The notes under the pieces are model-generated. The model was not told where the DNA came from, did not search any database, and saw only the letters and a list, made by a program, of their open reading frames with translations. Shown here one piece after another: positions 1 through 64,000 of a stretch of DNA of 64,000 nucleotides. Where the stretch lies: assembly GCA_030427865.1 (NCBI GenBank), contig JAUICK010000010.1, positions 1 to 64,000 of the forward strand, read 5' to 3'. Source of the stretch: Bacteroidia bacterium (GTDB lineage: Bacteria; Bacteroidota; Bacteroidia; Flavobacteriales; Flavobacteriaceae). The first letter of the stretch is position 1, and each line of letters opens with the position of its first letter. The position numbers and the translations under genes are program-made.

Positions 1-1796
1 CAACAAAACTAAAACACTTAATTTCTATTGGTGAAGCAAAAACCGAATTAGGTGATGCTAAAATTGAAATTAGCATAGACAAAGATGCTAAAACCTTAAC
101 GATTAAAGACCAAGGTATTGGAATGACTGCAGATGAAGTTGAAAAATACATCAACCAAATTGCGTTTTCTGGTGCTGAAGAATTTTTAGACAAATACAAA
201 GACGATAAAAACGAAACTGGAGTTATAGGTCACTTTGGTTTAGGTTTTTACTCTGCTTTTATGGTAGCAGATAAAGTAGAAATCATTACAAAATCGTATA
301 AAGACGAACCTGCTGCTCATTGGACTTGTGATGGTTCTCCAGAATATACTTTAGTAGAGCATGACAAATCTGACAGAGGTACAGAAATTATTTTACACAT
401 CGCAGAAGATTCGACTGAATTTTTAGAAGAAGGTAAAATTAGAGGTTTATTAACCAAATACAATCGTTTTAACCAAGTGCCAATTAAATTTGGAACTAAG
501 AAAATTAACGATCCAGAGCATGAGCCTGCAACTATTACAGATAAAGATGGTAAAGAAACTAAAGAACCTCACAGACAAATAGAGGTAGATGATATCATCA
601 ACAATACTAACCCTGCTTGGACAAAAAAACCAGCTGATTTAGAAAAAGAAGATTACGATAATTTCTACAGAGAATTGTATCCAATGCAATTTGAAGAGTC
701 TTTATTTCACATTCACTTAAATGTAGATTATCCTTTTAATTTAACAGGAATTTTATTCTTCCCTAAGTTATCTCAAAACTTAGACATGCAAAAAGATAAA
801 ATTCAATTGTACCAAAATCAAGTTTTTGTAACGGATAATGTTGAAGGAATTGTACCTGACTTTTTACAGATGCTAAAAGGTGTAATTGATTCTCCAGACA
901 TTCCATTAAACGTCTCTCGTTCTTATTTACAAGCAGATGGTGCTGTTAAGAAAATATCAGGTTACATCACTAAAAAAGTAGCTGATAAATTAGCATCATT
1001 ATTCAAAAAAGATCGTGAAGATTTTGAGAAAAAATGGAACGATATTAAAGTAATTATCGAATACGGAATGTTGTCTGAAGATAAATTCTTTGACAAAGCG
1101 AAAAAATTTGCATTATATCCTACTGTAAATGATGCATATTTCACTTTTGATGAATTGATTGAGAAAACAAAAGATGCTCAAACCGATAAAGATGGAAACC
1201 ATGTAATTTTATACGCTGCCAATAAAGATGCACAACACAGTTACATACAAGCTGCAACTGCTAAAGGTTATGAAGTATTAATTTTAGATTCGCCTATTAT
1301 TTCACATTTAATGCAGAAATTAGAAACTTCTGGAGAAGGTAAAATTAAATTCTCAAGAGTAGATGCAGATCATATAGACAATTTAATTAAAAAAGACGAT
1401 AACGTAATTTCTAAATTATCTGATGAAGAAAAAGAAAAATTAAAGCCCGTTTTAGAAAATGCTATTAACGATTCTGCTTACACAGTGCAATTAGAAGCTA
1501 TGGATTCTAATGCTTCTCCATTTATAATTACTGTACCAGAATTTATGCGTAGAATGAAAGAAATGCAAGCTACAGGTGGTGGTGGAATGTTTGGTATGGG
1601 AAACATGCCAGATATGTACAATTTAGTAGTAAACACAAACCACGAATTGGTATCTGAGATTTTAAACACAAAGACAGAAAAGAAGCAAAAACGTTTAATT
1701 TCTCAAGCATTTGATTTGGCAAAATTATCTCAAAACCTATTGCATGGTGAGGAATTAACAAACTTTATAAAACGTAGTTACGAATTGATAAAATAG
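1..1796 (+). CDS. htpG: Chaperone protein HtpG (Hsp90), 5' partial
   Basis: ATP-dependent Hsp90-type cytosolic chaperone. The reading frame is open from base 3, so the start lies before the window; only a short N-terminal part is missing. The GHKL ATPase signatures are visible: DQGIGM around base 110-125 and GHFGLGFYSAF around base 230-260. The middle domain (about FPKLSQNLDMQ, with the conserved DSPDIPLNVSR segment) and the C-terminal dimerisation domain follow, and the protein ends in a normal way (SYELIK, TAA). Length of what is present fits the usual 620-630 residues. A strong hairpin terminator follows directly, so it is probably a single-gene transcript or the end of one. Confidence 0.97.
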   Translation, partial: TKLKHLISIGEAKTELGDAKIEISIDKDAKTLTIKDQGIGMTADEVEKYINQIAFSGAEEFLDKYKDDKNETGVIGHFGLGFYSAFMVADKVEIITKSYKDEPAAHWTCDGSPEYTLVEHDKSDRGTEIILHIAEDSTEFLEEGKIRGLLTKYNRFNQVPIKFGTKKINDPEHEPATITDKDGKETKEPHRQIEVDDIINNTNPAWTKKPADLEKEDYDNFYRELYPMQFEESLFHIHLNVDYPFNLTGILFFPKLSQNLDMQKDKIQLYQNQVFVTDNVEGIVPDFLQMLKGVIDSPDIPLNVSRSYLQADGAVKKISGYITKKVADKLASLFKKDREDFEKKWNDIKVIIEYGMLSEDKFFDKAKKFALYPTVNDAYFTFDELIEKTKDAQTDKDGNHVILYAANKDAQHSYIQAATAKGYEVLILDSPIISHLMQKLETSGEGKIKFSRVDADHIDNLIKKDDNVISKLSDEEKEKLKPVLENAINDSAYTVQLEAMDSNASPFIITVPEFMRRMKEMQATGGGGMFGMGNMPDMYNLVVNTNHELVSEILNTKTEKKQKRLISQAFDLAKLSQNLLHGEELTNFIKRSYELIK

Positions 1797-1821
1797 ACAA
1801 CATATTTGCTATTTTTATTTT

Positions 1822-1853
1822 AAACCTCCTTGTAAACACAAGGAGGTTTTTTA
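1822..1853 (+). terminator. Rho-independent terminator of htpG
   Basis: A perfect 12 bp stem (AAACCTCCTTGT / ACAAGGAGGTTT) with an AAAC loop is followed by a T-rich run, 26 bases after the htpG stop. The rest of the 307-base gap to the next gene holds no ORF of note, only a promoter near its end. Confidence 0.9.
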
Positions 1854-2072
1854 TTTGATTTTCTTAAAAAAGGTTAACTTTCTGTAACTTCTTATAAAGT
1901 GAATTAAAACTCCCCTTATCATAACAGCTACAGAATTAAATTGTTTTTAGACAAAGCAAATCTATATTATTTAACACAAAGATTTTTTTGTTTTCACTAA
2001 ATAAAAAGTAACTTTATCACCTAAACAGATACAAGTCACTCATTTAAGTTTTTTAACTGTACTAAGAACTCT

Positions 2073-2080
2073 TAAGTTTG
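2073..2080 (+). promoter_or_regulatory. Candidate -7 promoter element (TAAGTTTG)
   Basis: Matches the Bacteroidota -7 consensus TAnnTTTG and lies 23 bases before the start of the gene at 2104. No clear -33 TTG box is seen at the usual spacing, so this is a moderate call. Confidence 0.5.
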
Positions 2081-2103
2081 AATGAATTTAAAACTATAAA
2101 ATT

Positions 2104-2511
2104 ATGAAAACAACTAAAACAATTTCGGTTAACAAATCTACATTTGCATTCTTAGGTTTAATCTTATCAATCTTATTTTTTTCAAATTCTTTTCAAGCTC
2201 AAGAAATGGAGGTAAAAGGAGTTGTAAAAGGTAAATCTGAATCTATTACTGAGATATTATCAGGCGCAACAGTTTACCTTAAAGGAACTAACGATGCAAC
2301 AAGTACCAACAGAAAAGGAGAATTTACCTTCCCTAAAAAATTAAAAAAAGGAGATGTTTTGGTTTTTTCTTATCTAGGCTACAAAAGAAAACAGGTAAAA
2401 ATTACTGAAAAAACCTCATTTTTAAGCGTTGTGTTATTAGAAGACGACAACGAAATGTTAGGTGCTTTAAATAGCAATAAGCGCTTCAAATCTAAACGCT
2501 TAAAACAGTAA
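2104..2511 (+). CDS. Exported carboxypeptidase-regulatory-like domain protein
   Basis: A 135-residue protein. Residues 1-32 are a basic N-terminus plus hydrophobic stretch ending in FQAQ, a signal peptide for export. Residues about 35-113 (VKGVVKGK, GATVYLKGTNDATSTNRKGEFTF, LVFSYLGYKRK) form one CarboxypepD_reg-like beta-sandwich, the domain that precedes many TonB-dependent receptors in Bacteroidota; here it stands alone with a short basic tail. Its ligand is unknown. It lies 7 bases before a transglutaminase-like gene and is probably cotranscribed with it. It could be a cell-surface or periplasmic accessory protein. Confidence 0.75.
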   Translation: MKTTKTISVNKSTFAFLGLILSILFFSNSFQAQEMEVKGVVKGKSESITEILSGATVYLKGTNDATSTNRKGEFTFPKKLKKGDVLVFSYLGYKRKQVKITEKTSFLSVVLLEDDNEMLGALNSNKRFKSKRLKQ

Positions 2512-2518
2512 GTGTTTA

Positions 2519-3526
2519 ATGAAAAAAATAATATTTTTTCTCTTCGTTTTTTTTATTTCTAACTGTTTTTCTCAACAATCAGATTTTGCTCATATCGATT
2601 TTACAGCAGCCGACAAAAGAGCCAAATCTTATAAAAGTAGAAATTTATTAAAACTCAATCAATTTACCTATAAACTTACCAAAGGTTTTAAAACTGATAT
2701 AGAAAAATTTAGGGTAATCTATCTTTGGATAACAAGCAATGTCTCTAACGATTATAGATTATATGCTTTAAATAAAAGAAAAAGAGATCGGTTCGAAAAA
2801 GATTCTATCAAATTATTAGAATGGAATTCTAAATTCAAAAAAAAACTATTTAAAAAACTACTTCGTAAAAAAAGAACAGTTTGCACTGGGTATGCCTATT
2901 TATTAAAAGAAATGTGTAGTGTTGTTGGTATTGATGCCAAAATTGTAAACGGATTTGGAAGAGCAAATGGAATGGAGATTGATGATTTAGAATATCCTAA
3001 CCATTCTTGGAATATTGTAAAACTTAACAACAAATGGTATTTATGCGACCCAACTTGGGCTTCTGGAACTTCTTATCCTGAAGAAGGTAAATTTATTTTT
3101 GATTATAATAATGGTTTTTTCTTAACAGAACCAAATCTTTTTATATTCAATCACTACCCCTTATATCATGAGTATTCTTTGTTAAAAAGCGTTCCGTCTA
3201 TAAAAGAATTTGCTGAAAAACCGTTGTTGTATGGTAATGCTTTTAATTTAATTAGCGAACACATTTCTCCAGCTAAAATGCATCATGTAATTCAAAAAGA
3301 TTCAACATTTACATTTCAATACAAACTCAAAGAAAAAATTGATTTAAATAAAGTTAAGCTAATTTTTGTAAACGCTGCTAACGAAAACAATATAAAACCA
3401 AAAGTTATAATACACAATAACATCTTAACAGTAAACCACACCTTTAAAAAAAGAGGATATTATGATGTTCATCTATACTTTGATAAAGATATCATTGCAA
3501 CTTATGTTTTTAAAATCATTAAATAA
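2519..3526 (+). CDS. Exported transglutaminase-like domain protein
   Basis: A 335-residue protein with an N-terminal signal peptide (KKIIFFLFVFFISNCFSQ). The transglutaminase-like papain fold is recognised by the triad regions: Cys in RTVCTGYAYLLKEMC, His in YPNHSWNIVKL and Asp in WYLCDPTWASG (about residues 120-185). The C-terminal 120 residues look like a beta-rich domain. Such proteins are predicted cysteine proteases or cross-linking enzymes acting outside the cytoplasm; the substrate cannot be inferred. The stop and the start of the next gene share one base (TAATG), which suggests translational coupling. Confidence 0.8.
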   Translation: MKKIIFFLFVFFISNCFSQQSDFAHIDFTAADKRAKSYKSRNLLKLNQFTYKLTKGFKTDIEKFRVIYLWITSNVSNDYRLYALNKRKRDRFEKDSIKLLEWNSKFKKKLFKKLLRKKRTVCTGYAYLLKEMCSVVGIDAKIVNGFGRANGMEIDDLEYPNHSWNIVKLNNKWYLCDPTWASGTSYPEEGKFIFDYNNGFFLTEPNLFIFNHYPLYHEYSLLKSVPSIKEFAEKPLLYGNAFNLISEHISPAKMHHVIQKDSTFTFQYKLKEKIDLNKVKLIFVNAANENNIKPKVIIHNNILTVNHTFKKRGYYDVHLYFDKDIIATYVFKIIK

Positions 3527-4041
3527 TGGCTAACATTACAAGAGCCACCATTTTAGATGCAAAACTTTTATCGAAATTAAGTACTGAAACCTTCTTGCTA
3601 ACTCATGGTCATTCTGCACCTAAACAAGATATAAAGGCCTATATAGATGCAAGTTTTAATAAAAAAGTTTTTGAAAAAGAATTGCTTGAAAACAATATTT
3701 TTTACCATTTTATATATCATCAACATAAAATTGCTGGGTATTCGAAAATTGTATTGAATGAATTTTACAATAATAGTAAACCAAATAATATAACATATAT
3801 GAGTAGATTGTATTTGCTCAAAGAATTTTATGGAATTGGTTTAGGAAAGAAATTAATGAACTTTAACATCTCTTTTTCTAAGAAAAAGAAACAAAAAGCA
3901 ATTTGGCTAAAAGTTTGGGTAGAAAACCAAAATGCTATAACTTTTTACAAAAAAACTGGGTTTAAAATTATAGGAAAAAGAGATTTTATAATTTCTAAAA
4001 ATCATTCTAATCCCAATCATGTAATGTACTTAGAGTTATAG
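3526..4041 (+). CDS. GNAT family N-acetyltransferase
   Basis: A 171-residue cytosolic acetyl-CoA-dependent N-acetyltransferase. The acetyl-CoA binding loop is visible in YLLKEFYGIGLGKKLMNF (motif A, R/Q-x-x-G-x-G/A variant) and the second conserved block in LKVWVENQNAITFYKKTGFKIIG. The substrate is unknown; the overall pattern is like the RimI/diamine acetyltransferase-type GNATs. The start ATG overlaps the preceding stop by one base. Confidence 0.85.
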   Translation: MANITRATILDAKLLSKLSTETFLLTHGHSAPKQDIKAYIDASFNKKVFEKELLENNIFYHFIYHQHKIAGYSKIVLNEFYNNSKPNNITYMSRLYLLKEFYGIGLGKKLMNFNISFSKKKKQKAIWLKVWVENQNAITFYKKTGFKIIGKRDFIISKNHSNPNHVMYLEL

Positions 4042-4069
4042 TTTACAAAAAATAACTTCATTTAATTTT

Positions 4070-4237
4070 ATGTCCAAAAAAGGGAAAGCAAAAAATACCG
4101 TTAGTAAAGCAAAGCATACTAAATTGATAAATCAAAAAAATAATAAAGTAAAGCTCGAAAAACAACGCAATAAAGAGCGATTAAAAGCCATTATAAAAAA
4201 AGCTAACGAATTAAAACGAAAAGATAATTTATTATGA
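4070..4237 (+). CDS. Small highly basic hypothetical protein (55 aa)
   Basis: A short ORF starting ATG TCC AAA AAA GGG and ending in TGA. About one third of its residues are Lys or Arg, with almost no hydrophobic core, so it may bind nucleic acid or ribosomes. It lies 28 bases after the GNAT gene, and its TGA overlaps the ATG of the SGNH hydrolase (ATGA), the standard sign of a coupled gene pair, which is the main reason to believe it is translated. No family was recognised. Confidence 0.6.
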   Translation: MSKKGKAKNTVSKAKHTKLINQKNNKVKLEKQRNKERLKAIIKKANELKRKDNLL

Positions 4238-5022
4238 ATATTAAATATCTTTTTGGAACACTAGTTTCAATACCGCTTTTACCTCTGTTATACATACAAG
4301 GAAAAAAAATTAGAAAAAAAACTCCAAAGCTTCCAGAGGCATCTAAACCAAATGGATACTTTAAAAAAAATACTGAAAAGACTTTAAAAATTATTGCCAT
4401 TGGAGAAAGTACTATTGCTGGAGTTGGAGTTGATTTTCATAAAAACGGATTTATTGGCGCATTAGCAAAAGAAATTTCTGATACGAAAAACATATCAGTT
4501 CTTTGGAAAGTGTATGCAAAGAGTGGCTATACAGCTAAATTGGTTAGAAAAAGGTTAGTTCCAAAAATTCAAGAAACTAATGCAGATGCTATTGTAATTG
4601 GTTTAGGTGGTAATGACGCTTTTAAGTTAAACTCTCCTAACCTTTGGATTTTTCATATAAATCTATTGATTAAAGATTTAAAAAGAAAGTTTCCAAAAAC
4701 CCCAATTTATTTTACAAATATGCCTCCTATAAAAGAATTTCCTGCATTTACAAGAACTATAAAATTTGTGATTGGAAATTTAGTAGAAATTTTAGGAAAA
4801 AGATTAAATAAAAAAGTTAGCAAAAAAAATAACGTGTATTACAATGAAGAAACTGTTACTTTAAAAACTTGGAAAGAAAAATTTAATATCGATGGAGATA
4901 TTGCTACTTTTTTTAGCGATGGTATTCATCCATCAAAATTATCATATCAAATTTGGGGGAAAGATATGGCGCAATTTATTATAAATACAAGAAGTTTTAA
5001 AAAATGGATGCAAAAGAATTAA
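4234..5022 (+). CDS. SGNH/GDSL-type hydrolase
   Basis: A 262-residue esterase/lipase-like protein. An N-terminal hydrophobic stretch (residues 1-20) anchors or exports it. The SGNH blocks are present: block I IIAIGESTIAGVGV with the nucleophilic Ser, block III VIGLGGNDAF with the oxyanion Gly-Asn, and block V SDGIHPSKLSY with Asp and His. The substrate is unknown (acyl ester or acetylated glycan). Starts within the stop of the 55-residue gene; its last 19 bases overlap the cupin gene that follows. Confidence 0.85.
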   Translation: MNIKYLFGTLVSIPLLPLLYIQGKKIRKKTPKLPEASKPNGYFKKNTEKTLKIIAIGESTIAGVGVDFHKNGFIGALAKEISDTKNISVLWKVYAKSGYTAKLVRKRLVPKIQETNADAIVIGLGGNDAFKLNSPNLWIFHINLLIKDLKRKFPKTPIYFTNMPPIKEFPAFTRTIKFVIGNLVEILGKRLNKKVSKKNNVYYNEETVTLKTWKEKFNIDGDIATFFSDGIHPSKLSYQIWGKDMAQFIINTRSFKKWMQKN

Positions 5023-5504
5023 TCAATTATTTTAATTTAGAAGAACACCCTGAAGGTGGTTATTTTAAAGAAGTGTATAGAAGCAAAGAAAAAATAGCCA
5101 ATAAAAATTTAGACAATCAATTTATTGGAGACAGAAGTTATTCTACAAGTATTTATTTCTTATTGACTTCTGATACATTTTCTGCTTTTCATAAAATTAA
5201 TCAAGATGAAATTTGGCATTTCTATACAGGAACAGCCTTAAAATTACATATGATTTCTACTAATGGAGAGTATTCTTTTGTAATAATTGGAAGTAATTTT
5301 TTAAAAGGTGAAGTTCCGCAGTTTACGGTTCCTGCTCAGTACTATTTTGCAGCAGAAGTGTTAGAAAAAGATTCTTATTCTTTTGTAGGTTGTACTGTTT
5401 CTCCTGGTTTTGATTTTAGAGATTTTGTATTGCCTTCTTGTAGTGAGCTATCAAGAAAATTTTCTATGCATAAAGAAATAATAAACAGATTAACACATCA
5501 TTAA
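5004..5504 (+). CDS. Cupin domain protein (DUF985)
   Basis: A 166-residue single-domain cupin. The DUF985 pattern is clear: LEEHPEGGYFKEVYRS near the N-terminus, STSIYFLL, FHKINQDEIWHFYTG and the final SPGFDFRDFVLPS. These proteins have a beta-barrel fold, some with sugar-isomerase-like activity, but the function is mostly unknown. It overlaps the SGNH gene by 19 bases and is the last gene of this plus-strand run, ending at a hairpin terminator shared with the convergent operon. Confidence 0.85.
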   Translation: MDAKELINYFNLEEHPEGGYFKEVYRSKEKIANKNLDNQFIGDRSYSTSIYFLLTSDTFSAFHKINQDEIWHFYTGTALKLHMISTNGEYSFVIIGSNFLKGEVPQFTVPAQYYFAAEVLEKDSYSFVGCTVSPGFDFRDFVLPSCSELSRKFSMHKEIINRLTHH

Positions 5505-5508
5505 AATA

Positions 5509-5536
5509 AAAATCCCAAGTAAAAACTTGGGATTTT
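5509..5536. terminator. Bidirectional terminator
   Basis: Stem AAAATCCCAAGT / ACTTGGGATTTT with an AAAA loop, A-rich on one side and T-rich on the other, between convergent genes ending at 5504 (+) and 5559 (-). Confidence 0.85.
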
Positions 5537-5558
5537 CAAAATCAACCTTACTTATAAT

Positions 5559-5816
5559 TTAGGTATCAATAGCACCTAAAACTCTTTTCATAAAAGCATT
5601 TAATGCTTCTTTTTTGGGTGTACCTTCTTTAATCATTTTATCGACTTCAACTGCACCATATAAGTTAGAAATTAACTCTCCAATAACATCTAATTCTTCA
5701 TCTTTTAAAGATGGAACTTCAGTTAGAGCTTCAAGAGTTTCAATAGTTTCTAACACATAGTCTTGATCGTTTTCTTCGATAAAATTGGTTAAGTGTTTTA
5801 TTACTGGTAATTTCAT
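5559..5816 (-). CDS. Small conserved hypothetical protein of peroxiredoxin operon
   Basis: An 85-residue acidic, all-helical protein with no cysteine and no membrane segment. I associate it with a small Bacteroidota family (possibly the one named DUF6952) that usually sits behind thioredoxin and peroxiredoxin genes, as here; the family name is from memory and uncertain. The last gene of the operon Prx - thioredoxin - this protein, 51 bases after the thioredoxin stop. A role in peroxide defence is inferred from position only. Confidence 0.7.
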   Translation of the reverse strand: MKLPVIKHLTNFIEENDQDYVLETIETLEALTEVPSLKDEELDVIGELISNLYGAVEVDKMIKEGTPKKEALNAFMKRVLGAIDT

Positions 5817-5838
5817 AATTAAATTATTTTAAAATGAG

Positions 5839-5859
5839 ATTCTGAAACCTGTTCAGAAT
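5839..5859. repeat. Short intergenic palindrome
   Basis: Perfect 8 bp arms ATTCTGAA / TTCAGAAT around a 5-base spacer between the thioredoxin and small-protein genes. The GAGATTCTGAA...TTCAGAATGACA type is common between genes in Flavobacteriaceae (recollection); only one copy is in this window. Confidence 0.5.
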
Positions 5860-5867
5860 GACAGATG

Positions 5868-6176
5868 TTATACAACCTCTGCCACCAAGTCTTTTAACAC
5901 ATCAAACTTGTTGGTTTGTGTCTGATTTACAAATTTTCCGTCTACAAAAGTGGCAAACGTAGGTAAATTACTAACGTCTGCTAATTTTCTACTTTCTGGA
6001 AACTTTTCAGCATCCGCAATTACAAAAACCATATCTTCATTTTCGGTCGATAATTTCTTGAATTTTGGTTTCATAATTCTACAGTTTCCACACCAAGTTG
6101 CAGCGTATTGTACCACTACTTTTTTATTTTCAGAAACAATATTTGCCAAATTATCTTGACTTAATTCTTGTACCAT
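5868..6176 (-). CDS. Thioredoxin family protein
   Basis: A 102-residue cytosolic thiol-disulfide oxidoreductase. The active site is WCGNC (Cys29, Cys32), a variant of the usual WCGPC, and the cis-Pro segment is SNLPTFATF. No signal peptide. Placed directly behind the 2-Cys peroxiredoxin gene, so it is the likely electron donor that re-reduces that enzyme, with trxB (23134-24081) as the likely reductase. The Pro-to-Asn change in the CxxC motif should alter its redox potential. Confidence 0.9.
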   Translation of the reverse strand: MVQELSQDNLANIVSENKKVVVQYAATWCGNCRIMKPKFKKLSTENEDMVFVIADAEKFPESRKLADVSNLPTFATFVDGKFVNQTQTNKFDVLKDLVAEVV

Positions 6177-6193
6177 ATTAATTTTGATTTTTT

Positions 6194-6232
6194 AATTATG
6201 AATTACGAATTAAAGACCCGTAATTCATAATT
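6194..6232. repeat. Perfect 14 bp inverted repeat in operon spacer
   Basis: AATTATGAATTACG (6194-6207) and CGTAATTCATAATT (6219-6232) flank an 11-base loop between the peroxiredoxin and thioredoxin genes. It has no T-run, so it is more likely an RNA-processing or mRNA-stability hairpin, or a dispersed palindrome, than a terminator. Confidence 0.7.
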
Positions 6233-6244
6233 TGTAATTTAATT

Positions 6245-6886
6245 TTAGTGAGAAGCTAAATATTCTGCAGTTCCTTTTGCATTAGGAGACATTGCATCTT
6301 TTCCTTCTTCCCAGTTTGCTGGACAAACTTCGCCATGAGATTGAACGTGAGCATAAGCATCAATTAAACGTAAAAACTCGTTTACATTTCTACCTACTGG
6401 CATATGATTTATTCCTTCATGGAAAACAGTACCTTCTTCATCAATTAAATAAGTAGCTCTATAAGTAACATTATCTCCTTCTACTTGTACAGTTCCTGTA
6501 GCTTCATCATAAGTTTCATTAGTGATGTCTAAAATCCCTAAAATTGATGATAAGTTTCTATTTGAATCTGCTAAAATAGGGTACGTTACACCTTCAATTC
6601 CTCCATTATCTTTAGAAGTGCTTAACCAAGCAAAATGTACTTCTGGTGTATCGCAAGAAGCACCAATAACAATTGTGTTTCTTTTTTCAAATTCTCCAAG
6701 AGCTGCTTGAAAAGCGTGTAATTCTGTAGGGCAAACAAATGTAAAATCTTTTGGATACCAGAATAACAAAACTTTCTTTTTGTTATTTACTGCTTCTTCT
6801 AATACATTTACTTTAAACGTATCTCCCATTTCGTTCATTGCATCTACATTTAAATCTGGGAATTTTTTTCCAACTGCTGTTGCCAT
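6245..6886 (-). CDS. Peroxiredoxin, typical 2-Cys (AhpC/Prx1 type)
   Basis: A 213-residue thiol peroxidase reducing H2O2 and alkyl hydroperoxides. Peroxidatic Cys52 is in FTFVCPTELHAF and the resolving Cys188 in HGEVCPANW. The C-terminal tail places it in the Prx1/AhpC subfamily. First gene of a three-gene operon with thioredoxin and a small protein; reduction by thioredoxin rather than AhpF is suggested because no ahpF is nearby. A promoter element lies about 43 bases upstream of the start. Confidence 0.95.
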   Translation of the reverse strand: MATAVGKKFPDLNVDAMNEMGDTFKVNVLEEAVNNKKKVLLFWYPKDFTFVCPTELHAFQAALGEFEKRNTIVIGASCDTPEVHFAWLSTSKDNGGIEGVTYPILADSNRNLSSILGILDITNETYDEATGTVQVEGDNVTYRATYLIDEEGTVFHEGINHMPVGRNVNEFLRLIDAYAHVQSHGEVCPANWEEGKDAMSPNAKGTAEYLASH

Positions 6887-6928
6887 TTTATTTTATTTTT
6901 TATTGATTAATATTTATTTTTTGTTGCA

Positions 6929-6936
6929 CAAAGATA
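6929..6936 (-). promoter_or_regulatory. Candidate -7 promoter element of peroxiredoxin operon
   Basis: On the minus strand this reads TATCTTTG, a full match to TAnnTTTG, 42 bases upstream of the peroxiredoxin start. No -33 TTG at the standard distance was seen. Confidence 0.6.
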
Positions 6937-7031
6937 AAAATGATACGGGAGGAAATAAAAAAAGTTAATGGGAACTTTTTATATTCTCATCAACTTTATT
7001 TATACTAAAATATATTTTAAATAGTTTTTTA

Positions 7032-8195
7032 CTATTTTGAAGCGAAAAGTTTAATATCATTAGCCGAAACTTCTTTTTCTCCAAGAATAATTAAACGTTC
7101 TACAACATTTCTTAATTCACGAATATTCCCTGTCCAGTCATATTCTTGCAATAATTTGATTGCTTCAGAAGAAAATACTTTTTTAGGTGTTCCTTGTTCT
7201 TCAGATATTTTTTCTGTGAAGAAATTAACTAATAACGGGATATCTTCTCTTCTATCATTCAATGCAGGAACTTTTATTAAAATTACTGCTAACCTATGGT
7301 ATAAATCTTCTCTAAAACGTCCTTCAGCAATTTCTTTTTTTAGATTTTTATTGGTTGCAGCAACCACTCTAACATTAACTTTAATGTCTTTATCAGAACC
7401 CACTCTTGATATTCTATTTTCTTGTAAAGCACGCAAAACTTTAGCTTGTGCAGACAAACTCATATCTCCAATTTCATCTAAGAAAATTGTTCCTCCATTT
7501 GCGGCTTCAAATTTACCTGCTCTATCTTTATTTGCACCTGTAAAAGATCCTTTTACATGACCAAACAATTCACTTTCTATTAATTCTGATGGAATTGCTG
7601 CACAATTCACTTCAATCATTGGCGCTTTTACTCTGTCTGATTTTTCGTGCAACCAATGTGCAACTAATTCTTTTCCTGTTCCATTTGGTCCAGTAATTAA
7701 AACTCTTGCATCTGTTGCTGCTACTTTTTCTATGATTTCTTTAATGTGAGTAATGGCATCACTCTTACCAATCATTTGGTAGCTTTTGCTAACTTTTTTC
7801 TTTAATCGTTTATTTTCTACCACCAAAACTTTTTTCTCTAAAGCATTTCTTACCGTATTTAGCAAACGATTTAAATCTGGTGGTTTAGAAATATAATCGA
7901 AAGCCCCCAAACGCATTGTATTTACAGCTGTATCTAAATCTCCGTGACCAGAAATCATTACAATGGGGACTTCTGGTTTTATTTTTTTGGCTTTTTCTAA
8001 TACCTCAACACCATCCATTTTTGGCATTTTAATATCGCATAAAACCAAGTCGTAGTCATTATTTTTTATCATTTCTATACCTAATAAACCATCTTCAGCT
8101 TCTTCAACTTTATAGGCGTCATTTTCTTCTGAAATAATTTTTGTTAAAACTCTTCTAATTGCTGCTTCGTCTTCTATTATTAATATTTTACTCAT
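7032..8195 (-). CDS. Sigma-54-dependent response regulator lacking a DNA-binding domain
   Basis: A 387-residue NtrC-type regulator. Receiver domain 1-120 with phospho-acceptor Asp54 (CDIKMPKMDG) and Lys104; AAA+ domain about 140-370 with Walker A GPNGTGKE (169-176), sigma-54 contact loop GSFTGA (216-221, with Ser for the usual first Ala) and Walker B GGTIFLDEIGD. The protein stops soon after the AAA+ lid (NVVERLIILGEKE...), so the Fis-type helix-turn-helix is absent. It may activate sigma-54 polymerase without a fixed enhancer site, as known for some other activators lacking this domain. No sensor kinase gene is adjacent. Confidence 0.93.
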   Translation of the reverse strand: MSKILIIEDEAAIRRVLTKIISEENDAYKVEEAEDGLLGIEMIKNNDYDLVLCDIKMPKMDGVEVLEKAKKIKPEVPIVMISGHGDLDTAVNTMRLGAFDYISKPPDLNRLLNTVRNALEKKVLVVENKRLKKKVSKSYQMIGKSDAITHIKEIIEKVAATDARVLITGPNGTGKELVAHWLHEKSDRVKAPMIEVNCAAIPSELIESELFGHVKGSFTGANKDRAGKFEAANGGTIFLDEIGDMSLSAQAKVLRALQENRISRVGSDKDIKVNVRVVAATNKNLKKEIAEGRFREDLYHRLAVILIKVPALNDRREDIPLLVNFFTEKISEEQGTPKKVFSSEAIKLLQEYDWTGNIRELRNVVERLIILGEKEVSANDIKLFASK

Positions 8196-8211
8196 TATTT
8201 TAGTTTGAAAT

Positions 8212-8235
8212 TTTCAAAGTTTCAAAGTTTCAAAG
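8212..8235. repeat. 8-mer microsatellite (TTTCAAAG x3)
   Basis: Three exact tandem copies of TTTCAAAG, just upstream of the sigma-54 regulator start. Read on the other strand the unit is AACTTTGA, one base different from the AACTTTGT repeat at 61658-61695. Confidence 0.8.
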
Positions 8236-8310
8236 TTGAAAAAAAATCAACTTTTTACTTCACTTTTAAACTTGATATATTTTTTTTGTCTTTTTTCTTG
8301 ATTCTATCTT

Positions 8311-9141
8311 CTATTTTCCACTTTTAAAAATATGAACATCTCTCTGTGGAAATGGAATTGTAACATTATTTTCTCTAAACTTTTTATCAATTTCATAGCG
8401 CAAATCACTCTTTATTTGCAGGTGTGTATAACTATTATTGATATTAAACAGTAACTTAAACTGCAACGCACTATCACCAAAATCTGTGAATAAGACTTTG
8501 GGTTCTGGTAATTTTAAAACTTTAGGATGCGCTTTGGCGACATCAACCAGAATTTTTCGTACCAATTCAACATCCGAACCATAGGCTACTCCTACTTCAA
8601 CTCCTTCTGTCGTTTGCACTCCATTTTGCGTCCAATTGAATAAACTTTGCGTTAAAAACTTATGATTAGGAATGATTAAAACTTTATCATCAATCGTTAC
8701 TGCTCTGGTTGTTCTTAATCTAATTTCAATAATCTTGCCAACTTTTCCATCAACCTCTACAATATCATTTACAGTAAGTGTTTTATCCAACAGAATAAAA
8801 ATTCCGGAAATAATATCTTGAAATAAAGTTTGCAACCCTAAACCAATACCTACCAATAAAGCAGCAGAACCTGCTAATAAAACGCCAACTTCAATTCCTG
8901 ATGATTCTAAAGCAATAATTAAGACAATTACATATACAAAATACTGAAGAAATGTAAAAATGGCTTTAAATTTCCCTTTGTCCTCATCATCTAACTTTCT
9001 ATTCACCAATTTTCGAATCAATTTTAAAAGTATGCTTGTAATGATAATTACAAATATGATAAAGATTACCGTTTTTACATCTATGTGTATTTTATCAGTA
9101 ACTTCGAAAGAAAAGTTTAAAAACTCTTTAAATTTATTCAT
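8311..9141 (-). CDS. Small-conductance mechanosensitive channel (MscS family)
   Basis: A 276-residue inner-membrane channel that opens on membrane tension to release solutes in osmotic downshock. An N-terminal helix (about residues 22-42) and two more hydrophobic helices lead to the Gly/Ala-rich pore helix (LLAGSAALLVGIGLGLQTLFQDIISG, about 90-115), then the MscS beta domain (VEVDGKVGKIIEIRLRTTRAVTIDD, IIPNHKFLT) and the C-terminal alpha/beta vestibule. The gene ends 6 bases before nothing on its own strand; it lies downstream of the ABC permease gene with a 5-base gap and is probably cotranscribed with it. Confidence 0.92.
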   Translation of the reverse strand: MNKFKEFLNFSFEVTDKIHIDVKTVIFIIFVIIITSILLKLIRKLVNRKLDDEDKGKFKAIFTFLQYFVYVIVLIIALESSGIEVGVLLAGSAALLVGIGLGLQTLFQDIISGIFILLDKTLTVNDIVEVDGKVGKIIEIRLRTTRAVTIDDKVLIIPNHKFLTQSLFNWTQNGVQTTEGVEVGVAYGSDVELVRKILVDVAKAHPKVLKLPEPKVLFTDFGDSALQFKLLFNINNSYTHLQIKSDLRYEIDKKFRENNVTIPFPQRDVHIFKSGK

Positions 9142-9146
9142 TTAAG

Positions 9147-10472
9147 TTATCCTTTATATTTTAGCCATTTGTATAAATCTTTATAGGTTGGTTTTTTACC
9201 GTACATTAAAATTCCTACTCTATAAATTTTGGCAGCTAACCAAACCATAAATACAAAGGTAACTAATAATAATGCCATAGAAATTGCCAATTCATACCAA
9301 GAAACTCCAAAAGGAACTCGCATTAACATTACTATTGGACTGGTAAATGGGATATGAGAAAATAACACTGCTATAGAACCGTGAGGATCGTTAATTACCG
9401 TTGCAAAACCAACATAAACTCCCAAAATTAGAGGTAACATAATTGGTAACATAAACTGTTGCGTATCCGTTTCATTATCTACAGCAGCACCAACTGCAGC
9501 AAATAAAGAACTATACAACATATAGCCTCCTAAAAAGTAAAATATAAATAAGACAAATATTTTTAAGATTGGTAACCTTAAAATCTCTTGTAGAATTAAT
9601 TGACCTTTACCTCCACCTGTAGCTTGTTTTGCCATTTCTAATTGTTCGGCAGGAACTCTAGAAGATTGCATTTCTACAACATCAACTCCAAAAACAGACG
9701 AAGCAACTGTTATTAAGATAAAAAGAATAACTCCCCAAATAAAAAATTGCAGTAAACCTGCAGAGGCATTCCCAATAATTTTACCTAACATGAGTTGGAA
9801 TGGTTTTACTGAGGACACAATTACCTCTATAATCCTACTTGTTTTTTCTTCAATAACACTTCGCATTACAGATGTTCCGTAAATCATTACAAACATCATT
9901 AAAAAGTAACCTGCAATGGCACCAACACCAATTTTTAATCCGTTGATTAATTTTGATGATTCTTCACCAGAAAAATTATACATCTTAATATCAGACTGAA
10001 TTCTTGAAGCATTAATTTTATCAATGTCAATTCTGAAATTGTTTAATTTTTCATTTCTTAGTTTACGTTCTATTTTGTTCTCTATAGAATTCATCACAGA
10101 CATTCCTGGAGAATCTTTAGAATAAAACTCAATAGATTTTGCCAACAACTCTAAACTATCTTTTTTAGGAATAATTAAGGCACCATAATAATTACCTGCT
10201 TCTACTTTTTTCTTGGTTTCTTCTATTCCTAATGCTGTGTAATCTGTATAATGAATGGTTTTAGTGTCTTTAAAATCATCCTTAGAAAACAAACCAGAAT
10301 TGTCTACATATACTATTTTTTTAACTTTCTCATCGTTTTTCTGCATCAGAAAATAAACTAAGAAACCCATTCCTACCATAATTAACGGACTTAAAAAAGT
10401 CATCACTATAAACGATTTATTACGAACCTTTGTAATAAACTCTCTCTGTATAATTAGTTTTAACTTGCTCAT
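9147..10472 (-). CDS. ABC transporter permease (NatB-like, ABC-2 type)
   Basis: A 441-residue membrane subunit. One N-terminal helix (about 20-42), a large extracytoplasmic domain (about 45-180), then five or so helices between 180 and 425. The signature RSVIEEKTSRIIEVIVSSVKPFQLMLGKIIG is the classical NatB/ABC2 cytoplasmic loop. It pairs with the ATPase gene located 3 bases upstream. NatAB-type exporters extrude Na+ or other small substrates; the substrate here is not known. Confidence 0.92.
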   Translation of the reverse strand: MSKLKLIIQREFITKVRNKSFIVMTFLSPLIMVGMGFLVYFLMQKNDEKVKKIVYVDNSGLFSKDDFKDTKTIHYTDYTALGIEETKKKVEAGNYYGALIIPKKDSLELLAKSIEFYSKDSPGMSVMNSIENKIERKLRNEKLNNFRIDIDKINASRIQSDIKMYNFSGEESSKLINGLKIGVGAIAGYFLMMFVMIYGTSVMRSVIEEKTSRIIEVIVSSVKPFQLMLGKIIGNASAGLLQFFIWGVILFILITVASSVFGVDVVEMQSSRVPAEQLEMAKQATGGGKGQLILQEILRLPILKIFVLFIFYFLGGYMLYSSLFAAVGAAVDNETDTQQFMLPIMLPLILGVYVGFATVINDPHGSIAVLFSHIPFTSPIVMLMRVPFGVSWYELAISMALLLVTFVFMVWLAAKIYRVGILMYGKKPTYKDLYKWLKYKG

Positions 10473-10475
10473 TTC

Positions 10476-11405
10476 TTAATTGTTTTTATTTACAGCTTGA
10501 ATAAAAATATCGTTAGCACTCGGTATCAGTTCTACAAAATGTTGCACTTCTCCTCTACTCGTTAAAAAGGATAACAAATCGTTAGCCGAATCTGTTTTAT
10601 TTAACTTCACATTTAAAGTCAACTCATTTCCTAACAATTTAAAATCCGCAGGAAAAACTTCAAAATTACTTTGTAAAGCACTTTCTACTTCTTTTGGATT
10701 GCTTGTATTTAATCCAACCTGAAAAGTATGCGTTCTAAACTCACGTTTGATATCATCTAACTTTCCGTCTAAAATTTTGTTCGATTTATCAATTAAAGCA
10801 ATTTCATCACACATTTCTTCTACAGATTCCATTCTGTGTGTTGAAAAAATGATAGTTGCTCCTTCATCTCTTAATTGTAAAATTTCTTTGGCAATTAATT
10901 GTGCGTTTATGGGGTCGAATCCAGAAAAAGGTTCGTCAAAAATTAACAATTTGGGATTATGCATTACTGTAACAATAAACTGAACTTTTTGCGCCATTCC
11001 TTTAGAAAGCTCTTCAATTTTCTTTCCCCACCAAGCAGAAATATCAAACTTTTCGAACCAATATTTTAGGCGTTTTTTTGCTTCTGATTTAGACAATCCT
11101 TTTAGTTGTGCCAAATACAAAGCTTGCTCACCTACTTTCATAGATTTATACAAACCACGTTCTTCTGGTAAATAACCAATTTGTGCAGTATGGTGTGGTG
11201 CCAATGCTTCTCCATCTAAAATAATAGAACCCGAATCTGGCATTGTAATTTGGTTGATAATTCTAATTAAAGATGTTTTTCCTGCTCCATTTGGACCTAG
11301 CAATCCAAAAACACTTCCTTTAGGAATATGCAGTGAAACATCATTTAATGCTGTAAAATCTCCGTATTTTTTTACAACATTATTAATTTCTAATAAATTT
11401 TCCAT
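10476..11405 (-). CDS. ABC transporter ATP-binding protein (NatA-like)
   Basis: A 309-residue ATPase. Walker A is GPNGAGKTS, the signature motif is ELSKGMAQK (KG in place of GG), Walker B is LLIFDEPFSGFDP, and the H-loop is STHRMES. The C-terminal 85 residues form the extra domain common in this family. An upstream in-frame ATG at 11447 would add 14 residues with no match to the family; the start MENLLEINNVVKKYG at 11405 begins exactly where the ABC fold begins. Divergent from marR; a TTGTAACGTTTTAA element in the shared spacer points toward this gene. Confidence 0.92.
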   Translation of the reverse strand: MENLLEINNVVKKYGDFTALNDVSLHIPKGSVFGLLGPNGAGKTSLIRIINQITMPDSGSIILDGEALAPHHTAQIGYLPEERGLYKSMKVGEQALYLAQLKGLSKSEAKKRLKYWFEKFDISAWWGKKIEELSKGMAQKVQFIVTVMHNPKLLIFDEPFSGFDPINAQLIAKEILQLRDEGATIIFSTHRMESVEEMCDEIALIDKSNKILDGKLDDIKREFRTHTFQVGLNTSNPKEVESALQSNFEVFPADFKLLGNELTLNVKLNKTDSANDLLSFLTSRGEVQHFVELIPSANDIFIQAVNKNN

Positions 11406-11483
11406 TGATTGTTGTTGATTTTTTATGAAAGCTATCAGTAGATACAAACTTACATATTTTCTAAGTATTAGTATTCATAAGAA

Positions 11484-11497
11484 TTAAAACGTTACAA
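11484..11497 (-). promoter_or_regulatory. Candidate ECF-type -35 element (TTGTAACGTTTTAA)
   Basis: On the minus strand this 14-mer is identical to one upstream of the ECF sigma gene (23027-23040) and lies 79 bases upstream of the ABC ATPase start. The GTAAC core resembles the -35 of many ECF sigma promoters. The assignment is inference. Confidence 0.4.
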
Positions 11498-11519
11498 TAA
11501 ATATTTTGTTAAAATTTAC

Positions 11520-11564
11520 TATGCATGCATAACTTTTTTACAATTTATTATGCACGCATAATAA
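11520..11564 (+). promoter_or_regulatory. Paired palindromic operator sites for MarR
   Basis: Site 1 is TATGCATGCATA (11520-11531), a perfect palindrome. Site 2 is TTATTATGCACGCATAATAA (11545-11564), palindromic except at its centre. Centre-to-centre distance is 29 bases, close to three helical turns. Site 2 ends 7 bases before the marR -7 element, which is a position for repression. The core reappears at 62808-62819 upstream of a FabH-like gene. Confidence 0.7.
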
Positions 11565-11571
11565 ATTTTTA

Positions 11572-11579
11572 TATATTTG
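11572..11579 (+). promoter_or_regulatory. -7 promoter element of marR-fad operon (TATATTTG)
   Basis: Perfect TAnnTTTG, only 5 bases before the preferred marR start at 11585. Transcription would begin at or next to the ATG, so the mRNA may be leaderless. The palindromes overlap the region where the -33 box would be. Confidence 0.6.
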
Positions 11580-11584
11580 ACGCA

Positions 11585-12043
11585 ATGGATAAAGACAAAT
11601 CGATAGATCATCAATTAAGAGCCACATGGCAAGCAGTTGCAAAAATGTATAATGAACAAGCAATGCATCATAATAGCACTATGGCAACAGCTTTTGTTTT
11701 ATTAAATATAGACAGTAAAAATGGAACTCCGTCTACAGCATTAGGACCTCTAATGGGAATGGAACCCACAAGTCTTTCAAGAATTTTAAAATCTATGGAA
11801 GATAAAGGAGCGATTTGTAGAGAAAAAAACCCTGATGATGGAAGAAGTGTCATTATTAAACTTACAGATTATGGTAAAGAAATGCGTAAAGTATCTAAAG
11901 GTCATGTAATCAAGTTTAATGAAACCATAAGAGAACATGTCTCTGAAAAAGATTTAGAAGGCTTTTTTAAAGTAACATCTACAATAAACAAACTCATTGC
12001 TGATAGAGAAATCTATGAAGATATCAGTAAGAAAGCAGTATAA
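11585..12043 (+). CDS. MarR family transcriptional regulator of fatty-acid oxidation
   Basis: A 152-residue winged-helix repressor. Recognition region GMEPTSLSRILKSMEDKGAICREKNPDDGRSVIIKLTDYG is standard MarR (helix, wing with DDGR). An ATG at 11525 would add 20 residues overlapping the second palindrome and the -7 element, so MDKDKSIDHQ at 11585 is chosen. First gene of marR-fadN-fadA-fadE with a 14-base gap to fadN; it most likely senses an acyl-CoA or fatty acid and autoregulates through the two palindromes, by analogy with other fad-linked MarR proteins (inference). Confidence 0.9.
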   Translation: MDKDKSIDHQLRATWQAVAKMYNEQAMHHNSTMATAFVLLNIDSKNGTPSTALGPLMGMEPTSLSRILKSMEDKGAICREKNPDDGRSVIIKLTDYGKEMRKVSKGHVIKFNETIREHVSEKDLEGFFKVTSTINKLIADREIYEDISKKAV

Positions 12044-12057
12044 AACAAATTAAACTA

Positions 12058-14460
12058 ATGGCAAGAAGAATTAAAAAAGTAGCAATAGTTGGCTCTGGAA
12101 TTATGGGAAGTGGAATTGCGTGTCATTTCGCAAATATTGGTGTTGAAGTGCTTCTTTTGGATATTGTTCCAAGAGAATTAAGCGACAAAGAAAAAGCCAA
12201 AGGATTAACGCTCGAAGACAAAGTTGTGCGCAATCGTTTGGTAAATGATGCCCTAACATCTTCCCTAAAATCCAAACCTTCTCCTATCTATAATCAGAAA
12301 TTTGCAAACAGAATTACCACTGGTAATTTAGAAGATGATATTGCAAAAGTAGCTGATGTAGATTGGATTATGGAGGTTGTAGTTGAAAGGTTGGATATCA
12401 AAAAAATCGTTTTTGAAAAATTAGAGAAATACAGAACTCCTGGCACTCTAATTTCTTCGAATACTTCTGGAATTCCTATCAAATTTATGAACGAAGGAAG
12501 AAGCGAAGATTTTCAACAACATTTTGCGGTAACGCACTTTTTTAATCCACCAAGATATTTAAAGTTATTTGAAGTAGTTCCTGGACCCAATTGTAAACAA
12601 GAAGTTACCGATTTCTTAATGATGTATGGAGAAAAGTTTTTAGGCAAAACATCTGTTTTAGCAAAAGATACACCAGCATTTATAGGAAATAGAATTGGAA
12701 TTTTCGGAATTCAATCTTTATTTCATCAAGTAAAAGAATTAGGATTAACCGTTGAAGAAGTTGATAAATTAACAGGACCTGTAATTGGTCGCCCAAAATC
12801 GGCAACTTTTAGAACTGTTGATGTAGTTGGATTAGATACCTTGGTACACGTTGCAAACGGAATTTATGAGAACTGTCCTAATGATGAAGCGCACGGATTA
12901 TTCAAATTACCAGATTTCATCAATACTATGATGGAAAACAAATGGTTAGGGAGTAAAACAGGACAAGGTTTTTACAAAAAAGCAGTAGTTGATGGTAAGA
13001 AAGAAATTCTAACGTTAGATTTAGACACGATGGAATATCGTTCTAAAAAAAGAGCAAAATTTGCCACTTTAGAATTGACAAAAACCATTGACAAACCAAT
13101 AGATAGATTTAAAGTTTTAGTTGGTGGTAAAGATAAAGCTGGAGAGTTTTATAGAAAAAACTTTGCGGCAATGTTTGCCTATGTGCAAAATAGAATTCCA
13201 GAAATTTCTGACGAATTGTATAAGATTGATGATGCCATGAAAGCTGGTTTTGGTTGGGAAAATGGACCTTTCGAAATTTGGGATGCTGTTGGTGTAGAAA
13301 AAGGAATCGAATTAATGAAAGCAGAAGGTAATGAACCTGCAACTTGGGTAACAGAAATGTTAGCTTCTGGTTCTAAAACTTTTTATTCAGTGAAAGAAGG
13401 AGCAACTTATTATTATGATATTCCTTCTAAATCACAAACCAAAAAACCAGGACAAGATGGATTTATCATCTTAGATAATATTAGAAAATCTAACGAAGTT
13501 TTCAAAAATTCTGGTGTTGTAATCGAAGATATTGGAGACGGAATTTTAAATATAGAATTCCAATCAAAAATGAATACAATCGGGGGCGATGTGTTAGCAG
13601 GCATTAATAAAGCTATAGATTTAGCTGAGAAAGATTACCAAGGACTTGTCGTTGGTAATCAGGCTGCTAATTTCTCTGTTGGAGCAAATATTGGTATGAT
13701 TTTTATGATGGCTGTAGAGCAAGAATATGATGAATTAAATTATGCTATCAAATATTTCCAAGATACAATGATGCGTATGCGTTATTCATCAATTCCAACT
13801 ATTTCTGCTCCTCATGGAATGGCTTTAGGTGGTGGTTGCGAAATTTCTTTACACGCAGACAAAGTAGTTGCTGCAGCAGAAACGTATATGGGATTGGTTG
13901 AGTTTGGAGTTGGTGTAATTCCTGGTGGTGGTGGTTCTAAAGAAATGGCTTTAAGAGCTTCAGATTCTTTTAATAAAGGAGATGTAGAGTTAAACATTTT
14001 ACAAGAAAACTTCTTAACTATTGGAATGGCAAAAGTATCTACTTCTGCTTATGAAGCGTTCGATTTAGGCTTAATGCAAAAAGGTAAAGATGTTGTCGTT
14101 GTAAATAAAAACAGACAAATTGCTACAGCAAAAGCACACGCAAAATTAATGGCAGAAAGCGGTTATACTCAGCCTCCAAAACGTAAGGATGTTAAAGTAT
14201 TAGGGAAACAAGCGTTAGGAATGTTCTTAGTAGGAACAGATTCTATGGAGCACTCAAAATACATATCAGAACACGATCAAAAAATAGCCAATAAGTTAGC
14301 TTATGTAATGGCTGGAGGAGATTTATCTGAACCAACTTTAGTTACAGAGCAATATTTATTGGATTTAGAAAGAGAAGCATTTTTATCTCTTTGTACAGAA
14401 CGTAAAACGTTAGAAAGAATTCAACATATGTTAAAAACTGGAAAACCATTACGCAATTAA
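12058..14460 (+). CDS. fadN: 3-hydroxyacyl-CoA dehydrogenase / enoyl-CoA hydratase fusion
   Basis: An 800-residue bifunctional beta-oxidation enzyme performing hydration of enoyl-CoA and NAD-dependent oxidation of 3-hydroxyacyl-CoA. The dehydrogenase comes first (Rossmann motif VGSGIMGSGIA at residues 10-20; the FNPPRYLKLFEVV segment; catalytic His in THFFNPP), then 3HCDH helical domains, and the crotonase domain at the C-terminal part (about 490-700, with HGMALGGGCEISLHADKVVAAAE forming the oxyanion hole). This domain order is that of Bacillus FadN, reversed relative to E. coli FadB. The gene order fadN-fadA-fadE is also the same as in Bacillus. Confidence 0.93.
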   Translation: MARRIKKVAIVGSGIMGSGIACHFANIGVEVLLLDIVPRELSDKEKAKGLTLEDKVVRNRLVNDALTSSLKSKPSPIYNQKFANRITTGNLEDDIAKVADVDWIMEVVVERLDIKKIVFEKLEKYRTPGTLISSNTSGIPIKFMNEGRSEDFQQHFAVTHFFNPPRYLKLFEVVPGPNCKQEVTDFLMMYGEKFLGKTSVLAKDTPAFIGNRIGIFGIQSLFHQVKELGLTVEEVDKLTGPVIGRPKSATFRTVDVVGLDTLVHVANGIYENCPNDEAHGLFKLPDFINTMMENKWLGSKTGQGFYKKAVVDGKKEILTLDLDTMEYRSKKRAKFATLELTKTIDKPIDRFKVLVGGKDKAGEFYRKNFAAMFAYVQNRIPEISDELYKIDDAMKAGFGWENGPFEIWDAVGVEKGIELMKAEGNEPATWVTEMLASGSKTFYSVKEGATYYYDIPSKSQTKKPGQDGFIILDNIRKSNEVFKNSGVVIEDIGDGILNIEFQSKMNTIGGDVLAGINKAIDLAEKDYQGLVVGNQAANFSVGANIGMIFMMAVEQEYDELNYAIKYFQDTMMRMRYSSIPTISAPHGMALGGGCEISLHADKVVAAAETYMGLVEFGVGVIPGGGGSKEMALRASDSFNKGDVELNILQENFLTIGMAKVSTSAYEAFDLGLMQKGKDVVVVNKNRQIATAKAHAKLMAESGYTQPPKRKDVKVLGKQALGMFLVGTDSMEHSKYISEHDQKIANKLAYVMAGGDLSEPTLVTEQYLLDLEREAFLSLCTERKTLERIQHMLKTGKPLRN

Positions 14461-14473
14461 AAATTGCGAGTTA

Positions 14474-14518
14474 TTAGTTGTTAGTTATGAGTGTTTAGTA
14501 ACGCTAACTAACAACTAA
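14474..14518. repeat. Intergenic inverted repeat with TTAGTTGTTAGTT arms
   Basis: Perfect 13 bp arms, TTAGTTGTTAGTT (14474-14486) and AACTAACAACTAA (14506-14518), between fadN and fadA. It runs into ACTAAAAACTAATCAC-type sequence; the 17-mer AATCACTAAAAACTAAA (14524-14540) recurs exactly at 45668-45684. Possibly an mRNA-processing hairpin or a dispersed palindrome. Confidence 0.7.
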
Positions 14519-14544
14519 AAACTAATCACTAAAAACTAAATAAT

Positions 14545-15735
14545 ATGAAAACAGCATATATAGTAAAAGCATACAGAACTGCAGTTGGTAAAGCTCCAAA
14601 AGGTGTTTTCCGCTTTAAACGTGCAGACGAGTTGGGTGCAGAAACCATTCAACATATGATGGCAGCATTACCGAATTTAGACGTAAAACGTATAGATGAT
14701 GTAATTGTAGGAAATGCAATGCCAGAAGGTTCTCAAGGATTAAATATGGCGCGCTTTATTTCTTTAATAGGATTAAATTCTGTGGATGTTCCTGGGGTTA
14801 CTGTCAATCGTTTTTGTTCTTCAGGGTTGGAAACTATTGCAATGGCAGCAGCTAAAATTCAAGCTGGAATGGCAGATTGTATTATTGCAGGTGGAGCAGA
14901 AAGTATGAGTTCTGTTCCGATGACAGGTTTTAAACCAGAATTAAATTACGATACCATAAAATCTGGTCACGCAGATTATTATTGGGGAATGGGAAATACA
15001 GCAGAAGCTGTAGCAAATCAGTTTAAAATTTCGAGAGAAGACCAAGATGAATTTGCATACAATTCTCATGTTAAAGCTTTAAGAGCACAGGCAGAAAATC
15101 GTTTTCAAGACCAAATTGCTCCCATCGAAGTTGAACAAACGTATTTAGATGCTAACGGAAAAAAGCAAACTAAAAAATATACAGTTACTAAAGATGAAGG
15201 ACCAAGAGCAGGAACCTCAACAGCTGTTTTAAATAAATTAAGAGCTGTTTTTGCAGCTAATGGAAGTGTAACAGCAGGAAACTCATCGCAAATGAGTGAT
15301 GGTGCAGCTTTTGTAATGGTAATGAGCGAGGAAATGGTGAAAGAACTAAACCTTGAACCAATAGCAAGATTAGTAAATTATGCTGCTGCTGGTGTAGAAC
15401 CAAGAATTATGGGAATTGGCCCTGTGGCTGCAATTCCGAAAGCATTAAAACAAGCAGGTTTACAACAAAATGATATTGAATTAATTGAATTAAATGAAGC
15501 ATTTGCATCACAATCTTTAGCAGTAATGCGTGAGTTAGATTTGAATCAAGAAATTGTTAATGTAAATGGAGGAGCTATTGCATTAGGGCATCCTTTAGGT
15601 TGTACAGGTGCAAAATTATCTGTGCAACTATTTGATGAAATGCGCAAAAGAGAAATGAAAGGTAAATACGGAATGGTAACAATGTGTGTTGGAACTGGAC
15701 AAGGTGCTGCTGGTATATTTGAATTCCTTAAATAA
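14545..15735 (+). CDS. fadA: Acetyl-CoA C-acyltransferase (3-ketoacyl-CoA thiolase)
   Basis: A 396-residue thiolase cleaving 3-ketoacyl-CoA to acetyl-CoA and a shortened acyl-CoA. Nucleophile Cys91 in VNRFCSSGLE, His in NGGAIALGHPLGCTG, and the second active-site Cys381 in MCVGTGQGAAG. Length is the family norm. The second enzyme gene of the fad operon, 84 bases behind fadN with an inverted repeat in the gap. Confidence 0.95.
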   Translation: MKTAYIVKAYRTAVGKAPKGVFRFKRADELGAETIQHMMAALPNLDVKRIDDVIVGNAMPEGSQGLNMARFISLIGLNSVDVPGVTVNRFCSSGLETIAMAAAKIQAGMADCIIAGGAESMSSVPMTGFKPELNYDTIKSGHADYYWGMGNTAEAVANQFKISREDQDEFAYNSHVKALRAQAENRFQDQIAPIEVEQTYLDANGKKQTKKYTVTKDEGPRAGTSTAVLNKLRAVFAANGSVTAGNSSQMSDGAAFVMVMSEEMVKELNLEPIARLVNYAAAGVEPRIMGIGPVAAIPKALKQAGLQQNDIELIELNEAFASQSLAVMRELDLNQEIVNVNGGAIALGHPLGCTGAKLSVQLFDEMRKREMKGKYGMVTMCVGTGQGAAGIFEFLK

Positions 15736-15761
15736 TAACAAAAAATTAAAACAAACAAAAA

Positions 15762-17558
15762 ATGGCAGAATTATTAAGAGGTGGTCAATTTCTTGTAAAA
15801 GAAACAAATTGTGAAGATGTTTTTACTCCTGAAGATTTTACTGAGGAGCAACAAATGATGAAAGAAGCTGTAATGGAATTTAATGATAGAGAAATCATTC
15901 CACATAAAGCTCGTTTTGAAGCAAAAGATTATGCATTAACTGAAGAAGTAATGCGTAAAGCTGGAGAATTAGGCTTTTTAGGTGTAGCTGTTCCTGAAGC
16001 GTATGGTGGCTTAGGAATGGGATTTGTTTCTACTTTATTAACTTGTGACTACATTTCAAGTGGAACAGGTTCTTTTAGTACTGCTTTTGGGGCTCATACA
16101 GGAATTGGAACGATGCCAATTACTTTATATGGTACTGAAGAGCAAAAACAAAAATATGTACCAAAATTAGCTACTGGAGAATGGTTTGGTGCCTATTGTT
16201 TGACTGAACCTGGTGCCGGTTCTGATGCCAATTCAGGAAAAACTACTGCTGAAATTTCTGCAGATGGAAAATCATACAAAATTAACGGACAAAAAATGTG
16301 GATTTCTAACGCAGGTTTTTGTCGATTAATGATTGTTTTTGCGCGTATTGAAAACGATAAAAATATTACAGGGTTTATTGTAGAATATGATGAAAAAAAT
16401 CCAAATGGAATTACATTAGGAGAAGAAGAACATAAATTAGGAATTAGAGCATCATCAACAAGACAAGTATTTTTTAACGACACAGTTGTTCCTGTAGAAA
16501 ACATGTTAGCTGGACGTGGAGAAGGATTTAAAATTGCAATGAATGCTCTAAATGTTGGTCGTATAAAATTGGCTGGTGCTTGTTTAGACTCTCAACGTAG
16601 AATTATTTCTTATGCTGTAGATTATGCTAATGAGCGTAAACAATTTAAAACTCCTATTTCAGATTTTGGTGCTATTAAAGTAAAATTAGCAGAAATGGCA
16701 ACCAACACCTATGTTGGTGAATCTGCAACTTACAGAGCTGCTAAAGATATTGAAGATAGAATTGCATTAAGAGTTGAAGCAGGAAACACTCATCAAGAAG
16801 CTGAATTAAAAGGTGTAGAAGAATATGCTATAGAATGCTCAATCTTAAAAGTTGCTGTTTCTGAAGATGTACAAAATTGTGCAGATGAAGGAATTCAAAT
16901 TTTTGGTGGAATGGGATTCTCTGAAGAAACACCTATGGAATCTGCTTGGAGAGATGCAAGAATTGCTCGTATTTACGAAGGAACAAACGAAATTAACAGG
17001 ATGCTTTCTGTGGGAATGTTAATTAAAAAAGCAATGAAAGGTCACGTAGACTTATTAGGCCCTGCAACAGAAGTTGCCAATAGCTTAATGGGAATACCTT
17101 CTTTTGAAACTCTAGATTTTTCTGAATTATTTTCAGAAGAAAAAGTAATAATTTCTAAATTAAAAAAGACTTTTTTAATGGTTGCTGGTGCAGCATTGCA
17201 AAAATATGGCCCAGAAATTGAAAAGCATCAACAATTATTAATTGCGGCTTCAGATATTTTAATTGAAATTTATATGGCAGAATCTGCAATTTTAAGAACT
17301 GAGAAAAATGCAAAACGTTTTGGTGAAGATTCTCAATCTGCACAAATTGCAATGTCTAAATTATATTTATATCATGCAGTAGATATTATTGAAGAAAAAG
17401 GAAAAGAAAGCATTATTTCTTTTGCTGAAGGTGATGAACAACGTATGCTATTAATGGGCTTAAAGCGTTTTACTAAATATACAAACTACCCAGATATTGT
17501 AGATTTGCGAAACGAAATCGCAGAAAAAGTAAAAGCAGAAAATAAATACTGCTTCTAA
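15762..17558 (+). CDS. fadE: Acyl-CoA dehydrogenase (FadE, Bacillus type)
   Basis: A 598-residue flavoenzyme catalysing the first oxidation of acyl-CoA to enoyl-CoA. The FAD-binding segments YCLTEPGAGSDA and WISNAGF are clear, and the catalytic base is in the ARIYEGTNEINRM region (Glu of YEGTNE). It is longer than short-chain dehydrogenases by a C-terminal helical domain of about 170 residues, as in long-chain FadE of Bacillus. Last gene of the operon, 26 bases after fadA; a terminator follows at 17685. Confidence 0.93.
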   Translation: MAELLRGGQFLVKETNCEDVFTPEDFTEEQQMMKEAVMEFNDREIIPHKARFEAKDYALTEEVMRKAGELGFLGVAVPEAYGGLGMGFVSTLLTCDYISSGTGSFSTAFGAHTGIGTMPITLYGTEEQKQKYVPKLATGEWFGAYCLTEPGAGSDANSGKTTAEISADGKSYKINGQKMWISNAGFCRLMIVFARIENDKNITGFIVEYDEKNPNGITLGEEEHKLGIRASSTRQVFFNDTVVPVENMLAGRGEGFKIAMNALNVGRIKLAGACLDSQRRIISYAVDYANERKQFKTPISDFGAIKVKLAEMATNTYVGESATYRAAKDIEDRIALRVEAGNTHQEAELKGVEEYAIECSILKVAVSEDVQNCADEGIQIFGGMGFSEETPMESAWRDARIARIYEGTNEINRMLSVGMLIKKAMKGHVDLLGPATEVANSLMGIPSFETLDFSELFSEEKVIISKLKKTFLMVAGAALQKYGPEIEKHQQLLIAASDILIEIYMAESAILRTEKNAKRFGEDSQSAQIAMSKLYLYHAVDIIEEKGKESIISFAEGDEQRMLLMGLKRFTKYTNYPDIVDLRNEIAEKVKAENKYCF

Positions 17559-17569
17559 AAATCTCTTGA

Positions 17570-17621
17570 TGTCAAATTGAGTTTGTTGAAAGCTAACAAT
17601 TTCTTCAGACTCAACTGACAA
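17570..17621. repeat. Imperfect intergenic palindrome
   Basis: TGTCAAATTGAGTTTG (17570-17585) pairs imperfectly with CAGACTCAACTGACAA (17606-17621), a 20-base loop between them. It resembles REP-like hairpins; the only copy in this window. Confidence 0.4.
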
Positions 17622-17684
17622 TCAAAAAGTATAAAGATTTAATTTGAAACGTACATGTTTTAAGTTATAATTAGTTGTTTGTTT

Positions 17685-17716
17685 AAAAAGACCATCTTTT
17701 TTTGATGGTCTTTTTT
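17685..17716 (+). terminator. Terminator of the fad operon
   Basis: Stem AAAAAGACCATC / GATGGTCTTTTT with a T7 loop, followed by T residues, 126 bases after the fadE stop. Confidence 0.85.
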
Positions 17717-17799
17717 AGTATTAAATTGTTGTTAATAGCATTTATTCAATTCAAATTAACTCAGTTTTATTGTAAATTAGTATTTTCTAAAACATTAAG

Positions 17800-18714
17800 A
17801 TGAAACGAATGATGAATATTTACACACCAATTATTTGCAGCTTTTTATTGCTATTCTGTGCAAAACCTGCATCAGAAAAAGAAAATATTACAGCAAAAAT
17901 AACGACTACAAAAACTGTTGAAAAACACCCAAAATTTAATGCTTACTGGTATGCAGGAAAAGCAGAGATAACTTCGTACAAATTGTCACAAGTTAGGTAT
18001 GGAGAAATTCACGAAGGAACTGCAGTAAACATTTTTGTAACTGAAGATTTCTTGCCTAAAAAACAAGTAAAAGCAGATACTCAAAACAAGAAAAACATTC
18101 CTGTTTTAAAATTGAATAGCACTAAAAAATTTACCACTGGAATTTACCCATACTCTTTAATGACTAGTAGCTTCTCTCCTATTGATAATAACAAAAAAGC
18201 GATTAAAATATCTTTCTCTTCTCAAGAATGGTGTGGTAATACTTTTGTACAATTGAATAACAAAAGCAATTATGAAATTGATTTTCACTCGTATTTTGAG
18301 AGTAATGCTGATAGACAAAAAACCCTTAAAAAAGATGTTTTAGAAAATGACCTTTGGAATAAAATTAGAATACATCCTTATGGAATTCCAAAAGGAAAGT
18401 ATAAAGTAATCCCCTCTTTTGAGTTTTTAGCATTAAATCATCAAAAAATTAAAGCCTATGATGCAGAAATCAATTTGATAGAAAAAGAAGGTTTTATTTA
18501 TTTTTCTGTTTTCTATCCAGAACTGAAAAGAAAACTAACAATAAAATTAACCAAAGAATTTCCTTATTCTATAGAAAGTTGGAAAGAAATCATTAGATCT
18601 CGTGGAAAAACATTAGCTACAAAAGCTACAAAAATTAAAACCATTAAATCTGCTTATTGGAGTAAAAATGGGGTGAACAATATTGAAGAAAGAAAAGAGT
18701 TGGGTTTGGAATAA
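17800..18714 (+). CDS. Lipoprotein of unknown function (often misnamed Maf-like)
   Basis: A 304-residue predicted lipoprotein: hydrophobic leader and lipobox ending at Cys20 (LLLFC). The mature part starts with a segment KFNAYWYAGKAEITSYKLSQVRYGE that is characteristic of a Bacteroidota family. From memory, homologues are sometimes labelled septum formation inhibitor Maf, but nothing here resembles the Maf nucleotide pyrophosphatase fold or its signature, and an exported lipoprotein would be in the wrong compartment. The function is unknown. Upstream of an M28 peptidase lipoprotein by 33 bases and probably cotranscribed. Confidence 0.75.
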   Translation: MKRMMNIYTPIICSFLLLFCAKPASEKENITAKITTTKTVEKHPKFNAYWYAGKAEITSYKLSQVRYGEIHEGTAVNIFVTEDFLPKKQVKADTQNKKNIPVLKLNSTKKFTTGIYPYSLMTSSFSPIDNNKKAIKISFSSQEWCGNTFVQLNNKSNYEIDFHSYFESNADRQKTLKKDVLENDLWNKIRIHPYGIPKGKYKVIPSFEFLALNHQKIKAYDAEINLIEKEGFIYFSVFYPELKRKLTIKLTKEFPYSIESWKEIIRSRGKTLATKATKIKTIKSAYWSKNGVNNIEERKELGLE

Positions 18715-18747
18715 AATCTATAATTTTAGCTTAAAAACACATTTATA

Positions 18748-19707
18748 ATGAAAATATATATATGCTATTTTCTAACCATTACTATACTTGCTTTTGGTTG
18801 TCAATCAAAAAAAACAATACAAATTGATGAAAATACATTATTAGAAAATATAAAAATTCTTTCTCACGATTCTTTAGAAGGTCGTGGTTTTTCTAAACCT
18901 GGAAATTATAAAGCTCAATTATTTATTGCAAATCAATTCAAAAAAATTGGGTTAGAAAAAGTAAATAGTAGCGCTTACATTCAGAAGTTTCCGTATACTT
19001 TTTCTGGAAAAAGGAGACAACGAATGTTTCCTGTTAAAAATGCAGCTGAAGATTTTTCTAATGTAAAAGACACCACTGTTATTGGCGGAAATGTAATTGG
19101 AAAAATATCAGGAAAAATAAATAAAACTATTGTAATTACAGGACATTTAGATCATTTAGGCATCAGAAATGGACAAATTTATAATGGTGCTGATGATGAT
19201 GCTTCTGGAACTGCTGCGCTTTTTGCAATTGCCCATTATTTCTTAAAAAACAAACCAAAACATACGTTGGTTTTTGCTGCTGTAGATGCAGAAGAAATAG
19301 GTTCTTTAGGTGCTGATTATTTCTTGAAAAATTACTCCTCTAAAGAAAATATTGTCTTAAATATAAATATGGATATGATTGCTCATAACGATTCCTTACA
19401 ATTGTACGCTTGTGGAACGCATCATTATCCACAGCTAAAAAAGCCATTAAAAAATATAGAATCTCCTATCAACTTATTATTTGGGCATGACAACCCAAAA
19501 GATAAAACCAAAGACGATTGGACGTTTTCTTCTGACCACAGAATTTTTCATAAAGAGAAAATTCCGTTTATATATTTTGGTGTAGAAGATCATAAAGATT
19601 ATCACAAGCCTACGGATACTTTTGAGAACATTAATAAAGAGTTTTATATAGATGCTGTAAAATTAATTATAAAATCTATTGAGAATTTGGATAATCATTT
19701 AAAATAA
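18748..19707 (+). CDS. M28 family zinc metallopeptidase, lipoprotein
   Basis: A 319-residue exported aminopeptidase-like enzyme. Lipobox Cys18 (AFGC). Metal-binding residues of the M28 fold are in order: His133 (GHLDHLG), Asp149/150 (NGADDDASG), Glu182/183 (DAEEIGSLGAD, also the catalytic Glu), Asp in NINMDMI and His in HKDYHKPTDT. No PDZ or PA domain. It probably releases N-terminal amino acids from peptides outside the inner membrane. A terminator follows at 19712. Confidence 0.92.
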   Translation: MKIYICYFLTITILAFGCQSKKTIQIDENTLLENIKILSHDSLEGRGFSKPGNYKAQLFIANQFKKIGLEKVNSSAYIQKFPYTFSGKRRQRMFPVKNAAEDFSNVKDTTVIGGNVIGKISGKINKTIVITGHLDHLGIRNGQIYNGADDDASGTAALFAIAHYFLKNKPKHTLVFAAVDAEEIGSLGADYFLKNYSSKENIVLNINMDMIAHNDSLQLYACGTHHYPQLKKPLKNIESPINLLFGHDNPKDKTKDDWTFSSDHRIFHKEKIPFIYFGVEDHKDYHKPTDTFENINKEFYIDAVKLIIKSIENLDNHLK

Positions 19708-19711
19708 CAGG

Positions 19712-19743
19712 AAGAGATTACCTCTACAGTAATCTCTTTTTTA
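19712..19743 (+). terminator. Terminator after M28 peptidase gene
   Basis: Stem AAGAGATTAC / GTAATCTCTT around a 7-base loop, followed by TTTTT. Confidence 0.85.
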
Positions 19744-19757
19744 TCTATGCTAAACAA

Positions 19758-20582
19758 CTATTTTGCTCTAATAATTACATCTCCATTAAAATTTTTAAAG
19801 AGTATTTCTGCACCTCCACCATTAATAGAACCTGTAATCCATTTCTCTACTTTTACATTATAAGCGTTTCCTTTTTCATGATTGCCTTTAGTTATTTTTG
19901 CTGAAGATGGTTTTGTTTTTAAATCGAAATCTGTAAAAATTTCTCCTCTATCAGATTTTACCTTTATGTCTGCTTTTATTGTTTTTGGAAATGTGATATC
20001 TATATCTCCATTTAAGCTACTAAATGCCATGGCTACATTAGGAGTTACTTTTATAAAGTTAACCACGATATTTCTGTTTAAAGCATCTGCACTTACAGAA
20101 CCACTAATATCTTTTAAAGTAATTTTTCCATTGGTGTTGCTAACATCCATTGTACCGTTTATATTTTCTACATAAATCTCTCCTCTATTTATTGTTGAAA
20201 TTTTTAAAGAGAAATTTTTAGGAACTTGAATTTCAAAATCTGTTGTACCATGCACAGAACTTCTAACTCTAACAGTATTGTCATATTCTTCTGCAGAGAA
20301 CTCTAAAGAATTATTCGAAATTCTTTTTAATCCATTGGTATTCGATTTACCTACTCTGTGTCTTCTGTGCTGCTTATCATCTTTTCTCTTTGTTCCTTTA
20401 ACAATAACTTCTTTTCCTGAAGTTCCAATTATTTTTATAGACCCATTTATAATTCCCATTTTTAATAACCCTGGTTTTAAAGGATTGCTTAAAGGTATAG
20501 TTACTGTTTCTTGGGCTTTAAGGTTTATTGTTAATAAAAACAATATACTTGCTAACACGATATTTGTATTCTTTAAATTCAT
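19758..20582 (-). CDS. DUF4097-type beta-strand repeat protein, exported
   Basis: A 274-residue protein with a signal peptide (residues 1-23, ending LKAQ). The rest is a run of short beta strands with the repeating INGxIxxxxxSG / LNGDIxITFP pattern of the DUF4097 putative adhesin family, which folds as a right-handed beta helix. Located outside the inner membrane. Last gene of an operon: ECF sigma, anti-sigma, DUF4097, DUF4097. The function is unknown; such proteins may report or buffer envelope stress. Confidence 0.8.
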   Translation of the reverse strand: MNLKNTNIVLASILFLLTINLKAQETVTIPLSNPLKPGLLKMGIINGSIKIIGTSGKEVIVKGTKRKDDKQHRRHRVGKSNTNGLKRISNNSLEFSAEEYDNTVRVRSSVHGTTDFEIQVPKNFSLKISTINRGEIYVENINGTMDVSNTNGKITLKDISGSVSADALNRNIVVNFIKVTPNVAMAFSSLNGDIDITFPKTIKADIKVKSDRGEIFTDFDLKTKPSSAKITKGNHEKGNAYNVKVEKWITGSINGGGAEILFKNFNGDVIIRAK

Positions 20583-20610
20583 TTTTTTTTGATATTTTAA
20601 TTTTATGAAA

Positions 20611-21525
20611 TTACTTTTTTACTATTGCATCTCCATTTAACTGATTAAAATGCAAATGAACATTTCCATTTCCTATTTTAAAATGCTTCTTAGAATCTAC
20701 TTTATATTTTGTTTTCTTGTTTTTATATTCTTTCGTTGCTTTTAATTCTGGAGCGGTTTTTATCACATCAAAATTGGTATAAAACTCCCCATTCATAGTT
20801 TTATAAGTTATGCTTGCATTCAAATCTTTTTGAAATTTGATATTGATATCTCCGTTTAACGAATTGTAAAAACTTTCTTCTGTTGGGTTTTTTGCATACG
20901 TAATAGTAATGTCTTTATTCAAAGCATTAACATCTGTTTTTCCTGAAACGTTTTTCATATTAATAGCTCCATTAATATTATGAACTACAAGTAATTTTCC
21001 ATGAACATTTTCTACAGTAATGTTTCCATTATTTACCGCTTTTATATCTATACTTGCATTTTTTGGTACTTTAATTTTAAAATCTAACCTGTATTTATAC
21101 ATACGTTTACTTCTGTGTTTGTAATTTCTTCTATAATTAAAACTAAATTCTCTATGATCGAACTGTCCCGTTTTTAAGTCGAAATGAGAATAGGGAGAAT
21201 CTAAATAGACATAGACAGCGTCGTTTTTTTTAACTGACTTAATCCCGATTTCTTCTTTACCCGTTTGTAAGTCTTTTTGAGTATCTGCAGATATGGTTTT
21301 TACAACTTCTACTTTTATGGTTTTACCATTATAACCTTTAACATCTATAGATCCGTAAACATTATCTACTACTAAAATATTATCTAAAGATTCTCTATTA
21401 AACAGATATTCTTTGGTTATGGTTTCTGTACTTTTTAATTTTTTATCTTTCTGATGTCTTTGACTCATTAGATTTGTGATACAGAAAAAAAGGGTAATAA
21501 TTGTTATTGATTTTAAAAATTTCAT
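20611..21525 (-). CDS. DUF4097-type beta-strand repeat protein, exported
   Basis: A 304-residue paralogue of the next gene, with the same signal peptide and beta-helix pattern (VDNVYGSIDVKGYNGK, AVNNGNITVENVHGK, NSLNGDINIKFQ, MNGEFYTNFDV). It carries an insert rich in Arg/Lys/Tyr (about residues 120-140, HREFSFNYRRNYKHRSKRMYKYR) that the paralogue has as a shorter basic stretch. 28 bases separate the two. The spacer upstream (21526-21636) holds no gene. Confidence 0.8.
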   Translation of the reverse strand: MKFLKSITIITLFFCITNLMSQRHQKDKKLKSTETITKEYLFNRESLDNILVVDNVYGSIDVKGYNGKTIKVEVVKTISADTQKDLQTGKEEIGIKSVKKNDAVYVYLDSPYSHFDLKTGQFDHREFSFNYRRNYKHRSKRMYKYRLDFKIKVPKNASIDIKAVNNGNITVENVHGKLLVVHNINGAINMKNVSGKTDVNALNKDITITYAKNPTEESFYNSLNGDINIKFQKDLNASITYKTMNGEFYTNFDVIKTAPELKATKEYKNKKTKYKVDSKKHFKIGNGNVHLHFNQLNGDAIVKK

Positions 21526-21636
21526 AATTTGATGTTTTAATGTCTGTTAAAAAGCAGTTTAAAATGACTATTGTTTCTCTTTGTAAAAAGCGGCCTAGGA
21601 TTTGCCAGTTACATCAAAATTTATATTTATTGGTTA

Positions 21637-22425
21637 TTAGATAATACTCTTTATGCTTTCTTCCATTTTTTCTTTAGCTGATGCATTTACATCATCTTCT
21701 TTAATTAGTTTTTTAAAAGGTTTTACTGCTTTCTTTTCTTGTAAAATTACCATTAAATCTGCCAATTCCATTTGTACTAAAGGCGATGTTTGATTTGCAA
21801 TAGATGTAACCAAACCTTCTCTAACTAAAGGAATATGTGTGTACTTTTTTAATGCCTCTATAGCAGATAAACGTACATTTACATTGTCATCATTATTTAA
21901 AGTAGAAAACAGTGCTTTTAATATGGTTTCGGTAACATCATTTAATTTATTTACTTCGTTTACAGCTTGCAATCTTTTATTTGCAGAAGGTTGATCTAAC
22001 AATGTTAGTACCAATTGAGAGCGTACATTTTCAGTTTCAGCTTTAGCTACTTTTAAAGTTTCTTTTGATGTATTTGAATTTATATTCAATTGATTTCCAA
22101 TAAAAAAACCAACTGCTAAAATTGCAAACGTATAAGCAAATTGTTTTATCAATTTTGTTGAAAAGAAACTTTGTAATTTTTGTGTAAATGAAATTTGATT
22201 CCTCTTTTCTTCTTCAGCTTTTAACATTGCGTAAAAGTTCATGTCCATATTGGTAGAGGGCTCTATAGTTTCTTTGCTTACATTCCAAAATGCTTTAGTA
22301 GTATTAAACTCTTTTTGCAAATTAGAGTTTTCTTTCAATAACTGTTTAAATTCTTGTTGTTTATCATCAGCTAAATTGCCAGATAGGTAATCGATTATTG
22401 CAATTTTAAATTCTTCTATTTTCAT
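21637..22425 (-). CDS. Membrane anti-sigma-like protein with HEAT-type repeats
   Basis: A 262-residue protein. The N-terminal 60 residues are helical (LSGNLADDKQQEFKQLLKEN, the zinc-less anti-sigma N-terminal type of Bacteroidota), one membrane helix lies at about 92-110 (FAYTFAILAVGFFIGNQL), and the exported C-terminal half (about 135-262) has HEAT-like repeats (NVRLSAIEALKKY, VQMELADLMVILQEKK). It begins 2 bases after the ECF sigma stop. Binding and inhibition of that sigma factor is the natural inference; it is not proven by sequence. Confidence 0.75.
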   Translation of the reverse strand: MKIEEFKIAIIDYLSGNLADDKQQEFKQLLKENSNLQKEFNTTKAFWNVSKETIEPSTNMDMNFYAMLKAEEEKRNQISFTQKLQSFFSTKLIKQFAYTFAILAVGFFIGNQLNINSNTSKETLKVAKAETENVRSQLVLTLLDQPSANKRLQAVNEVNKLNDVTETILKALFSTLNNDDNVNVRLSAIEALKKYTHIPLVREGLVTSIANQTSPLVQMELADLMVILQEKKAVKPFKKLIKEDDVNASAKEKMEESIKSII

Positions 22426-22427
22426 AA

Positions 22428-22979
22428 TTATTGTTTTTCTAAGGTTAGAAAAATAGTTTTTAGTTCGTTAATGGCTCTGTGTACTTTTATTCTGGCATTT
22501 CCTTCAGAACACCCTATAATTTCGCCTACTTCTTTATATTTTAGTTCTTTAAATTTGCTTAAAAGCAATACTTCTTTTTTTTCTGATGAAAGCATACTCA
22601 GCGCTTTTTTTAATGTTGATGAATTTTCTAAAACTTCAATTTCTACATCAATAGTATCATTTTCAGATATTGTATAACTCACTTCATCTATAGCTTGATG
22701 TTGGTTTTTTTTCTGCTTTTTAAATTCGTCATACATTTCATTTCTAGCAATTTGAAAAACCCAGGTAATGAATTTACTTTCTTGATGAAACGTGTATTTG
22801 TACTTTAATACTCTTATAAATACATTTTGCACTAAATCTTCACTTAAACTTGCATCTTTATTCATTTTATAAAAGAAGCCAAACAATCTTTTTTTGTAGC
22901 GCTCATACAACAAGCCTAAATTATGGGTTTGACCTTCTTTTACTTTTAGCATCAATGCATTATCTGATAATGTATTCAA
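22428..22979 (-). CDS. ECF RNA polymerase sigma factor
   Basis: A 183-residue sigma factor with region 2 (DASLSEDLVQNVFIRVLKYKYTFHQESKFITWVFQIARNEMYDEFKK; -10 recognition) and region 4 (LSSEKKEVLLLSKFKELKYKEVGEIIGCSEGNARIKVHRAINEL; -35 recognition), no other domain. It directs the operon with its anti-sigma and two DUF4097 proteins. The 14-mer TTGTAACGTTTTAA upstream may be its own promoter. Confidence 0.92.
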   Translation of the reverse strand: MNTLSDNALMLKVKEGQTHNLGLLYERYKKRLFGFFYKMNKDASLSEDLVQNVFIRVLKYKYTFHQESKFITWVFQIARNEMYDEFKKQKKNQHQAIDEVSYTISENDTIDVEIEVLENSSTLKKALSMLSSEKKEVLLLSKFKELKYKEVGEIIGCSEGNARIKVHRAINELKTIFLTLEKQ

Positions 22980-23026
22980 CTTTAATGGGTTTGGTTGGTT
23001 TTCTGAACAGATATACTGCTCTATTT

Positions 23027-23040
23027 TTAAAACGTTACAA
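23027..23040 (-). promoter_or_regulatory. Candidate autoregulated ECF promoter -35
   Basis: Minus-strand TTGTAACGTTTTAA, 47 bases upstream of the sigma gene, identical to the element before the ABC transporter at 11484-11497. Sixteen bases after GTAAC there is AGTATA here and ATACTA there, a possible -10. Confidence 0.45.
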
Positions 23041-23076
23041 ATTAGTTAATTTTATTTTTTAAAAAGTTTAAAAACA

Positions 23077-23108
23077 AAAAAGAGATTCCATTTCTGAAAT
23101 CTCTTTTT
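23077..23108 (-). terminator. Terminator of trxB
   Basis: Stem AAAAAGAGATT / AATCTCTTTTT around a 10-base loop, in the spacer after the trxB stop (minus strand), T-rich on its 3' side. Confidence 0.8.
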
Positions 23109-23133
23109 ATTTATAATAAAAGCAACTGCGTTG

Positions 23134-24081
23134 CTACTCTAATGCACCTAAATAACGTTCTGCATCTAAAGCTGCCATACATCCTGTACCTGCTGCTGTA
23201 ACTGCTTGTCTGTATTCTTTATCTTGAATATCACCAGCTGCAAAAACTCCTGGTAAATTTGTTTTAGTAGATTTTCCTTTGGTAATCAAATACCCCGTTT
23301 CATCCATATCTAAAACACCTTTAAACAAATCTGAATTTGGCTTATGCCCAATTGCAATAAAAACTCCTGTAACTATAATTTCTGTTGTTTCTTTAGTTTG
23401 ATTATTAATAGCTCTTACACCTTCAACTACATTTTCACCTAAAACTTCATCAATTTCTGTGTTGTATAACACTTCTATATTTTCAGTTCTGTTAACTCTG
23501 TGTTGCATTGCTTTAGAAGCTCTCATATAATCTTTACGAACCAACATGGTAACTTTACTACAAATATTTGCTAAATAGGTAGCTTCTTCAGCAGCAGTAT
23601 CTCCTGCTCCAACAACTACTACATCTTGTCCTTTGTAGAAAAAACCATCACAAGTTGCACAGGCAGAAACTCCTCCACCAATCAAACGTTGTTCGCTTTC
23701 TATTCCTAAATATTTTGCAGTAGCACCTGTACAAATAATAATGGTTTCTGCTTCTATTTGTTTAGACTCATCAACAACCACTTTATGAATACCCCCAACT
23801 TCTTCACTTAAATCTACAGAAGTAACCAAACCAAAACGCACATCAGTTCCAAAACGTTCTGCTTGATGTTTTAAATCTTCCATCATCGCAGTTCCATCAG
23901 TTCCATCTTTATATCCAGGGAAATTATCAACTTCTGTAGTAGTGGTTAATTGACCTCCCATTTGCATTCCAGTATACATAATTGGTTTCATATCTGCTCT
24001 GGCTGCATAAATCGCTGCTGTGTAACCAGCTGGTCCAGAACCAATAATTAAGCATTTTATTTTTTCTATAGTATCTGACAT
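23134..24081 (-). CDS. trxB: Thioredoxin-disulfide reductase
   Basis: A 315-residue cytosolic FAD/NADPH enzyme reducing thioredoxin. FAD-binding motif IGSGPAGYTAAIYAARA, redox-active disulfide in ACATCDGFFY, NADPH-binding VVVGAGDTAAEEA, and the final FAD motif GVFAAGDIQDKEYRQAVTAAGTG. Length is standard. Monocistronic, with its own promoter (24113) and terminator (23077). Likely electron source for the thioredoxin/peroxiredoxin pair at 5868-6886. Confidence 0.97.
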   Translation of the reverse strand: MSDTIEKIKCLIIGSGPAGYTAAIYAARADMKPIMYTGMQMGGQLTTTTEVDNFPGYKDGTDGTAMMEDLKHQAERFGTDVRFGLVTSVDLSEEVGGIHKVVVDESKQIEAETIIICTGATAKYLGIESEQRLIGGGVSACATCDGFFYKGQDVVVVGAGDTAAEEATYLANICSKVTMLVRKDYMRASKAMQHRVNRTENIEVLYNTEIDEVLGENVVEGVRAINNQTKETTEIIVTGVFIAIGHKPNSDLFKGVLDMDETGYLITKGKSTKTNLPGVFAAGDIQDKEYRQAVTAAGTGCMAALDAERYLGALE

Positions 24082-24112
24082 AATTTTACGTTTCTGTAAT
24101 TTTTTTGAATAG

Positions 24113-24120
24113 CAAAAATA
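24113..24120 (-). promoter_or_regulatory. -7 promoter element of trxB (TATTTTTG)
   Basis: Minus-strand TATTTTTG, full match to TAnnTTTG, 31 bases upstream of the trxB start. Confidence 0.6.
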
Positions 24121-24209
24121 TTATTTTTTGACACTTATTTACGATAATGTTTATAAGTTTTAACAATCAAAAAATAAAGGAAAAGAATGATATTTTTGTA
24201 AGTTAAAAT

Positions 24210-25292
24210 TTATCTTGATAGCAAGCGAATAATTCCTAAATTTTCAACACCAACATAGATATAACCATCTATACCTTGCTCAATAGAACGCACTCTACCA
24301 ATATCTTTTAGCAGTTTTACTTCTTTAAAAATTGTATCTCCTTTTAAGATACACCTACTTACATATTGAAATTTTAGAGAACCAACCAACAAATTTCCTT
24401 TCCATTTATCATATTTATCACTGTTGATAAACGCCATACCACTTGGCGCTATAGAAGGTGTCCAATAATGAAGCGGATTTTCCATTCCTGGTATCGAAGT
24501 TTTATCAGTAAACTTTGTTCCACTATAATTTATACCATAGCTTGCTTTTGGCCAACCATAATTTTTTCCTTTTTGAATAATATTGATTTCATCTCCACCT
24601 CTTGGACCATGCTCGTGAGCCCAAATTTGATTGGAAAACGGATTGATTTCCATACCTTGTGGATTTCGATGTCCGTAACTATAAATTGCTTTTTTAGCAT
24701 TTTTAATATTTACAAAAGGATTGTCTTTTGGGATAGAACCATCATCATTTAAACGATAAATTTTACCACAATCTTTGGTGATATCTTGAGGATTAACATC
24801 TCTATTTCCACGATCTCCTACACTAAAATAAACATGATTCTCTTTGTCAAAAGCTATTCTTGAACCAAAATGTTGTCCTCTTGTAGAGTTTGGACTGGCT
24901 TTATACAGTACTTCTTTAGCAACCAATTTATTCTCTTTTAATTTTGCTCTTAATAAGGTTGTATTACCTCCTTTACCCTTACCTTCTGATGAAGCATAGG
25001 TAAAATAAATCCACCCATTTTGTTTGTAATTAGGATGCAATTCTACGTCCATAAATCCACCTTGACCTCTTACATAAATTTTAGGTAAGTTTTGAACTTC
25101 TGTTTTTATTCCATTTTTAAAATGAATTAACTTTCCTTCTTTTTCAGTAATTAATATTGAATTATCAGGCAAAAAAGTAAAACCCCATGGATTGGTTAAG
25201 TCAGAGACAATTACTTCGAATTCTTTATCTTGAGAAAATGATAAAAAAGTAAAAAAAAGAGAAAGAATTGTGAGATATATTTTTTGTTTCAT
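24210..25292 (-). CDS. PQQ-dependent sugar dehydrogenase family protein
   Basis: A 360-residue exported beta-propeller of the soluble glucose dehydrogenase/sorbosone dehydrogenase family. Signal peptide 1-20 (FFTFLSFSQ). Recognisable segments: LTNPWGFTFLPDNSILITEKEG, GQGGFMDVELHP, RGQHFGSRIAFD, YSYGHRNPQGM and EHGPRGGDEIN, which carry the sGDH-like catalytic His and the calcium/PQQ ligands. Oxidises an aldose or related alcohol in the periplasm. The ATG at 25319 would add 9 residues; MKQKIYLTILSLF at 25292 gives a better signal peptide. Confidence 0.9.
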   Translation of the reverse strand: MKQKIYLTILSLFFTFLSFSQDKEFEVIVSDLTNPWGFTFLPDNSILITEKEGKLIHFKNGIKTEVQNLPKIYVRGQGGFMDVELHPNYKQNGWIYFTYASSEGKGKGGNTTLLRAKLKENKLVAKEVLYKASPNSTRGQHFGSRIAFDKENHVYFSVGDRGNRDVNPQDITKDCGKIYRLNDDGSIPKDNPFVNIKNAKKAIYSYGHRNPQGMEINPFSNQIWAHEHGPRGGDEINIIQKGKNYGWPKASYGINYSGTKFTDKTSIPGMENPLHYWTPSIAPSGMAFINSDKYDKWKGNLLVGSLKFQYVSRCILKGDTIFKEVKLLKDIGRVRSIEQGIDGYIYVGVENLGIIRLLSR

Positions 25293-25340
25293 TTCATTAA
25301 AATTTAGTAATAAAATCAATACAATATATAAATATTATTC

Positions 25341-25348
25341 TATATTTG
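25341..25348 (+). promoter_or_regulatory. -7 promoter element of tRNA-Pro (TATATTTG)
   Basis: Full match to TAnnTTTG, 25 bases before the mature tRNA, as expected for a short 5' leader. Confidence 0.65.
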
Positions 25349-25373
25349 CAGTCCTTAAAACGATAACCTTTTT

Positions 25374-25448
25374 CGGGGTGTAGCGTAGCCCGGTTATCGC
25401 GCCGCGTTTGGGACGCGGAGGTCGCAGGTTCGAATCCTGCCACCCCGA
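25374..25448 (+). tRNA. tRNA-Pro(TGG)
   Basis: A 75-base cloverleaf: acceptor CGGGGTG / CACCCCG, anticodon stem CCGCG / CGCGG with loop TTTGGGA (anticodon TGG, reads CCA/CCG and others), T-arm GCAGGTTCGAATCCTGC. Discriminator A; the CCA end is not encoded. Confidence 0.97.
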
Positions 25449-25472
25449 CTAAAATGAATACCATAGAAAACT

Positions 25473-25506
25473 AAAACCTTGTAAATCATATGATTTACAA
25501 GGTTTT
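25473..25506. terminator. Perfect 34-base palindrome, tRNA terminator
   Basis: Two 17-base arms (AAAACCTTGTAAATCAT and its complement) meet without a spacer, 25 bases after the tRNA. AAAA on the left and TTTT on the right make it work in both directions. Confidence 0.75.
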
Positions 25507-25882
25507 ATGGTTTTTGAACTATCATAAGAATTGAATTAATATGGTTTAGTTCGGTTAACAATTAGTAAATCTATGTAGCGTAGCTTACATATAGAGAAAG
25601 AGTAAAATTGAGTAAGTTTTCAATAAAAATTTTACCAAAAAGTACTATATGATTAAATCATGGTATTACAAAAATCCATATTAAAGCGATTGAAAGAAAA
25701 ATAAGCATTGCTATAAATTCTTTAAGGGAGAAAATAAATATAGGGTATAAAAGAATGTACCATTTAATAAAAGATTAACAGAACTATTAATTTTAAATAA
25801 TGATTTTTGATGCAAATTATTTGAACGATTGTTACTTTTTTCAACCAAAATCGTCTATTTTGTGTTAAATAGAATTATTTAA
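25507..25882. other. Gene-free spacer
   Basis: 376 bases without a convincing ORF. A small imperfect hairpin (CTATGTAGCG...GCTTACATATAG, 25571-25595) is the only structure noticed. The 3' part is very AT-rich and probably holds the promoter of the AraC-type gene, but no clean TAnnTTTG element was found close to it. A small RNA cannot be excluded. Confidence 0.5.
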
Positions 25883-27016
25883 ATGAAAATATTAATTGAC
25901 TTTTTTTTAGTTGGTGGTATAATTATTACTGGATTAATCCTTTATTTATTATTTAAAACAAAAAGTAAAGATTTACCTAAAAAAATATTAATTGTATTTT
26001 TTTTGTTTCTTTTTTTTGTAGCGATAAACACTTATGCCAGTTTTCATGAATTAAAACTATTGTATTTAACAACAGTCTTATTCGACGATAATGTTATTGT
26101 TTTTGTTGGTCCTCTTTTGTATGTTTATGTAAAATCGTTACTAAATAATAAAAAAGGTTTTATAAAGAAGAACCTATTTCACTTTGTGCCAGTAATTTTA
26201 AACTTCTTAATTATTACTTTTCCTTATTTTTTGAGTAATTTTTATACCGAAAATTCTAAATATATAGATATTATAAATGAAAATGCTGATATAATAAGAA
26301 TCTCTAATAATATATATTTAATTTTTTATCTTCTTTTATCTCTATCAATTTACAAAAGCTATAAAGAAGTAATGAAAACTAATTTTTCTAGCTTTTCTGA
26401 AAATGAATTCATGTGGGTAAAAAAAATGCTGATAGGTTCATTATTAGTTATTAGTTTTGATTTAATTCTCATAGTTTTTGAGATAATATATCCAAGTAGT
26501 ACTTTTATTAATAGTATAGATCTCACTGTAATTGCTATGATAATTTTTATTATTTATTTAGGGTATTATGGAGTAAATCAATCTAAAGTATTACTTCCAG
26601 ATTTTTTAATAAAAGAAGTAGAATCTAACACAAATAATGACCAGAAAATAAATTACTTATCAAGTTTAAGTAATGTAGAAATAGAACAATTAAAAACTAA
26701 ATTAAAAACCCTTCTTATTGAAGAAAAACCATATTTAGATGAAAATCTAACGTTAAATAAACTTGCTAAATTACTTTCTACTTCTGATAAAAAGTTATCA
26801 GCACTTTTAAATCAAAATATGAATACTACATTTTATGACATCATAAATAAGTATCGTGTTGAATCTGTAAAAGAGAAAATAAAATCTGATAAGTATAATA
26901 AAATCACACTTCTTGGTATTGCTTATGAATCTGGGTTTAAGTCAAAAACTAGTTTCAATAGAATCTTCAAAAAAGAAACAGGTCTATCTCCTTCTGAATA
27001 TAAAAAAAGCTTATAA
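25883..27016 (+). CDS. Membrane-embedded AraC family regulator
   Basis: A 377-residue protein. Residues about 1-240 hold seven hydrophobic segments (7TM-like receptor module), residues about 280-375 are an AraC/XylS DNA-binding domain with two helix-turn-helices (LTLNKLAKLLSTSDKKLSALLNQN and ITLLGIAYESGFKSKTSFNRIFKKETGLSPSEYKK). This layout is common in Flavobacteriaceae and suggests direct transduction of a membrane or extracellular signal to DNA. It precedes two serine-hydrolase lipoprotein genes on the same strand and may regulate them. Confidence 0.88.
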   Translation: MKILIDFFLVGGIIITGLILYLLFKTKSKDLPKKILIVFFLFLFFVAINTYASFHELKLLYLTTVLFDDNVIVFVGPLLYVYVKSLLNNKKGFIKKNLFHFVPVILNFLIITFPYFLSNFYTENSKYIDIINENADIIRISNNIYLIFYLLLSLSIYKSYKEVMKTNFSSFSENEFMWVKKMLIGSLLVISFDLILIVFEIIYPSSTFINSIDLTVIAMIIFIIYLGYYGVNQSKVLLPDFLIKEVESNTNNDQKINYLSSLSNVEIEQLKTKLKTLLIEEKPYLDENLTLNKLAKLLSTSDKKLSALLNQNMNTTFYDIINKYRVESVKEKIKSDKYNKITLLGIAYESGFKSKTSFNRIFKKETGLSPSEYKKSL

Positions 27017-27104
27017 GGCTACTACAAATTAGTGCCATTAGATACATTGGAGCGCAAATCCTTTATAATTAAGTAAAGTTTGCATACGATTAATTAATTA
27101 TTGT

Positions 27105-27374
27105 ATGGAAATTCACTTAAAGAAAAGACTTGTAGCAATATTACTTACATGCTTAAATTACAATTCAATTTGGGTAGCTATTTCTTTTCATTTTCTATGG
27201 AATTTCCTTGTAGATTTAATGCCTGATAAAGAAAATAAAATTGGTATTTATAGTATTAAAAATTTTGAAGAACATTCTAAAACAATCGATAATATTGAAG
27301 TCTTCTTTTTAGGTTTTACTTTGTTAATCCTTTTAATTTATACATATAAAAGAAAACTAAAATATACTAAATAA
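27105..27374 (+). pseudogene. C-terminal remnant of CPBP (CAAX) intramembrane protease
   Basis: An 89-residue ORF whose start SIWVAISFHFLWNFL matches the last CPBP/Abi motif (HxxWN within a membrane helix), preceded by LLTCLNYNS where the family has a Gly-rich helix. The first two catalytic motifs (EExxxR and FxxxH) are missing, so the protein would be inactive. A second hydrophobic helix lies near the C-terminus. It is most simply the 3' end of a gene that lost its front part. An alternative is an independent small membrane protein. Confidence 0.5.
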
Positions 27375-27452
27375 AAGTCCCACTGCTTCTAATGGAACGA
27401 TTAGCACTCATATTTCCTATTTATTTGCTGTAAATATTAAATTTCAATAAAA

Positions 27453-28643
27453 ATGAGTAAACAATTTTATATAATTTTTACATTATCAATCCTTTTAACA
27501 TCTTGTAAAGTTCAGCAACCTACAAATACAATAAGTGAACTTGACCTTAAAATTAATTCTATTTTTAATGAATCAGAATTACCTGGTTTTTCTTTAGTAT
27601 TAGTTAATGATAATAAAGTTTTGTATCAAAAATCTTTAGGGTATTCAAAAATATCTTCCAAAGAATTATATAAAAACAGTTCAGTTCAAAATATTGCTTC
27701 AGTATCTAAAACTTTTCTTGGAGTTGCATTAATGAAAGCTGTTGATCAAGGTAAATTAAGTTTAGATGATAATATAAATAAGTATTTACCATTTAAAATT
27801 GAACATCCTAAATATCCAAATATACCTATTAAAATACTTCATTTAGCCAATCATACTTCAGGTATAAATGATGGAGATATTTACAAAAAAAGTTATTTAT
27901 TAAAAGATCCTAATAAAGAATACCCTCATTTACCTCAAGAGTTTCAAAAATACATCACTTTAATAAAAAACAATCAAAAAATTGATGAATCAGAATTCTT
28001 AAAAAATATTTTATCAGTTGAGGGAAAATGGTATTCTAAAGATAACTTCACAAAAAATGCTCCTGGAATAAAATACAATTACTCTAATATTGGTGCAAGT
28101 TTAGCAGCCTATATAATTGAGAATGCTGTAGGGATATCTTATGAAAACTTTACATCAAAATATATTTTTGAACCATTAAATATGCCTCAAACTGACTGGA
28201 GTTCTTCAGACTACAAATCTAACAACATGGTAACAAAATATTTAAAAAAAGGAATCCCTATACCAGATTACTATTTAATTACCAAAGCAGATGGAGGGTT
28301 AGTAACTAATACTAATGATTTTGGAAAATATTTAATAGAAATGATGAAAGGTAGTAAGAATAAAGGAACTTTATTATCAAAAACTGGTTATAAGACAATG
28401 TTTACTAGAAATGAATTTGGAAGTGAAGCAAGTGGTATATTTTGGGGAGTAAGCAGTAGTGGAAACCCCAACCTCTATGGTTCAGACCCTGGGGTAATTA
28501 CAATGACATCTATAAGTAGAAAGAATGATATAGCTGTGTTTTTCATGACAAATTTAGATTTAGATGCTAATAAAAGTGCAATGAAATCTGTAATCAAAAT
28601 TTTAAAAGCTGTAAAAGCTCATAATTGGAAACATAATTCATAA
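27453..28643 (+). CDS. Serine hydrolase, beta-lactamase (class C/DD-peptidase) family, lipoprotein
   Basis: A 396-residue lipoprotein (lipobox Cys18 in LLTSC). Penicillin-binding fold motifs: SVSK (Ser83, Lys86) and YSN in KYNYSNIGAS; a candidate third motif is less clear (KTG at SKTGYK). Such enzymes are esterases, D-aminopeptidases or beta-lactamase-like proteins; the activity cannot be inferred. It shares layout and SxxK positions (83/86) with the gene at 29132, so the two are tandem paralogues on either side of a broken gene. Confidence 0.88.
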   Translation: MSKQFYIIFTLSILLTSCKVQQPTNTISELDLKINSIFNESELPGFSLVLVNDNKVLYQKSLGYSKISSKELYKNSSVQNIASVSKTFLGVALMKAVDQGKLSLDDNINKYLPFKIEHPKYPNIPIKILHLANHTSGINDGDIYKKSYLLKDPNKEYPHLPQEFQKYITLIKNNQKIDESEFLKNILSVEGKWYSKDNFTKNAPGIKYNYSNIGASLAAYIIENAVGISYENFTSKYIFEPLNMPQTDWSSSDYKSNNMVTKYLKKGIPIPDYYLITKADGGLVTNTNDFGKYLIEMMKGSKNKGTLLSKTGYKTMFTRNEFGSEASGIFWGVSSSGNPNLYGSDPGVITMTSISRKNDIAVFFMTNLDLDANKSAMKSVIKILKAVKAHNWKHNS

Positions 28644-28647
28644 AAGA

Positions 28648-29132
28648 ATGATAACGCTTTTTAAAGAAACACAACGTTTTACACAATGGTATTTATGGCT
28701 AATTCTAATAATTATTGGCTGTATGCCATTTTATACAATTTTTATAAGAATTAAAAATCAGATCTTTTTAAAAAACCCTATTAAAGAACTTTGGGTTTTG
28801 CTTTTCTCATTATTAATCTTTCTATTAATCTTTTTATTCTGTCAATTAAAATTAGTTACAGTAATTGATGAAAAAGAAATAAGAATAATATTTAAACCAT
28901 TTACAACAAGGGTAATTAAATGGTCAGATGGGTATCAACTAAAATTATTGATTATGGTTTTGTTGGTGGTTGGGGTATAAGATATGGTAGCAAACACGGT
29001 GTAGTTTATAATACAAGTGGAAGAATAGGAATAGCTATCAAAACAAGAAAAGGTGAAAAACTTGTAATAGGTACAAAAAAACAGAATAAATTAAAACAAG
29101 TAGTTAATAAACTAAAAAAAGACAGTAAATAA
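28648..29132 (+). pseudogene. Frameshifted membrane/PH-like hypothetical protein
   Basis: Two overlapping frames make one gene. The first (28648-28980) has two membrane helices followed by FTTRVIKWSD, then runs into nonsense. The second (28920-29132) continues KIIDYGFVGGWGIRYG, NTSGRIGIAIKTRKGEKLVIGTKK, the C-terminal half of a common Bacteroidota membrane protein with a GGWGIR core. Shifting from the first to the second frame needs one base less, most likely within GATGGGTAT near 28926-28934. It may be a real mutation, a sequencing error or programmed frameshifting. The downstream stop overlaps the next ATG (TAATG), so the second half was a normal operon member. Confidence 0.75.
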
Positions 29133-30286
29133 TGAAAAAAATCACACTTTTAATAATAATAACTTTAATCTTAAATTCATGTGGCTCGAGTAAACAAGTA
29201 ATATTAACAAAAGATGAGCTAGATGTTAAATTAAAAAACACATTAAAATACAAGCGGTTAACAGGGTTTAGTGTTTCTGCATTTACTAAAGACTCTATTT
29301 TATATCAAAAAGCTTTTGGTTTCGAAGACATTACCACAAAAAAACCATATACAATTAATACTAAACAACATATAGCTTCTATTTCTAAGACTGCTATTGC
29401 TGTAGCTTTATTTAAGGCACAAGAATTGGGGCTTTTATCTATTGATGACCCAATAAACAAACACTTACCATTTAAAGTTATAAACCCTCATTTTAAAGAT
29501 GAATCTATTACAATAAGGCAATTGGCAACGCATACTTCTAGTATTAAATATAGTGAAAAAATGACAGATTCTCTTGGGTTAATAAATCCAAATACTGAAC
29601 TCAAAGATGTAGTAAAAGGATACCTTACTAAAGAAGGCAAATGGTATAATGATAACAACTTCCATAAAAATAAACCTGGAGAAATAGGGGATTATTCTAA
29701 CGTAGGAGCATCATTAGTTGCCTATATAATTGAATATAAATCAGGTTTGTCTTTTTCAAAATTTACAGAAAAATATATTTTTAAACCCCTTGGTTTTAAA
29801 GATACAAGTTTTCAACAAAACACCTCAATTAGTTATTATAAATACCTATCTCAAGGTAATTTCGAAAAAGTTACTATGGAAGGAAATGCAACAGGACTTT
29901 ACCCAGCAGGTGGCTTATCAACAAACTTGAAAGAGTTAACCAAGTTTTGTCAAATGGTAATGAATAATGGTAGCTTAAATAATATTAGTATTCTAAAAAC
30001 TGAATCTACTCAAGAAATGTTAAAAGCTTTTAAATTAAGAAAAAGTTTAGATGATGAAATATATAAACAAGCCATTTTTTGGTCAACTATGAAAAGTCCT
30101 TTAGGAATACCCAGAGAAATGATTGGCCATAATGGAGGTGATTATGGTATATTTACAATGATGTTTTTTGATCAAAAATCAGGTATTGGATATATTCTCT
30201 TATCAAACACTGGAATGACAGAAGACAATGTGGTATCTATGCACAATATATATAAAAATTTATGGAAATATTCGCTAAAAAAATAA
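29132..30286 (+). CDS. Serine hydrolase, beta-lactamase family, lipoprotein
   Basis: A 384-residue lipoprotein (Cys17 in LNSC). SISK (Ser83, Lys86) and YSN in GDYSNVGASL are visible, and HNGGDYG near the C-terminus is a good candidate for the third motif (HxG in place of KTG). A tandem paralogue of the gene at 27453 with the same layout. Its ATG overlaps the stop of the frameshifted gene by one base. Confidence 0.9.
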   Translation: MKKITLLIIITLILNSCGSSKQVILTKDELDVKLKNTLKYKRLTGFSVSAFTKDSILYQKAFGFEDITTKKPYTINTKQHIASISKTAIAVALFKAQELGLLSIDDPINKHLPFKVINPHFKDESITIRQLATHTSSIKYSEKMTDSLGLINPNTELKDVVKGYLTKEGKWYNDNNFHKNKPGEIGDYSNVGASLVAYIIEYKSGLSFSKFTEKYIFKPLGFKDTSFQQNTSISYYKYLSQGNFEKVTMEGNATGLYPAGGLSTNLKELTKFCQMVMNNGSLNNISILKTESTQEMLKAFKLRKSLDDEIYKQAIFWSTMKSPLGIPREMIGHNGGDYGIFTMMFFDQKSGIGYILLSNTGMTEDNVVSMHNIYKNLWKYSLKK

Positions 30287-30303
30287 AATTATAACTATAC
30301 TTT

Positions 30304-31389
30304 TTATTTTAACATCTCTTTAGTAGCAACTGTTCTAAAACCTATATGATCTGAGCTTGAATTGGGCTCCATTCCCATTTTTGCCGAAATTCTAAAACTT
30401 GCACAATACGATTCATGACACAAGAAAGATCCACCTTTCATAACATACTCTATTTGATAAGGATTGCTTGGTGAATAAGATTTATCTGCACCTTTTGGGT
30501 TTTTTAACACTTCATCTGGGTTTAAAGTTTGATAATAATTTACATTAAACAGGTCTGTTGTCATTTCCCAAACATTTCCAGCCATGTCATATAACCCAAT
30601 ATTATTTGGTGGATACGATTTTATTGGAGAAATATACTCAAAACCATCTTCAGAAATATTTTCTGTAGGAAAGACTCCTTGCCAAGTATTTGCATTATTA
30701 TTCAAATCTTTAAACTTATTTCCCCAAGTGTAAATATTATCTTCAAATTTTCCTTGTGCTGCAGATTCCCATTCTGCTTCTGTAGGCAACCTTCTATTAG
30801 ACCACTTACAATAAGCCTTAGCATCTTCTAAACCAACATGTACAACAGGAAAATTATCTTTCCCTTTAATAGAACTTCCTGGACCTTCTGGTTGTTTCCA
30901 ATTTGCACCAACTTGCCATTTCCACCATTGACCATAATTTGCCATAGAAACCACACCTTTTGCATGTTTGTTAAAAATTAAACTTCCAGGTTGTAAAATA
31001 GAATCTGCAGGTTTTGGAGTTCCTATAGGTAAATCTTTCTTAATCACTTCCCAATCTATAGGTCTTTCTGCAACTGTAACATAGTTTGTAGCTTCTACAA
31101 ATTTTCGAAACTGTTTATTAGTTACTTCGTGTGCATCTATATAAAATCCATCAACTTCTACTCTATGTGCAGGTTTTTCTCTTGGCATTGCATATTTATC
31201 AGAAGCTTTTGCCCCCATTAAAAAAGTTTTTTTAGCTACCCAAACCATTCCTTCTGGGGTTGCAACATTATCATTTTTTGTAGTTGATTTTACAACTTCT
31301 TTCTGACTTTCTTTTTTCCTTTTATCACAACTAATTATAAAAAGAAAAAGTGTTAAAAAAGCAAATAATTGCTTAAAATTAAGTTTCAT
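30304..31389 (-). CDS. Formylglycine-generating enzyme-like lipoprotein
   Basis: A 361-residue exported lipoprotein (lipobox Cys21 in LFIISC). The SUMF1/FGE-sulfatase fold runs from about residue 48 to 356 (MVWVAKKTFLMGA, EVDGFYIDAHEVTNKQFRKFV, RLPTEAEWESAAQG, GNVWEMTTD). Both active-site cysteines of true FGE are present as Cys324 and Cys329 in GGSFLCHESYCASFR. It may therefore be able to oxidise the sulfatase cysteine to formylglycine outside the inner membrane; no sulfatase gene is in the window. Many fold homologues lack the cysteines and are not FGEs. Confidence 0.9.
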   Translation of the reverse strand: MKLNFKQLFAFLTLFLFIISCDKRKKESQKEVVKSTTKNDNVATPEGMVWVAKKTFLMGAKASDKYAMPREKPAHRVEVDGFYIDAHEVTNKQFRKFVEATNYVTVAERPIDWEVIKKDLPIGTPKPADSILQPGSLIFNKHAKGVVSMANYGQWWKWQVGANWKQPEGPGSSIKGKDNFPVVHVGLEDAKAYCKWSNRRLPTEAEWESAAQGKFEDNIYTWGNKFKDLNNNANTWQGVFPTENISEDGFEYISPIKSYPPNNIGLYDMAGNVWEMTTDLFNVNYYQTLNPDEVLKNPKGADKSYSPSNPYQIEYVMKGGSFLCHESYCASFRISAKMGMEPNSSSDHIGFRTVATKEMLK

Positions 31390-31483
31390 AAAAACAATTT
31401 AAGATTTTAAAACAAATATAATTATTCTATTGTCTTTAAGATTTAAATGAAAGAAAACCATTTCTACTTTTAACAAAAAATTA

Positions 31484-31526
31484 TTGTTTAACAAATAATT
31501 AAATAAATTAAACATTTGTATCTTTA
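31484..31526 (+). promoter_or_regulatory. Regulated promoter of photolyase operon 1
   Basis: TTGTTTAAC at 31484, TTAAACA at 31508 and TATCTTTA at 31519 (a -7-like element, TAnnTTTA). TGTTTAA and TTAAACA are inverted copies. The same three elements occur at identical offsets (0, 24, 35) in front of operon 2 at 39995. The 24-base spacing of the inverted arms suits a dimeric regulator. Confidence 0.7.
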
Positions 31527-31544
31527 CTTAAAATTAATATAATT

Positions 31545-32201
31545 ATGGCTCGCAAAAAAAACATCACCAAAGACAACATTATTTCTTGGTATATGGAATT
31601 TGTTTTAGAGAACAATCATCAACCAAAATCTGTTTTCAGTTTTGCAAAAAAAAATAACTTTGAAGAATCTGATTTTTATAAATTCTATGGGTCTTTTGAA
31701 GCAGTAGAGGAATCTATTTTTTCAGAATTCTTTCATCATACAATAACAGTTTTGCACAAAAGCGATGATTATCAAAACTATGATGCTAAAAATAAATTAC
31801 TAAGTTTTTATTTTACTTTTTTCGAAATCTTAACAGCCAACAGAAGTTATGTTGTTTATGTTTTAGAAGGTGTAAAAAAAGACCTAAAAAAACTGAAATC
31901 ATTAAAGTCTTTAAAAACAGAATACACAAAATTTGTTGAAGATTTAAACATTGAAAGAATTGAGTTGAAACAAGAAACTTTAGAAAAAATTCAGAACACT
32001 TCTATCAAAGAATCTTCTTGGATGCACTTAGTAATCACAATAAAATTTTGGTTAGATGATGTTTCTCCATCCTTTGAAAAAACAGATATTTTTATTGAAA
32101 AATCAATCAACGCTCGTTTTGATTTAATGGATATTAAGCCTTTAAAAAGTATTATTGATTTTGGGAAATTCATTTTAAAAGAAAAAGTAAATTTTAACTA
32201 A
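31545..32201 (+). CDS. TetR-like transcriptional regulator
   Basis: A 218-residue protein. The N-terminal 55 residues fit a TetR helix-turn-helix (KNITKDNIISWYMEFVLEN, PKSVFSFAKKNNFEESDFYKFYGSFEAVE); the remainder is helical, fitting the ligand-binding half. It is the first gene of the photolyase/cryptochrome island and the only DNA-binding regulator in it, hence the best candidate for the protein acting at the inverted repeats before both operons. The ligand is unknown; no cobalamin or other light-sensing domain was recognised. Ten bases before the ABC1 kinase gene. Confidence 0.8.
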   Translation: MARKKNITKDNIISWYMEFVLENNHQPKSVFSFAKKNNFEESDFYKFYGSFEAVEESIFSEFFHHTITVLHKSDDYQNYDAKNKLLSFYFTFFEILTANRSYVVYVLEGVKKDLKKLKSLKSLKTEYTKFVEDLNIERIELKQETLEKIQNTSIKESSWMHLVITIKFWLDDVSPSFEKTDIFIEKSINARFDLMDIKPLKSIIDFGKFILKEKVNFN

Positions 32202-32211
32202 GACAGAAGCT

Positions 32212-33516
32212 ATGAAAACTATAGATTCCATTCCAACTTCCAAAATGCAACGTGCATCTAAATTAGTAACCACTGGTGCTAAAATTGGTGTAAATTATTT
32301 AAAATATTATGGTGATAAAATTACCAAAACAGAAGTTGAAGCAAAAGCACGTTTAAATGAAAACAATGCTGAGGATATTTATGATGGTTTGAAAAAATTA
32401 AAAGGTAGCGCTTTAAAAGTTGCCCAAATGTTGAGTATGGAAAAAAGCATTTTACCTCAAGCTTATGTAGAAAAATTTTCGCTTTCTCAGTTTTCTGTCC
32501 CACCACTTTCTCCAGCTTTAGTTACCAAAACTTTTAAAAAGTATTTTGGCAAAAATCCTAATGAAATTTATGACAAATTTGAGGCTATCTCTGTAAATGC
32601 AGCAAGTATTGGTCAAGTTCATAAAGCAGAAAAAGACAAAAAGAAATTAGCTGTTAAAATTCAATATCCAGGTGTAGCAGAAAGCATAGCTTCAGATTTA
32701 GCCTTGGTAAAACCCATTGCTATTAAAATGTTTAATATTAGAGGAAAAGATTCTGATAAATATTTTAAAGAAGTTGAAAACAAGTTGGTTGAGGAAACTA
32801 ATTATATATTAGAAGTTGAACAAAGTCAAGCTATTGTAGAAGCGTGTAAACACATACCTAATTTAAACTTTCCAAATTATTACCCTGAATTATCTTCAGA
32901 TAGAATTATTACGATGGATTGGATGAATGGCGTGCATTTATCAGAATTTAAATTCAAAGACCAAGAAACTGCCAATAAACTGGGACAAGCTTTGTGGGAT
33001 TTTTACATGTTTCAAATTCATAAATTACAAAAAGTACACGCAGACCCTCATCCTGGAAATTTTTTAATTTCTCCAGAGAACGACTTAATTGTGATAGATT
33101 TTGGCTGTATGAAAACAATTCCCAATGATTTTTATGTTCCATATTTTGAATTGGCAAAAAAAGAAAACCTTAGCAACCCAACTTATTTTGAAGAAAAACT
33201 ATTTGAATTAGAAATTTTAAGAAAAGATGATTCTAAAGAAGAGTTGGTGTTTTTTAGAGCAATGTTTCATGAAATGTTAAGTCTTTTTACACAACCTTTT
33301 CACAAAGAAATATTTGATTTTTCTGATGAAGTATTCTTCGGAAAATTATCAGAACTTGGAGCTAAATATGCAAAAAGCACAGAACTTAAAAACATGAATG
33401 GAAATAGAGGTTCCAAGCATTTTATTTACATCAATAGAACGTTTTTTGGCTTATATAATTTAATGCACGATTTAAAAGCAAAAGACATTAAAATAAATAA
33501 CTTTAAAACATACTAA
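32212..33516 (+). CDS. ABC1/UbiB (AarF) family atypical kinase
   Basis: A 434-residue protein of the ABC1/ADCK family. Signature segments: ALKVAQMLS (the family motif KxGQ with Ala for Gly), AASIGQVHKA (nucleotide loop), AVKIQYPG (Lys of the ATP site), EETNY, HADPHPGNF and IDFG. UbiB-like proteins support quinone or isoprenoid metabolism and lipid handling with weak ATPase/kinase activity; the target is unknown here. No TM helix was noticed. Cotranscribed with the TetR-like gene. Confidence 0.88.
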   Translation: MKTIDSIPTSKMQRASKLVTTGAKIGVNYLKYYGDKITKTEVEAKARLNENNAEDIYDGLKKLKGSALKVAQMLSMEKSILPQAYVEKFSLSQFSVPPLSPALVTKTFKKYFGKNPNEIYDKFEAISVNAASIGQVHKAEKDKKKLAVKIQYPGVAESIASDLALVKPIAIKMFNIRGKDSDKYFKEVENKLVEETNYILEVEQSQAIVEACKHIPNLNFPNYYPELSSDRIITMDWMNGVHLSEFKFKDQETANKLGQALWDFYMFQIHKLQKVHADPHPGNFLISPENDLIVIDFGCMKTIPNDFYVPYFELAKKENLSNPTYFEEKLFELEILRKDDSKEELVFFRAMFHEMLSLFTQPFHKEIFDFSDEVFFGKLSELGAKYAKSTELKNMNGNRGSKHFIYINRTFFGLYNLMHDLKAKDIKINNFKTY

Positions 33517-34148
33517 TGACTTTTTTTAGTTCAGAAGATATCAATAATTTAAATAAAATTTACAGAATTAACCTTATAAACAGTTGCTCTGGATTTAAAT
33601 CTGCGAATTTATTAGCTTCTATTTCAAAAGAAGGAATCACTAACGTTGCTGTTTTTAGTTCTGTAACACATTTAGGATCTAATCCACCAACTTTAGGTTT
33701 TATACTAAGACCAACAACAGTTCCAAGAAATACGTATAAAAACTTAAAAGAAACTGGGTACTTTACCATCAATCATATTTATGAAGATATTATAGAGGAT
33801 GCGCATCATACATCTGCAAAATACTTAGAAGAAATATCTGAATTTGATGTAACCAATTTAGAAGAAGAGTACAAAGGTAATTTTAAGGTACCCTTTGTAA
33901 AAAACGCTCCTGTACAAATGAATATGAAATTTATCGAAGAAATTTATGTGCCTTCTAATAATGTACAACTAATTGTAGCTCAAATTCAAGAATTATACAT
34001 TAAAGATGAATTGCTTGAAAAAGACGGACTCATTAATTTATCTAAAGGAAACATTGCTGCAATAAATGGTTTAGATACTTATACAATACCTAAATTTAAA
34101 GAAAGGTTTTCATATCAAAGACCAAAAAACTTATCTAAATCTGTATGA
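33516..34148 (+). CDS. Flavin reductase-like FMN-binding protein
   Basis: A 210-residue protein of the flavin-reductase-like split-barrel family (SISKEGITNVAVFSSVTHLGSNPPTLGFI, YKNLKETGYFTINHI, HTSAKY). Such proteins bind FMN and use NAD(P)H. In a cluster of flavin-dependent photolyases a role in flavin supply or in reduction is plausible but inferred. Starts one base into the preceding stop (TAATG) and overlaps the following gene by 4 bases (ATGA). Confidence 0.85.
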   Translation: MTFFSSEDINNLNKIYRINLINSCSGFKSANLLASISKEGITNVAVFSSVTHLGSNPPTLGFILRPTTVPRNTYKNLKETGYFTINHIYEDIIEDAHHTSAKYLEEISEFDVTNLEEEYKGNFKVPFVKNAPVQMNMKFIEEIYVPSNNVQLIVAQIQELYIKDELLEKDGLINLSKGNIAAINGLDTYTIPKFKERFSYQRPKNLSKSV

Positions 34149-35566
34149 AAATTCTTGTTACAGGTGCAACAGGTTATATTGGTAAACGTTTAATTCCGTT
34201 ATTACTAAATGATGGTCATACCGTTATTTGCCCTGTTAGAGATAAAAAAAGAGCAGAAAATTATTACAAAAATCAAAAAAAAATCTCACTTATAGAGGCT
34301 GATTTTTTAAATTTAGATTCATTAAGTAAGATTCCAAAAGACATAGATATCGCGTATTATTTAATTCATTCTATGTCTAATTCTGCTAAAGAATTTCATC
34401 TACTTGAAGAAAAATGTGCTTTTAATTTTAAACGTTTTGCAGAAGCAACAACCATTAAACAAGTAATTTATTTAAGCGGAATTACTAACGACACAAAACT
34501 TTCTAAGCACTTACTTTCAAGAAAAAATGTAGAGTTAACTCTTGCCTCAGGTAAATACGCTATAACCACCTTTAAAGCAGGTATTATTGTAGGTTCTGGA
34601 AGTTCTTCTTTTGAAATTATAAGAGATTTGGTAGAAAAACTTCCAGCAATGATTGCTCCTAAATGGTTAAATACCAAAACACAACCTTTAGCCATAAGAG
34701 ATGTATTGGCTTTCTTATATAAATCTCTTAACAAAAAAGAGCTATTTAATACCTCTAATGACATTTTCGGGCCAGAAATTCTGACCTACAAAGAAATGTT
34801 ATTACAATTCGCTGAAGTAAGAAAGCTAAAAAGATGGATTTTTACTGTTCCTGTAATGACACCTAAGCTATCATCTTATTGGCTCTATTTTGTAACCTCA
34901 ACATCTTATAAATTGGCAAGTTCTTTGGTAAATTCTATGGGCGTAGAAGTAATTGGAAAACAAAGCAATATCAATACTATTTTAAATGTAAACCCAATGA
35001 CTTACAAAGAATCAGTTAAGTTGGCATTTAAAAAAATTGAACAAAATAGCATTATATCAAGTTGGAAAGATTCATACATCAGTAGTGGAAAATTAAAAAA
35101 TTATGTTCACGAATTTATAAATGTTCCAGAGTACGGATGTTTTAAAGATTTAAAAAAAAGAGAACTAAAAAACAGAGAAAAAACTTTAACTAAAATTTGG
35201 GCAATTGGCGGAGAAACGGGTTGGTACTATGGTACTTTTTTATGGAAAATTAGAGGTTTTTTAGATCAATTTTTTGGTGGAGCCGGTTTGCGTAGAGGAA
35301 GAAGGCATCCAACCGAATTAAACGCTGGAGATGCTTTAGACTTTTGGCGCGTAATTTATGCAGACAAGAAAAAAGGAAAATTACTGTTGTATGCAGAAAT
35401 GATTTTACCTGGAGAAGCGTGGTTAGAGTTTAAGATTGAAGAAAATAAAATTCATCAAACCGCAACATTTAGACCTCATGGCCTTGCAGGTAGGCTATAC
35501 TGGTATACAGTTATGCCATTTCATTGGTTTGTTTTTAATGGAATGATTAATAACATTAACAAATAA
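34145..35566 (+). CDS. NAD(P)-binding SDR-type oxidoreductase with DUF2867 domain
   Basis: A 473-residue two-domain protein. N-terminal extended Rossmann domain (residues 1-290) starting with VTGATGYIGKRLIP; C-terminal DUF2867 domain (about 320-470), recognised by WAIGGETGWYYGT, LRRGRRHPTELNAGDALDFWRV and PGEAWLEFKI. The substrate is not known; such proteins resemble complex I subunit NDUFA9-like SDRs. The DUF2256 miniprotein follows in the same frame after a single TAA. Confidence 0.88.
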   Translation: MKILVTGATGYIGKRLIPLLLNDGHTVICPVRDKKRAENYYKNQKKISLIEADFLNLDSLSKIPKDIDIAYYLIHSMSNSAKEFHLLEEKCAFNFKRFAEATTIKQVIYLSGITNDTKLSKHLLSRKNVELTLASGKYAITTFKAGIIVGSGSSSFEIIRDLVEKLPAMIAPKWLNTKTQPLAIRDVLAFLYKSLNKKELFNTSNDIFGPEILTYKEMLLQFAEVRKLKRWIFTVPVMTPKLSSYWLYFVTSTSYKLASSLVNSMGVEVIGKQSNINTILNVNPMTYKESVKLAFKKIEQNSIISSWKDSYISSGKLKNYVHEFINVPEYGCFKDLKKRELKNREKTLTKIWAIGGETGWYYGTFLWKIRGFLDQFFGGAGLRRGRRHPTELNAGDALDFWRVIYADKKKGKLLLYAEMILPGEAWLEFKIEENKIHQTATFRPHGLAGRLYWYTVMPFHWFVFNGMINNINK

Positions 35567-35569
35567 TTT

Positions 35570-35710
35570 TTGAAAAAGGAACATCTTCCATCTAAGATTT
35601 GTAAGGTTTGTGAAAGACCTTTTAGTTGGCGAAAAAAGTGGCAGAAAAATTGGGAAAACGTAAAATATTGTAGCAAAAAATGCAGCAAGTTCAAGAAAAA
35701 ACAGCTCTAA
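35570..35710 (+). CDS. DUF2256 zinc-finger miniprotein, TTG start
   Basis: A 46-residue protein missed by ATG-based calling. The pattern [19 protein letters not shown] followed by [17 protein letters not shown] is DUF2256, with Cys pairs CxxC and CxxxC that probably hold one zinc. It lies in the same frame as the DUF2867 gene, separated by its TAA and one Phe codon, and no ATG is available before the domain, so TTG at 35570 is the only reasonable start; stop readthrough giving a fusion is the alternative. Its last 31 bases overlap the CRY-DASH gene. DUF2256 genes often accompany photolyase genes (recollection). Confidence 0.82.
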
Positions 35711-36990
35711 TTTGGTTTCGCAACAACTTAAGAGTAAATGATAATATTTCTTTATACAAATCTACTCAAGATTATAAAAAAGTAATTGCAGTTTATTTTT
35801 TTGACCCAAAACTGTTTCAGAAAGATACATTTGGTTTTCGTAAAACAGAAAAATATAGAGCTCAATTTTTAATTGAAACAATAAAAGATTTGTCGCAAAA
35901 TTTAGCCAATTTAAACATTACTTTGTTTACTTATTATGATAGTCCAGAAAATCAGATTCCTAAAATTTGTGAAGTTTTTTCAGTAGAAACCATATACAGT
36001 CAAAAAGAATGGACCTTAGAAGAAATTAACACCAATAAACTTATAAAAAACAAGCTCTCAAAGAATATCAATTTTATTGAAGATTATGATCAGTTTTTGT
36101 TTCATCCAAATCAAGTAACCAAAAATTTTAATAACATTCCTGATGTATTTACAACATTTAGGAAAAAGGTAGAAAAACAGATTAATGTTTTACCAGAGTT
36201 AAGAATTTTAGCTTTAGACAAAAATAATTTACTTAAAAACCCAACTACACTCCCTACTTTACATGAGTTAGGCTTTAATGAGTTCAATACAAAAACTGCT
36301 TCTGCTTTTCCTTTTTCTGGCGGAGAAAATGCTGCCTTAAAAAGATTGAAATACTATTTTTTCGAATCTAAGAAAGTAGTTTTTTATAAAAAAACAAGAA
36401 ATGGTTTAATAGGCGCAAATTACAGTACAAAATTTTCTCCTTGGTTAGCAAACGGAAGCATTTCTGCAAAAACCATTTATTGGAATATAAAAGAATTTGA
36501 AGAAAAACATGGTTCAAATCAATCTACTTATTGGGTTGTTTTCGAACTGATTTGGAGAGATTATTTCAAATACATTTCTTTAAAATACGATAATAAAATT
36601 TTTAAAATTGGTGGAATTTTAGACAAAGATTATCATTGGAATTCCGATAAGAAAATCATACAGAATTGGATTAATGGAAAAACAAAAGACAATTTTGTAA
36701 ATGCCAACATGATAGAGTTAAAAGAAACAGGCTGGATGAGCAATAGAGGTAGACAAAATGTTGCTTCTTATTTTGCCAAAGAACTATTACAAGATTGGAG
36801 AATTGGAGCAGCTTATTTTGAATCTTTATTAATTGATTATGATGTACATAGCAATTATGGCAATTGGATGTATGTTGCCGGAGTTGGAAATGACCCAAGA
36901 GATAGAAAATTTAATACTAAATTACAAGCAGAGCGCTATGATAGCAACTATAAATTTAGAGAATTATGGCTACAAAAAACACTGTTTTAA
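35680..36990 (+). CDS. DASH family cryptochrome (CRY-DASH)
   Basis: A 436-residue FAD- and pterin-binding protein repairing CPDs in single-stranded DNA or acting as a blue-light sensor. N-terminal photolyase alpha/beta domain ([13 protein letters not shown]), then the DASH-specific [10 protein letters not shown] segment and the FAD domain ([58 protein letters not shown], and [22 protein letters not shown]). The last is typical of DASH proteins. No C-terminal extension. Overlaps the DUF2256 gene; the next gene begins directly after its stop. Confidence 0.93.
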
Positions 36991-38475
36991 ATGGCAAAAA
37001 AAGAAATACATATCATTTTTCCGCATCAACTTTTTAAAGAATCTGAAGTTTTAAATAAAGTTAATGATATTATTTTAGTTGAAGAATTTCTGTTTTTTAA
37101 TCAATACAAATTTCATAAGCAAAAAATTGCTTTTCATAGAGCAAGCATGAAATTTTACGAAAATTACCTTCAAAAAAAAGGCAAAAAAGTAAGATATATA
37201 GAGGCTAAAAACGAGTTAAATGATGTTAGAAAACTCCTTCCACAATTAGCAAAAAAAGGAATTTCTAAAATACATATCATAAATCCAACAGACAATTGGT
37301 TAGAGAAACATATCCATCAATATAAAAACAACATTGAAATAGTTTGGTATGAAAATCCTCTTTTTATAAATACAAAAGAAGATTTATCATCATTTTTTAC
37401 ATTCTCAAAAAAGAAATTCTTTCAAACCTCTTTTTACAAAAGCGAAAGAAAAAATAGAGCTATTTTAATGGATGGGAAAAATCCTGTTGGGGGCAAATGG
37501 ACCTTTGATGATGAAAACAGAAAAAAATATCCGAAAGGAAAAACACCTCCTCCACTTCATTTTCCAGAGAAAACATCATATCATATAAAAGCAGAAGCAT
37601 ATGTAAATCATCATTTTGCCAACAATTATGGAAGTTTAAATGACTTTATCATTTATCCTATCAATTTTGAATCTGCAGAAAGCTGGTTAACTCAATTCTT
37701 TGAAGTTCGTTTTCACGAATTTGGTATTTATGAAGATGCTATTGTTAAAGAAGAACACTTTTTAAATCACAGTTTATTATCACCATTAATAAATGTGGGT
37801 TTATTACATCCTTTAGAAATTATTGAAAAGGCTATTGAATTTGCTCATCAAAATGATATCCCTATAAATTCTACAGAAGGTTTTGTGCGTCAAATTTTAG
37901 GTTGGCGAGAATTTATTAGAGGTGTTTACGAGGCAAAAGGAACAGAAGAACGCACTAAAAATTTCTGGAAATTCTCAAGAAAAATTCCGAAATCTTTTTA
38001 CAATGGCACAACTGGAATTCAACCTATTGATGATGTTATCAAAAAAGTTAACAAAACCGCTTATGCACATCATATAGAACGTTTGATGATTTTAGGAAAC
38101 TTTATGATGCTTTGTGAATTTAATCCAGATGAAGTTTACAAATGGTTTATGGAGCTTTTTATTGATGCTTACGATTGGATTATGGTACCCAATGTATATG
38201 GAATGAGTTTGTTTGCTGATGGCGGATTAATGAGCACAAAACCATACATAAGCAGTAGCAATTACCTTATGAAAATGAGCAATTACAAAAAAGGCGATTG
38301 GCAAGAAACTTGGGATGGATTATTTTGGACGTTTATGGATAAACACAGAAATTTCTTTTTGAGCAACCCAAGATTAGGAATGTTAATCAGGGCTTTTGAT
38401 AAAATGAATCAAGATAAAAAAGAGGTTCATTTTAAAAATGCCAAACTATTTTTTAACCAATTAGATAATGACTGA
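36991..38475 (+). CDS. Photolyase-related protein (DPRP, (6-4)/FeS-type family) without Fe-S ligands
   Basis: A 494-residue member of the prokaryotic (6-4) photolyase/CryB family: the DPRP N-terminal domain IHIIFPHQLF, RASMKFYENYL, and the FAD domain with QILGWREFIRG, HHIERLMILGNFMML, IDAYDWIMVPNVYGMSLFADGGLMSTKPYISS. Known members such as Agrobacterium PhrB bind a [4Fe-4S] cluster by four Cys, including a CxxC after the SxxSxYI segment. Here that loop is KMSNYKKGDWQETWDG, and the whole protein holds a single Cys (LCEFNPDE), so it cannot hold such a cluster. Repair of (6-4) photoproducts is inferred. Confidence 0.92.
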   Translation: MAKKEIHIIFPHQLFKESEVLNKVNDIILVEEFLFFNQYKFHKQKIAFHRASMKFYENYLQKKGKKVRYIEAKNELNDVRKLLPQLAKKGISKIHIINPTDNWLEKHIHQYKNNIEIVWYENPLFINTKEDLSSFFTFSKKKFFQTSFYKSERKNRAILMDGKNPVGGKWTFDDENRKKYPKGKTPPPLHFPEKTSYHIKAEAYVNHHFANNYGSLNDFIIYPINFESAESWLTQFFEVRFHEFGIYEDAIVKEEHFLNHSLLSPLINVGLLHPLEIIEKAIEFAHQNDIPINSTEGFVRQILGWREFIRGVYEAKGTEERTKNFWKFSRKIPKSFYNGTTGIQPIDDVIKKVNKTAYAHHIERLMILGNFMMLCEFNPDEVYKWFMELFIDAYDWIMVPNVYGMSLFADGGLMSTKPYISSSNYLMKMSNYKKGDWQETWDGLFWTFMDKHRNFFLSNPRLGMLIRAFDKMNQDKKEVHFKNAKLFFNQLDND

Positions 38476-39955
38476 CAGAGAAGAAATAAATGTTGTTTGG
38501 TTTAAAAGAGACCTTCGTTTGCAAGATAATGAGGCTATTTTTAATGCAATTAATTCCAATAAAAAAACACTTTTTTTATATGTTTTTGAAAATTCTCTGA
38601 TTCATGATCCTCATTATGATAAACGTCACTGGAATTTTATTAAACAGTCTATTACCGATATTAATTCTAATTTAAAACAATACAATACAAAAGTTCTTAG
38701 CGTTCAAACAGAGGTAGTTACAGCTTTTAATCAGTTGCAAAATTATTTTAAAATTCACACTGTTTTTTCACACCAAGAAACTGGTTTATTAATTACTTAT
38801 AATAGAGACAAAGATTTTGCAAGATATTGTAGAAATAACACAATTAATTGGATTGAAAACAATAACAACGGTGTTTTAAGAGGGCTACTTAACAGAGAAG
38901 ACTGGTTCGAAAAATGGGATGAATATATGTATTCCCCTCAAATTGAAGTAAATTATTCAAGCGCTAATTTTATCAGTTTAGATCAAATAAAAAATTTAGA
39001 AAAGAGTTTTATCATTCCTGATTTAAAAACTGAAGAATCCAAAAAATTTCAACCAGGAGGCACTAAAATGGCTTGGAAATATGCACTTTCATTTTTTGAA
39101 AAAAGACATAAAGAATATATGTTTCATATATCTAAACCCGCTCTTGCAAGAGAAAGCAGTAGTCGATTATCACCATACATTGCTTGGGGAAATGTTTCTA
39201 TCCGTCAGATTTTTCAAAAAGCATTAGCCTACAAAAACGATAGTAATAAAAGACATTTGGGTGCTTTTGTATCGCGTTTACGTTGGCAAGCTCACTTTAT
39301 ACAAAAGTTTGAAATGGAACATACCATGGAAAATGAAAGCGTAAATAAAGGCTACCATAAGCTTAAAAAAAGTATTTCTTTGCAGTACCAAAAAGCCTGG
39401 AAAGAAGGAAAAACAGGTTTTCCACTCGTTGATGCAAGTATGCGTTGTTTAATTGAAACAGGTTACTTAAACTTTAGAATGCGATCGCTTTTAGTTTCTT
39501 TTTTTACACATATTTTGTGGCAACCTTGGCAAGCATCTTCTCAATATTTATCAAAACTATTCTTAGATTTTGAACCTGGAATTCATTTTCCGCAATTACA
39601 AATGCAAGCAGGAGAAACTGGTATAAATAATTTAAGAATCTATAACCCAATTAAAAATAGTTTAGAGCACGATGCAGATGCTACCTTTATCAAAAAATGG
39701 GTTCCAGAGCTAAGTCATCTTCCTCTTCCTTTCATTCACGAACCCTATTTAATGACTCCTCTTGAACAACAGTTTAATAACTTTACTTTAGGAGAAGATT
39801 ACCCTTACCCAATTGTAGAATTAAAATTTGCAAGAAAAAAAGCAAGTGACATTCTTTGGAACTTAAAAAAGAATTCAAAAGTTCGTACTGAAAACATTAG
39901 AATACTAAATAAACATACAATTTCTGATAGAAAAAGAATGCTTAGAAACGACTAA
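38468..39955 (+). CDS. Atypical cryptochrome/photolyase family protein
   Basis: A 495-residue third superfamily member. N-terminal alpha/beta domain (VVWFKRDLRLQDNEAIF) and FAD-binding domain (SSSRLSPYIAWGNVSIRQIF, FVSRLRWQAHFIQKF, TGFPLVDASMRCLIETGYLNFRMRS). In place of the usual Asn-x-x-x-Trp-Gln-Trp loop near the flavin it has DFEPGIHFPQLQMQAGETG and then INNLRIYNP. This pattern belongs to a separate, little studied group (recollection); the repair activity is uncertain. Overlaps the preceding gene by 8 bases. It ends operon 1. Confidence 0.88.
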   Translation: MTDREEINVVWFKRDLRLQDNEAIFNAINSNKKTLFLYVFENSLIHDPHYDKRHWNFIKQSITDINSNLKQYNTKVLSVQTEVVTAFNQLQNYFKIHTVFSHQETGLLITYNRDKDFARYCRNNTINWIENNNNGVLRGLLNREDWFEKWDEYMYSPQIEVNYSSANFISLDQIKNLEKSFIIPDLKTEESKKFQPGGTKMAWKYALSFFEKRHKEYMFHISKPALARESSSRLSPYIAWGNVSIRQIFQKALAYKNDSNKRHLGAFVSRLRWQAHFIQKFEMEHTMENESVNKGYHKLKKSISLQYQKAWKEGKTGFPLVDASMRCLIETGYLNFRMRSLLVSFFTHILWQPWQASSQYLSKLFLDFEPGIHFPQLQMQAGETGINNLRIYNPIKNSLEHDADATFIKKWVPELSHLPLPFIHEPYLMTPLEQQFNNFTLGEDYPYPIVELKFARKKASDILWNLKKNSKVRTENIRILNKHTISDRKRMLRND

Positions 39956-39994
39956 CTGTCAAATTTTTAGGAAATTATAATTTTATGTTAATTT

Positions 39995-40037
39995 TTGTTT
40001 AACAATATTTATAATTAGTTAAACATTATTATCTTTG
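39995..40037 (+). promoter_or_regulatory. Regulated promoter of photolyase operon 2
   Basis: TTGTTTAAC at 39995, TTAAACA at 40019 and TATCTTTG at 40030 (full TAnnTTTG). Same order and offsets (0, 24, 35) as at 31484. The start of the next gene is 9 bases after the -7 element, leaving a very short leader. Confidence 0.75.
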
Positions 40038-40045
40038 GATAGGAA

Positions 40046-40480
40046 ATGATTTACAATACTACACATAAAAACAAAGAGGCAGAATCTATTTTTAATGATT
40101 TATTAGGAAAAAGATTTTCTTTTTTACAATCTATAAAAATGGGTGGTTCAGGTTCTAAAAGAATGATAATAGAAGAAGTTGGCATAGGCTTCCAAAAGTA
40201 TATGAATACAATATCTGACATTAATTATGGTAATATTGAGCTAAGAAAACAGGGCATTATAGTTCACATAAACAAAGGGCTAAAAACCTTTAGTTGGGCA
40301 ATTCCTTTTTATCAATTGCACACCTACAAGACAAATGGTTTTAGTATTCACGCTCATGGAAATTTCGTGAGATTTAAAAACAATAAATTGTTAAAAGAAA
40401 ACAGAAAATTTATTAACAAAATAATTAATTTAAAAATAGAAAACGATAAACGTTATAATTTCTATCCAACTATCAATTAA
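40046..40480 (+). CDS. Conserved hypothetical protein, first gene of photolyase operon 2
   Basis: A 144-residue soluble basic protein with no recognised family. The middle segment (GIIVHINKGLKTFSWAIPFYQLHTYKTNGFSIHAHGNFVRFKNN) looks like a beta-rich PH-type module. No signal peptide or membrane helix. Its position directly behind the regulated promoter and before DUF2805, folE and a photolyase suggests a role in the same response. Confidence 0.7.
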   Translation: MIYNTTHKNKEAESIFNDLLGKRFSFLQSIKMGGSGSKRMIIEEVGIGFQKYMNTISDINYGNIELRKQGIIVHINKGLKTFSWAIPFYQLHTYKTNGFSIHAHGNFVRFKNNKLLKENRKFINKIINLKIENDKRYNFYPTIN

Positions 40481-40491
40481 TTCTATTTAAA

Positions 40492-40764
40492 ATGACTTTA
40501 GACGGAATAAGAATTGATAGAATTATAGAGATGGCTTGGGAAGACAGAACCACATTTGAAGCTATTGAATTTCAATTTGGTTTAAAAGAACAAGAAGTCA
40601 TCAATTTGATGAGAAAAGAAATCAAACCTTCAAGTTTCAAAATGTGGAGAAAAAGAGTACAAGGTAGAAAAACAAAACATCAAAAATTAAGAATTTTCGA
40701 AAAAGGAAGATTTAAATGTTCAAGACAAAAAACAATATCTAATAACTCTATTGCAAAAAGATAA
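40492..40764 (+). CDS. DUF2805 (TIGR03643) family protein
   Basis: A 90-residue basic protein. The family pattern is clear: IIEMAWEDRTTFEAIEFQFGL, then VINLMRKEIKPSSFKMWRKRVQGRKTKH. A helix-turn-helix-like shape makes DNA binding possible, and members commonly lie near cryptochrome/photolyase genes (recollection). The last 15 residues are variable. 11 bases after the preceding gene. Confidence 0.85.
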   Translation: MTLDGIRIDRIIEMAWEDRTTFEAIEFQFGLKEQEVINLMRKEIKPSSFKMWRKRVQGRKTKHQKLRIFEKGRFKCSRQKTISNNSIAKR

Positions 40765-40770
40765 CTAACC

Positions 40771-40809
40771 GTGCTTTGCTTTTAAGATTAGAGTACTTAA
40801 AGACAGCAC
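40771..40809 (+). promoter_or_regulatory. Hairpin in the spacer before folE
   Basis: GTGCT (40771-40775) pairs with AGCAC (40805-40809), and CTTTTAAG (40779-40786) with CTTAAAG (40796-40802). No T-run follows, so it is not a terminator. It could be an mRNA-processing site or a translational control element for folE. Confidence 0.45.
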
Positions 40810-40825
40810 ATTAAAAAGAAACCAA

Positions 40826-41524
40826 ATGATTACAGAAGTAATATTAAAAGAAAAAGAAGTATCTGAAAAACTAAATGGTTTTTCTTTTGATGAAGTTGGT
40901 GATGACCACTTATTTACTGGATTACAAACACCAATGAAACAAGATGCTTTTAAACTCTCTGACCAAGAAAAAAAAGACAAAATAGCCAGTTTATTCTCAG
41001 AAATAATGGATGTGATGGGCTTAGATTTAACAGACGATTCTTTGCAAGGAACCCCAAAAAGAGTAGCCAAAATGTACATTGATGAAATATTTTCTGGCTT
41101 AAATCCTGCCAACAAACCAAAAGTAGCATTGTTTGATAATAAATATCAATACAACCAAATGTTGGTAGAAAAGAATATTACTTTTTATTCAAATTGCGAA
41201 CATCATTTTGTACCAATTATTGGTAAAGCTCATGTTGCTTACATCTCTTCTGGTAAAGTAATTGGGTTATCAAAATTAAACAGAATTGTACAATATTATG
41301 CTAAAAGACCTCAGGTTCAAGAACGATTAACCAATCAAATTGCTGAGGAATTGAAAGCCATTTTAGACACAGAAGATGTTGCTGTTATTATAGACGCAAA
41401 ACATCTATGCGTATCATCAAGAGGAATTAAAGATGATACTTCATCCACTGTAACATCTTACTTTGGTGGTAAATTCAACAATCAAGAAAAAATAGTAGAA
41501 TTACAAAACACTTTAAATTATTAA
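40826..41524 (+). CDS. folE: GTP cyclohydrolase I
   Basis: A 232-residue enzyme making 7,8-dihydroneopterin triphosphate from GTP, the first step to folates. Zinc and active-site residues are in NCEHHFVPIIGKAHVAYIS (Cys, His) and HLCVSSRGIKDD (second zinc Cys); SKLNRIVQYYAKRPQVQERLT is the family core. Folate supplies the methenyl-tetrahydrofolate antenna used by photolyases, which explains its presence in this operon. Whether it is the only folE of the genome cannot be told. A zinc-binding FolE1 type by its ligands. Confidence 0.96.
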   Translation: MITEVILKEKEVSEKLNGFSFDEVGDDHLFTGLQTPMKQDAFKLSDQEKKDKIASLFSEIMDVMGLDLTDDSLQGTPKRVAKMYIDEIFSGLNPANKPKVALFDNKYQYNQMLVEKNITFYSNCEHHFVPIIGKAHVAYISSGKVIGLSKLNRIVQYYAKRPQVQERLTNQIAEELKAILDTEDVAVIIDAKHLCVSSRGIKDDTSSTVTSYFGGKFNNQEKIVELQNTLNY

Positions 41525-41527
41525 ATT

Positions 41528-41755
41528 ATGGATTTAATTGATAAAGCATTAGAGTTCGAAACAAGAAAAATGAGGTTTCCAACTACAAGCGATCGCATTT
41601 TAGCTTCAAGAGAAGCCAAGTCTTTAATTTTAAGTTTGAATGAAATTTACAAACAAAATAAAGATCAAAAAATAATGGACATCATGAAACGTTTAACCGC
41701 AATTAAACAAAGAATAGAAAAACGTTTAAAAGGAAAACCGTTAACTGCGGCGTAA
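41528..41755 (+). CDS. Small hypothetical helical protein, first of tandem pair
   Basis: A 75-residue helical, basic protein (pattern FETRKMRFPTTSDRILASREA, IMDIMKRLTAIKQRIEKRLKG). It shares most residues with the 71-residue protein encoded 72 bases downstream, a recent tandem duplication. No family name was recognised. Three bases after folE; role unknown. Confidence 0.75.
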   Translation: MDLIDKALEFETRKMRFPTTSDRILASREAKSLILSLNEIYKQNKDQKIMDIMKRLTAIKQRIEKRLKGKPLTAA

Positions 41756-41827
41756 TAAATTCAGTTTTTTCTTGCTTTTCTAACTTTTATATTTATATTC
41801 GAAAATTAGAAAATCAGAATTATAAAA

Positions 41828-42043
41828 ATGAATTTATTAGAAAGAGCTGTAGAGTTTGAAAATAGAAAATTTTCATTTAAAACCACAAGCGATAGAATTT
41901 TAGCTTCGAGAGAAGTAAAAGCTTTAATTTTAGAACTTAACGAAGTTTACAAATTAGAAAAAGATCCAGAAATAATGGATCAAATGAAGCGCTTAACTGC
42001 TGTTAAACAAAAAATTGAAAAGCGCTTAAAAGGAAGACCTTAA
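41828..42043 (+). CDS. Small hypothetical helical protein, second of tandem pair
   Basis: A 71-residue paralogue of the preceding gene (FENRKFSFKTTSDRILASREV, IMDQMKRLTAVKQKIEKRLKGRP). TTSDRILASRE and MKRLTA are identical in both. 7 bases before the SDR gene. Its upstream spacer contains TATATTCG, a weak promoter match. Confidence 0.75.
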   Translation: MNLLERAVEFENRKFSFKTTSDRILASREVKALILELNEVYKLEKDPEIMDQMKRLTAVKQKIEKRLKGRP

Positions 42044-42050
42044 AGCACTT

Positions 42051-42734
42051 ATGAAAAAAATATTAGTAATTGGAGGAAGCAAAGGAATTGGAAATGCAAT
42101 TATCAATTCTTTAGTTAATAACAACAAAGTAATAAACATTAGCAGAACTGCACCTCTGCTTTCCAATTCTAATCTTACACACCATCAGTGTGATATTCTT
42201 GTTGATGATTTCCCTGAAATAGAAGCAATAGACACTTTAATCTATTGTCCAGGTAGCATCAATCTCAAACCAATTTCAAGACTAAAATTAGACGATTTTA
42301 GAAACGATTTTGAAATCAATGTAATAGGAGCTGTAAAAGCTATACAACATTATTTACCATCTTTAAAAAAAGGTACAAACCCATCAATTTTACTATTTAG
42401 TACTGTTGCTGCAAAACTAGGAATGCCTTTTCATGCAAGTGTAGCTGCAGCAAAATCTGCAGTAGAAGGCTTAACAAAATCTTTAGGTGCAGAATTTGCA
42501 CCAACCATTCGTGTAAACGCAATTGCGCCAACGGTAACTAATACAGATTTGGCTTCAAAACTACTACGTAATGAACGTTTAATTGAAGCAATTAAAGAAC
42601 GTCATCCTTTAAAAAAGTTTCTAAAACCTAATGAAGTTGCTGATTTGGCTACTTTTTTAATTTCTGATAAATCAAGTTCAATTTCTGGTCAAATTTTCGA
42701 ATTAGACTGCGGAATTGTAAGTTTTAAAATATAA
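42051..42734 (+). CDS. SDR family protein without the catalytic tyrosine
   Basis: A 227-residue short-chain dehydrogenase/reductase fold. Cofactor motif GGSKGIGNAI at residues 8-17, Ser in LLFSTVAA; the usual YxxxK is VAAAK (FHASVAAAKSAVEGLTKSLG), so Tyr is Val and only Lys remains. Some bacterial SDRs share this; it may be non-catalytic or use another residue. Its place in the light-response-like operon resembles SDR genes near photolyases elsewhere (recollection). Substrate unknown. Confidence 0.85.
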   Translation: MKKILVIGGSKGIGNAIINSLVNNNKVINISRTAPLLSNSNLTHHQCDILVDDFPEIEAIDTLIYCPGSINLKPISRLKLDDFRNDFEINVIGAVKAIQHYLPSLKKGTNPSILLFSTVAAKLGMPFHASVAAAKSAVEGLTKSLGAEFAPTIRVNAIAPTVTNTDLASKLLRNERLIEAIKERHPLKKFLKPNEVADLATFLISDKSSSISGQIFELDCGIVSFKI

Positions 42735-42739
42735 TTTCT

Positions 42740-43216
42740 ATGACAAATATCTATGATATCGAGATAAAAAGTCTCCAAAATACTCCTATACAATTATCTG
42801 ATTTTAAAGGAAAACATATTTTGTTTGTAAATGTGGCTTCAAAATGTGGATTTACACCTCAATACAAAGATTTAGAAAAGTTACATCAGATGTATAAAAA
42901 TCAATTAGTAATTATTGGAGTTCCTTGTAATCAATTTGGGAAACAAGAACCAGGTAATTCATCAGAAATAGAAGAATTCTGTCAAGTTAATTATGGAGTA
43001 TCTTTTTTGATAACAGAAAAGATTGATGTAAAAGGCGTAAATCAACATCCATTATACAGTTGGTTAACGCAAAGAAAACTCAACAATAAAAAGAGTTCAT
43101 CCGTAAAATGGAATTTTCAAAAATATTTAGTTTCTCCAGAGGGGAAATTAATTGATTATTATTTTTCAATTACAAAACCATTGAGTTCAAAAATTACAAA
43201 ACACATAAAATTATAA
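42740..43216 (+). CDS. Glutathione peroxidase family protein (Cys type)
   Basis: A 158-residue thiol peroxidase. Peroxidatic Cys36 in NVASKCGFTPQYK, Gln in IIGVPCNQFGKQEPG, and Trp-Asn in VKWNFQKYL make up the catalytic tetrad; Cys replaces selenocysteine. In bacteria such enzymes usually use thioredoxin. Likely role: removal of peroxides formed under light. 5 bases after the SDR gene. Confidence 0.92.
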   Translation: MTNIYDIEIKSLQNTPIQLSDFKGKHILFVNVASKCGFTPQYKDLEKLHQMYKNQLVIIGVPCNQFGKQEPGNSSEIEEFCQVNYGVSFLITEKIDVKGVNQHPLYSWLTQRKLNNKKSSSVKWNFQKYLVSPEGKLIDYYFSITKPLSSKITKHIKL

Positions 43217-43220
43217 AATT

Positions 43221-43409
43221 ATGTTTGGATTATTTAAGAAAAAATCAGATTTAGAAAAACATCAAGATTTATATAAAAAATTGATGGAAGAAGCATACAA
43301 ATTACAATCTATTAATAGAAAAGAGAGTGATCAAAAATATTTAGAAGCTGATCTTATCTTAAGGAAAATAGAATCTCTAAAAAATGATAATTTAAATGAA
43401 GCAGTTTAA
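43221..43409 (+). CDS. Small Lacal_2735-type protein
   Basis: A 62-residue helical protein, MFGLFKKKSDLEK at its start followed by KLMEEAYKLQSINRKESDQKYLEAD, a pattern I know as the Lacal_2735 family of Flavobacteriia. Function unknown. The ATG follows the GPx stop by 4 bases; it overlaps the TspO gene by 14 bases. Confidence 0.75.
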   Translation: MFGLFKKKSDLEKHQDLYKKLMEEAYKLQSINRKESDQKYLEADLILRKIESLKNDNLNEAV

Positions 43410-43860
43410 ATTTACGATACTTTTTCTAATCATTAATTTTGGTGGTTTAGCTATTGGAAGCTGGTTGATGAATAATGGTCCACAATCTGAATGGTACACA
43501 AACTTAAACCAAGCTCCTTGGACACCTCAAGGTTGGGTATTTGGAGTTGCTTGGACAACAATTATGATTTGTTTTTCTATTTATTTAGGGAAACAATTTT
43601 TAGATAATGAACATATAAAAAACTTAAGTTTCATCTTTATTTTAGAATTCATTTTAAATGTAAGTTGGAACTTTATTTTCTTTAATCAACACCAAGTTTT
43701 AATTGGATTGATAACAATTATATTACTAACATCCCTCATATTTCATTATTTCTTTAACTTGAGTAAAAAAGTTGGAAATTATAAATATTTATTATTGCCT
43801 TATATGATTTGGTTGTGTATTGCAACTTCTTTAAATCTCTATATATTAGTTCATAATTAA
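43396..43860 (+). CDS. TspO/MBR family membrane protein
   Basis: A 154-residue protein with five membrane helices. Typical TspO features: NQAPWTPQGWVFGVAWTTIM (the Pro/Trp-rich loop and helix), and a Trp-Asn core in LNVSWNFIFFN. TspO binds tetrapyrroles and helps in porphyrin and light/oxidative stress responses in bacteria. Overlaps the preceding gene; the SRPBCC gene follows after one base. Confidence 0.92.
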   Translation: MKQFKFTILFLIINFGGLAIGSWLMNNGPQSEWYTNLNQAPWTPQGWVFGVAWTTIMICFSIYLGKQFLDNEHIKNLSFIFILEFILNVSWNFIFFNQHQVLIGLITIILLTSLIFHYFFNLSKKVGNYKYLLLPYMIWLCIATSLNLYILVHN

Positions 43861-43861
43861 G

Positions 43862-44326
43862 ATGAAAATTTACACTTTACATAAAAAACAAAACTTACCA
43901 ATTTCTGTTGAACAAGCTTGGGAGTTTTTATCAAGTCCAAAAAACTTGAAAACAATTACACCAGATTACATGAGTTTTGATATTCTCTCTGGAGCAGACA
44001 GACCAATGTACCCAGGGCAAATCATTCAATACATTGTTACTCCTGTTTTAGGAATAAAAACAAAATGGGTAACAGAAATTACACACGTTAAAGACAAAGA
44101 ATATTTTGTTGATGAACAACGTTTTGGACCTTATGCATTATGGCATCACAAACATTTTATCAAAGAAATAGATGGTGGTGTAGAAATGGAAGATATTATA
44201 GACTACAAGGTTCCTATGGGAATTTTAGGGCAAATGGTACATCCAATTTTAGTGAGACCAAAATTAGAAGAAATTTTTGCTTACAGACAAAAAAAATTGA
44301 TTGAACTTTTTGGAGAATACAAATAA
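43862..44326 (+). CDS. SRPBCC family ligand-binding protein
   Basis: A 154-residue START/Bet v1-like protein with a helix-grip fold (LPISVEQAWEFLSSPKNLKTITPDYMSFDI, YPGQIIQYIVTPVLGIKTKWVTEI, GVEMEDIIDYKVPMG). It probably binds a hydrophobic small molecule. A protein of this kind often stands next to bacterial photolyase genes (recollection). One base separates it from the class I photolyase gene. Confidence 0.85.
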   Translation: MKIYTLHKKQNLPISVEQAWEFLSSPKNLKTITPDYMSFDILSGADRPMYPGQIIQYIVTPVLGIKTKWVTEITHVKDKEYFVDEQRFGPYALWHHKHFIKEIDGGVEMEDIIDYKVPMGILGQMVHPILVRPKLEEIFAYRQKKLIELFGEYK

Positions 44327-44327
44327 G

Positions 44328-45629
44328 ATGGCAGAAAAAATCACAATTTTTTGGTTTCGAAGAGACTTGCGTTTAGAAGATAATTGCGCATTATTTCATG
44401 CTCTAAATTCTAGTAACAAAGTGTTGCCCATTTTTATTTTTGACAATGATATTTTAAACAAACTCCCCAAAAACGATGCACGAGTTTCATTTATCCATCA
44501 AGAATTAAGCAATATCAATTATCAATTGAAAGAAATAGGCAGTTCTTTGGCTGTATTTCAAGGAAAACCTCTTGAGGTTTACAGAAAGTTATCTCTAAAA
44601 TACACCATTAAAACTGTATTCACTAATCATGATTATGAGCCTTACGCCAACAAAAGAGACACAGAAATTAAAGAATTTTTAGCATCAAAAAATATTGAGT
44701 TTAAAACTTACAAAGATCAAGTTATTTTTGAAAGAAACGAGATTGTGAAACAAGACGGAACGCCTTACAAAGTTTATACTCCTTATTCTCGAAAATGGCT
44801 GGAAGCGTTTCGTTTTAAAGGTATTCAATTTTATCCATCAGAAGAATTTTTTGATAATTTTATTAAAAATAAAAACCATCAATTCTTATCTTTAAAAGAT
44901 ATTAATTTTATAAAATCGCCTATAGAAATTGCATCTTACAAGATTTCTCCAAAACTCATTAACGAATATGAAGAAACACGGAATTACCCTGCAAAAAATG
45001 CCACTTCAAAATTAGGCACACATTTGCGTTTTGGAACTGTTAGTATTCGTAAAATAGTTGATAAAGCATCAAAAAGTAACAACATTACTTTTTTAAAAGA
45101 ATTAATTTGGCGAGAATTTTTTATGCAAATTTTATGGCATTTCCCACATACACCAAAAGATAGTTTTAAATCAAAATACGATAGAATTGTTTGGAGAAAC
45201 AACGAAGAAGAATTTAAAGCTTGGTGTAATGGAAAAACTGGCTATCCTTTAGTAGACGCTGGCATGAGAGAACTAAATAATACTGGCTTTATGCACAATA
45301 GAGTTAGAATGTTAGTAGGCAGTTTTTTATGCAAACATTTATTGATAGATTGGAGATGGGGAGAAGCTTATTTTGCGGAAAAATTACACGATTACGAAAT
45401 GGCAAGTAATGTAGGGAACTGGCAATGGGTTGCTGGTTCTGGGGTTGATGCTTCACCTTATTTTAGAATTTTTAACCCTACAACACAAATAAAAAAGTTT
45501 GATAAAGATTTAAAATACATAAAAAAATGGGTTCCAGAGTTTCAAGAATTTACTTATCCCAAAGAAATTGTAGCACATAAATTTGCCAGAGATCGATGTT
45601 TAAAAGTATACAAAGAAGCGGTTTCATAA
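44328..45629 (+). CDS. phrB: Deoxyribodipyrimidine photolyase, class I
   Basis: A 433-residue CPD photolyase. N-terminal antenna domain FWFRRDLRLEDNCALF; FAD domain with LGTHLRFGTVSIR, ELIWREFFMQI, TGYPLVDAGMRELNNTGFMHNRVRMLVGSFL and NVGNWQWVAGSGVDASPYFRIFNP, that is, the full canonical set including the Asn next to flavin N5. An ATG at 44301 lies inside the preceding gene and would add 9 residues; MAEKITIFW at 44328 is preferred. Last gene of operon 2. Confidence 0.95.
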   Translation: MAEKITIFWFRRDLRLEDNCALFHALNSSNKVLPIFIFDNDILNKLPKNDARVSFIHQELSNINYQLKEIGSSLAVFQGKPLEVYRKLSLKYTIKTVFTNHDYEPYANKRDTEIKEFLASKNIEFKTYKDQVIFERNEIVKQDGTPYKVYTPYSRKWLEAFRFKGIQFYPSEEFFDNFIKNKNHQFLSLKDINFIKSPIEIASYKISPKLINEYEETRNYPAKNATSKLGTHLRFGTVSIRKIVDKASKSNNITFLKELIWREFFMQILWHFPHTPKDSFKSKYDRIVWRNNEEEFKAWCNGKTGYPLVDAGMRELNNTGFMHNRVRMLVGSFLCKHLLIDWRWGEAYFAEKLHDYEMASNVGNWQWVAGSGVDASPYFRIFNPTTQIKKFDKDLKYIKKWVPEFQEFTYPKEIVAHKFARDRCLKVYKEAVS

Positions 45630-45807
45630 AAGCCAACACTTACCCTATTTTATTGATATCTTTAATAAATCACTAAAAACTAAATTAATAAATGTTAAAT
45701 AGATAAAGGCAACAAATGGATTTAATTTACGTTATTTAAATACATTATAGAAAAATTACTAATAAAGTAATTCTTCTATACAATGCAAATAATTTATTAT
45801 TCTTAAT

Positions 45808-45838
45808 AAAACTTCAACTTTTGTTGGAGTTTTTTTTT
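45808..45838 (+). terminator. Terminator of photolyase operon 2
   Basis: Stem AAAACTTCAAC / GTTGGAGTTTT (one G-T pair) with a TTTT loop and a long T-run, 178 bases after the photolyase stop. The gap before it holds no gene; it carries the 17-mer shared with 14524-14540. Confidence 0.85.
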
Positions 45839-45906
45839 ACAAAAAAATAAAATTTATTTTGGTCATTTTTGAATTTTATATTTTATTTGCGAACTCTTAA
45901 TTTAAA

Positions 45907-45980
45907 GCCGATGTAGCTCAGCTGGCTAGAGCAGCTGATTTGTAATCAGCAGGTCGTGGGTTCGAGTCCCTCCATCGGCT
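45907..45980 (+). tRNA. tRNA-Thr(TGT)
   Basis: A 74-base cloverleaf: acceptor GCCGATG / CATCGGC, anticodon stem GCTGA / TCAGC with loop TTTGTAA (anticodon TGT), T-arm GTGGGTTCGAGTCCCTC. Discriminator T; CCA not encoded. A TTTATTTG element 14 bases upstream, with a TTTTGG box 21 bases farther up, is a plausible promoter. Confidence 0.96.
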
Positions 45981-45991
45981 CAAAAATTTAA

Positions 45992-46028
45992 AAAGTCTCA
46001 GAAAAACAATTTTTGAGGCTTTCTTTTT
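45992..46028 (+). terminator. Terminator between tRNA-Thr and tRNA-Pro
   Basis: Stem AAAGTCTCA / TGAGGCTTT (with one G-T pair) around a loop that can also pair AAAA with TTTT, followed by CTTTTT. Confidence 0.8.
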
Positions 46029-46048
46029 GCTATTTTAGTATTCTTATT

Positions 46049-46123
46049 CGGGATGTAGCTTAGTCCGGTTAAAGTGCTGGTCTGGGGGACCAGAGATCGG
46101 AGGTTCGAATCCTCTCATCCCGA
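46049..46123 (+). tRNA. tRNA-Pro(GGG)
   Basis: A 75-base cloverleaf: acceptor CGGGATG / CATCCCG, anticodon stem CTGGT / ACCAG with loop CTGGGGG (anticodon GGG), T-arm GGAGGTTCGAATCCTCT. Discriminator A; CCA not encoded. Confidence 0.95.
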
Positions 46124-46151
46124 CTATTTTTCTTATATAAATCTTCTTTTT

Positions 46152-46182
46152 ATGCAATTGAAAATTCTTATATTGCATTTTA
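46152..46182 (+). terminator. Possible weak terminator after tRNA-Pro
   Basis: ATGCAAT / ATTGCAT arms around a 13-base loop followed by TTTTA. Short and AT-rich, so a weak call. Confidence 0.35.
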
Positions 46183-46229
46183 CTCTTTAATTGGTTCAAT
46201 TATAATCAGTTTAATAAAATAAAAATTTC

Positions 46230-47231
46230 ATGAAACTAAAAGTAGGTTTGTTAGGTGCTGGATCTTGGGGAACAACAGTTGCTTGTTTAACTGCAAAAAA
46301 TAGCGATACTACTATTTGGGCAAGAGATATAAATACGGTAAATGAAATCAATGAAAAGAATACTAACGAAAAATATCTACCAAAAGCTATTCTTCATAAA
46401 GGTTTAAAAGCTTCTCTCTCTATTAAAGAAACTGTAAAAGATGCTGATGTTATAGTTATGGGAATCCCTTCTCAAAGTTTTAGAAAAGTTCTGGAAGAAG
46501 CAAAACCTCATATTAGACCTTGGGTTCCAATAGTAAGTTTAGCAAAGGGATTAGAGATAAATACAAAAATGAGGATGACCGAAATTATTGAAGAGGTAAT
46601 GCCCGGTCATCCAGCAGGAGTATTAACAGGTCCTAATTTGGCAAAAGAAATTCATTTTGGTAAAGCTGCTGCTGCTGTAATTGCCATGGCTGATAAATCT
46701 ATTGCTAAAAAACTTCAAACAGTATTTAACTCTGGCTTATTTAGAGTTTATACAAATACTGACATAATAGGTTGTGAATTAGGTGGTGCTTTAAAAAATG
46801 TTATGGCAATTGCGTCTGGGATGAGTGATGGTTCAAATGCTGGAGAAAACACACGCTCTGCTCTTATTACAAGGGGATTAGCTGAATTAATGAGATTAGG
46901 AACAGCTATGGGCGGAAAACAAAGAACCTTTGCGGGTTTAGCTGGAATGGGCGATTTAATTGTGACTTGCTCAAGTTCTAAGAGTAGAAATCATCATGTA
47001 GGATTTGAACTTGGCAAAGGAAAAAAATTAGAACAAATTATTAATGAAATGAATGAAGTAGCAGAAGGAGTAAAAACTGCAAAAGTGGTAATGGAATTAG
47101 CAAAACAATATAACGTTGACATGCCTATTTCTAATGAAGTATACAAAGTTTTATATGAAGGAAATACTGTTTTTGATGCTTTTAGAGGCTTATTAACTCA
47201 TGAAGTTGGCTCAGAAAAAGAACCAGGTTAA
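46230..47231 (+). CDS. gpsA: NAD(P)H-dependent glycerol-3-phosphate dehydrogenase
   Basis: A 333-residue cytosolic enzyme reducing dihydroxyacetone phosphate to sn-glycerol 3-phosphate for phospholipid synthesis. N-terminal Rossmann motif GAGSWGTTVAC, GIPSQSFRKVLEE, catalytic Lys in the ALKNVMAIASG block, and the substrate-binding segment in GLAGMGDLIVTCSSSKSRNHHVG. Length is normal. Single gene, 72 bases before udk. Confidence 0.96.
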   Translation: MKLKVGLLGAGSWGTTVACLTAKNSDTTIWARDINTVNEINEKNTNEKYLPKAILHKGLKASLSIKETVKDADVIVMGIPSQSFRKVLEEAKPHIRPWVPIVSLAKGLEINTKMRMTEIIEEVMPGHPAGVLTGPNLAKEIHFGKAAAAVIAMADKSIAKKLQTVFNSGLFRVYTNTDIIGCELGGALKNVMAIASGMSDGSNAGENTRSALITRGLAELMRLGTAMGGKQRTFAGLAGMGDLIVTCSSSKSRNHHVGFELGKGKKLEQIINEMNEVAEGVKTAKVVMELAKQYNVDMPISNEVYKVLYEGNTVFDAFRGLLTHEVGSEKEPG

Positions 47232-47302
47232 TCTTTAATTTTAACAGATATTATAATATATTTACGCTTAGAATTAAAGAATCGTAAAAATTTTTATTTT
47301 AT

Positions 47303-47908
47303 ATGCTTATTATTGGAATCGCAGGCGGAACAGGTAGTGGAAAAACAACTGTGGTAAATCAAATAATAAAACACTTACCCAATGATGAAGTTTGTGTAAT
47401 TTCACAAGATTCTTACTACAAATCTACAGATAATTTATCTTATGAAGAGAGAACAAAAATCAACTTCGATCACCCAAGAGCTATCGATTTTGAATTAATA
47501 GTTAAACATTTAAAAAAGCTAAAATCTGGTAAAACCATAGAACAACCTGTTTACTCTTTTGTTACTCATAACAGAACAAAAGACACCATAAAAACACACC
47601 CGAGAAAAGTAGTTATTGTAGAAGGAATTTTAATTTTTAATAGCAAAGAATTAAGAAGTTTATTCGATATTAAAATATTTGTTCATGCTGATACAGATGA
47701 GCGTTTAATTCGAAGAATTCGAAGAGATATTTCTGAAAGAGGAAGAGATATTGATGAGGTTTTAAACCGATACCAAGATACCTTAAAACCTATGCATCAA
47801 CAATTTATAGAACCAACCAAAAATTTTGCTGATATTATTATTCCAAATGATAGATACAACACTGTTGCCATAGATATTGTAAGAACCGTAATTAACGAAC
47901 GATTATAA
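47303..47908 (+). CDS. udk: Uridine kinase
   Basis: A 201-residue P-loop kinase phosphorylating uridine and cytidine (pyrimidine salvage). Walker A is GGTGSGKTT; NFDHPRAIDFELI and VIVEGILIF are the family blocks, and the lid RRIRRDISERGRDIDEVLNRY follows. First gene of udk-divIC-mutA-membrane protein-mutB. With cdd (63338) it serves pyrimidine salvage. Confidence 0.95.
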   Translation: MLIIGIAGGTGSGKTTVVNQIIKHLPNDEVCVISQDSYYKSTDNLSYEERTKINFDHPRAIDFELIVKHLKKLKSGKTIEQPVYSFVTHNRTKDTIKTHPRKVVIVEGILIFNSKELRSLFDIKIFVHADTDERLIRRIRRDISERGRDIDEVLNRYQDTLKPMHQQFIEPTKNFADIIIPNDRYNTVAIDIVRTVINERL

Positions 47909-47909
47909 G

Positions 47910-48230
47910 TTGAAGACTTTTAATAAACTTAAAAACAATAAAATAGTTAAAATTCTAACAAATATTTTTGTTATAATTTTAGTTCCATACATTATTTGGA
48001 TGTTTTTTTTTGATGAAAATTCTTATCTTGTTCACAGAAAATTTGACAGAGAAATAAACGACTTAGAAAATACGATTTCTTTTTATGAAAAGAAAATTGC
48101 CGAAGATAAGGCAACCATTAAAAAACTAAAAGACTCTCTTCAATTAGAACGTTTTGCAAGAGAAAAATATTTGATGAAGAAAGAAAATGAAGATATTTAT
48201 ATTATTGAATTTGACACAATAAAAAAATAA
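47910..48230 (+). CDS. FtsB/DivIC-type septum formation initiator, TTG start
   Basis: A 106-residue bitopic membrane protein of the cell-division complex. One helix (about 20-34, NIFVIILVPYIIWMFFF), then a coiled coil (NDLENTISFYEKKIAEDKATIKKLKDSL) and ERFAREKYLMKKENEDIYIIEF, a typical DivIC/FtsB end. The start codon is TTG, one base after the udk stop; no ATG fits before the membrane helix. The stop overlaps the mutA start by one base. Confidence 0.88.
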   Translation: MKTFNKLKNNKIVKILTNIFVIILVPYIIWMFFFDENSYLVHRKFDREINDLENTISFYEKKIAEDKATIKKLKDSLQLERFAREKYLMKKENEDIYIIEFDTIKK

Positions 48231-49594
48231 TGAACTCTTTTTTATTTGATGAATTTGAGAAAACCTCTGCGGCTGCTTGGAAACAAAAAATTCAAGTAGA
48301 CTTAAAAGGTGCTGATTATAATGACACCCTTCTGTGGAAAACTAACGAAGGTATTGTTGTTAAACCTTTTTATACATCAGAAGACAGAACAAATCTTCAA
48401 ATCAAAACTCCAAAAAAAGCATTTAATATTTGTCAATCAATTTTTGTTGATGATGAAAAAATTGCAAACTCTTTGGCTATAAATGCCTTAAAAAGAGGTG
48501 CAAATTCAATTCAATTTAGAGCTAAGACTACTTTTAATTATAAAATATTATTAGAAGGCATAAACTTAAAAAAGGTTGTTATCTATTTTAATTTTTCTTT
48601 TTTAGATGATGCTTTTCAGATCGACGTTTTTAAATATATCAATTCAAAAAACACCTATTTTCAAACAGATATCATTGGAAATTTAGCAGAAACTGGCAAT
48701 TGGTTTATAAATTTAAAAAAAGATCACAATCAGTTAGAAAACATTATAAAAAGCACAAACAATTGTGTTTCTATTTCTGTAGATTTATATCAAAATTGTG
48801 GTGCTACAATTGTTCAGCAATTAGCATACGCTTTAGCTCATGCTAACGAATATATCAATCATTTTGGAGCAGAAGTAACATCAAAGATTCATTTTAATTT
48901 TGCTGTTGGCACTAATTATTTTTTCGAAATTGCAAAACTTAGAGCGTTTAGATTGCTTTGGGAAGTACTTTTAAAAGAATATCAAGTTAAAAATAGTCAA
49001 GCTCATATCTTTACAAAGCCAACTATACGAAACAAAACATTATACGATTATAATGTTAATATGTTACGAACAACATCAGAATGTATGAGTGCCATTTTAG
49101 GAGGTTCTAACACTATTGCTAATATTGCTTATGACACAATATATCATAAATCTAATGAATTTGGCGAAAGAATTGCAAGAAATCAGTTGTTAATTTTGCA
49201 AAAAGAAAGTGGTTTAAATATGCCTCAAGAATATGCAAATGGCTCTTACTACATAGAATCTATTACCCAAGAGTTAGCAGAAAAAGCGTTACAAATTTTT
49301 AAAGAAATAGAAAAATCAGGAGGCTTTCTAAAACAATTAAAAAAAGGCGTCATTCAAAGAAAAATAAAAGAAAGTCAAGTAAAAGAAGAAGAGAGTTTTA
49401 ATAACAAAGAAACTGTATTATTAGGAACAAATTTGCAGCAAAATAAAAAGGAAACAATGCAAGAGAATTTAGATTTATATCCTTTTGTAAAGCAAAGAAA
49501 TATTAAAACTTTAATCCCCCCTTTAACAAGATCTCGTATTTCAGAGTCTTTAGAGATAGAAAGATTAAACTCTGAAAAAAACAAAAATTCATAA
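48230..49594 (+). CDS. mutA: Methylmalonyl-CoA mutase small subunit
   Basis: A 454-residue protein of the mutase catalytic barrel fold (FEKTSAAAWKQKIQVDLKGADYNDTLLWKTNEGI, HFNFAVGTNYFFEIAKLRAFRLLWE, GGSNTIANIAYDTIYH, NGSYYIESITQELAEKALQIFKEI). It lacks the B12-binding domain, as usual for this structural subunit in Bacteroidota. Partner of the large subunit 328 bases downstream; the heterodimer converts methylmalonyl-CoA and succinyl-CoA. Confidence 0.93.
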   Translation: MNSFLFDEFEKTSAAAWKQKIQVDLKGADYNDTLLWKTNEGIVVKPFYTSEDRTNLQIKTPKKAFNICQSIFVDDEKIANSLAINALKRGANSIQFRAKTTFNYKILLEGINLKKVVIYFNFSFLDDAFQIDVFKYINSKNTYFQTDIIGNLAETGNWFINLKKDHNQLENIIKSTNNCVSISVDLYQNCGATIVQQLAYALAHANEYINHFGAEVTSKIHFNFAVGTNYFFEIAKLRAFRLLWEVLLKEYQVKNSQAHIFTKPTIRNKTLYDYNVNMLRTTSECMSAILGGSNTIANIAYDTIYHKSNEFGERIARNQLLILQKESGLNMPQEYANGSYYIESITQELAEKALQIFKEIEKSGGFLKQLKKGVIQRKIKESQVKEEESFNNKETVLLGTNLQQNKKETMQENLDLYPFVKQRNIKTLIPPLTRSRISESLEIERLNSEKNKNS

Positions 49595-49597
49595 TCG

Positions 49598-49930
49598 ATG
49601 AATAAAAGTAAAGAAATTTTAAACTATCAAAAAAAACAAAACGCTTTAAAAAGCGAAGTAAAAAAAATCAAAAAAAAACTTCCAACTTACATTATTGGTT
49701 TTGTTTTTTTTGTTGTAGTAAGTCTTTATTTTCTTGAAGATAAATTTTATGCTTTTTTTGGAAATAATGTAAACTATATTATAGGGTTAGTTATTCTCTT
49801 ATCTCTTTTCTCTTTATTCTTTTTATTAAGAAGCTACATAAAAATTAAAAACAAACAAAAAGAATCTAAAGCTATTGGATCTAAATTATATAAACTTATG
49901 AAATTAGATTCAAACACTAATAATGAGTAG
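49598..49930 (+). CDS. Small membrane protein between mutA and mutB
   Basis: A 110-residue hypothetical protein: basic amphipathic N-terminus (about 1-30, coiled-coil-like), two membrane helices (about 31-48 and 58-78) and a basic helical tail. No family recognised. The ATG is 3 bases after mutA; its stop overlaps the mutB start by 8 bases, so it is translationally coupled to mutB. A role with the mutase is only inferred from position. Confidence 0.7.
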
Positions 49931-51983
49931 AAAAAACATTCAACATATAGAGCTTCAAGGATTATCCAAATCCACAGAACAAACATTTCTCCACGAAGGC
50001 TATGTTGCCGGAATTGCTCCAAATTTACGTGGTCCATACTCTACCATGTATGTTAGAAGACCCTGGACAATAAGACAATATGCTGGTTTTTCTACCGCAG
50101 AAGAAAGCAATGCTTTTTATAGACGAAATTTAGCGGCTGGTCAAAAAGGTTTGTCTGTTGCTTTTGATTTAGCTACTCACAGAGGTTATGACTCAGATCA
50201 CGAACGTGTTCAAGGAGATGTTGGTAAAGCTGGTGTAGCTATTGACTCTGTAGAAGACATGAAGGTTTTGTTCAATCAAATTCCTTTAGATAAAATGTCT
50301 GTTTCTATGACTATGAATGGTGCTGTTTTACCCATTTTGGCATTTTATATTGTAGCCGCAGAAGAACAAGGAGTTGCATCTGAATTATTATCTGGAACTA
50401 TACAAAATGACATTTTAAAAGAGTTTATGGTTAGAAATACGTACATCTACCCTCCTTCTCCCTCCATGAAAATTATTGCTGATATTTTTAAATATACCAG
50501 TAAACATATGCCAAAATTCAATTCCATTTCCATTTCTGGCTATCACATGCAAGAAGCAGGCGCTACAGCAGAAATAGAATTAGCTTACACATTAGCAGAC
50601 GGATTAGAATACATCAGAAAAGGAATAGAAGCTGGAATGGATATAGATGCTTTTGCACCAAGGTTATCTTTTTTTTGGGCAATAGGTATGGATCATTTTA
50701 CAGAAATTGCAAAACTTAGAGCTGCAAGAATGTTGTGGGCAAAAATTGTAAAACAATTTAATCCTAAAAACCCAAAATCTTTAGCATTAAGAACTCATTG
50801 CCAAACCAGCGGATGGTCATTAACAGAACAAGATCCTTTTAATAATGTAGCCAGAACAACCATAGAAGCTATGGCTGCTGCATTTGGAGGCACACAAAGT
50901 TTACACACAAATGCTTTAGACGAAGCTATTGCTTTACCCACTGATTTTTCTGCACGAATAGCGAGAAATACGCAAATCTACTTACAACAAGAAACACATA
51001 TCACAAAAACTGTAGACCCTTGGGCTGGAAGTTATCATGTAGAGAAATTAACTCAAGATATTGCCCAAAAAGCTTGGAATTTGATTCAAGAAGTAGAAGA
51101 TTTAGGAGGAATGACAAAAGCCATTGAAAAGGGAATTCCGAAATTAAGAATAGAAGAAGCTGCTGCAAAAAAACAAGCTAAAATAGATAGTGGGCAAGAT
51201 ATTATTGTTGGGGTAAACAAATACCAATTAGCACAAGAAGACCCTTTACATATTTTAGAAGTTGATAATGAAGCTGTAAGAAAATCTCAAATCGAAAGAT
51301 TAAATCAACTTAAAGAAAGTAGAAATACTTCAGAAGTAAAAAAATCTTTAGTAAATTTAACAAATGCTGCAAAATATAGGAAAGGTAATTTATTAGATTT
51401 AGCGGTAAAAGCTGCAAAAAACAGAGCTACTTTAGGTGAAATTTCTGATGCTTTAGAAATAATTTTTGGCAGACATAAAGCCGTAACTAAAACCATTTCT
51501 GGTGTGTACAGTAAAGAAATTAAAAACGATAAACTCTTTAAAAAAGCGACTGAATTAGCCAACAAATTCGCAAACTTAGAAGGAAGACGTCCACGAATTA
51601 TGATTGCCAAATTAGGGCAAGATGGTCATGACAGAGGTGCAAAAGTAGTGGCTACTGGTTATGCAGATTTAGGTTTTGATGTAGATATTGGCCCACTATT
51701 TCAAACACCACAAGAAGCCACCAAACAAGCTGTAGAAAACGATGTTCATATTTTAGGAATATCTTCTTTAGCGGCAGGACATAAAACCCTTGTGCCACAA
51801 GTAATTGCAGAACTTAAAAAATACGAACGTGAAGACATTATGGTTATTGTGGGTGGTGTAATTCCTGCACAAGATTATCAATTTTTATTTGATGCTGGTG
51901 CAGTAGGTGTTTTTGGCCCTGGTACAAAAATAGCTCAAGCCGCTATAGATTTGCTAACCATTTTAATTGATATTGTAGACTAA
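49923..51983 (+). CDS. mutB: Methylmalonyl-CoA mutase large subunit
   Basis: A 686-residue adenosylcobalamin enzyme. The catalytic TIM barrel ([66 protein letters not shown]) spans 1-530; the B12-binding domain (about 550-680) has [12 protein letters not shown] with the DxHxxG cobalt-ligand motif, plus [10 protein letters not shown] and VVGGVIP. Complete. Likely pathway: propionyl-CoA and odd-chain/branched fatty-acid use, which fits the fad operon in this window. Confidence 0.97.
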
Positions 51984-52045
51984 TTTAGCAATAAATATTA
52001 TGAATTAATTAAAAGATTATCAAATAAAAAATCTCAAATCTTATA

Positions 52046-53482
52046 ATGTTATTTAACTCTGTTGACTTTGGAATTTTTTTACCAATTTTATTTTGTCTTT
52101 ACTGGTTTATTCCTTTTAAAAGTATTAGAGCTCAGAATTTATTAATTGTTTTTGCTAGCTATTTTTTTTATGGTTGGTGGGATTGGAGGTTTTTATTATT
52201 AATCTTTTTTAGTACAGTTGTAGATTATTCAATTGGAATTAGTTTACCAAAATTTAAAGACAATAGAACTAAAAAAATTTTATTGTGTATAAGTATTTTA
52301 ATTAATTTAAGCTTTTTAGGTTTTTTTAAATATTATAATTTCTTTCTTGATAATTTTATAGCTGCATTTTCTTTTTTTGGGTATGAAATGAATTCAAAAA
52401 CCTTAAACATTGTATTACCTGTAGGTATCAGTTTTTATACTTTTCAAACATTAAGTTACACTATCGATGTTTACAAAGGAATCCTTAAACCTACATCAAA
52501 TTTTATTGCTTTTTCAGGATTTGTAAGTTTTTTTCCGCAATTAGTAGCTGGTCCAATAGAAAGAGCAACAAGCTTACTCCCTCAGTTCTACAAAAAAAGA
52601 ATATTTAATGAAAATGATGCCATTCAAGGGCTATACTTAATTTTGTGGGGGTTATTTAAAAAAATTGTAATTGCAGATTCATGTGCTGTATATACGAACG
52701 AAATTTTTTCCAATTATGAAAATATGAACTCAATAAGTTTACTCTTAGGAGCCATTTATTTCGCATTTCAAATCTATGGAGATTTTAGTGGTTATTCTGA
52801 TATCGCAATTGGAACATCAAAACTTTTTGGATTTAATTTAATGAAAAATTTTGAATTCCCTTATTTTTCTAGAGATATTGCAGAGTTCTGGAGACGTTGG
52901 CACATATCTTTATCAACTTGGTTTCGAGATTACTTATACATCCCTCTTGGAGGAAGTAAGGGTTCTACAATACTAAGCATTAGAAATATTTTTCTAATTT
53001 TTTTAATAAGTGGATTTTGGCATGGTGCAAACTGGACTTTTATTATTTGGGGTACTTTAAATGCTTTATATTTTATTCCTTTATTCTTAAATAAGAGAAA
53101 TAGAAAAAACCTAAATATTGTTGCCGAAAATAGAAAATTTCCTAATTTTTTTGAATTACTTTCAATGTTAACCACATTTTTATTTGTAATTATTGGGTGG
53201 ATATTTTTTAGGGCTGACAATGTTTCTATAGCAATAAATTATATAAAAAACTTGTTTTTGTTAAACATCGAAAATGGTTTTCAATATTTATCAACTGAAA
53301 GATATACTCCAGAATTATTACTTTTAATCTTTGGTTTTATCATTATAGAATGGCATTCGCGCAAAAAAGAACATCCTTTTTTTGGAAATTGGAAATATTT
53401 AAAAATCATTTTAATTCTTTTTGGTATAATTCTTTTTGGAGTATATTCTAATGTAACAGAGTTTATTTATTTTAAATTTTAA
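52046..53482 (+). CDS. MBOAT family membrane O-acyltransferase (AlgI/DltB-like)
   Basis: A 478-residue polytopic membrane enzyme with about 10 or more helices. MBOAT hallmarks: SYTIDVYKG, FPQLVAGPIERA, EFWRRWHISLSTWFRDYLYIPLGGSKG and the catalytic His in SGFWHGANWTFIIWG. It transfers acyl groups, usually acetate, across the membrane to a polysaccharide or other surface molecule. Paired with the SGNH-like gene that follows after 2 bases, as in AlgI/AlgJ-X and DltB/DltD arrangements. Confidence 0.93.
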   Translation: MLFNSVDFGIFLPILFCLYWFIPFKSIRAQNLLIVFASYFFYGWWDWRFLLLIFFSTVVDYSIGISLPKFKDNRTKKILLCISILINLSFLGFFKYYNFFLDNFIAAFSFFGYEMNSKTLNIVLPVGISFYTFQTLSYTIDVYKGILKPTSNFIAFSGFVSFFPQLVAGPIERATSLLPQFYKKRIFNENDAIQGLYLILWGLFKKIVIADSCAVYTNEIFSNYENMNSISLLLGAIYFAFQIYGDFSGYSDIAIGTSKLFGFNLMKNFEFPYFSRDIAEFWRRWHISLSTWFRDYLYIPLGGSKGSTILSIRNIFLIFLISGFWHGANWTFIIWGTLNALYFIPLFLNKRNRKNLNIVAENRKFPNFFELLSMLTTFLFVIIGWIFFRADNVSIAINYIKNLFLLNIENGFQYLSTERYTPELLLLIFGFIIIEWHSRKKEHPFFGNWKYLKIILILFGIILFGVYSNVTEFIYFKF

Positions 53483-53484
53483 AG

Positions 53485-54369
53485 ATGCAAAAATTTCTCA
53501 AACATTTAATATTTATATTAATTTCAACTATTATATTTTTATACTTATGTGATTTAATCTACACCTATGTTTACTTAAAGTCTAACCCAAGAAATAAATT
53601 TCAATATATTTTAAAAACAAAAAATAAGAGCTATGACATCGTTTTTATAGGTTCATCAAGAGTTGAAAACCATATTAATGCTAAACTATTTAGTAAACTT
53701 TCAAATAAAGTGGTAATGAATTTTGGAGTTTCTGGAGCTGGTCTAAATGACAATTTACTGCAACTAAAATTATTATTTGCTAATCATAAAGTTACAAATG
53801 TTTTCTTACAAATAGACGCCTCTTTTGAAAACACAAAGCCTTCCAATATTTCTATTTCTGAAGCTATGCCCTTTTTAAATAATATAATTATAAATAATCA
53901 TTTAAAGAAAAACCTAAAAAATTTCGATTATTTAAACAATATTCCTTTTTATAAATATGCTATAAATGATCCAAAAATTGGGTTTAGAGAGATGTTTTTT
54001 TCTGCTATTCAAAAAAAAACAAAAAATGATTTTAATTTTGGTTATAGCCCTCTTAACGGAAATAAATTACCTTTAATAGGTGGCAAATTACCAAAAACGA
54101 TCCTCAAAGAAAATACTATTCTAAATCAAATAATTAATTTATGTGAAAAGAATAAAACCCAACTAACTCTCTTTGTTTCTCCTTATTGTAAAAAAATAAA
54201 AAATATAGATTATATAGTTAAATTAAAAAAAAAGTATCCATATTTAATAGATTTTTCTAAAGGTTATGATGATAATCTATTTTATAACTGCTCACATTTA
54301 AATAACAAAGGAGCCAATAAATTTACTTATGATTTATACAACGTATCAAAAAAAATTATAAATAATTAA
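53485..54369 (+). CDS. SGNH-like extracytoplasmic partner of MBOAT acyltransferase
   Basis: A 294-residue protein with an N-terminal membrane anchor (about 7-25). Block I IVFIGSSRVENHI provides the Ser; the C-terminal block is NCSHLNNKGANKF, with His but with Asn at the Asp position of the usual DxxH. It probably takes the acyl group from the MBOAT enzyme outside the membrane, like DltD or AlgX. The substitution may weaken hydrolysis and favour transfer, or mean loss of activity. Confidence 0.75.
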   Translation: MQKFLKHLIFILISTIIFLYLCDLIYTYVYLKSNPRNKFQYILKTKNKSYDIVFIGSSRVENHINAKLFSKLSNKVVMNFGVSGAGLNDNLLQLKLLFANHKVTNVFLQIDASFENTKPSNISISEAMPFLNNIIINNHLKKNLKNFDYLNNIPFYKYAINDPKIGFREMFFSAIQKKTKNDFNFGYSPLNGNKLPLIGGKLPKTILKENTILNQIINLCEKNKTQLTLFVSPYCKKIKNIDYIVKLKKKYPYLIDFSKGYDDNLFYNCSHLNNKGANKFTYDLYNVSKKIINN

Positions 54370-54438
54370 AATCTTTTTTTAACAATTCTTAACAAGAAAA
54401 AACAACTATAGTTTTAGAACTCTTGTTGCTTTTATCCG

Positions 54439-54446
54439 TAAATTTG
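54439..54446 (+). promoter_or_regulatory. -7 promoter element of ccsBA (TAAATTTG)
   Basis: Full match to TAnnTTTG, 27 bases before the preferred start at 54474. Confidence 0.6.
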
Positions 54447-54473
54447 TTGCACTTTAAAAAGCAATACTCACGG

Positions 54474-57400
54474 ATGAAAACTATTCTTAATTTCCTCTAC
54501 TCTACACGTTTAATGGCCATTTTATTTATTCTTTTTGCTACTGCAATGGGAATTGCCACATTTATAGAAAACGATTACGGAACACAAACTTCTAAAGCTT
54601 TAGTATACAATGCTTGGTGGTTTGAGCTAATTATGGTCTTTTTTGTGATTAATTTCTTTGGTAATATTTTTAGATATCGTTTGTACAAAAAAGAAAAATG
54701 GGCTGTTTTAATGTTTCATGCTGCTTTTTTATTAATTCTAATTGGCGCTGGTGTTACACGTTATATGGGTTACGAAGGTATTATGCTAATTGAAGAAGGA
54801 CAAACTACCAATAAATTTTTATCTGAAACTACCTATTTAAATGTAATCGTTGATAATGGAAAAATGCAAAAACCAGAAATCAATAAACCTTTATTATTAT
54901 CTGCTTGGGGAAAAAACTCTTGGTCTTATGATGATTATTTTAAATCTAATGGGAAAAAACAAGATTTTTCTTTTGAGTTAGTTGATTATATTCCTTGGGC
55001 TGAAAAAAAATTAGTAAAAGATAAAAATGGCACTGAACATTTGTTTTTAGTTGAATCATCTGAAGGAACAAGGCATGAACATTGGTTAAAAAAAGGAAGT
55101 ATTCAAAATATTCATGGAGTTTTAGTAGGATATGATACAGCAGAGAACAATGCATCTATTAATTTTAAAACACAAAACAATAGTTTAAAAATTATTACTA
55201 AAGAAAACGGAGATTGGTTGAGAATGGCAGATCAAAAGAGAGGTAAAATTACAAAAGATTCCGTTCAAAATTTTCAATTTTTAACCTTACACAATGTGGC
55301 TGGTTTACAATTTGTAGTTCCAAAACCTGCAGAAAAAGGAGTTATGAAAACCGTTAGCGGACCAAAAGATGACAAAAAATTAGATGTTATTGTTGTAGAC
55401 ATAAAAACAAAAGGAGAAACTAAAAGAGTAGAATTAACTGGAGGTAAATTTAACTCTCAAGGTTCTAAAGAAGTTGCTGTTGGTGGTTTAAATTTTAGAA
55501 TGTTATATGGATCAAAAATATTAGAAACGCCTTTTTCTTTAAAATTAAACGATTTTCAATTAGAAAAATACCCAGGTTCAGAAAGTGCAGCTTCTTATGC
55601 AAGTGAAGTTACTGTGATTGACCCCAAAGAAACATTCGATTACCGCATTTATATGAATCATATTTTAAACCATAGAGGTTATAAATTTTTTCAATCGAGC
55701 TATGATTTATCAGGAGAAAGAGAAGAAACACATTTGTCTGTAAATCACGATTTTTTAGGGACTTTCCTAACCTATCTTGGTTATTCTCTATTGTACACTG
55801 GTTTAATCTGTATTCTTTTTGCAAAAAACACCCGTTTTGACGATTTAAAAAATGGCTTAAAAAAAATTAGAAAGAAAAAATCTAAGATTATTACTGCTTT
55901 GTTTCTAACCTTAAGCACGCTAACTTATACTCAAGAACATGACCATAACAATCATGATAATCATAACCATAATACAGAGAAACAAACGATTAGTCACCAG
56001 CAAGTAAGAATTACAAACCAACAGATAGATTCTATTTTACAAGCCAATTTAGTCGATGTTAATCATGCTGAGAATTTTAATAAATTGGTAATTCAAGATG
56101 CTGGCGGACGTATGAAACCCGCGCATACTTTTGCCTCAGAATTGGTAAGAAAAGTAAGTCAAACAGAAACGTTTAACGGAATGCAACCAAGCCAAGTTTT
56201 GTTGTCGATTATAGAAAATCCAAGGCTTTGGTTTGAAGTTCCAGTTATTTATTTAGAAGAAGGAAACACGAAAATTAGGGAAATTCTAAACATAAAAAAA
56301 GATGCTGTATATGCTCGATTATCGGATTTTATTACCCCAAGAGGTACTTATAAGATTAAAGAACAAGTTGCAGAAGCTCAGAAGAAAAATGTTCAGAACA
56401 AATTTGAGAAAGACTTAATTAAAATTGATAGACGTGTAGGTTTACTGTATAGCGCAATTGGTGGAGGAATTTTGCGTATTTATCCAATACCAAATGACGA
56501 AAACAACAAATGGGTTTCTCAACCAGAAATGGCAACTGCTAATTTTAAAGCTACAGATTCTGTTTTTGTTCGCCAATCTTTGCCTGTTTACATTCAGTTT
56601 TTACAAGAAGCAAAAAAGACTAACAATTATTCTAAAGCAAATCAAATTTTAGAAGGTATTAAAAAGTTTCAAAAGAAATTTGGAGCTGATGTTTATCCTA
56701 ATGAAAAGCAAATAGATTTGGAAATTTCTTACAACAAAATTCAACCTTTTCAGAAATTGGCAAAATACTATGGATATCTAAGTTTGTTTTTAATCATTTT
56801 TGTCTTTGTAGAAATTTTTAATTCAAAAAAATGGGTAAACACTTTAATAAAAATTTTAATTGGAGGGGTAGTTACTTTATTTATTTTGCACACATTAAGT
56901 TTAGGAGCGCGTTGGTATATTAGTGGTAATGCACCTTGGAGTAATGCTTATGAGTCTATAATTTATGTGGCTTGGGCTACTATGCTGTTTGGTTTGTTTT
57001 TTGGTAGAAAATCATCACTTACTATTACAGCAACAACATTTTTAACAGCAATTATATTAGCATTTGCACATCAAAATTGGTTAGACCCAGAAATTGCCAA
57101 CTTACAACCTGTATTAAATTCTTGGTGGTTATTAGTGCATGTTTCTATTATAGTTGCAAGTTATGGCCCTTTTTCTTTAGGCATGATTCTTGGCGTTTTT
57201 GCCTTATTCTTAATAGTATTTACAAACAAAAAGAATAAAAAGAAAATGGATATTAACATTAAAGAAATTTCTATTATTAATGAAATGGCGCTTACTGTAG
57301 GTTTGGTGATGCTTACCATTGGAAATTTCTTAGGAGGAATGTGGGCTAATGAAAGTTGGGGACGTTATTGGGGTTGGGATCCTAAAGAAACTTGGGCATT

Positions 57401-57668
57401 AATTTCTATTATGGTGTATGCGTTTGTTTTGCATATGCGTTTAATACCAGGTTTACGAGGAAGATTTACATTTAATCTTTGGTCTGTAATTGCTTATGCA
57501 TCTATTATGATGACTTATTTTGGAGTTAACTTCTACTTATCTGGTTTGCATTCTTACGCAAGTGGAGATCGAGTAATTACCCCAAGTTCTGTTTATTATT
57601 CAATTGGTTTTATCGTTATTTTAGGATCGTTGGCTTATTTTAAATATCAAAAATATTATAAAAAGTAA
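54474..57668 (+). CDS. ccsBA: Cytochrome c biogenesis protein CcsBA fusion
   Basis: A 1064-residue membrane protein that moves haem across the inner membrane and attaches it to apocytochrome c (system II). N-terminal ResB/CcsB part (helices at about 14-30, 45-65, 77-97; large periplasmic domain to about 440; helix to about 465), a His-rich periplasmic linker, then a second domain (about 500-760) and the CcsA part (helices after 760) with the WWD motif in WGRYWGWDPKETWALI and conserved His residues in LHTLSLG and VLHMRLIPG. The ATG at 54423 would add 17 residues ahead of the first helix and overlaps the promoter; MKTILNFLYSTRLMA is preferred. Confidence 0.93.
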   Translation: MKTILNFLYSTRLMAILFILFATAMGIATFIENDYGTQTSKALVYNAWWFELIMVFFVINFFGNIFRYRLYKKEKWAVLMFHAAFLLILIGAGVTRYMGYEGIMLIEEGQTTNKFLSETTYLNVIVDNGKMQKPEINKPLLLSAWGKNSWSYDDYFKSNGKKQDFSFELVDYIPWAEKKLVKDKNGTEHLFLVESSEGTRHEHWLKKGSIQNIHGVLVGYDTAENNASINFKTQNNSLKIITKENGDWLRMADQKRGKITKDSVQNFQFLTLHNVAGLQFVVPKPAEKGVMKTVSGPKDDKKLDVIVVDIKTKGETKRVELTGGKFNSQGSKEVAVGGLNFRMLYGSKILETPFSLKLNDFQLEKYPGSESAASYASEVTVIDPKETFDYRIYMNHILNHRGYKFFQSSYDLSGEREETHLSVNHDFLGTFLTYLGYSLLYTGLICILFAKNTRFDDLKNGLKKIRKKKSKIITALFLTLSTLTYTQEHDHNNHDNHNHNTEKQTISHQQVRITNQQIDSILQANLVDVNHAENFNKLVIQDAGGRMKPAHTFASELVRKVSQTETFNGMQPSQVLLSIIENPRLWFEVPVIYLEEGNTKIREILNIKKDAVYARLSDFITPRGTYKIKEQVAEAQKKNVQNKFEKDLIKIDRRVGLLYSAIGGGILRIYPIPNDENNKWVSQPEMATANFKATDSVFVRQSLPVYIQFLQEAKKTNNYSKANQILEGIKKFQKKFGADVYPNEKQIDLEISYNKIQPFQKLAKYYGYLSLFLIIFVFVEIFNSKKWVNTLIKILIGGVVTLFILHTLSLGARWYISGNAPWSNAYESIIYVAWATMLFGLFFGRKSSLTITATTFLTAIILAFAHQNWLDPEIANLQPVLNSWWLLVHVSIIVASYGPFSLGMILGVFALFLIVFTNKKNKKKMDINIKEISIINEMALTVGLVMLTIGNFLGGMWANESWGRYWGWDPKETWALISIMVYAFVLHMRLIPGLRGRFTFNLWSVIAYASIMMTYFGVNFYLSGLHSYASGDRVITPSSVYYSIGFIVILGSLAYFKYQKYYKK

Positions 57669-57693
57669 GACTTCATTTTTTGATATAAAAATG

Positions 57694-57701
57694 TATTTTT
57701 G
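57694..57701 (+). promoter_or_regulatory. -7 promoter element (TATTTTTG)
   Basis: Full match to TAnnTTTG, 29 bases before the gene at 57731. Confidence 0.6.
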
Positions 57702-57730
57702 CACATCATTAATAAATTAAGAAAACAACT

Positions 57731-58246
57731 ATGTTTCATAAAAATATAAAATTAGTATTAGCTGCATTAATTACGGTTTGGGCAGTGTATCAATTTAGTC
57801 AAGGAAATATTATGAATGGAATTTCTATCTTATTGTTAGCAGGAATTTTTGTTTTATTTTATTTTAAAAATGAATTTATTTTATTGGCTTTTTTGCAATT
57901 ACGTAAACAGAATTTTGAAGGTACAAAAAAGTGGTTAAGCTATATTAAAAACCCTGAAACTGCTTTAACGGTTAAACAACAAGGTTATTTTAACTATTTA
58001 CATGGAATCATGTTAAGTCAGACTAACATTACACAAGCAGAAAAATTTTTACGTAAAGCTGTAAAGTTAGGATTGTCTATGGATCATGATTTAGCAATGG
58101 CAAAATTACAATTAGCAGGAATTGCTATGACTAAAAGACGTAAACGTGAAGCTACTAATTTAATGGTAGAAGCAAAAAAATTAGATAAACACGGAATGTT
58201 AAAAGAACAAATGCAAATGATGAAACAACAAATGAAGAAGATTTAA
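57731..58246 (+). CDS. Membrane-anchored TPR-like hypothetical protein
   Basis: A 171-residue protein. Two hydrophobic helices (about 6-22 and 28-44, the second running into FYFKNEFILLAFLQLRK), then a helical domain with TPR-like spacing (GYFNYLHGIMLSQTNITQAEKFLRKAVKLGLSMDHDLAMAKLQLAGIAMTKRRKREATNLMVEAKK) and a Met/Gln/Lys tail. Function unknown; probably an inner-membrane scaffold. It has its own promoter and terminator. Confidence 0.72.
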   Translation: MFHKNIKLVLAALITVWAVYQFSQGNIMNGISILLLAGIFVLFYFKNEFILLAFLQLRKQNFEGTKKWLSYIKNPETALTVKQQGYFNYLHGIMLSQTNITQAEKFLRKAVKLGLSMDHDLAMAKLQLAGIAMTKRRKREATNLMVEAKKLDKHGMLKEQMQMMKQQMKKI

Positions 58247-58263
58247 TTTTCTTTATGCTACAT

Positions 58264-58291
58264 AAAAAAACCGCTAATTAGCGGTTTTTTT
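58264..58291. terminator. Bidirectional terminator
   Basis: A perfect 28-base palindrome (14-base arms AAAAAAACCGCTAA and complement) between convergent genes ending at 58246 (+) and 58305 (-). Confidence 0.9.
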
Positions 58292-58304
58292 GTTCTATAA
58301 ATAG

Positions 58305-59912
58305 TTACTTCAACCTTGTTAGACTTAAATCTTTGTTATATTTTACAATAAACAAACCTTTATTCTCTGTAATACCAAATAGTTTACTATGGTAATCAAA
58401 TTTACTTTCTACTCTGTAAGAAGCTCCTTTTTTAAATGTTGATTTTAACTTATTCTTAGAGGCTAATCGTATTAAAATATCGTAGGTAATATCAAATCCT
58501 TTTGTGGCATAATCAGATGGAAGTACATTATTTTTACGCATGTATTGTTTATTAAATAAGTTTGTTATTGGAGAATCTTCATCAACATACTCATCACTTA
58601 CATAAGTAAAGTTTACTCTGGCTAATTTTAGATTATCTACCTTATCGTAAGCTCTACTTTTATTGTACGAAAAAACACGCATGCTTAATGAATCTGACAA
58701 ACTATTTACGCTATTAATTGCATCAGAAATAATTACATTATTATCTGTAGCCATTACAATCCAATTAGAAGCATTTGGTTTAAAAATATCTGTAAATTTT
58801 TTTCTTGGTATATAACCTCCTTTTGGTTTTACAACATGTACTTTAGAGATTGAATCATGAGTTTCTAAAGATTGTTTTATAGAATTTACGGCTTTATTTG
58901 AGGTTGTATTTCCATCGCCAACTACAATAATATTTTGTTTAGTAATACTATCTTTTATAAATGTTAGCAACTCCTCTTTAAAGACATTTTTCTCTGGTGA
59001 TGTTTTGATAATTTTCGATGACGAAAACTTTGATTGATTTTTTGAATATACAGGAAAAACTATAGGGATATTAATTTTATCGGTTACTAATTCTACTTCT
59101 TCAGAATACAAAGGTCCAATAATAACGTCATTTTTATTTAGGTCGTTTTCAGCTATAATTGTTTTTATTTTTGTTCCGTTTCTTTGGGTATCAAAAACGT
59201 TTAACTCAATTTTAACTCCTTGTTTTCTTAGAGAATCTATTGCTATTTCTGTTCCTAAATAAAAATCAGTTACAATATTAGCTAATCTACTTTTTGTAAA
59301 AATTTTTGAAGCATCTATTGTATCGTTTTCATTGGTTATAAATGGTAATAACAAGGCTACTTTTAATGTAACATCATCTTCAATTACATCTTCATAAATA
59401 TTTAAATTTAAGTCGATATCAGCTTCTTTTTCTATTGGTTTTATTTTTATACTCTGACCAGTTTTTAAGCCATTAGACAGCTCAGGATTTAAGGCAATTA
59501 AATCATCTTGAGAAACATTATAAAAACGCGTTAAGCTATAAAAAGTATCTCCTTTTTTAACTTCATAAACTACAAAATTCTTTTTAAGTTCGTTTAAAAC
59601 TTTATCTTTGTTTTCCTTATCTTCTTTTTGTGGTTCCTCTTTGTTTACCTTATCTTTAGTCTTGTCTTTTTTTGTATTAACATCGTTATTTAACTTTTTA
59701 TTTGGTATTACAATTAGAGTATTCGCTTTTGGCCTTCTACCAACGTCAGGATTTAATCTTAATAAATCTTTGGTTTTCATATCCAATTTCTTGGCTATAA
59801 TACGCATTGTTTCGCCTTCTTTAACTTTGTATTGAACGTACTTTTTTTGCTGTCCACAAGACACAGCAAAAGTTAAAAAACATAGAAAAACAAAAAATTG
59901 TAGATGTTTCAT
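58305..59912 (-). CDS. LysM lipoprotein with periplasmic-binding-protein-like domain
   Basis: A 535-residue exported lipoprotein (lipobox Cys19 or 20 in FAVSC). Two LysM modules: VQYKVKEGETMRIIAKKLDMKTKDLLRLNPDV and VVYEVKKGDTFYSLTRFYNVSQDDLIALNPEL, separated by a Lys/Asp/Glu-rich linker. The C-terminal 370 residues look like a type I periplasmic-binding/LpoA-like fold (KVALLLPFI, VIIGPLYSEEVELVTDK). LysM binds peptidoglycan; the C-terminal part could regulate a cell-wall enzyme. The upstream ATG at 59927 would overlap guaA; MKHLQFFVFL at 59912 gives a proper leader. 5 bases after guaA. Confidence 0.88.
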   Translation of the reverse strand: MKHLQFFVFLCFLTFAVSCGQQKKYVQYKVKEGETMRIIAKKLDMKTKDLLRLNPDVGRRPKANTLIVIPNKKLNNDVNTKKDKTKDKVNKEEPQKEDKENKDKVLNELKKNFVVYEVKKGDTFYSLTRFYNVSQDDLIALNPELSNGLKTGQSIKIKPIEKEADIDLNLNIYEDVIEDDVTLKVALLLPFITNENDTIDASKIFTKSRLANIVTDFYLGTEIAIDSLRKQGVKIELNVFDTQRNGTKIKTIIAENDLNKNDVIIGPLYSEEVELVTDKINIPIVFPVYSKNQSKFSSSKIIKTSPEKNVFKEELLTFIKDSITKQNIIVVGDGNTTSNKAVNSIKQSLETHDSISKVHVVKPKGGYIPRKKFTDIFKPNASNWIVMATDNNVIISDAINSVNSLSDSLSMRVFSYNKSRAYDKVDNLKLARVNFTYVSDEYVDEDSPITNLFNKQYMRKNNVLPSDYATKGFDITYDILIRLASKNKLKSTFKKGASYRVESKFDYHSKLFGITENKGLFIVKYNKDLSLTRLK

Positions 59913-59917
59913 ATACT

Positions 59918-61453
59918 TTATTCCCATTCTATTGTTGCGGGTGGTTTAGAGCTAATATCGTAAACAACTCTATTTACACCTTTTACATTGTTTATAATTT
60001 TATTAGATGTTTTCTGCAAAAACTCATAAGGCAAATTTACCCAATCTGCAGTCATACCATCTGTACTTTCTACCGCTCTTAAAGCGACTACTTTTTCGTA
60101 AGTTCTTTCATCTCCCATAACTCCTACAGAATCTACAGGCAATAACATTGCTCCTGCTTGCCATACACCATCATACAAACCTTCTTCTTTTAATCCGTTG
60201 ATGAATATTGCATCTACTTCTTGCAAAATACGAACTTTTTCTGCGGTTACATCTCCCAATATACGAATTCCTAAACCAGGTCCTGGAAAAGGATGACGTC
60301 CTAAAAGTTCTATATCTATTCCCATAGAAGCTCCTACTCTTCTTACTTCATCTTTAAAAATCATTTTTAAAGGTTCTACAATTTTTAATTTCATAAAATC
60401 TGGTAAACCTCCAACATTATGATGACTTTTAATGGTCGCAGATGGCCCTCCATTTACAGAAACAGACTCAATTACATCAGGATAAATTGTACCTTGAGCC
60501 AACCAAGTTACGTCAGTAATTTTGTGAGCTTCATCATCAAAAACCTCTATAAAAGCATTACCTATTGCTTTTCTTTTTTGCTCAGGTTCGGTAACTCCAG
60601 CAAGAGCTTTTAAAAAACGTTTAGATGCATCTACACCTTTAACGTTTAATCCCATACCTTCGTATTGCGCAAGCACACTTTCGAACTCATTTTTACGTAG
60701 AAGTCCGTTATTTACGAAAATACAATATAGATTTTTGCCAATAGCTTTGTTTAATAAAACTGCAGCTACAGTAGAATCTACTCCTCCAGAAAGCCCTAAA
60801 ACCACTTTATCATTACCTACTGTTTCTCTAATATCTGCTACAGTGTTTTCTACAAAACATTGTGGAGTCCAAGTTTGTGCAACTCCTGCTATTTTCACTA
60901 AAAAGTTTTCTAATAATTGTTTTCCGTCTTTAGAATGATATACTTCTGGATGAAATTGAATTGCATACGTTTGTTCTCCTTCTATTTTATAGGCAGCATT
61001 TTCTACATCTTTTGTACTTGCTAAAAGCGTGCCATTGGTTGGTAATTCTTTAATCGTATCAGAATGACTCATCCAAACTTGACTACCTTCAGAAATATTT
61101 TTGAAAAAAGTTTCACCATTTTTTATGTATGATAAATTGGCTCTACCATACTCTCTCGTATTAGATGGCGCTACTTTTCCACCAGAAAAATGTGCCAAAT
61201 ATTGTGCACCATAACAAACTGCTAAAACAGGTTTTTTTCCTCTAATTTCAGTTAAATCTGGATGTAAAACATTTTCTCCTCTTACAGAATTTGGGCTTCC
61301 TGATAGAATTACAGCTTTAAATTCTGATTGATTTTTTGGAGGATGATTATAAGGATGAATTTCACAATAAATGTTTAATTCTCTAACTCTTCTCGCAATT
61401 AGTTGTGTGTATTGCGAACCGAAATCTAAAATAAGTACGTTGTGTTGTTGCAT
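59918..61453 (-). CDS. guaA: GMP synthase (glutamine-hydrolysing)
   Basis: A 511-residue two-part enzyme converting XMP to GMP. N-terminal class I glutamine amidotransferase with Cys in [15 protein letters not shown] and His in [12 protein letters not shown] pyrophosphatase loop GLSGGVDST at about residue 225; C-terminal dimerisation domain [21 protein letters not shown] and the final [13 protein letters not shown] two codons upstream could serve as a start, but ATG at 61453 is preferred. Confidence 0.97.
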
Positions 61454-61657
61454 GCGCAAAAATACTATTTCAGATTAAATTTTAATACTGAAATTCATAT
61501 TTTTTATCACGAATTAGAATTCGTTAAAATTGATGAGAATTTGTGAAACAAGAATGAAGCGTAAAGTATGAAGTTGAAGTTGGGAGATAAAAACCAATAT
61601 ATTTATATATACTCAAACTATTGCCACTTTTGTTGCTTTGCTACTTTTATCCTTTAA

Positions 61658-61695
61658 AACTTTGTAACTTTGTAACTTTGTAACTTTGTAACTTT
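61658..61695. repeat. 8-mer microsatellite (AACTTTGT x4.75)
   Basis: Four full and one partial tandem copies of AACTTTGT, running up to the stop codon of the FabH-like gene. One base different per unit from the repeat at 8212-8235. Such arrays can slip. Confidence 0.85.
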
Positions 61696-62758
61696 AAAAC
61701 TTATAAACAATAGCATTAATGTTCATTCCTGCTCCAACAGAAGCCAAAATAATAACATCGCCTTTATTTACTTGTTGGTTTTCTATTTTACCTTTTAAAA
61801 CTAAATCTAATAAAGTAGGAACTGTAGCAACAGAACTATTACCCAACTTATGAATACTCATAGGCATAATACTTTCTGGAATTGGTTTTTTGTACAATCT
61901 ATAAAAGCGTTTTATAATAGCCTCGTCCATTTTTTCGTTTGCTTGATGAATAAATATTTTTTTAACATCATCTATAGCAACACCACTTTTATCTAATGCA
62001 ATTTTCATTGCTTTTGGAACATTGGTAATGGCAAATTCATAAATTTTACGACCATACATTTTTATATAACGAGTATTTTTATCTTCTAATTGATTATAAG
62101 ATGCTCCAAAAAATAAATAATAAGCTTCATCTTTAGCCCAAGTTTGTGTTGCATGACTTAATATTCCTGAATCTTTTTCTGAAGTTTCTTCTACAATACA
62201 AGCTCCTGCACCATCGCTATAAATCATAGAATCTCTATCGTGCTTATCTACCACTCTCGATAATGTTTCTGCACCAATTACCAAACATTTTTTTGCAATA
62301 CCTGCTTTTATAAACGCTTGTGCCTGTATTACACCTTCTACCCAACCTGGGCAACCAAACAAAATATCGTAAGCCACACAATTAGGATTCTTAATTTCTA
62401 ATTTAAACTTTACTCTTGTTGCTAAACTGGGTAATGTATCAGCTTGAATTGCACCGTCTTTAACGTCTCCAAAATTATGCGCTAAAATGATATAATCTAA
62501 TTCTTCTACATTAACATTTGCATCTTCAATAGCTTTTTGGGCAGCAAAAAAGGCTAAATCTGAAGTGGTATATTCTGCTTTTGCATAACGTCTTTCGTCA
62601 ATTCCAGTGATATTTTTAAATTTAGATATGATAACTTCATTTTCTGATGAAAAAACAGAACCATCTTCATTTAAAAAATCATCGTTCAAAAAATCTTTAT
62701 TTTGTTTTCTGATTGATGGAATAAAAGTACCTGTTCCTGAAATTTTAGAATAAATCAT
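61694..62758 (-). CDS. 3-oxoacyl-ACP synthase III family protein (FabH-like)
   Basis: A 354-residue thiolase-fold enzyme. Catalytic Cys136 in ILFGCPGWVEG, His271 in IHQANEKMD and Asn307 in KLGNSSVATVP are all kept. Condenses acyl-CoA with malonyl-ACP or a related donor; it may differ from the housekeeping FabH, because a palindrome identical to the marR-fad operator lies 50 bases upstream. An ATG at 62794 would add 12 residues unlike the family; MIYSKISGTGTFIP at 62758 is preferred. Confidence 0.9.
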   Translation of the reverse strand: MIYSKISGTGTFIPSIRKQNKDFLNDDFLNEDGSVFSSENEVIISKFKNITGIDERRYAKAEYTTSDLAFFAAQKAIEDANVNVEELDYIILAHNFGDVKDGAIQADTLPSLATRVKFKLEIKNPNCVAYDILFGCPGWVEGVIQAQAFIKAGIAKKCLVIGAETLSRVVDKHDRDSMIYSDGAGACIVEETSEKDSGILSHATQTWAKDEAYYLFFGASYNQLEDKNTRYIKMYGRKIYEFAITNVPKAMKIALDKSGVAIDDVKKIFIHQANEKMDEAIIKRFYRLYKKPIPESIMPMSIHKLGNSSVATVPTLLDLVLKGKIENQQVNKGDVIILASVGAGMNINAIVYKF

Positions 62759-62807
62759 ATAAAAATATTTGCACACGAATTTAATGAAAGACAAATTAAA
62801 TAATTAT

Positions 62808-62819
62808 TATGCATGCATA
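62808..62819 (-). promoter_or_regulatory. Third copy of the MarR-type palindrome
   Basis: TATGCATGCATA, preceded by TTAT as in the marR site (TTATTATGCATGCATAG). Identical 12-base core to 11520-11531. Located 50 bases upstream of the FabH-like start. Confidence 0.6.
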
Positions 62820-62875
62820 GCAATGGGATACTCAAAAGAGAAAAAACAAGCGGCATGTTTTAAAAAGAAATCGAT

Positions 62876-63259
62876 TTACTTTTTATAGATATTCATCTTA
62901 AGCTCCATTACTGTTGCAATAGACCTTGCTCGACTTTTCATATTATGTGCATTTTCTCCATGAAAATTGGCATCAATTGTTTCAAATAAATACGATATCC
63001 AAATGGTAAAATGTTCTTTTTTAAAAGTTACAAATGCATTTTTATCTAAGTGTTTTTGCATTACATTATTTGCGTAAGTATTTGTATCAAACAAAATATC
63101 ATTCCAAAAATCTGTGATGATTTCTAAATGTTCTTCTAAATGATTATGTGTAAGAATGTCTTTAAAAAAAGGAAGCATTTTTTTATCATTTAGCAACAAA
63201 TCATAAAATTTAGTGATTATAAATTTAATATCTTGTCTTGAAGAAATGTCTAATTTCAT
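62876..63259 (-). CDS. Group III truncated haemoglobin
   Basis: A 127-residue globin-like protein: DFWNDILFDTNTYANNVMQKHLD (B-E region) and the proximal-His helix KKEHFTIWISYLFETIDANFHGENAHNMKSRA match group III trHb. Binds haem and O2/NO; role probably in NO or oxygen detoxification. Located between FabH-like gene and cdd with own spacers of 117 and 78 bases. Confidence 0.9.
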   Translation of the reverse strand: MKLDISSRQDIKFIITKFYDLLLNDKKMLPFFKDILTHNHLEEHLEIITDFWNDILFDTNTYANNVMQKHLDKNAFVTFKKEHFTIWISYLFETIDANFHGENAHNMKSRARSIATVMELKMNIYKK

Positions 63260-63337
63260 AAAATAAAATTGGCATTATGTTAATTAATTTTAATAAAAAG
63301 CGTTTTATTTGGTATACTTGCTCTACATGATAAAGGT

Positions 63338-63820
63338 TTACAAATATGAACTATCAAACGAAAAAGGGAGTAAAGAGAGTAGAGATTCTGTTTTAACAAT
63401 TTCGCCTATTTCTCCCATAAATATTACCGAAAAAGGTTCTTTTTGATTGATTTCAAACTCTGATAATGTTTGTCTACAAGCTCCACACGGACCAACAGGT
63501 TTATTTACTTTTGTTATTTTTGAACTTGCCGTAATTGCTAACTTTTTAATTTTTACTTTCGGAAAAGTGGAGCCTGCTTTCCAGATAGCTACTCTTTCTG
63601 CACACATGCCTGAAGGATAAGCTGCATTTTCTTGATTATTTCCTAAAACTATCTCTCCGTTTTCTAACAATAATGCAGCTCCAACATTAAACTTAGAGTA
63701 AGGAGCATAAGCATTTTTTCTTGCTGCTATGGCTTTACTCATCAGGTTTTTATCTTCTATTTCTAATTCTGAAATGTTATTGTAAATAGTGGCAGAAGAT
63801 TTTATTTCTATTTTTTTCAT
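63338..63820 (-). CDS. cdd: Cytidine deaminase
   Basis: A 160-residue enzyme converting cytidine/deoxycytidine to uridine/deoxyuridine. Zinc-site residues: Cys and Glu in CAERVAIWKA, and PCGACRQTLSEF. The substrate loop is AAYPSGMCAERV. An upstream ATG at 63835 would add 5 residues; MKKIEIKSSA at 63820 is preferred. Adjacent to the probable porV as in other Flavobacteriaceae (recollection). Confidence 0.95.
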   Translation of the reverse strand: MKKIEIKSSATIYNNISELEIEDKNLMSKAIAARKNAYAPYSKFNVGAALLLENGEIVLGNNQENAAYPSGMCAERVAIWKAGSTFPKVKIKKLAITASSKITKVNKPVGPCGACRQTLSEFEINQKEPFSVIFMGEIGEIVKTESLLSLLPFSFDSSYL

Positions 63821-63833
63821 AAATAAATTCGTC

Positions 63834-63861
63834 AAAAAAAGCAGCCTTTTTTGACTGCTTT
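63834..63861 (-). terminator. Terminator of the gene at the right edge
   Basis: On the minus strand AAAGCAG / CTGCTTT around a 10-base loop followed by a T-run (A-run at 63834-63840 on the plus strand). Located between the edge gene and cdd. A second pairing (GTCAAAAAA / TTTTTTGAC) is possible. Confidence 0.75.
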
Positions 63862-63900
63862 ACTTTGTATGTTATAAACTTACTAAAAAAAAATGACTTT

Positions 63901-64000
63901 TTAATAATCATCAAAAATTTCACCTAAATCAAATGATAGCGAAAAACGTAAAGAATTTTCTAACGGATTATTTACATCAGAAGAATTAATTAGGTAAGAT
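63901..64000 (-). CDS. porV: C-terminal part of probable type IX secretion protein PorV
   Basis: The stop (TTA on plus, 63901-63903) ends a frame open to the window edge; the last 33 residues are beta-strand-like and end with NNPLENSLRFSLSFDLGEIFDDY. This aromatic, alternating pattern is an outer-membrane beta-barrel end and resembles flavobacterial PorV (LptO), the T9SS shuttle protein, which commonly lies next to cdd. The 3' partial gene does not allow certainty; another FadL-type barrel is the alternative. Confidence 0.6.
   Translation of the reverse strand, partial: SYLINSSDVNNPLENSLRFSLSFDLGEIFDDY

Follow-up and report, generated by a model that had tools for sequence, protein, structure and literature searches.

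The island of photolyase/cryptochrome genes described here lies in a 64-kb stretch of DNA, the whole of which was analysed and is called the window below. A preliminary description had named the genes of this island, and all of them were found at or very near the positions it gave. The features are distributed as follows, with the evidence for each in brackets:

31485..31514, no strand: operator 1, TGTTTAAC-N14-ATTAAACA, preceding the tetR operon
31519..31526, +: -7-like box TATCTTTA, which follows operator 1 directly
31545..32201, +: TetR-fold protein (PF17931, TetR_C_23)
32212..33516, +: ABC1/UbiB-like kinase, which constantly accompanies the TetR gene (family search)
33516..34148, +: flavin reductase-like protein (PF01613)
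34145..35566, +: NAD(P)-binding and DUF2867 protein (domain match)
35570..35710, +: DUF2256, 46 aa, TTG start (PF10013)
35680..36990, +: CRY-DASH (TIGR02765)
36991..38475, +: photolyase-related protein of DPRP type, lacking the cysteines CxxC...C of the Fe-S site
38468..39955, +: atypical third photolyase/cryptochrome (sequence comparison)
39986..39991, -: third half-site TGTTAA, 10 bp before operator 2 (read from the sequence)
39996..40025, no strand: operator 2, TGTTTAAC-N14-GTTAAACA, preceding the second operon, conserved
40030..40037, +: -7-like box TATCTTTG, after operator 2
40046..40480, +: 144-aa protein (hp144), first gene of the second operon (ORF)
40492..40764, +: DUF2805/TIGR03643 (family match)
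40826..41524, +: folE, GTP cyclohydrolase I (family match)
41528..42043, +: twin small proteins, 75 and 71 aa (ORFs)
42051..42734, +: SDR (family match)
42740..43216, +: glutathione peroxidase-like (family match)
43221..43409, +: DUF6435 (family match)
43396..43860, +: TspO/MBR (family match)
43862..44326, +: SRPBCC-like (Pfam Polyketide_cyc, score under the cut-off)
44331..45629, +: phrB-type DNA photolyase (nearest solved relative 4u63)
48230..51983, +: methylmalonyl-CoA mutase genes, outside the regulon, one with a B12-binding domain
C6:146633-147523, on another contig: CarH/LitR-like MerR-B12 regulator, 297 aa, adjoining crtI

The division into two operons was confirmed, but their supposed back-to-back arrangement was not: both lie on the + strand, head-to-tail, with 90 bp between them. 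The tight packing noted earlier was recovered from the coordinates: 15 of the 17 junctions overlap or span fewer than 12 bases, the two wider ones being DUF2805-folE (61) and the gap between the twin genes (72). The DUF2256 ORF, also proposed earlier, matches PF10013 with an E-value of 2e-20. The start of the phrB-type gene was taken as 44331 by the analyst's choice; the ORF list offers a TTG at 44301. A Pfam search with hp144 gave no family match. In a neighbourhood comparison across relatives the gene set stays together. The next recognised gene after tetR is abc1 in 39/39 fetched tetR loci, and genomes with a CarH orthologue retain larger parts of both operons at most loci, though not at all; four loci (L112, L120, L129 and L133) retain little of the two operons.

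The island encodes four photolyase/cryptochrome proteins. The assignment of CRY-DASH is firm (TIGR02765, 474 bits for a cut-off of 317). The second protein, described earlier as of DPRP/(6-4) type, does match FeS (6-4) photolyases, but it lacks CxxC...C, that is three of the four cysteines of the [4Fe-4S] cluster, which argues against membership of the FeS-BCP (6-4) group, and its (6-4) activity therefore stays putative. The third form is indeed atypical: it scores below the cut-off of every NCBIfam family listed, and the solved structure closest to it in sequence is that of plant cryptochrome 1 (1u3c, 131 bits). The nearest relative of the last gene product, 4u63, is titled 'DNA photolyase'.

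The model predicted for the TetR-fold protein has a pLDDT of 85. Most of the 50 PDB matches listed for it are titled TetR-family, the best having a probability of 1.00, a TM-score of 0.66 and an E-value of 1.9e-3; none was listed at E <= 0.001. The TetR_N helix-turn-helix (PF00440) is absent from the domain search, which at E <= 0.01 gave TetR_C_23 and one unrelated match under its cut-off.

A 30-bp inverted repeat, TGTTTAAY-N14-RTTAAACA, lies in the promoter of each operon (31485-31514 and 39996-40025). The position of operator 1, about 60 bp before tetR, is kept in relatives; it was seen at 17 of 30 relative loci, a count which is not a rate, minus-strand loci having been left unturned. The box that follows has the consensus 'TAtcTTTa' among 40 relatives, and we take it to be the Bacteroidota -7 box. 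The third half-site at an offset of 10 recurs at 7/15 hp144 and 16/40 tetR operators (23/55 combined). Within the 64-kb window there are two perfect sites with the 30-bp pattern. With up to 3 mismatches this pattern gave 7 matches there for 9.4 expected by chance, i.e. no excess, and a 20-base right-half pattern, also with up to 3 mismatches, gave 6 for 2.57 expected, a value reached in 6/100 shuffles. As these in-window tests are weak, the case for the operator rests on genome-wide and cross-genome counts.

In the genome to which the window belongs, TGTTTAA-N13..19-TTAAACA occurs at four places, with a spacing of 16 in all: before the tetR operon, the second operon and a fasciclin gene, and in one convergent gap. 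The last (C63:103966) sits between convergent genes, was rejected as a target and is probably due to chance. The crtI gene of the same genome has the operator with one base changed and the exact spacing, a site found with a pattern loosened after the sequence had been read. Among 397 genomes of the same family the operator occurs at 777 places, compared to 22 for the reversed pattern, and stands before tetR, second-operon, crtI and fasciclin genes. The genes downstream of 84 fetched operators, which were taken from among the matches listed and from loci fetched for other reasons, are distributed as follows: tetR in 19 cases, fasciclin in 18, the 144-aa gene in 12, crtI in 12, Porph_ging in 6, SRPBCC in 3, tspO in 1 and SDR in 1. 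The operator rate of 20 fetched loci is biased, these having been picked from genomes with matches. In two Tenacibaculum genomes carH, the operator, crtI, tetR and phrB are contiguous.

The preliminary description recognised no light sensor gene in the window, and this holds: the CarH-like gene lies on another contig, beside crtI and an ECF-sigma gene. Its product aligns to Thermus thermophilus CarH in both domains. The MerR-type winged helix is clear (PF13411, 58.5 bits for a cut-off of 21.6; aligned to residues 12-61 of 3whp). Residues were compared in 50 sequences, namely 21 of the 292 orthologues and 29 divergent sequences. The W, E and H of the capping motif Wx9EH are present in 50/50, and so are the E and H of the lower-ligand motif ExHxxG (EIHELG in our protein), whose G is found in 47/50. 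The remainder of the B12 motif, x41 SxV/T x22-27 GG, is not retained: our protein has the S and T at x41 but GR in place of GG, the S occurs in 8/21 orthologues and the second G is unconserved. We therefore call the protein CarH-like and do not file it as CarH. His132, which in T. thermophilus CarH supplies a second ligand to the cobalt once light has acted, is replaced by Q in 20/21 aligned orthologues, ours included. The NCBIfam CarH model NF052513 is the best family, yet it gives 69.5 bits for a cut-off of 400, and PF02310 gave no match to the protein. A cobalamin adenosyltransferase is encoded in the genome, and the B12-binding domain among the methylmalonyl-CoA mutase genes points to the use of adenosylcobalamin by the cell. 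A BLUF search of this genome found none; a search for microbial rhodopsins gave 0 matches, as it did in the control genomes, and is therefore no proof of their absence.

Across genomes, the presence of the operator depends on the CarH-like gene. It was found in 271/292 genomes with a CarH orthologue and in 14/105 without one, leaving 21 orthologue genomes without an exact operator. This holds among TetR-positive genomes (217/233 versus 8/28) as well as among TetR-negative ones (54/59 versus 6/77). TetR itself has no effect inside the orthologue group (217/233 versus 54/59, p 0.78) and a weak one outside it (8/28 versus 6/77, p 0.0097), these tests on genome counts ignoring shared ancestry. The genome table was assembled by hand, with totals (261, 321 and 285 genomes) that match the search tallies; G106, a fragment with 52% identity, was placed among the orthologues. 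Four TetR-negative genomes (G072, G130, G143 and G378) also have the operator between carH and crtI.

A recoded operator, TGTCTAAY-N14-RTTAGACA, was found in 12/397 genomes: 11/29 of those with a divergent CarH, a group set by hand from E-values, and 1/368 others. In 4 cases it precedes tetR, and in another 4 the divergent carH gene. The recoding accompanies the recognition helix of CarH, where one residue is I in 20/20 aligned orthologues and K in 21/29 divergent sequences (G295, E 1e-17, is classed as divergent and left out of the residue count, and G166 gives two sequences). Nine of the 21 K-type sequences come from genomes with neither operator, and one from a genome with the T type only. 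The recoded site is also present in G135, a genome that gives two CarH matches, and a hybrid, TGTTTAAC...ATTAGACA, stands before tetR at L112, in a CarH-orthologue genome. The core half-site of CarH is TnnACA, according to the available parts of PMC8156234 and PMC9304148, and it is retained in both the T and the recoded C operators. Both halves of 79/79 classified operators contain this core, which is however part of the selecting pattern itself; what stands independently of the selection is its presence in the conserved repeat as well as in the recoded form.

Operator co-occurrence, the recoding together with the helix and the contiguity in Tenacibaculum make it most likely that the island is under a CarH-like photoreceptor. 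We put at about 0.75 the probability that a CarH/LitR-like MerR-B12 repressor, whose gene lies with carotenoid genes elsewhere in the genome, has the island in its regulon. Binding, cofactor, repression and light dependence are here inferred from sequence comparison. In the dark, the CarH-like regulator, probably with adenosylcobalamin, would bind TGTTTAAY-N14-RTTAAACA through the inverted TnnACA half-sites that overlap the target promoters, and would block transcription of the tetR-abc1-photolyase operon, the second operon, the fasciclin gene and crtI. Light would cut the cofactor and the repressor would leave the operator, so that the genes for photolyases, pterin synthesis, peroxidase, TspO and carotenoids would be switched on together. 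The coordinated light/UV response proposed in the preliminary description thus gains indirect support from the conserved gene set and from an operator common to both operons, crtI and the fasciclin gene; its control by TetR is contradicted by the genome comparison.

That proposal had a TetR-like regulator acting instead of the MerR/CarH/LitR type. On such a reading the protein, as master regulator, would bind the repeat, repress both operons and respond to a ligand derived from light or photo-oxidation. Its gene comes first in an operon with a palindromic site ahead, its predicted model has a TetR-type fold, many members of the group have a basic N-terminal MAKKK, and outside the orthologue group operators are commoner with TetR. 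Yet the operator tracks the CarH-like gene far more than TetR, stands before crtI in TetR-negative genomes and is missing in 20/28 TetR-positive genomes without a CarH orthologue. The operator letter changes with the CarH recognition helix, whereas TetR recognition-helix positions 42, 43, 46 and 47 vary widely under a nearly fixed T operator and fail to separate the T-operator group from others; the protein also lacks a TetR_N match. Control by TetR thus appears very unlikely, and on the stratified counts and the helix comparison we reject the protein as reader of the operator. It is probably a target, and may itself regulate at a second tier or work with the ABC1 kinase. The repeat could instead be bound by another factor travelling with the crt cluster; in our genome an ECF-sigma gene lies beside carH in divergent orientation, and its locus might encode such a factor. 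The recoding that goes with the CarH helix, the recoded sites directly before divergent carH genes and the CarH core in both operator versions make this very improbable.

A CarH-like protein might also read the operator but sense cobalamin level or redox, having lost the bis-His photochemistry. The substitution of His132 in 20/21 aligned orthologues and the loss of the GG part point this way. The H132A mutant of T. thermophilus CarH remained mostly tetrameric after light in one study, which cites an earlier report of disassembly (PMC10442372, available part). On the other side, the adenosyl-group cap Wx9EH is kept in 50/50, carotenoid and photolyase operons are among the operator targets, and 'many' CarH homologues are said to have that histidine (PMC9304148, available part), therefore not all. 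We consider a loss of light sensing rather unlikely.

The system resembles CarH/class I LitR of Thermus thermophilus, Myxococcus xanthus and Bacillus megaterium by its MerR winged helix and B12-binding region, its Wx9EH and ExHxxG motifs, a gene beside crt genes and TnnACA over promoters. It differs by Q at His132 and the unkept S...GG, and by its operator, an inverted pair with N14 to which a third half-site may be added at 10 bp, where the CarH operators known so far consist of 11-bp repeats in tandem; its targets include two photolyase operons, the TetR-fold gene and fasciclin genes.

Flavobacteriaceae are common in surface seawater, and a literature search covering few subscription journals returned no described light regulon for this family. 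Chryseobacterium lacus, which we take to be a member of the Flavobacteriales, has a light-induced crt cluster. Its authors guessed a CarA/LitR-like role for a gene of that cluster; the available part of their report identifies no regulator or operator and does not contain the word 'photolyase' (PMC7064467). MliR of Bizionia argentinensis (Flavobacteriaceae), a MerR-type protein of iron homeostasis, was rejected as the same regulator, having no effector domain according to the available text (PMC9478572). The Pseudomonas PplR/PmlR class II LitR is also a LitR-type repressor, with phrB, folE and cryB light-inducible and a promoter-proximal site built from two TGT..ACA units (TGTACA-N12-TGTACA). 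In the available part of that paper it is thought not to bind B12 and has a LOV partner (PMC9758184), whereas here the regulator is of B12 type, the spacing differs and carotenoid genes are included.

It is also reasonably likely that a sunlight regulon extends across Flavobacteriaceae, in which a B12-type photoreceptor without the second histidine, acting on an inverted TnnACA pair, couples carotenoids, up to four photolyase-family proteins, fasciclins and the TetR-fold/ABC1 pair, with some lineages recoded by a matched I to K change in the helix and T to C in the operator. A likely light sensor, its DNA signal and its target set can thus be named for this family, and UV repair would be tied to carotenoid making. 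How a CarH-like protein without His132 may release DNA is a question raised by these data, and the natural recoding of protein and operator provides test material for MerR specificity.

Both operons of the preliminary description are present, arranged in tandem on the + strand. Their promoters, read by eye, share the inverted repeat TGTTTAAY-N14-RTTAAACA, with a -7-like box directly 3' of each copy. The elements concerned are:

31485-31514: operator 1, before the tetR operon
31545-39955, + strand: first operon
31545..32201, + strand: tetR, encoding a TetR-fold protein, first gene of that operon
39996-40025: operator 2
40046-45629, + strand: second operon, starting with a gene for a 144-aa protein

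The pattern TGTTTAA-N13..19-TTAAACA occurs at four places in the whole source genome, with a spacing of exactly 16 bases in all four; a reversed control pattern gives 2 matches per strand. Besides the two operons, the sites concern a gene with two fasciclin domains (PF02469) and a gap between convergent genes, the latter taken as a chance occurrence. The same site with one altered base and exact spacing lies 9 bases before the start of crtI; it was first noticed by reading and afterwards confirmed with a relaxed pattern. In the fasciclin gene promoter (locus L039, 1450-1530, on contig C44) what seems to be another copy of the repeat, weaker and further upstream, was seen by eye.

The distribution of the operator was analyzed in 397 genomes of the same family, which were scanned for operator, TetR-fold protein and CarH-like MerR-B12 protein, and the results cross-tabulated. 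The operator was found at 777 places and the reversed control pattern at 22. Of the 292 genomes with a CarH orthologue 271 have the operator, as do 14 of the 105 others, whose CarH is divergent or missing (kinship ignored). Split by TetR, the counts are 217/233 with the orthologue against 8/28 without it in TetR-positive genomes, and 54/59 against 6/77 in TetR-negative ones. Within the orthologue group the TetR-fold protein is irrelevant to the presence of the operator: 217/233 genomes with it and 54/59 without (p 0.78, kinship ignored). Counter to the CarH reading, outside this group the operator is commoner when TetR is present (8/28 versus 6/77, p 0.0097, kinship ignored); five of these 8 genomes have no CarH match at all, and 3 of the five are <82% complete.

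Distinct operators were classified by downstream gene. A first census gave tetR (40), the 144-aa gene (15), crtI (14) and fasciclin (10). A second gave, for 84 distinct operators among the matches listed, tetR 19, fasciclin 18, 144-aa gene 12, crtI 12, Porph_ging 6, SRPBCC 3, tspO 1 and SDR 1, plus a small protein, doubtful as a match, 305 bp from its operator; the remaining operators carry no downstream assignment. Of the 14 crtI sequences in the first census, 13 have the start codon within a few bases downstream, and the crtI operator consensus overlaps a TAtATTTG box. A third half-site 10 bp upstream accompanies 16/40 tetR and 7/15 144-aa gene operators, and is present at operator 2. Among 37 named loci, the exact TGTTTAA-type site (T form) stands just before tetR in 27 and is absent there in 7, with 1 cut off and 2 ambiguous. 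Two Tenacibaculum loci (L245, L246) hold carH, site, crtI, tspO, tetR, abc1 and phrB in one stretch, with no exact site directly before tetR; L245 also has a fasciclin-like match within the stretch. In six loci (L046, L189, L194, L195, L201, L204) the operator is followed by a protein family including a Porph_ging-domain member (L189), possibly a further conserved target.

Genomes with only a divergent CarH often carry a recoded site before tetR, TGTCTAAY-N14-RTTAGACA (C form). Among 17 tetR loci from genomes without an orthologue, the exact recoded form was found in 4 (L096, L102, L103, L104), the same form with one extra base in L097, hybrids in 3 (L100, L101, L105) and TGTTTAA-N16-TTAAACA in 2 (L095, L099); no operator was seen by eye in 7 (L094, L098, L106-L110). 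The 22 tetR loci from orthologue genomes, partly picked from genomes with operator matches, show the T form in 21 and a hybrid in L112. The exact recoded site is found in 12 of the 397 genomes (control pattern, 1 place): 11 belong to the divergent-CarH group of 29, and the remaining one, G135, has two CarH matches. It also stands directly before the divergent carH gene itself in four genomes (G184, G203, G222, G379). The recognition helix of CarH reads HTIR-I-WEKRY in the 20 orthologues covering it, and mostly HTLR-K-WE in the divergent group (K 21, I 5, M 2, V 1 of 29). By exact patterns, the 21 K-type sequences come from genomes with the C form only (10), both forms (1), the T form only (1) or neither (9); of the five I-type ones, 2 come from T-operator genomes and 3 from genomes with neither. 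Both operators retain TnnACA, reported as the core for known CarH (PMC8156234, PMC9304148), and the altered base sits in its two free bases. No link to the operator is seen in the TetR recognition helix, whose exposed residues are highly variable inside the T-operator group; L117 and L094, the latter from a genome lacking the T operator, differ at 1 of 13 positions.

In the source genome a 297-aa MerR-B12 protein is encoded directly before crtI, which was named by NF058655 (367 bits over half of the protein, below the full-length cut-off). An ECF sigma factor gene lies divergent from carH (L042, contig C6, 1843-2337, + strand). The MerR-B12 protein matches PF13411 and PF02607, with no match to PF02310 in the profile search, and both of its domains align with those of Thermus thermophilus CarH. 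Wx9EH is present in 50/50 aligned CarH-like sequences and ExHxxG in 47/50. Since Q replaces the His132 of T. thermophilus CarH and the GG of the B12 motif is missing, we call the protein CarH-like and do not file it as CarH.

On the model of CarH, this protein would most likely act as a dark repressor released from the operator by light; operator binding, cofactor and light response are what we infer for it. The genome encodes a cobalamin adenosyltransferase and a methylmalonyl-CoA mutase. Sensing of B12 or of redox state, not of light, is a serious rival, given the departures at His132 and in the B12 motif and the literature on that residue. His132 is the upper ligand after light, and its loss hampers tetramer break-up in one study, whereas an earlier one found otherwise (both according to PMC10442372); the residue is moreover ascribed to "many", hence not all, CarH homologues (PMC9304148). 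CarH/LitR control of carotenoid genes is already known, and class II LitR controls phrB, folE and cryB in Pseudomonas (PMC9758184). Light-induced crt genes are reported for Chryseobacterium with no known regulator (PMC7064467), and among the papers listed by our literature searches none was seen to describe a regulon, an operator or a recoding of this kind in Bacteroidota.

The model of the TetR-fold protein is all-helical (pLDDT 85) and resembles TetR-family structures, no match reaching E 0.001; the profile search gave no TetR_N match. The ABC1/UbiB-like kinase gene abc1 is the next recognised gene after tetR in 39/39 fetched tetR loci, CarH-less genomes included, which argues for a role of the pair of its own. 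The TetR-fold protein may be a second-tier regulator, or may have lost specific DNA binding. In L094, L098, L106 and L107 the pair is kept although most of the island is absent from its surroundings, so it may be older than the light cluster or survive its loss.

The host is a Polaribacter-like Flavobacteriaceae, its TetR-fold protein being 90% identical to those of P. septentrionalilitoris and P. aquimarinus. The four photolyase-superfamily members announced previously were all found: a clear CRY-DASH (TIGR02765, 474 bits), a DPRP protein, an atypical form whose nearest solved structure by sequence is plant cryptochrome 1, and a phrB-type photolyase. The DPRP protein (36991-38475) lacks the CxxC...C cysteines of Fe-S photolyases. 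Among 17 aligned DPRP sequences of at least 350 aa these are kept in 13 and absent in 4 (this one, L100, L118, L125), so that the slot holds two different forms. Most relatives have the FeS-type protein, about 29-36% identical, and a few others share the cysteine-less form (loci noted for the slot: L100, L118, L125, L211, L213, L224, L227, L234). Tandem duplicate proteins of 75 and 71 aa with no Pfam family (41528-42043) occur in one or two copies in many relatives. Two adjacent PF00144 beta-lactamase family proteins, lipoprotein-like by eye, are encoded at 27453-30286.
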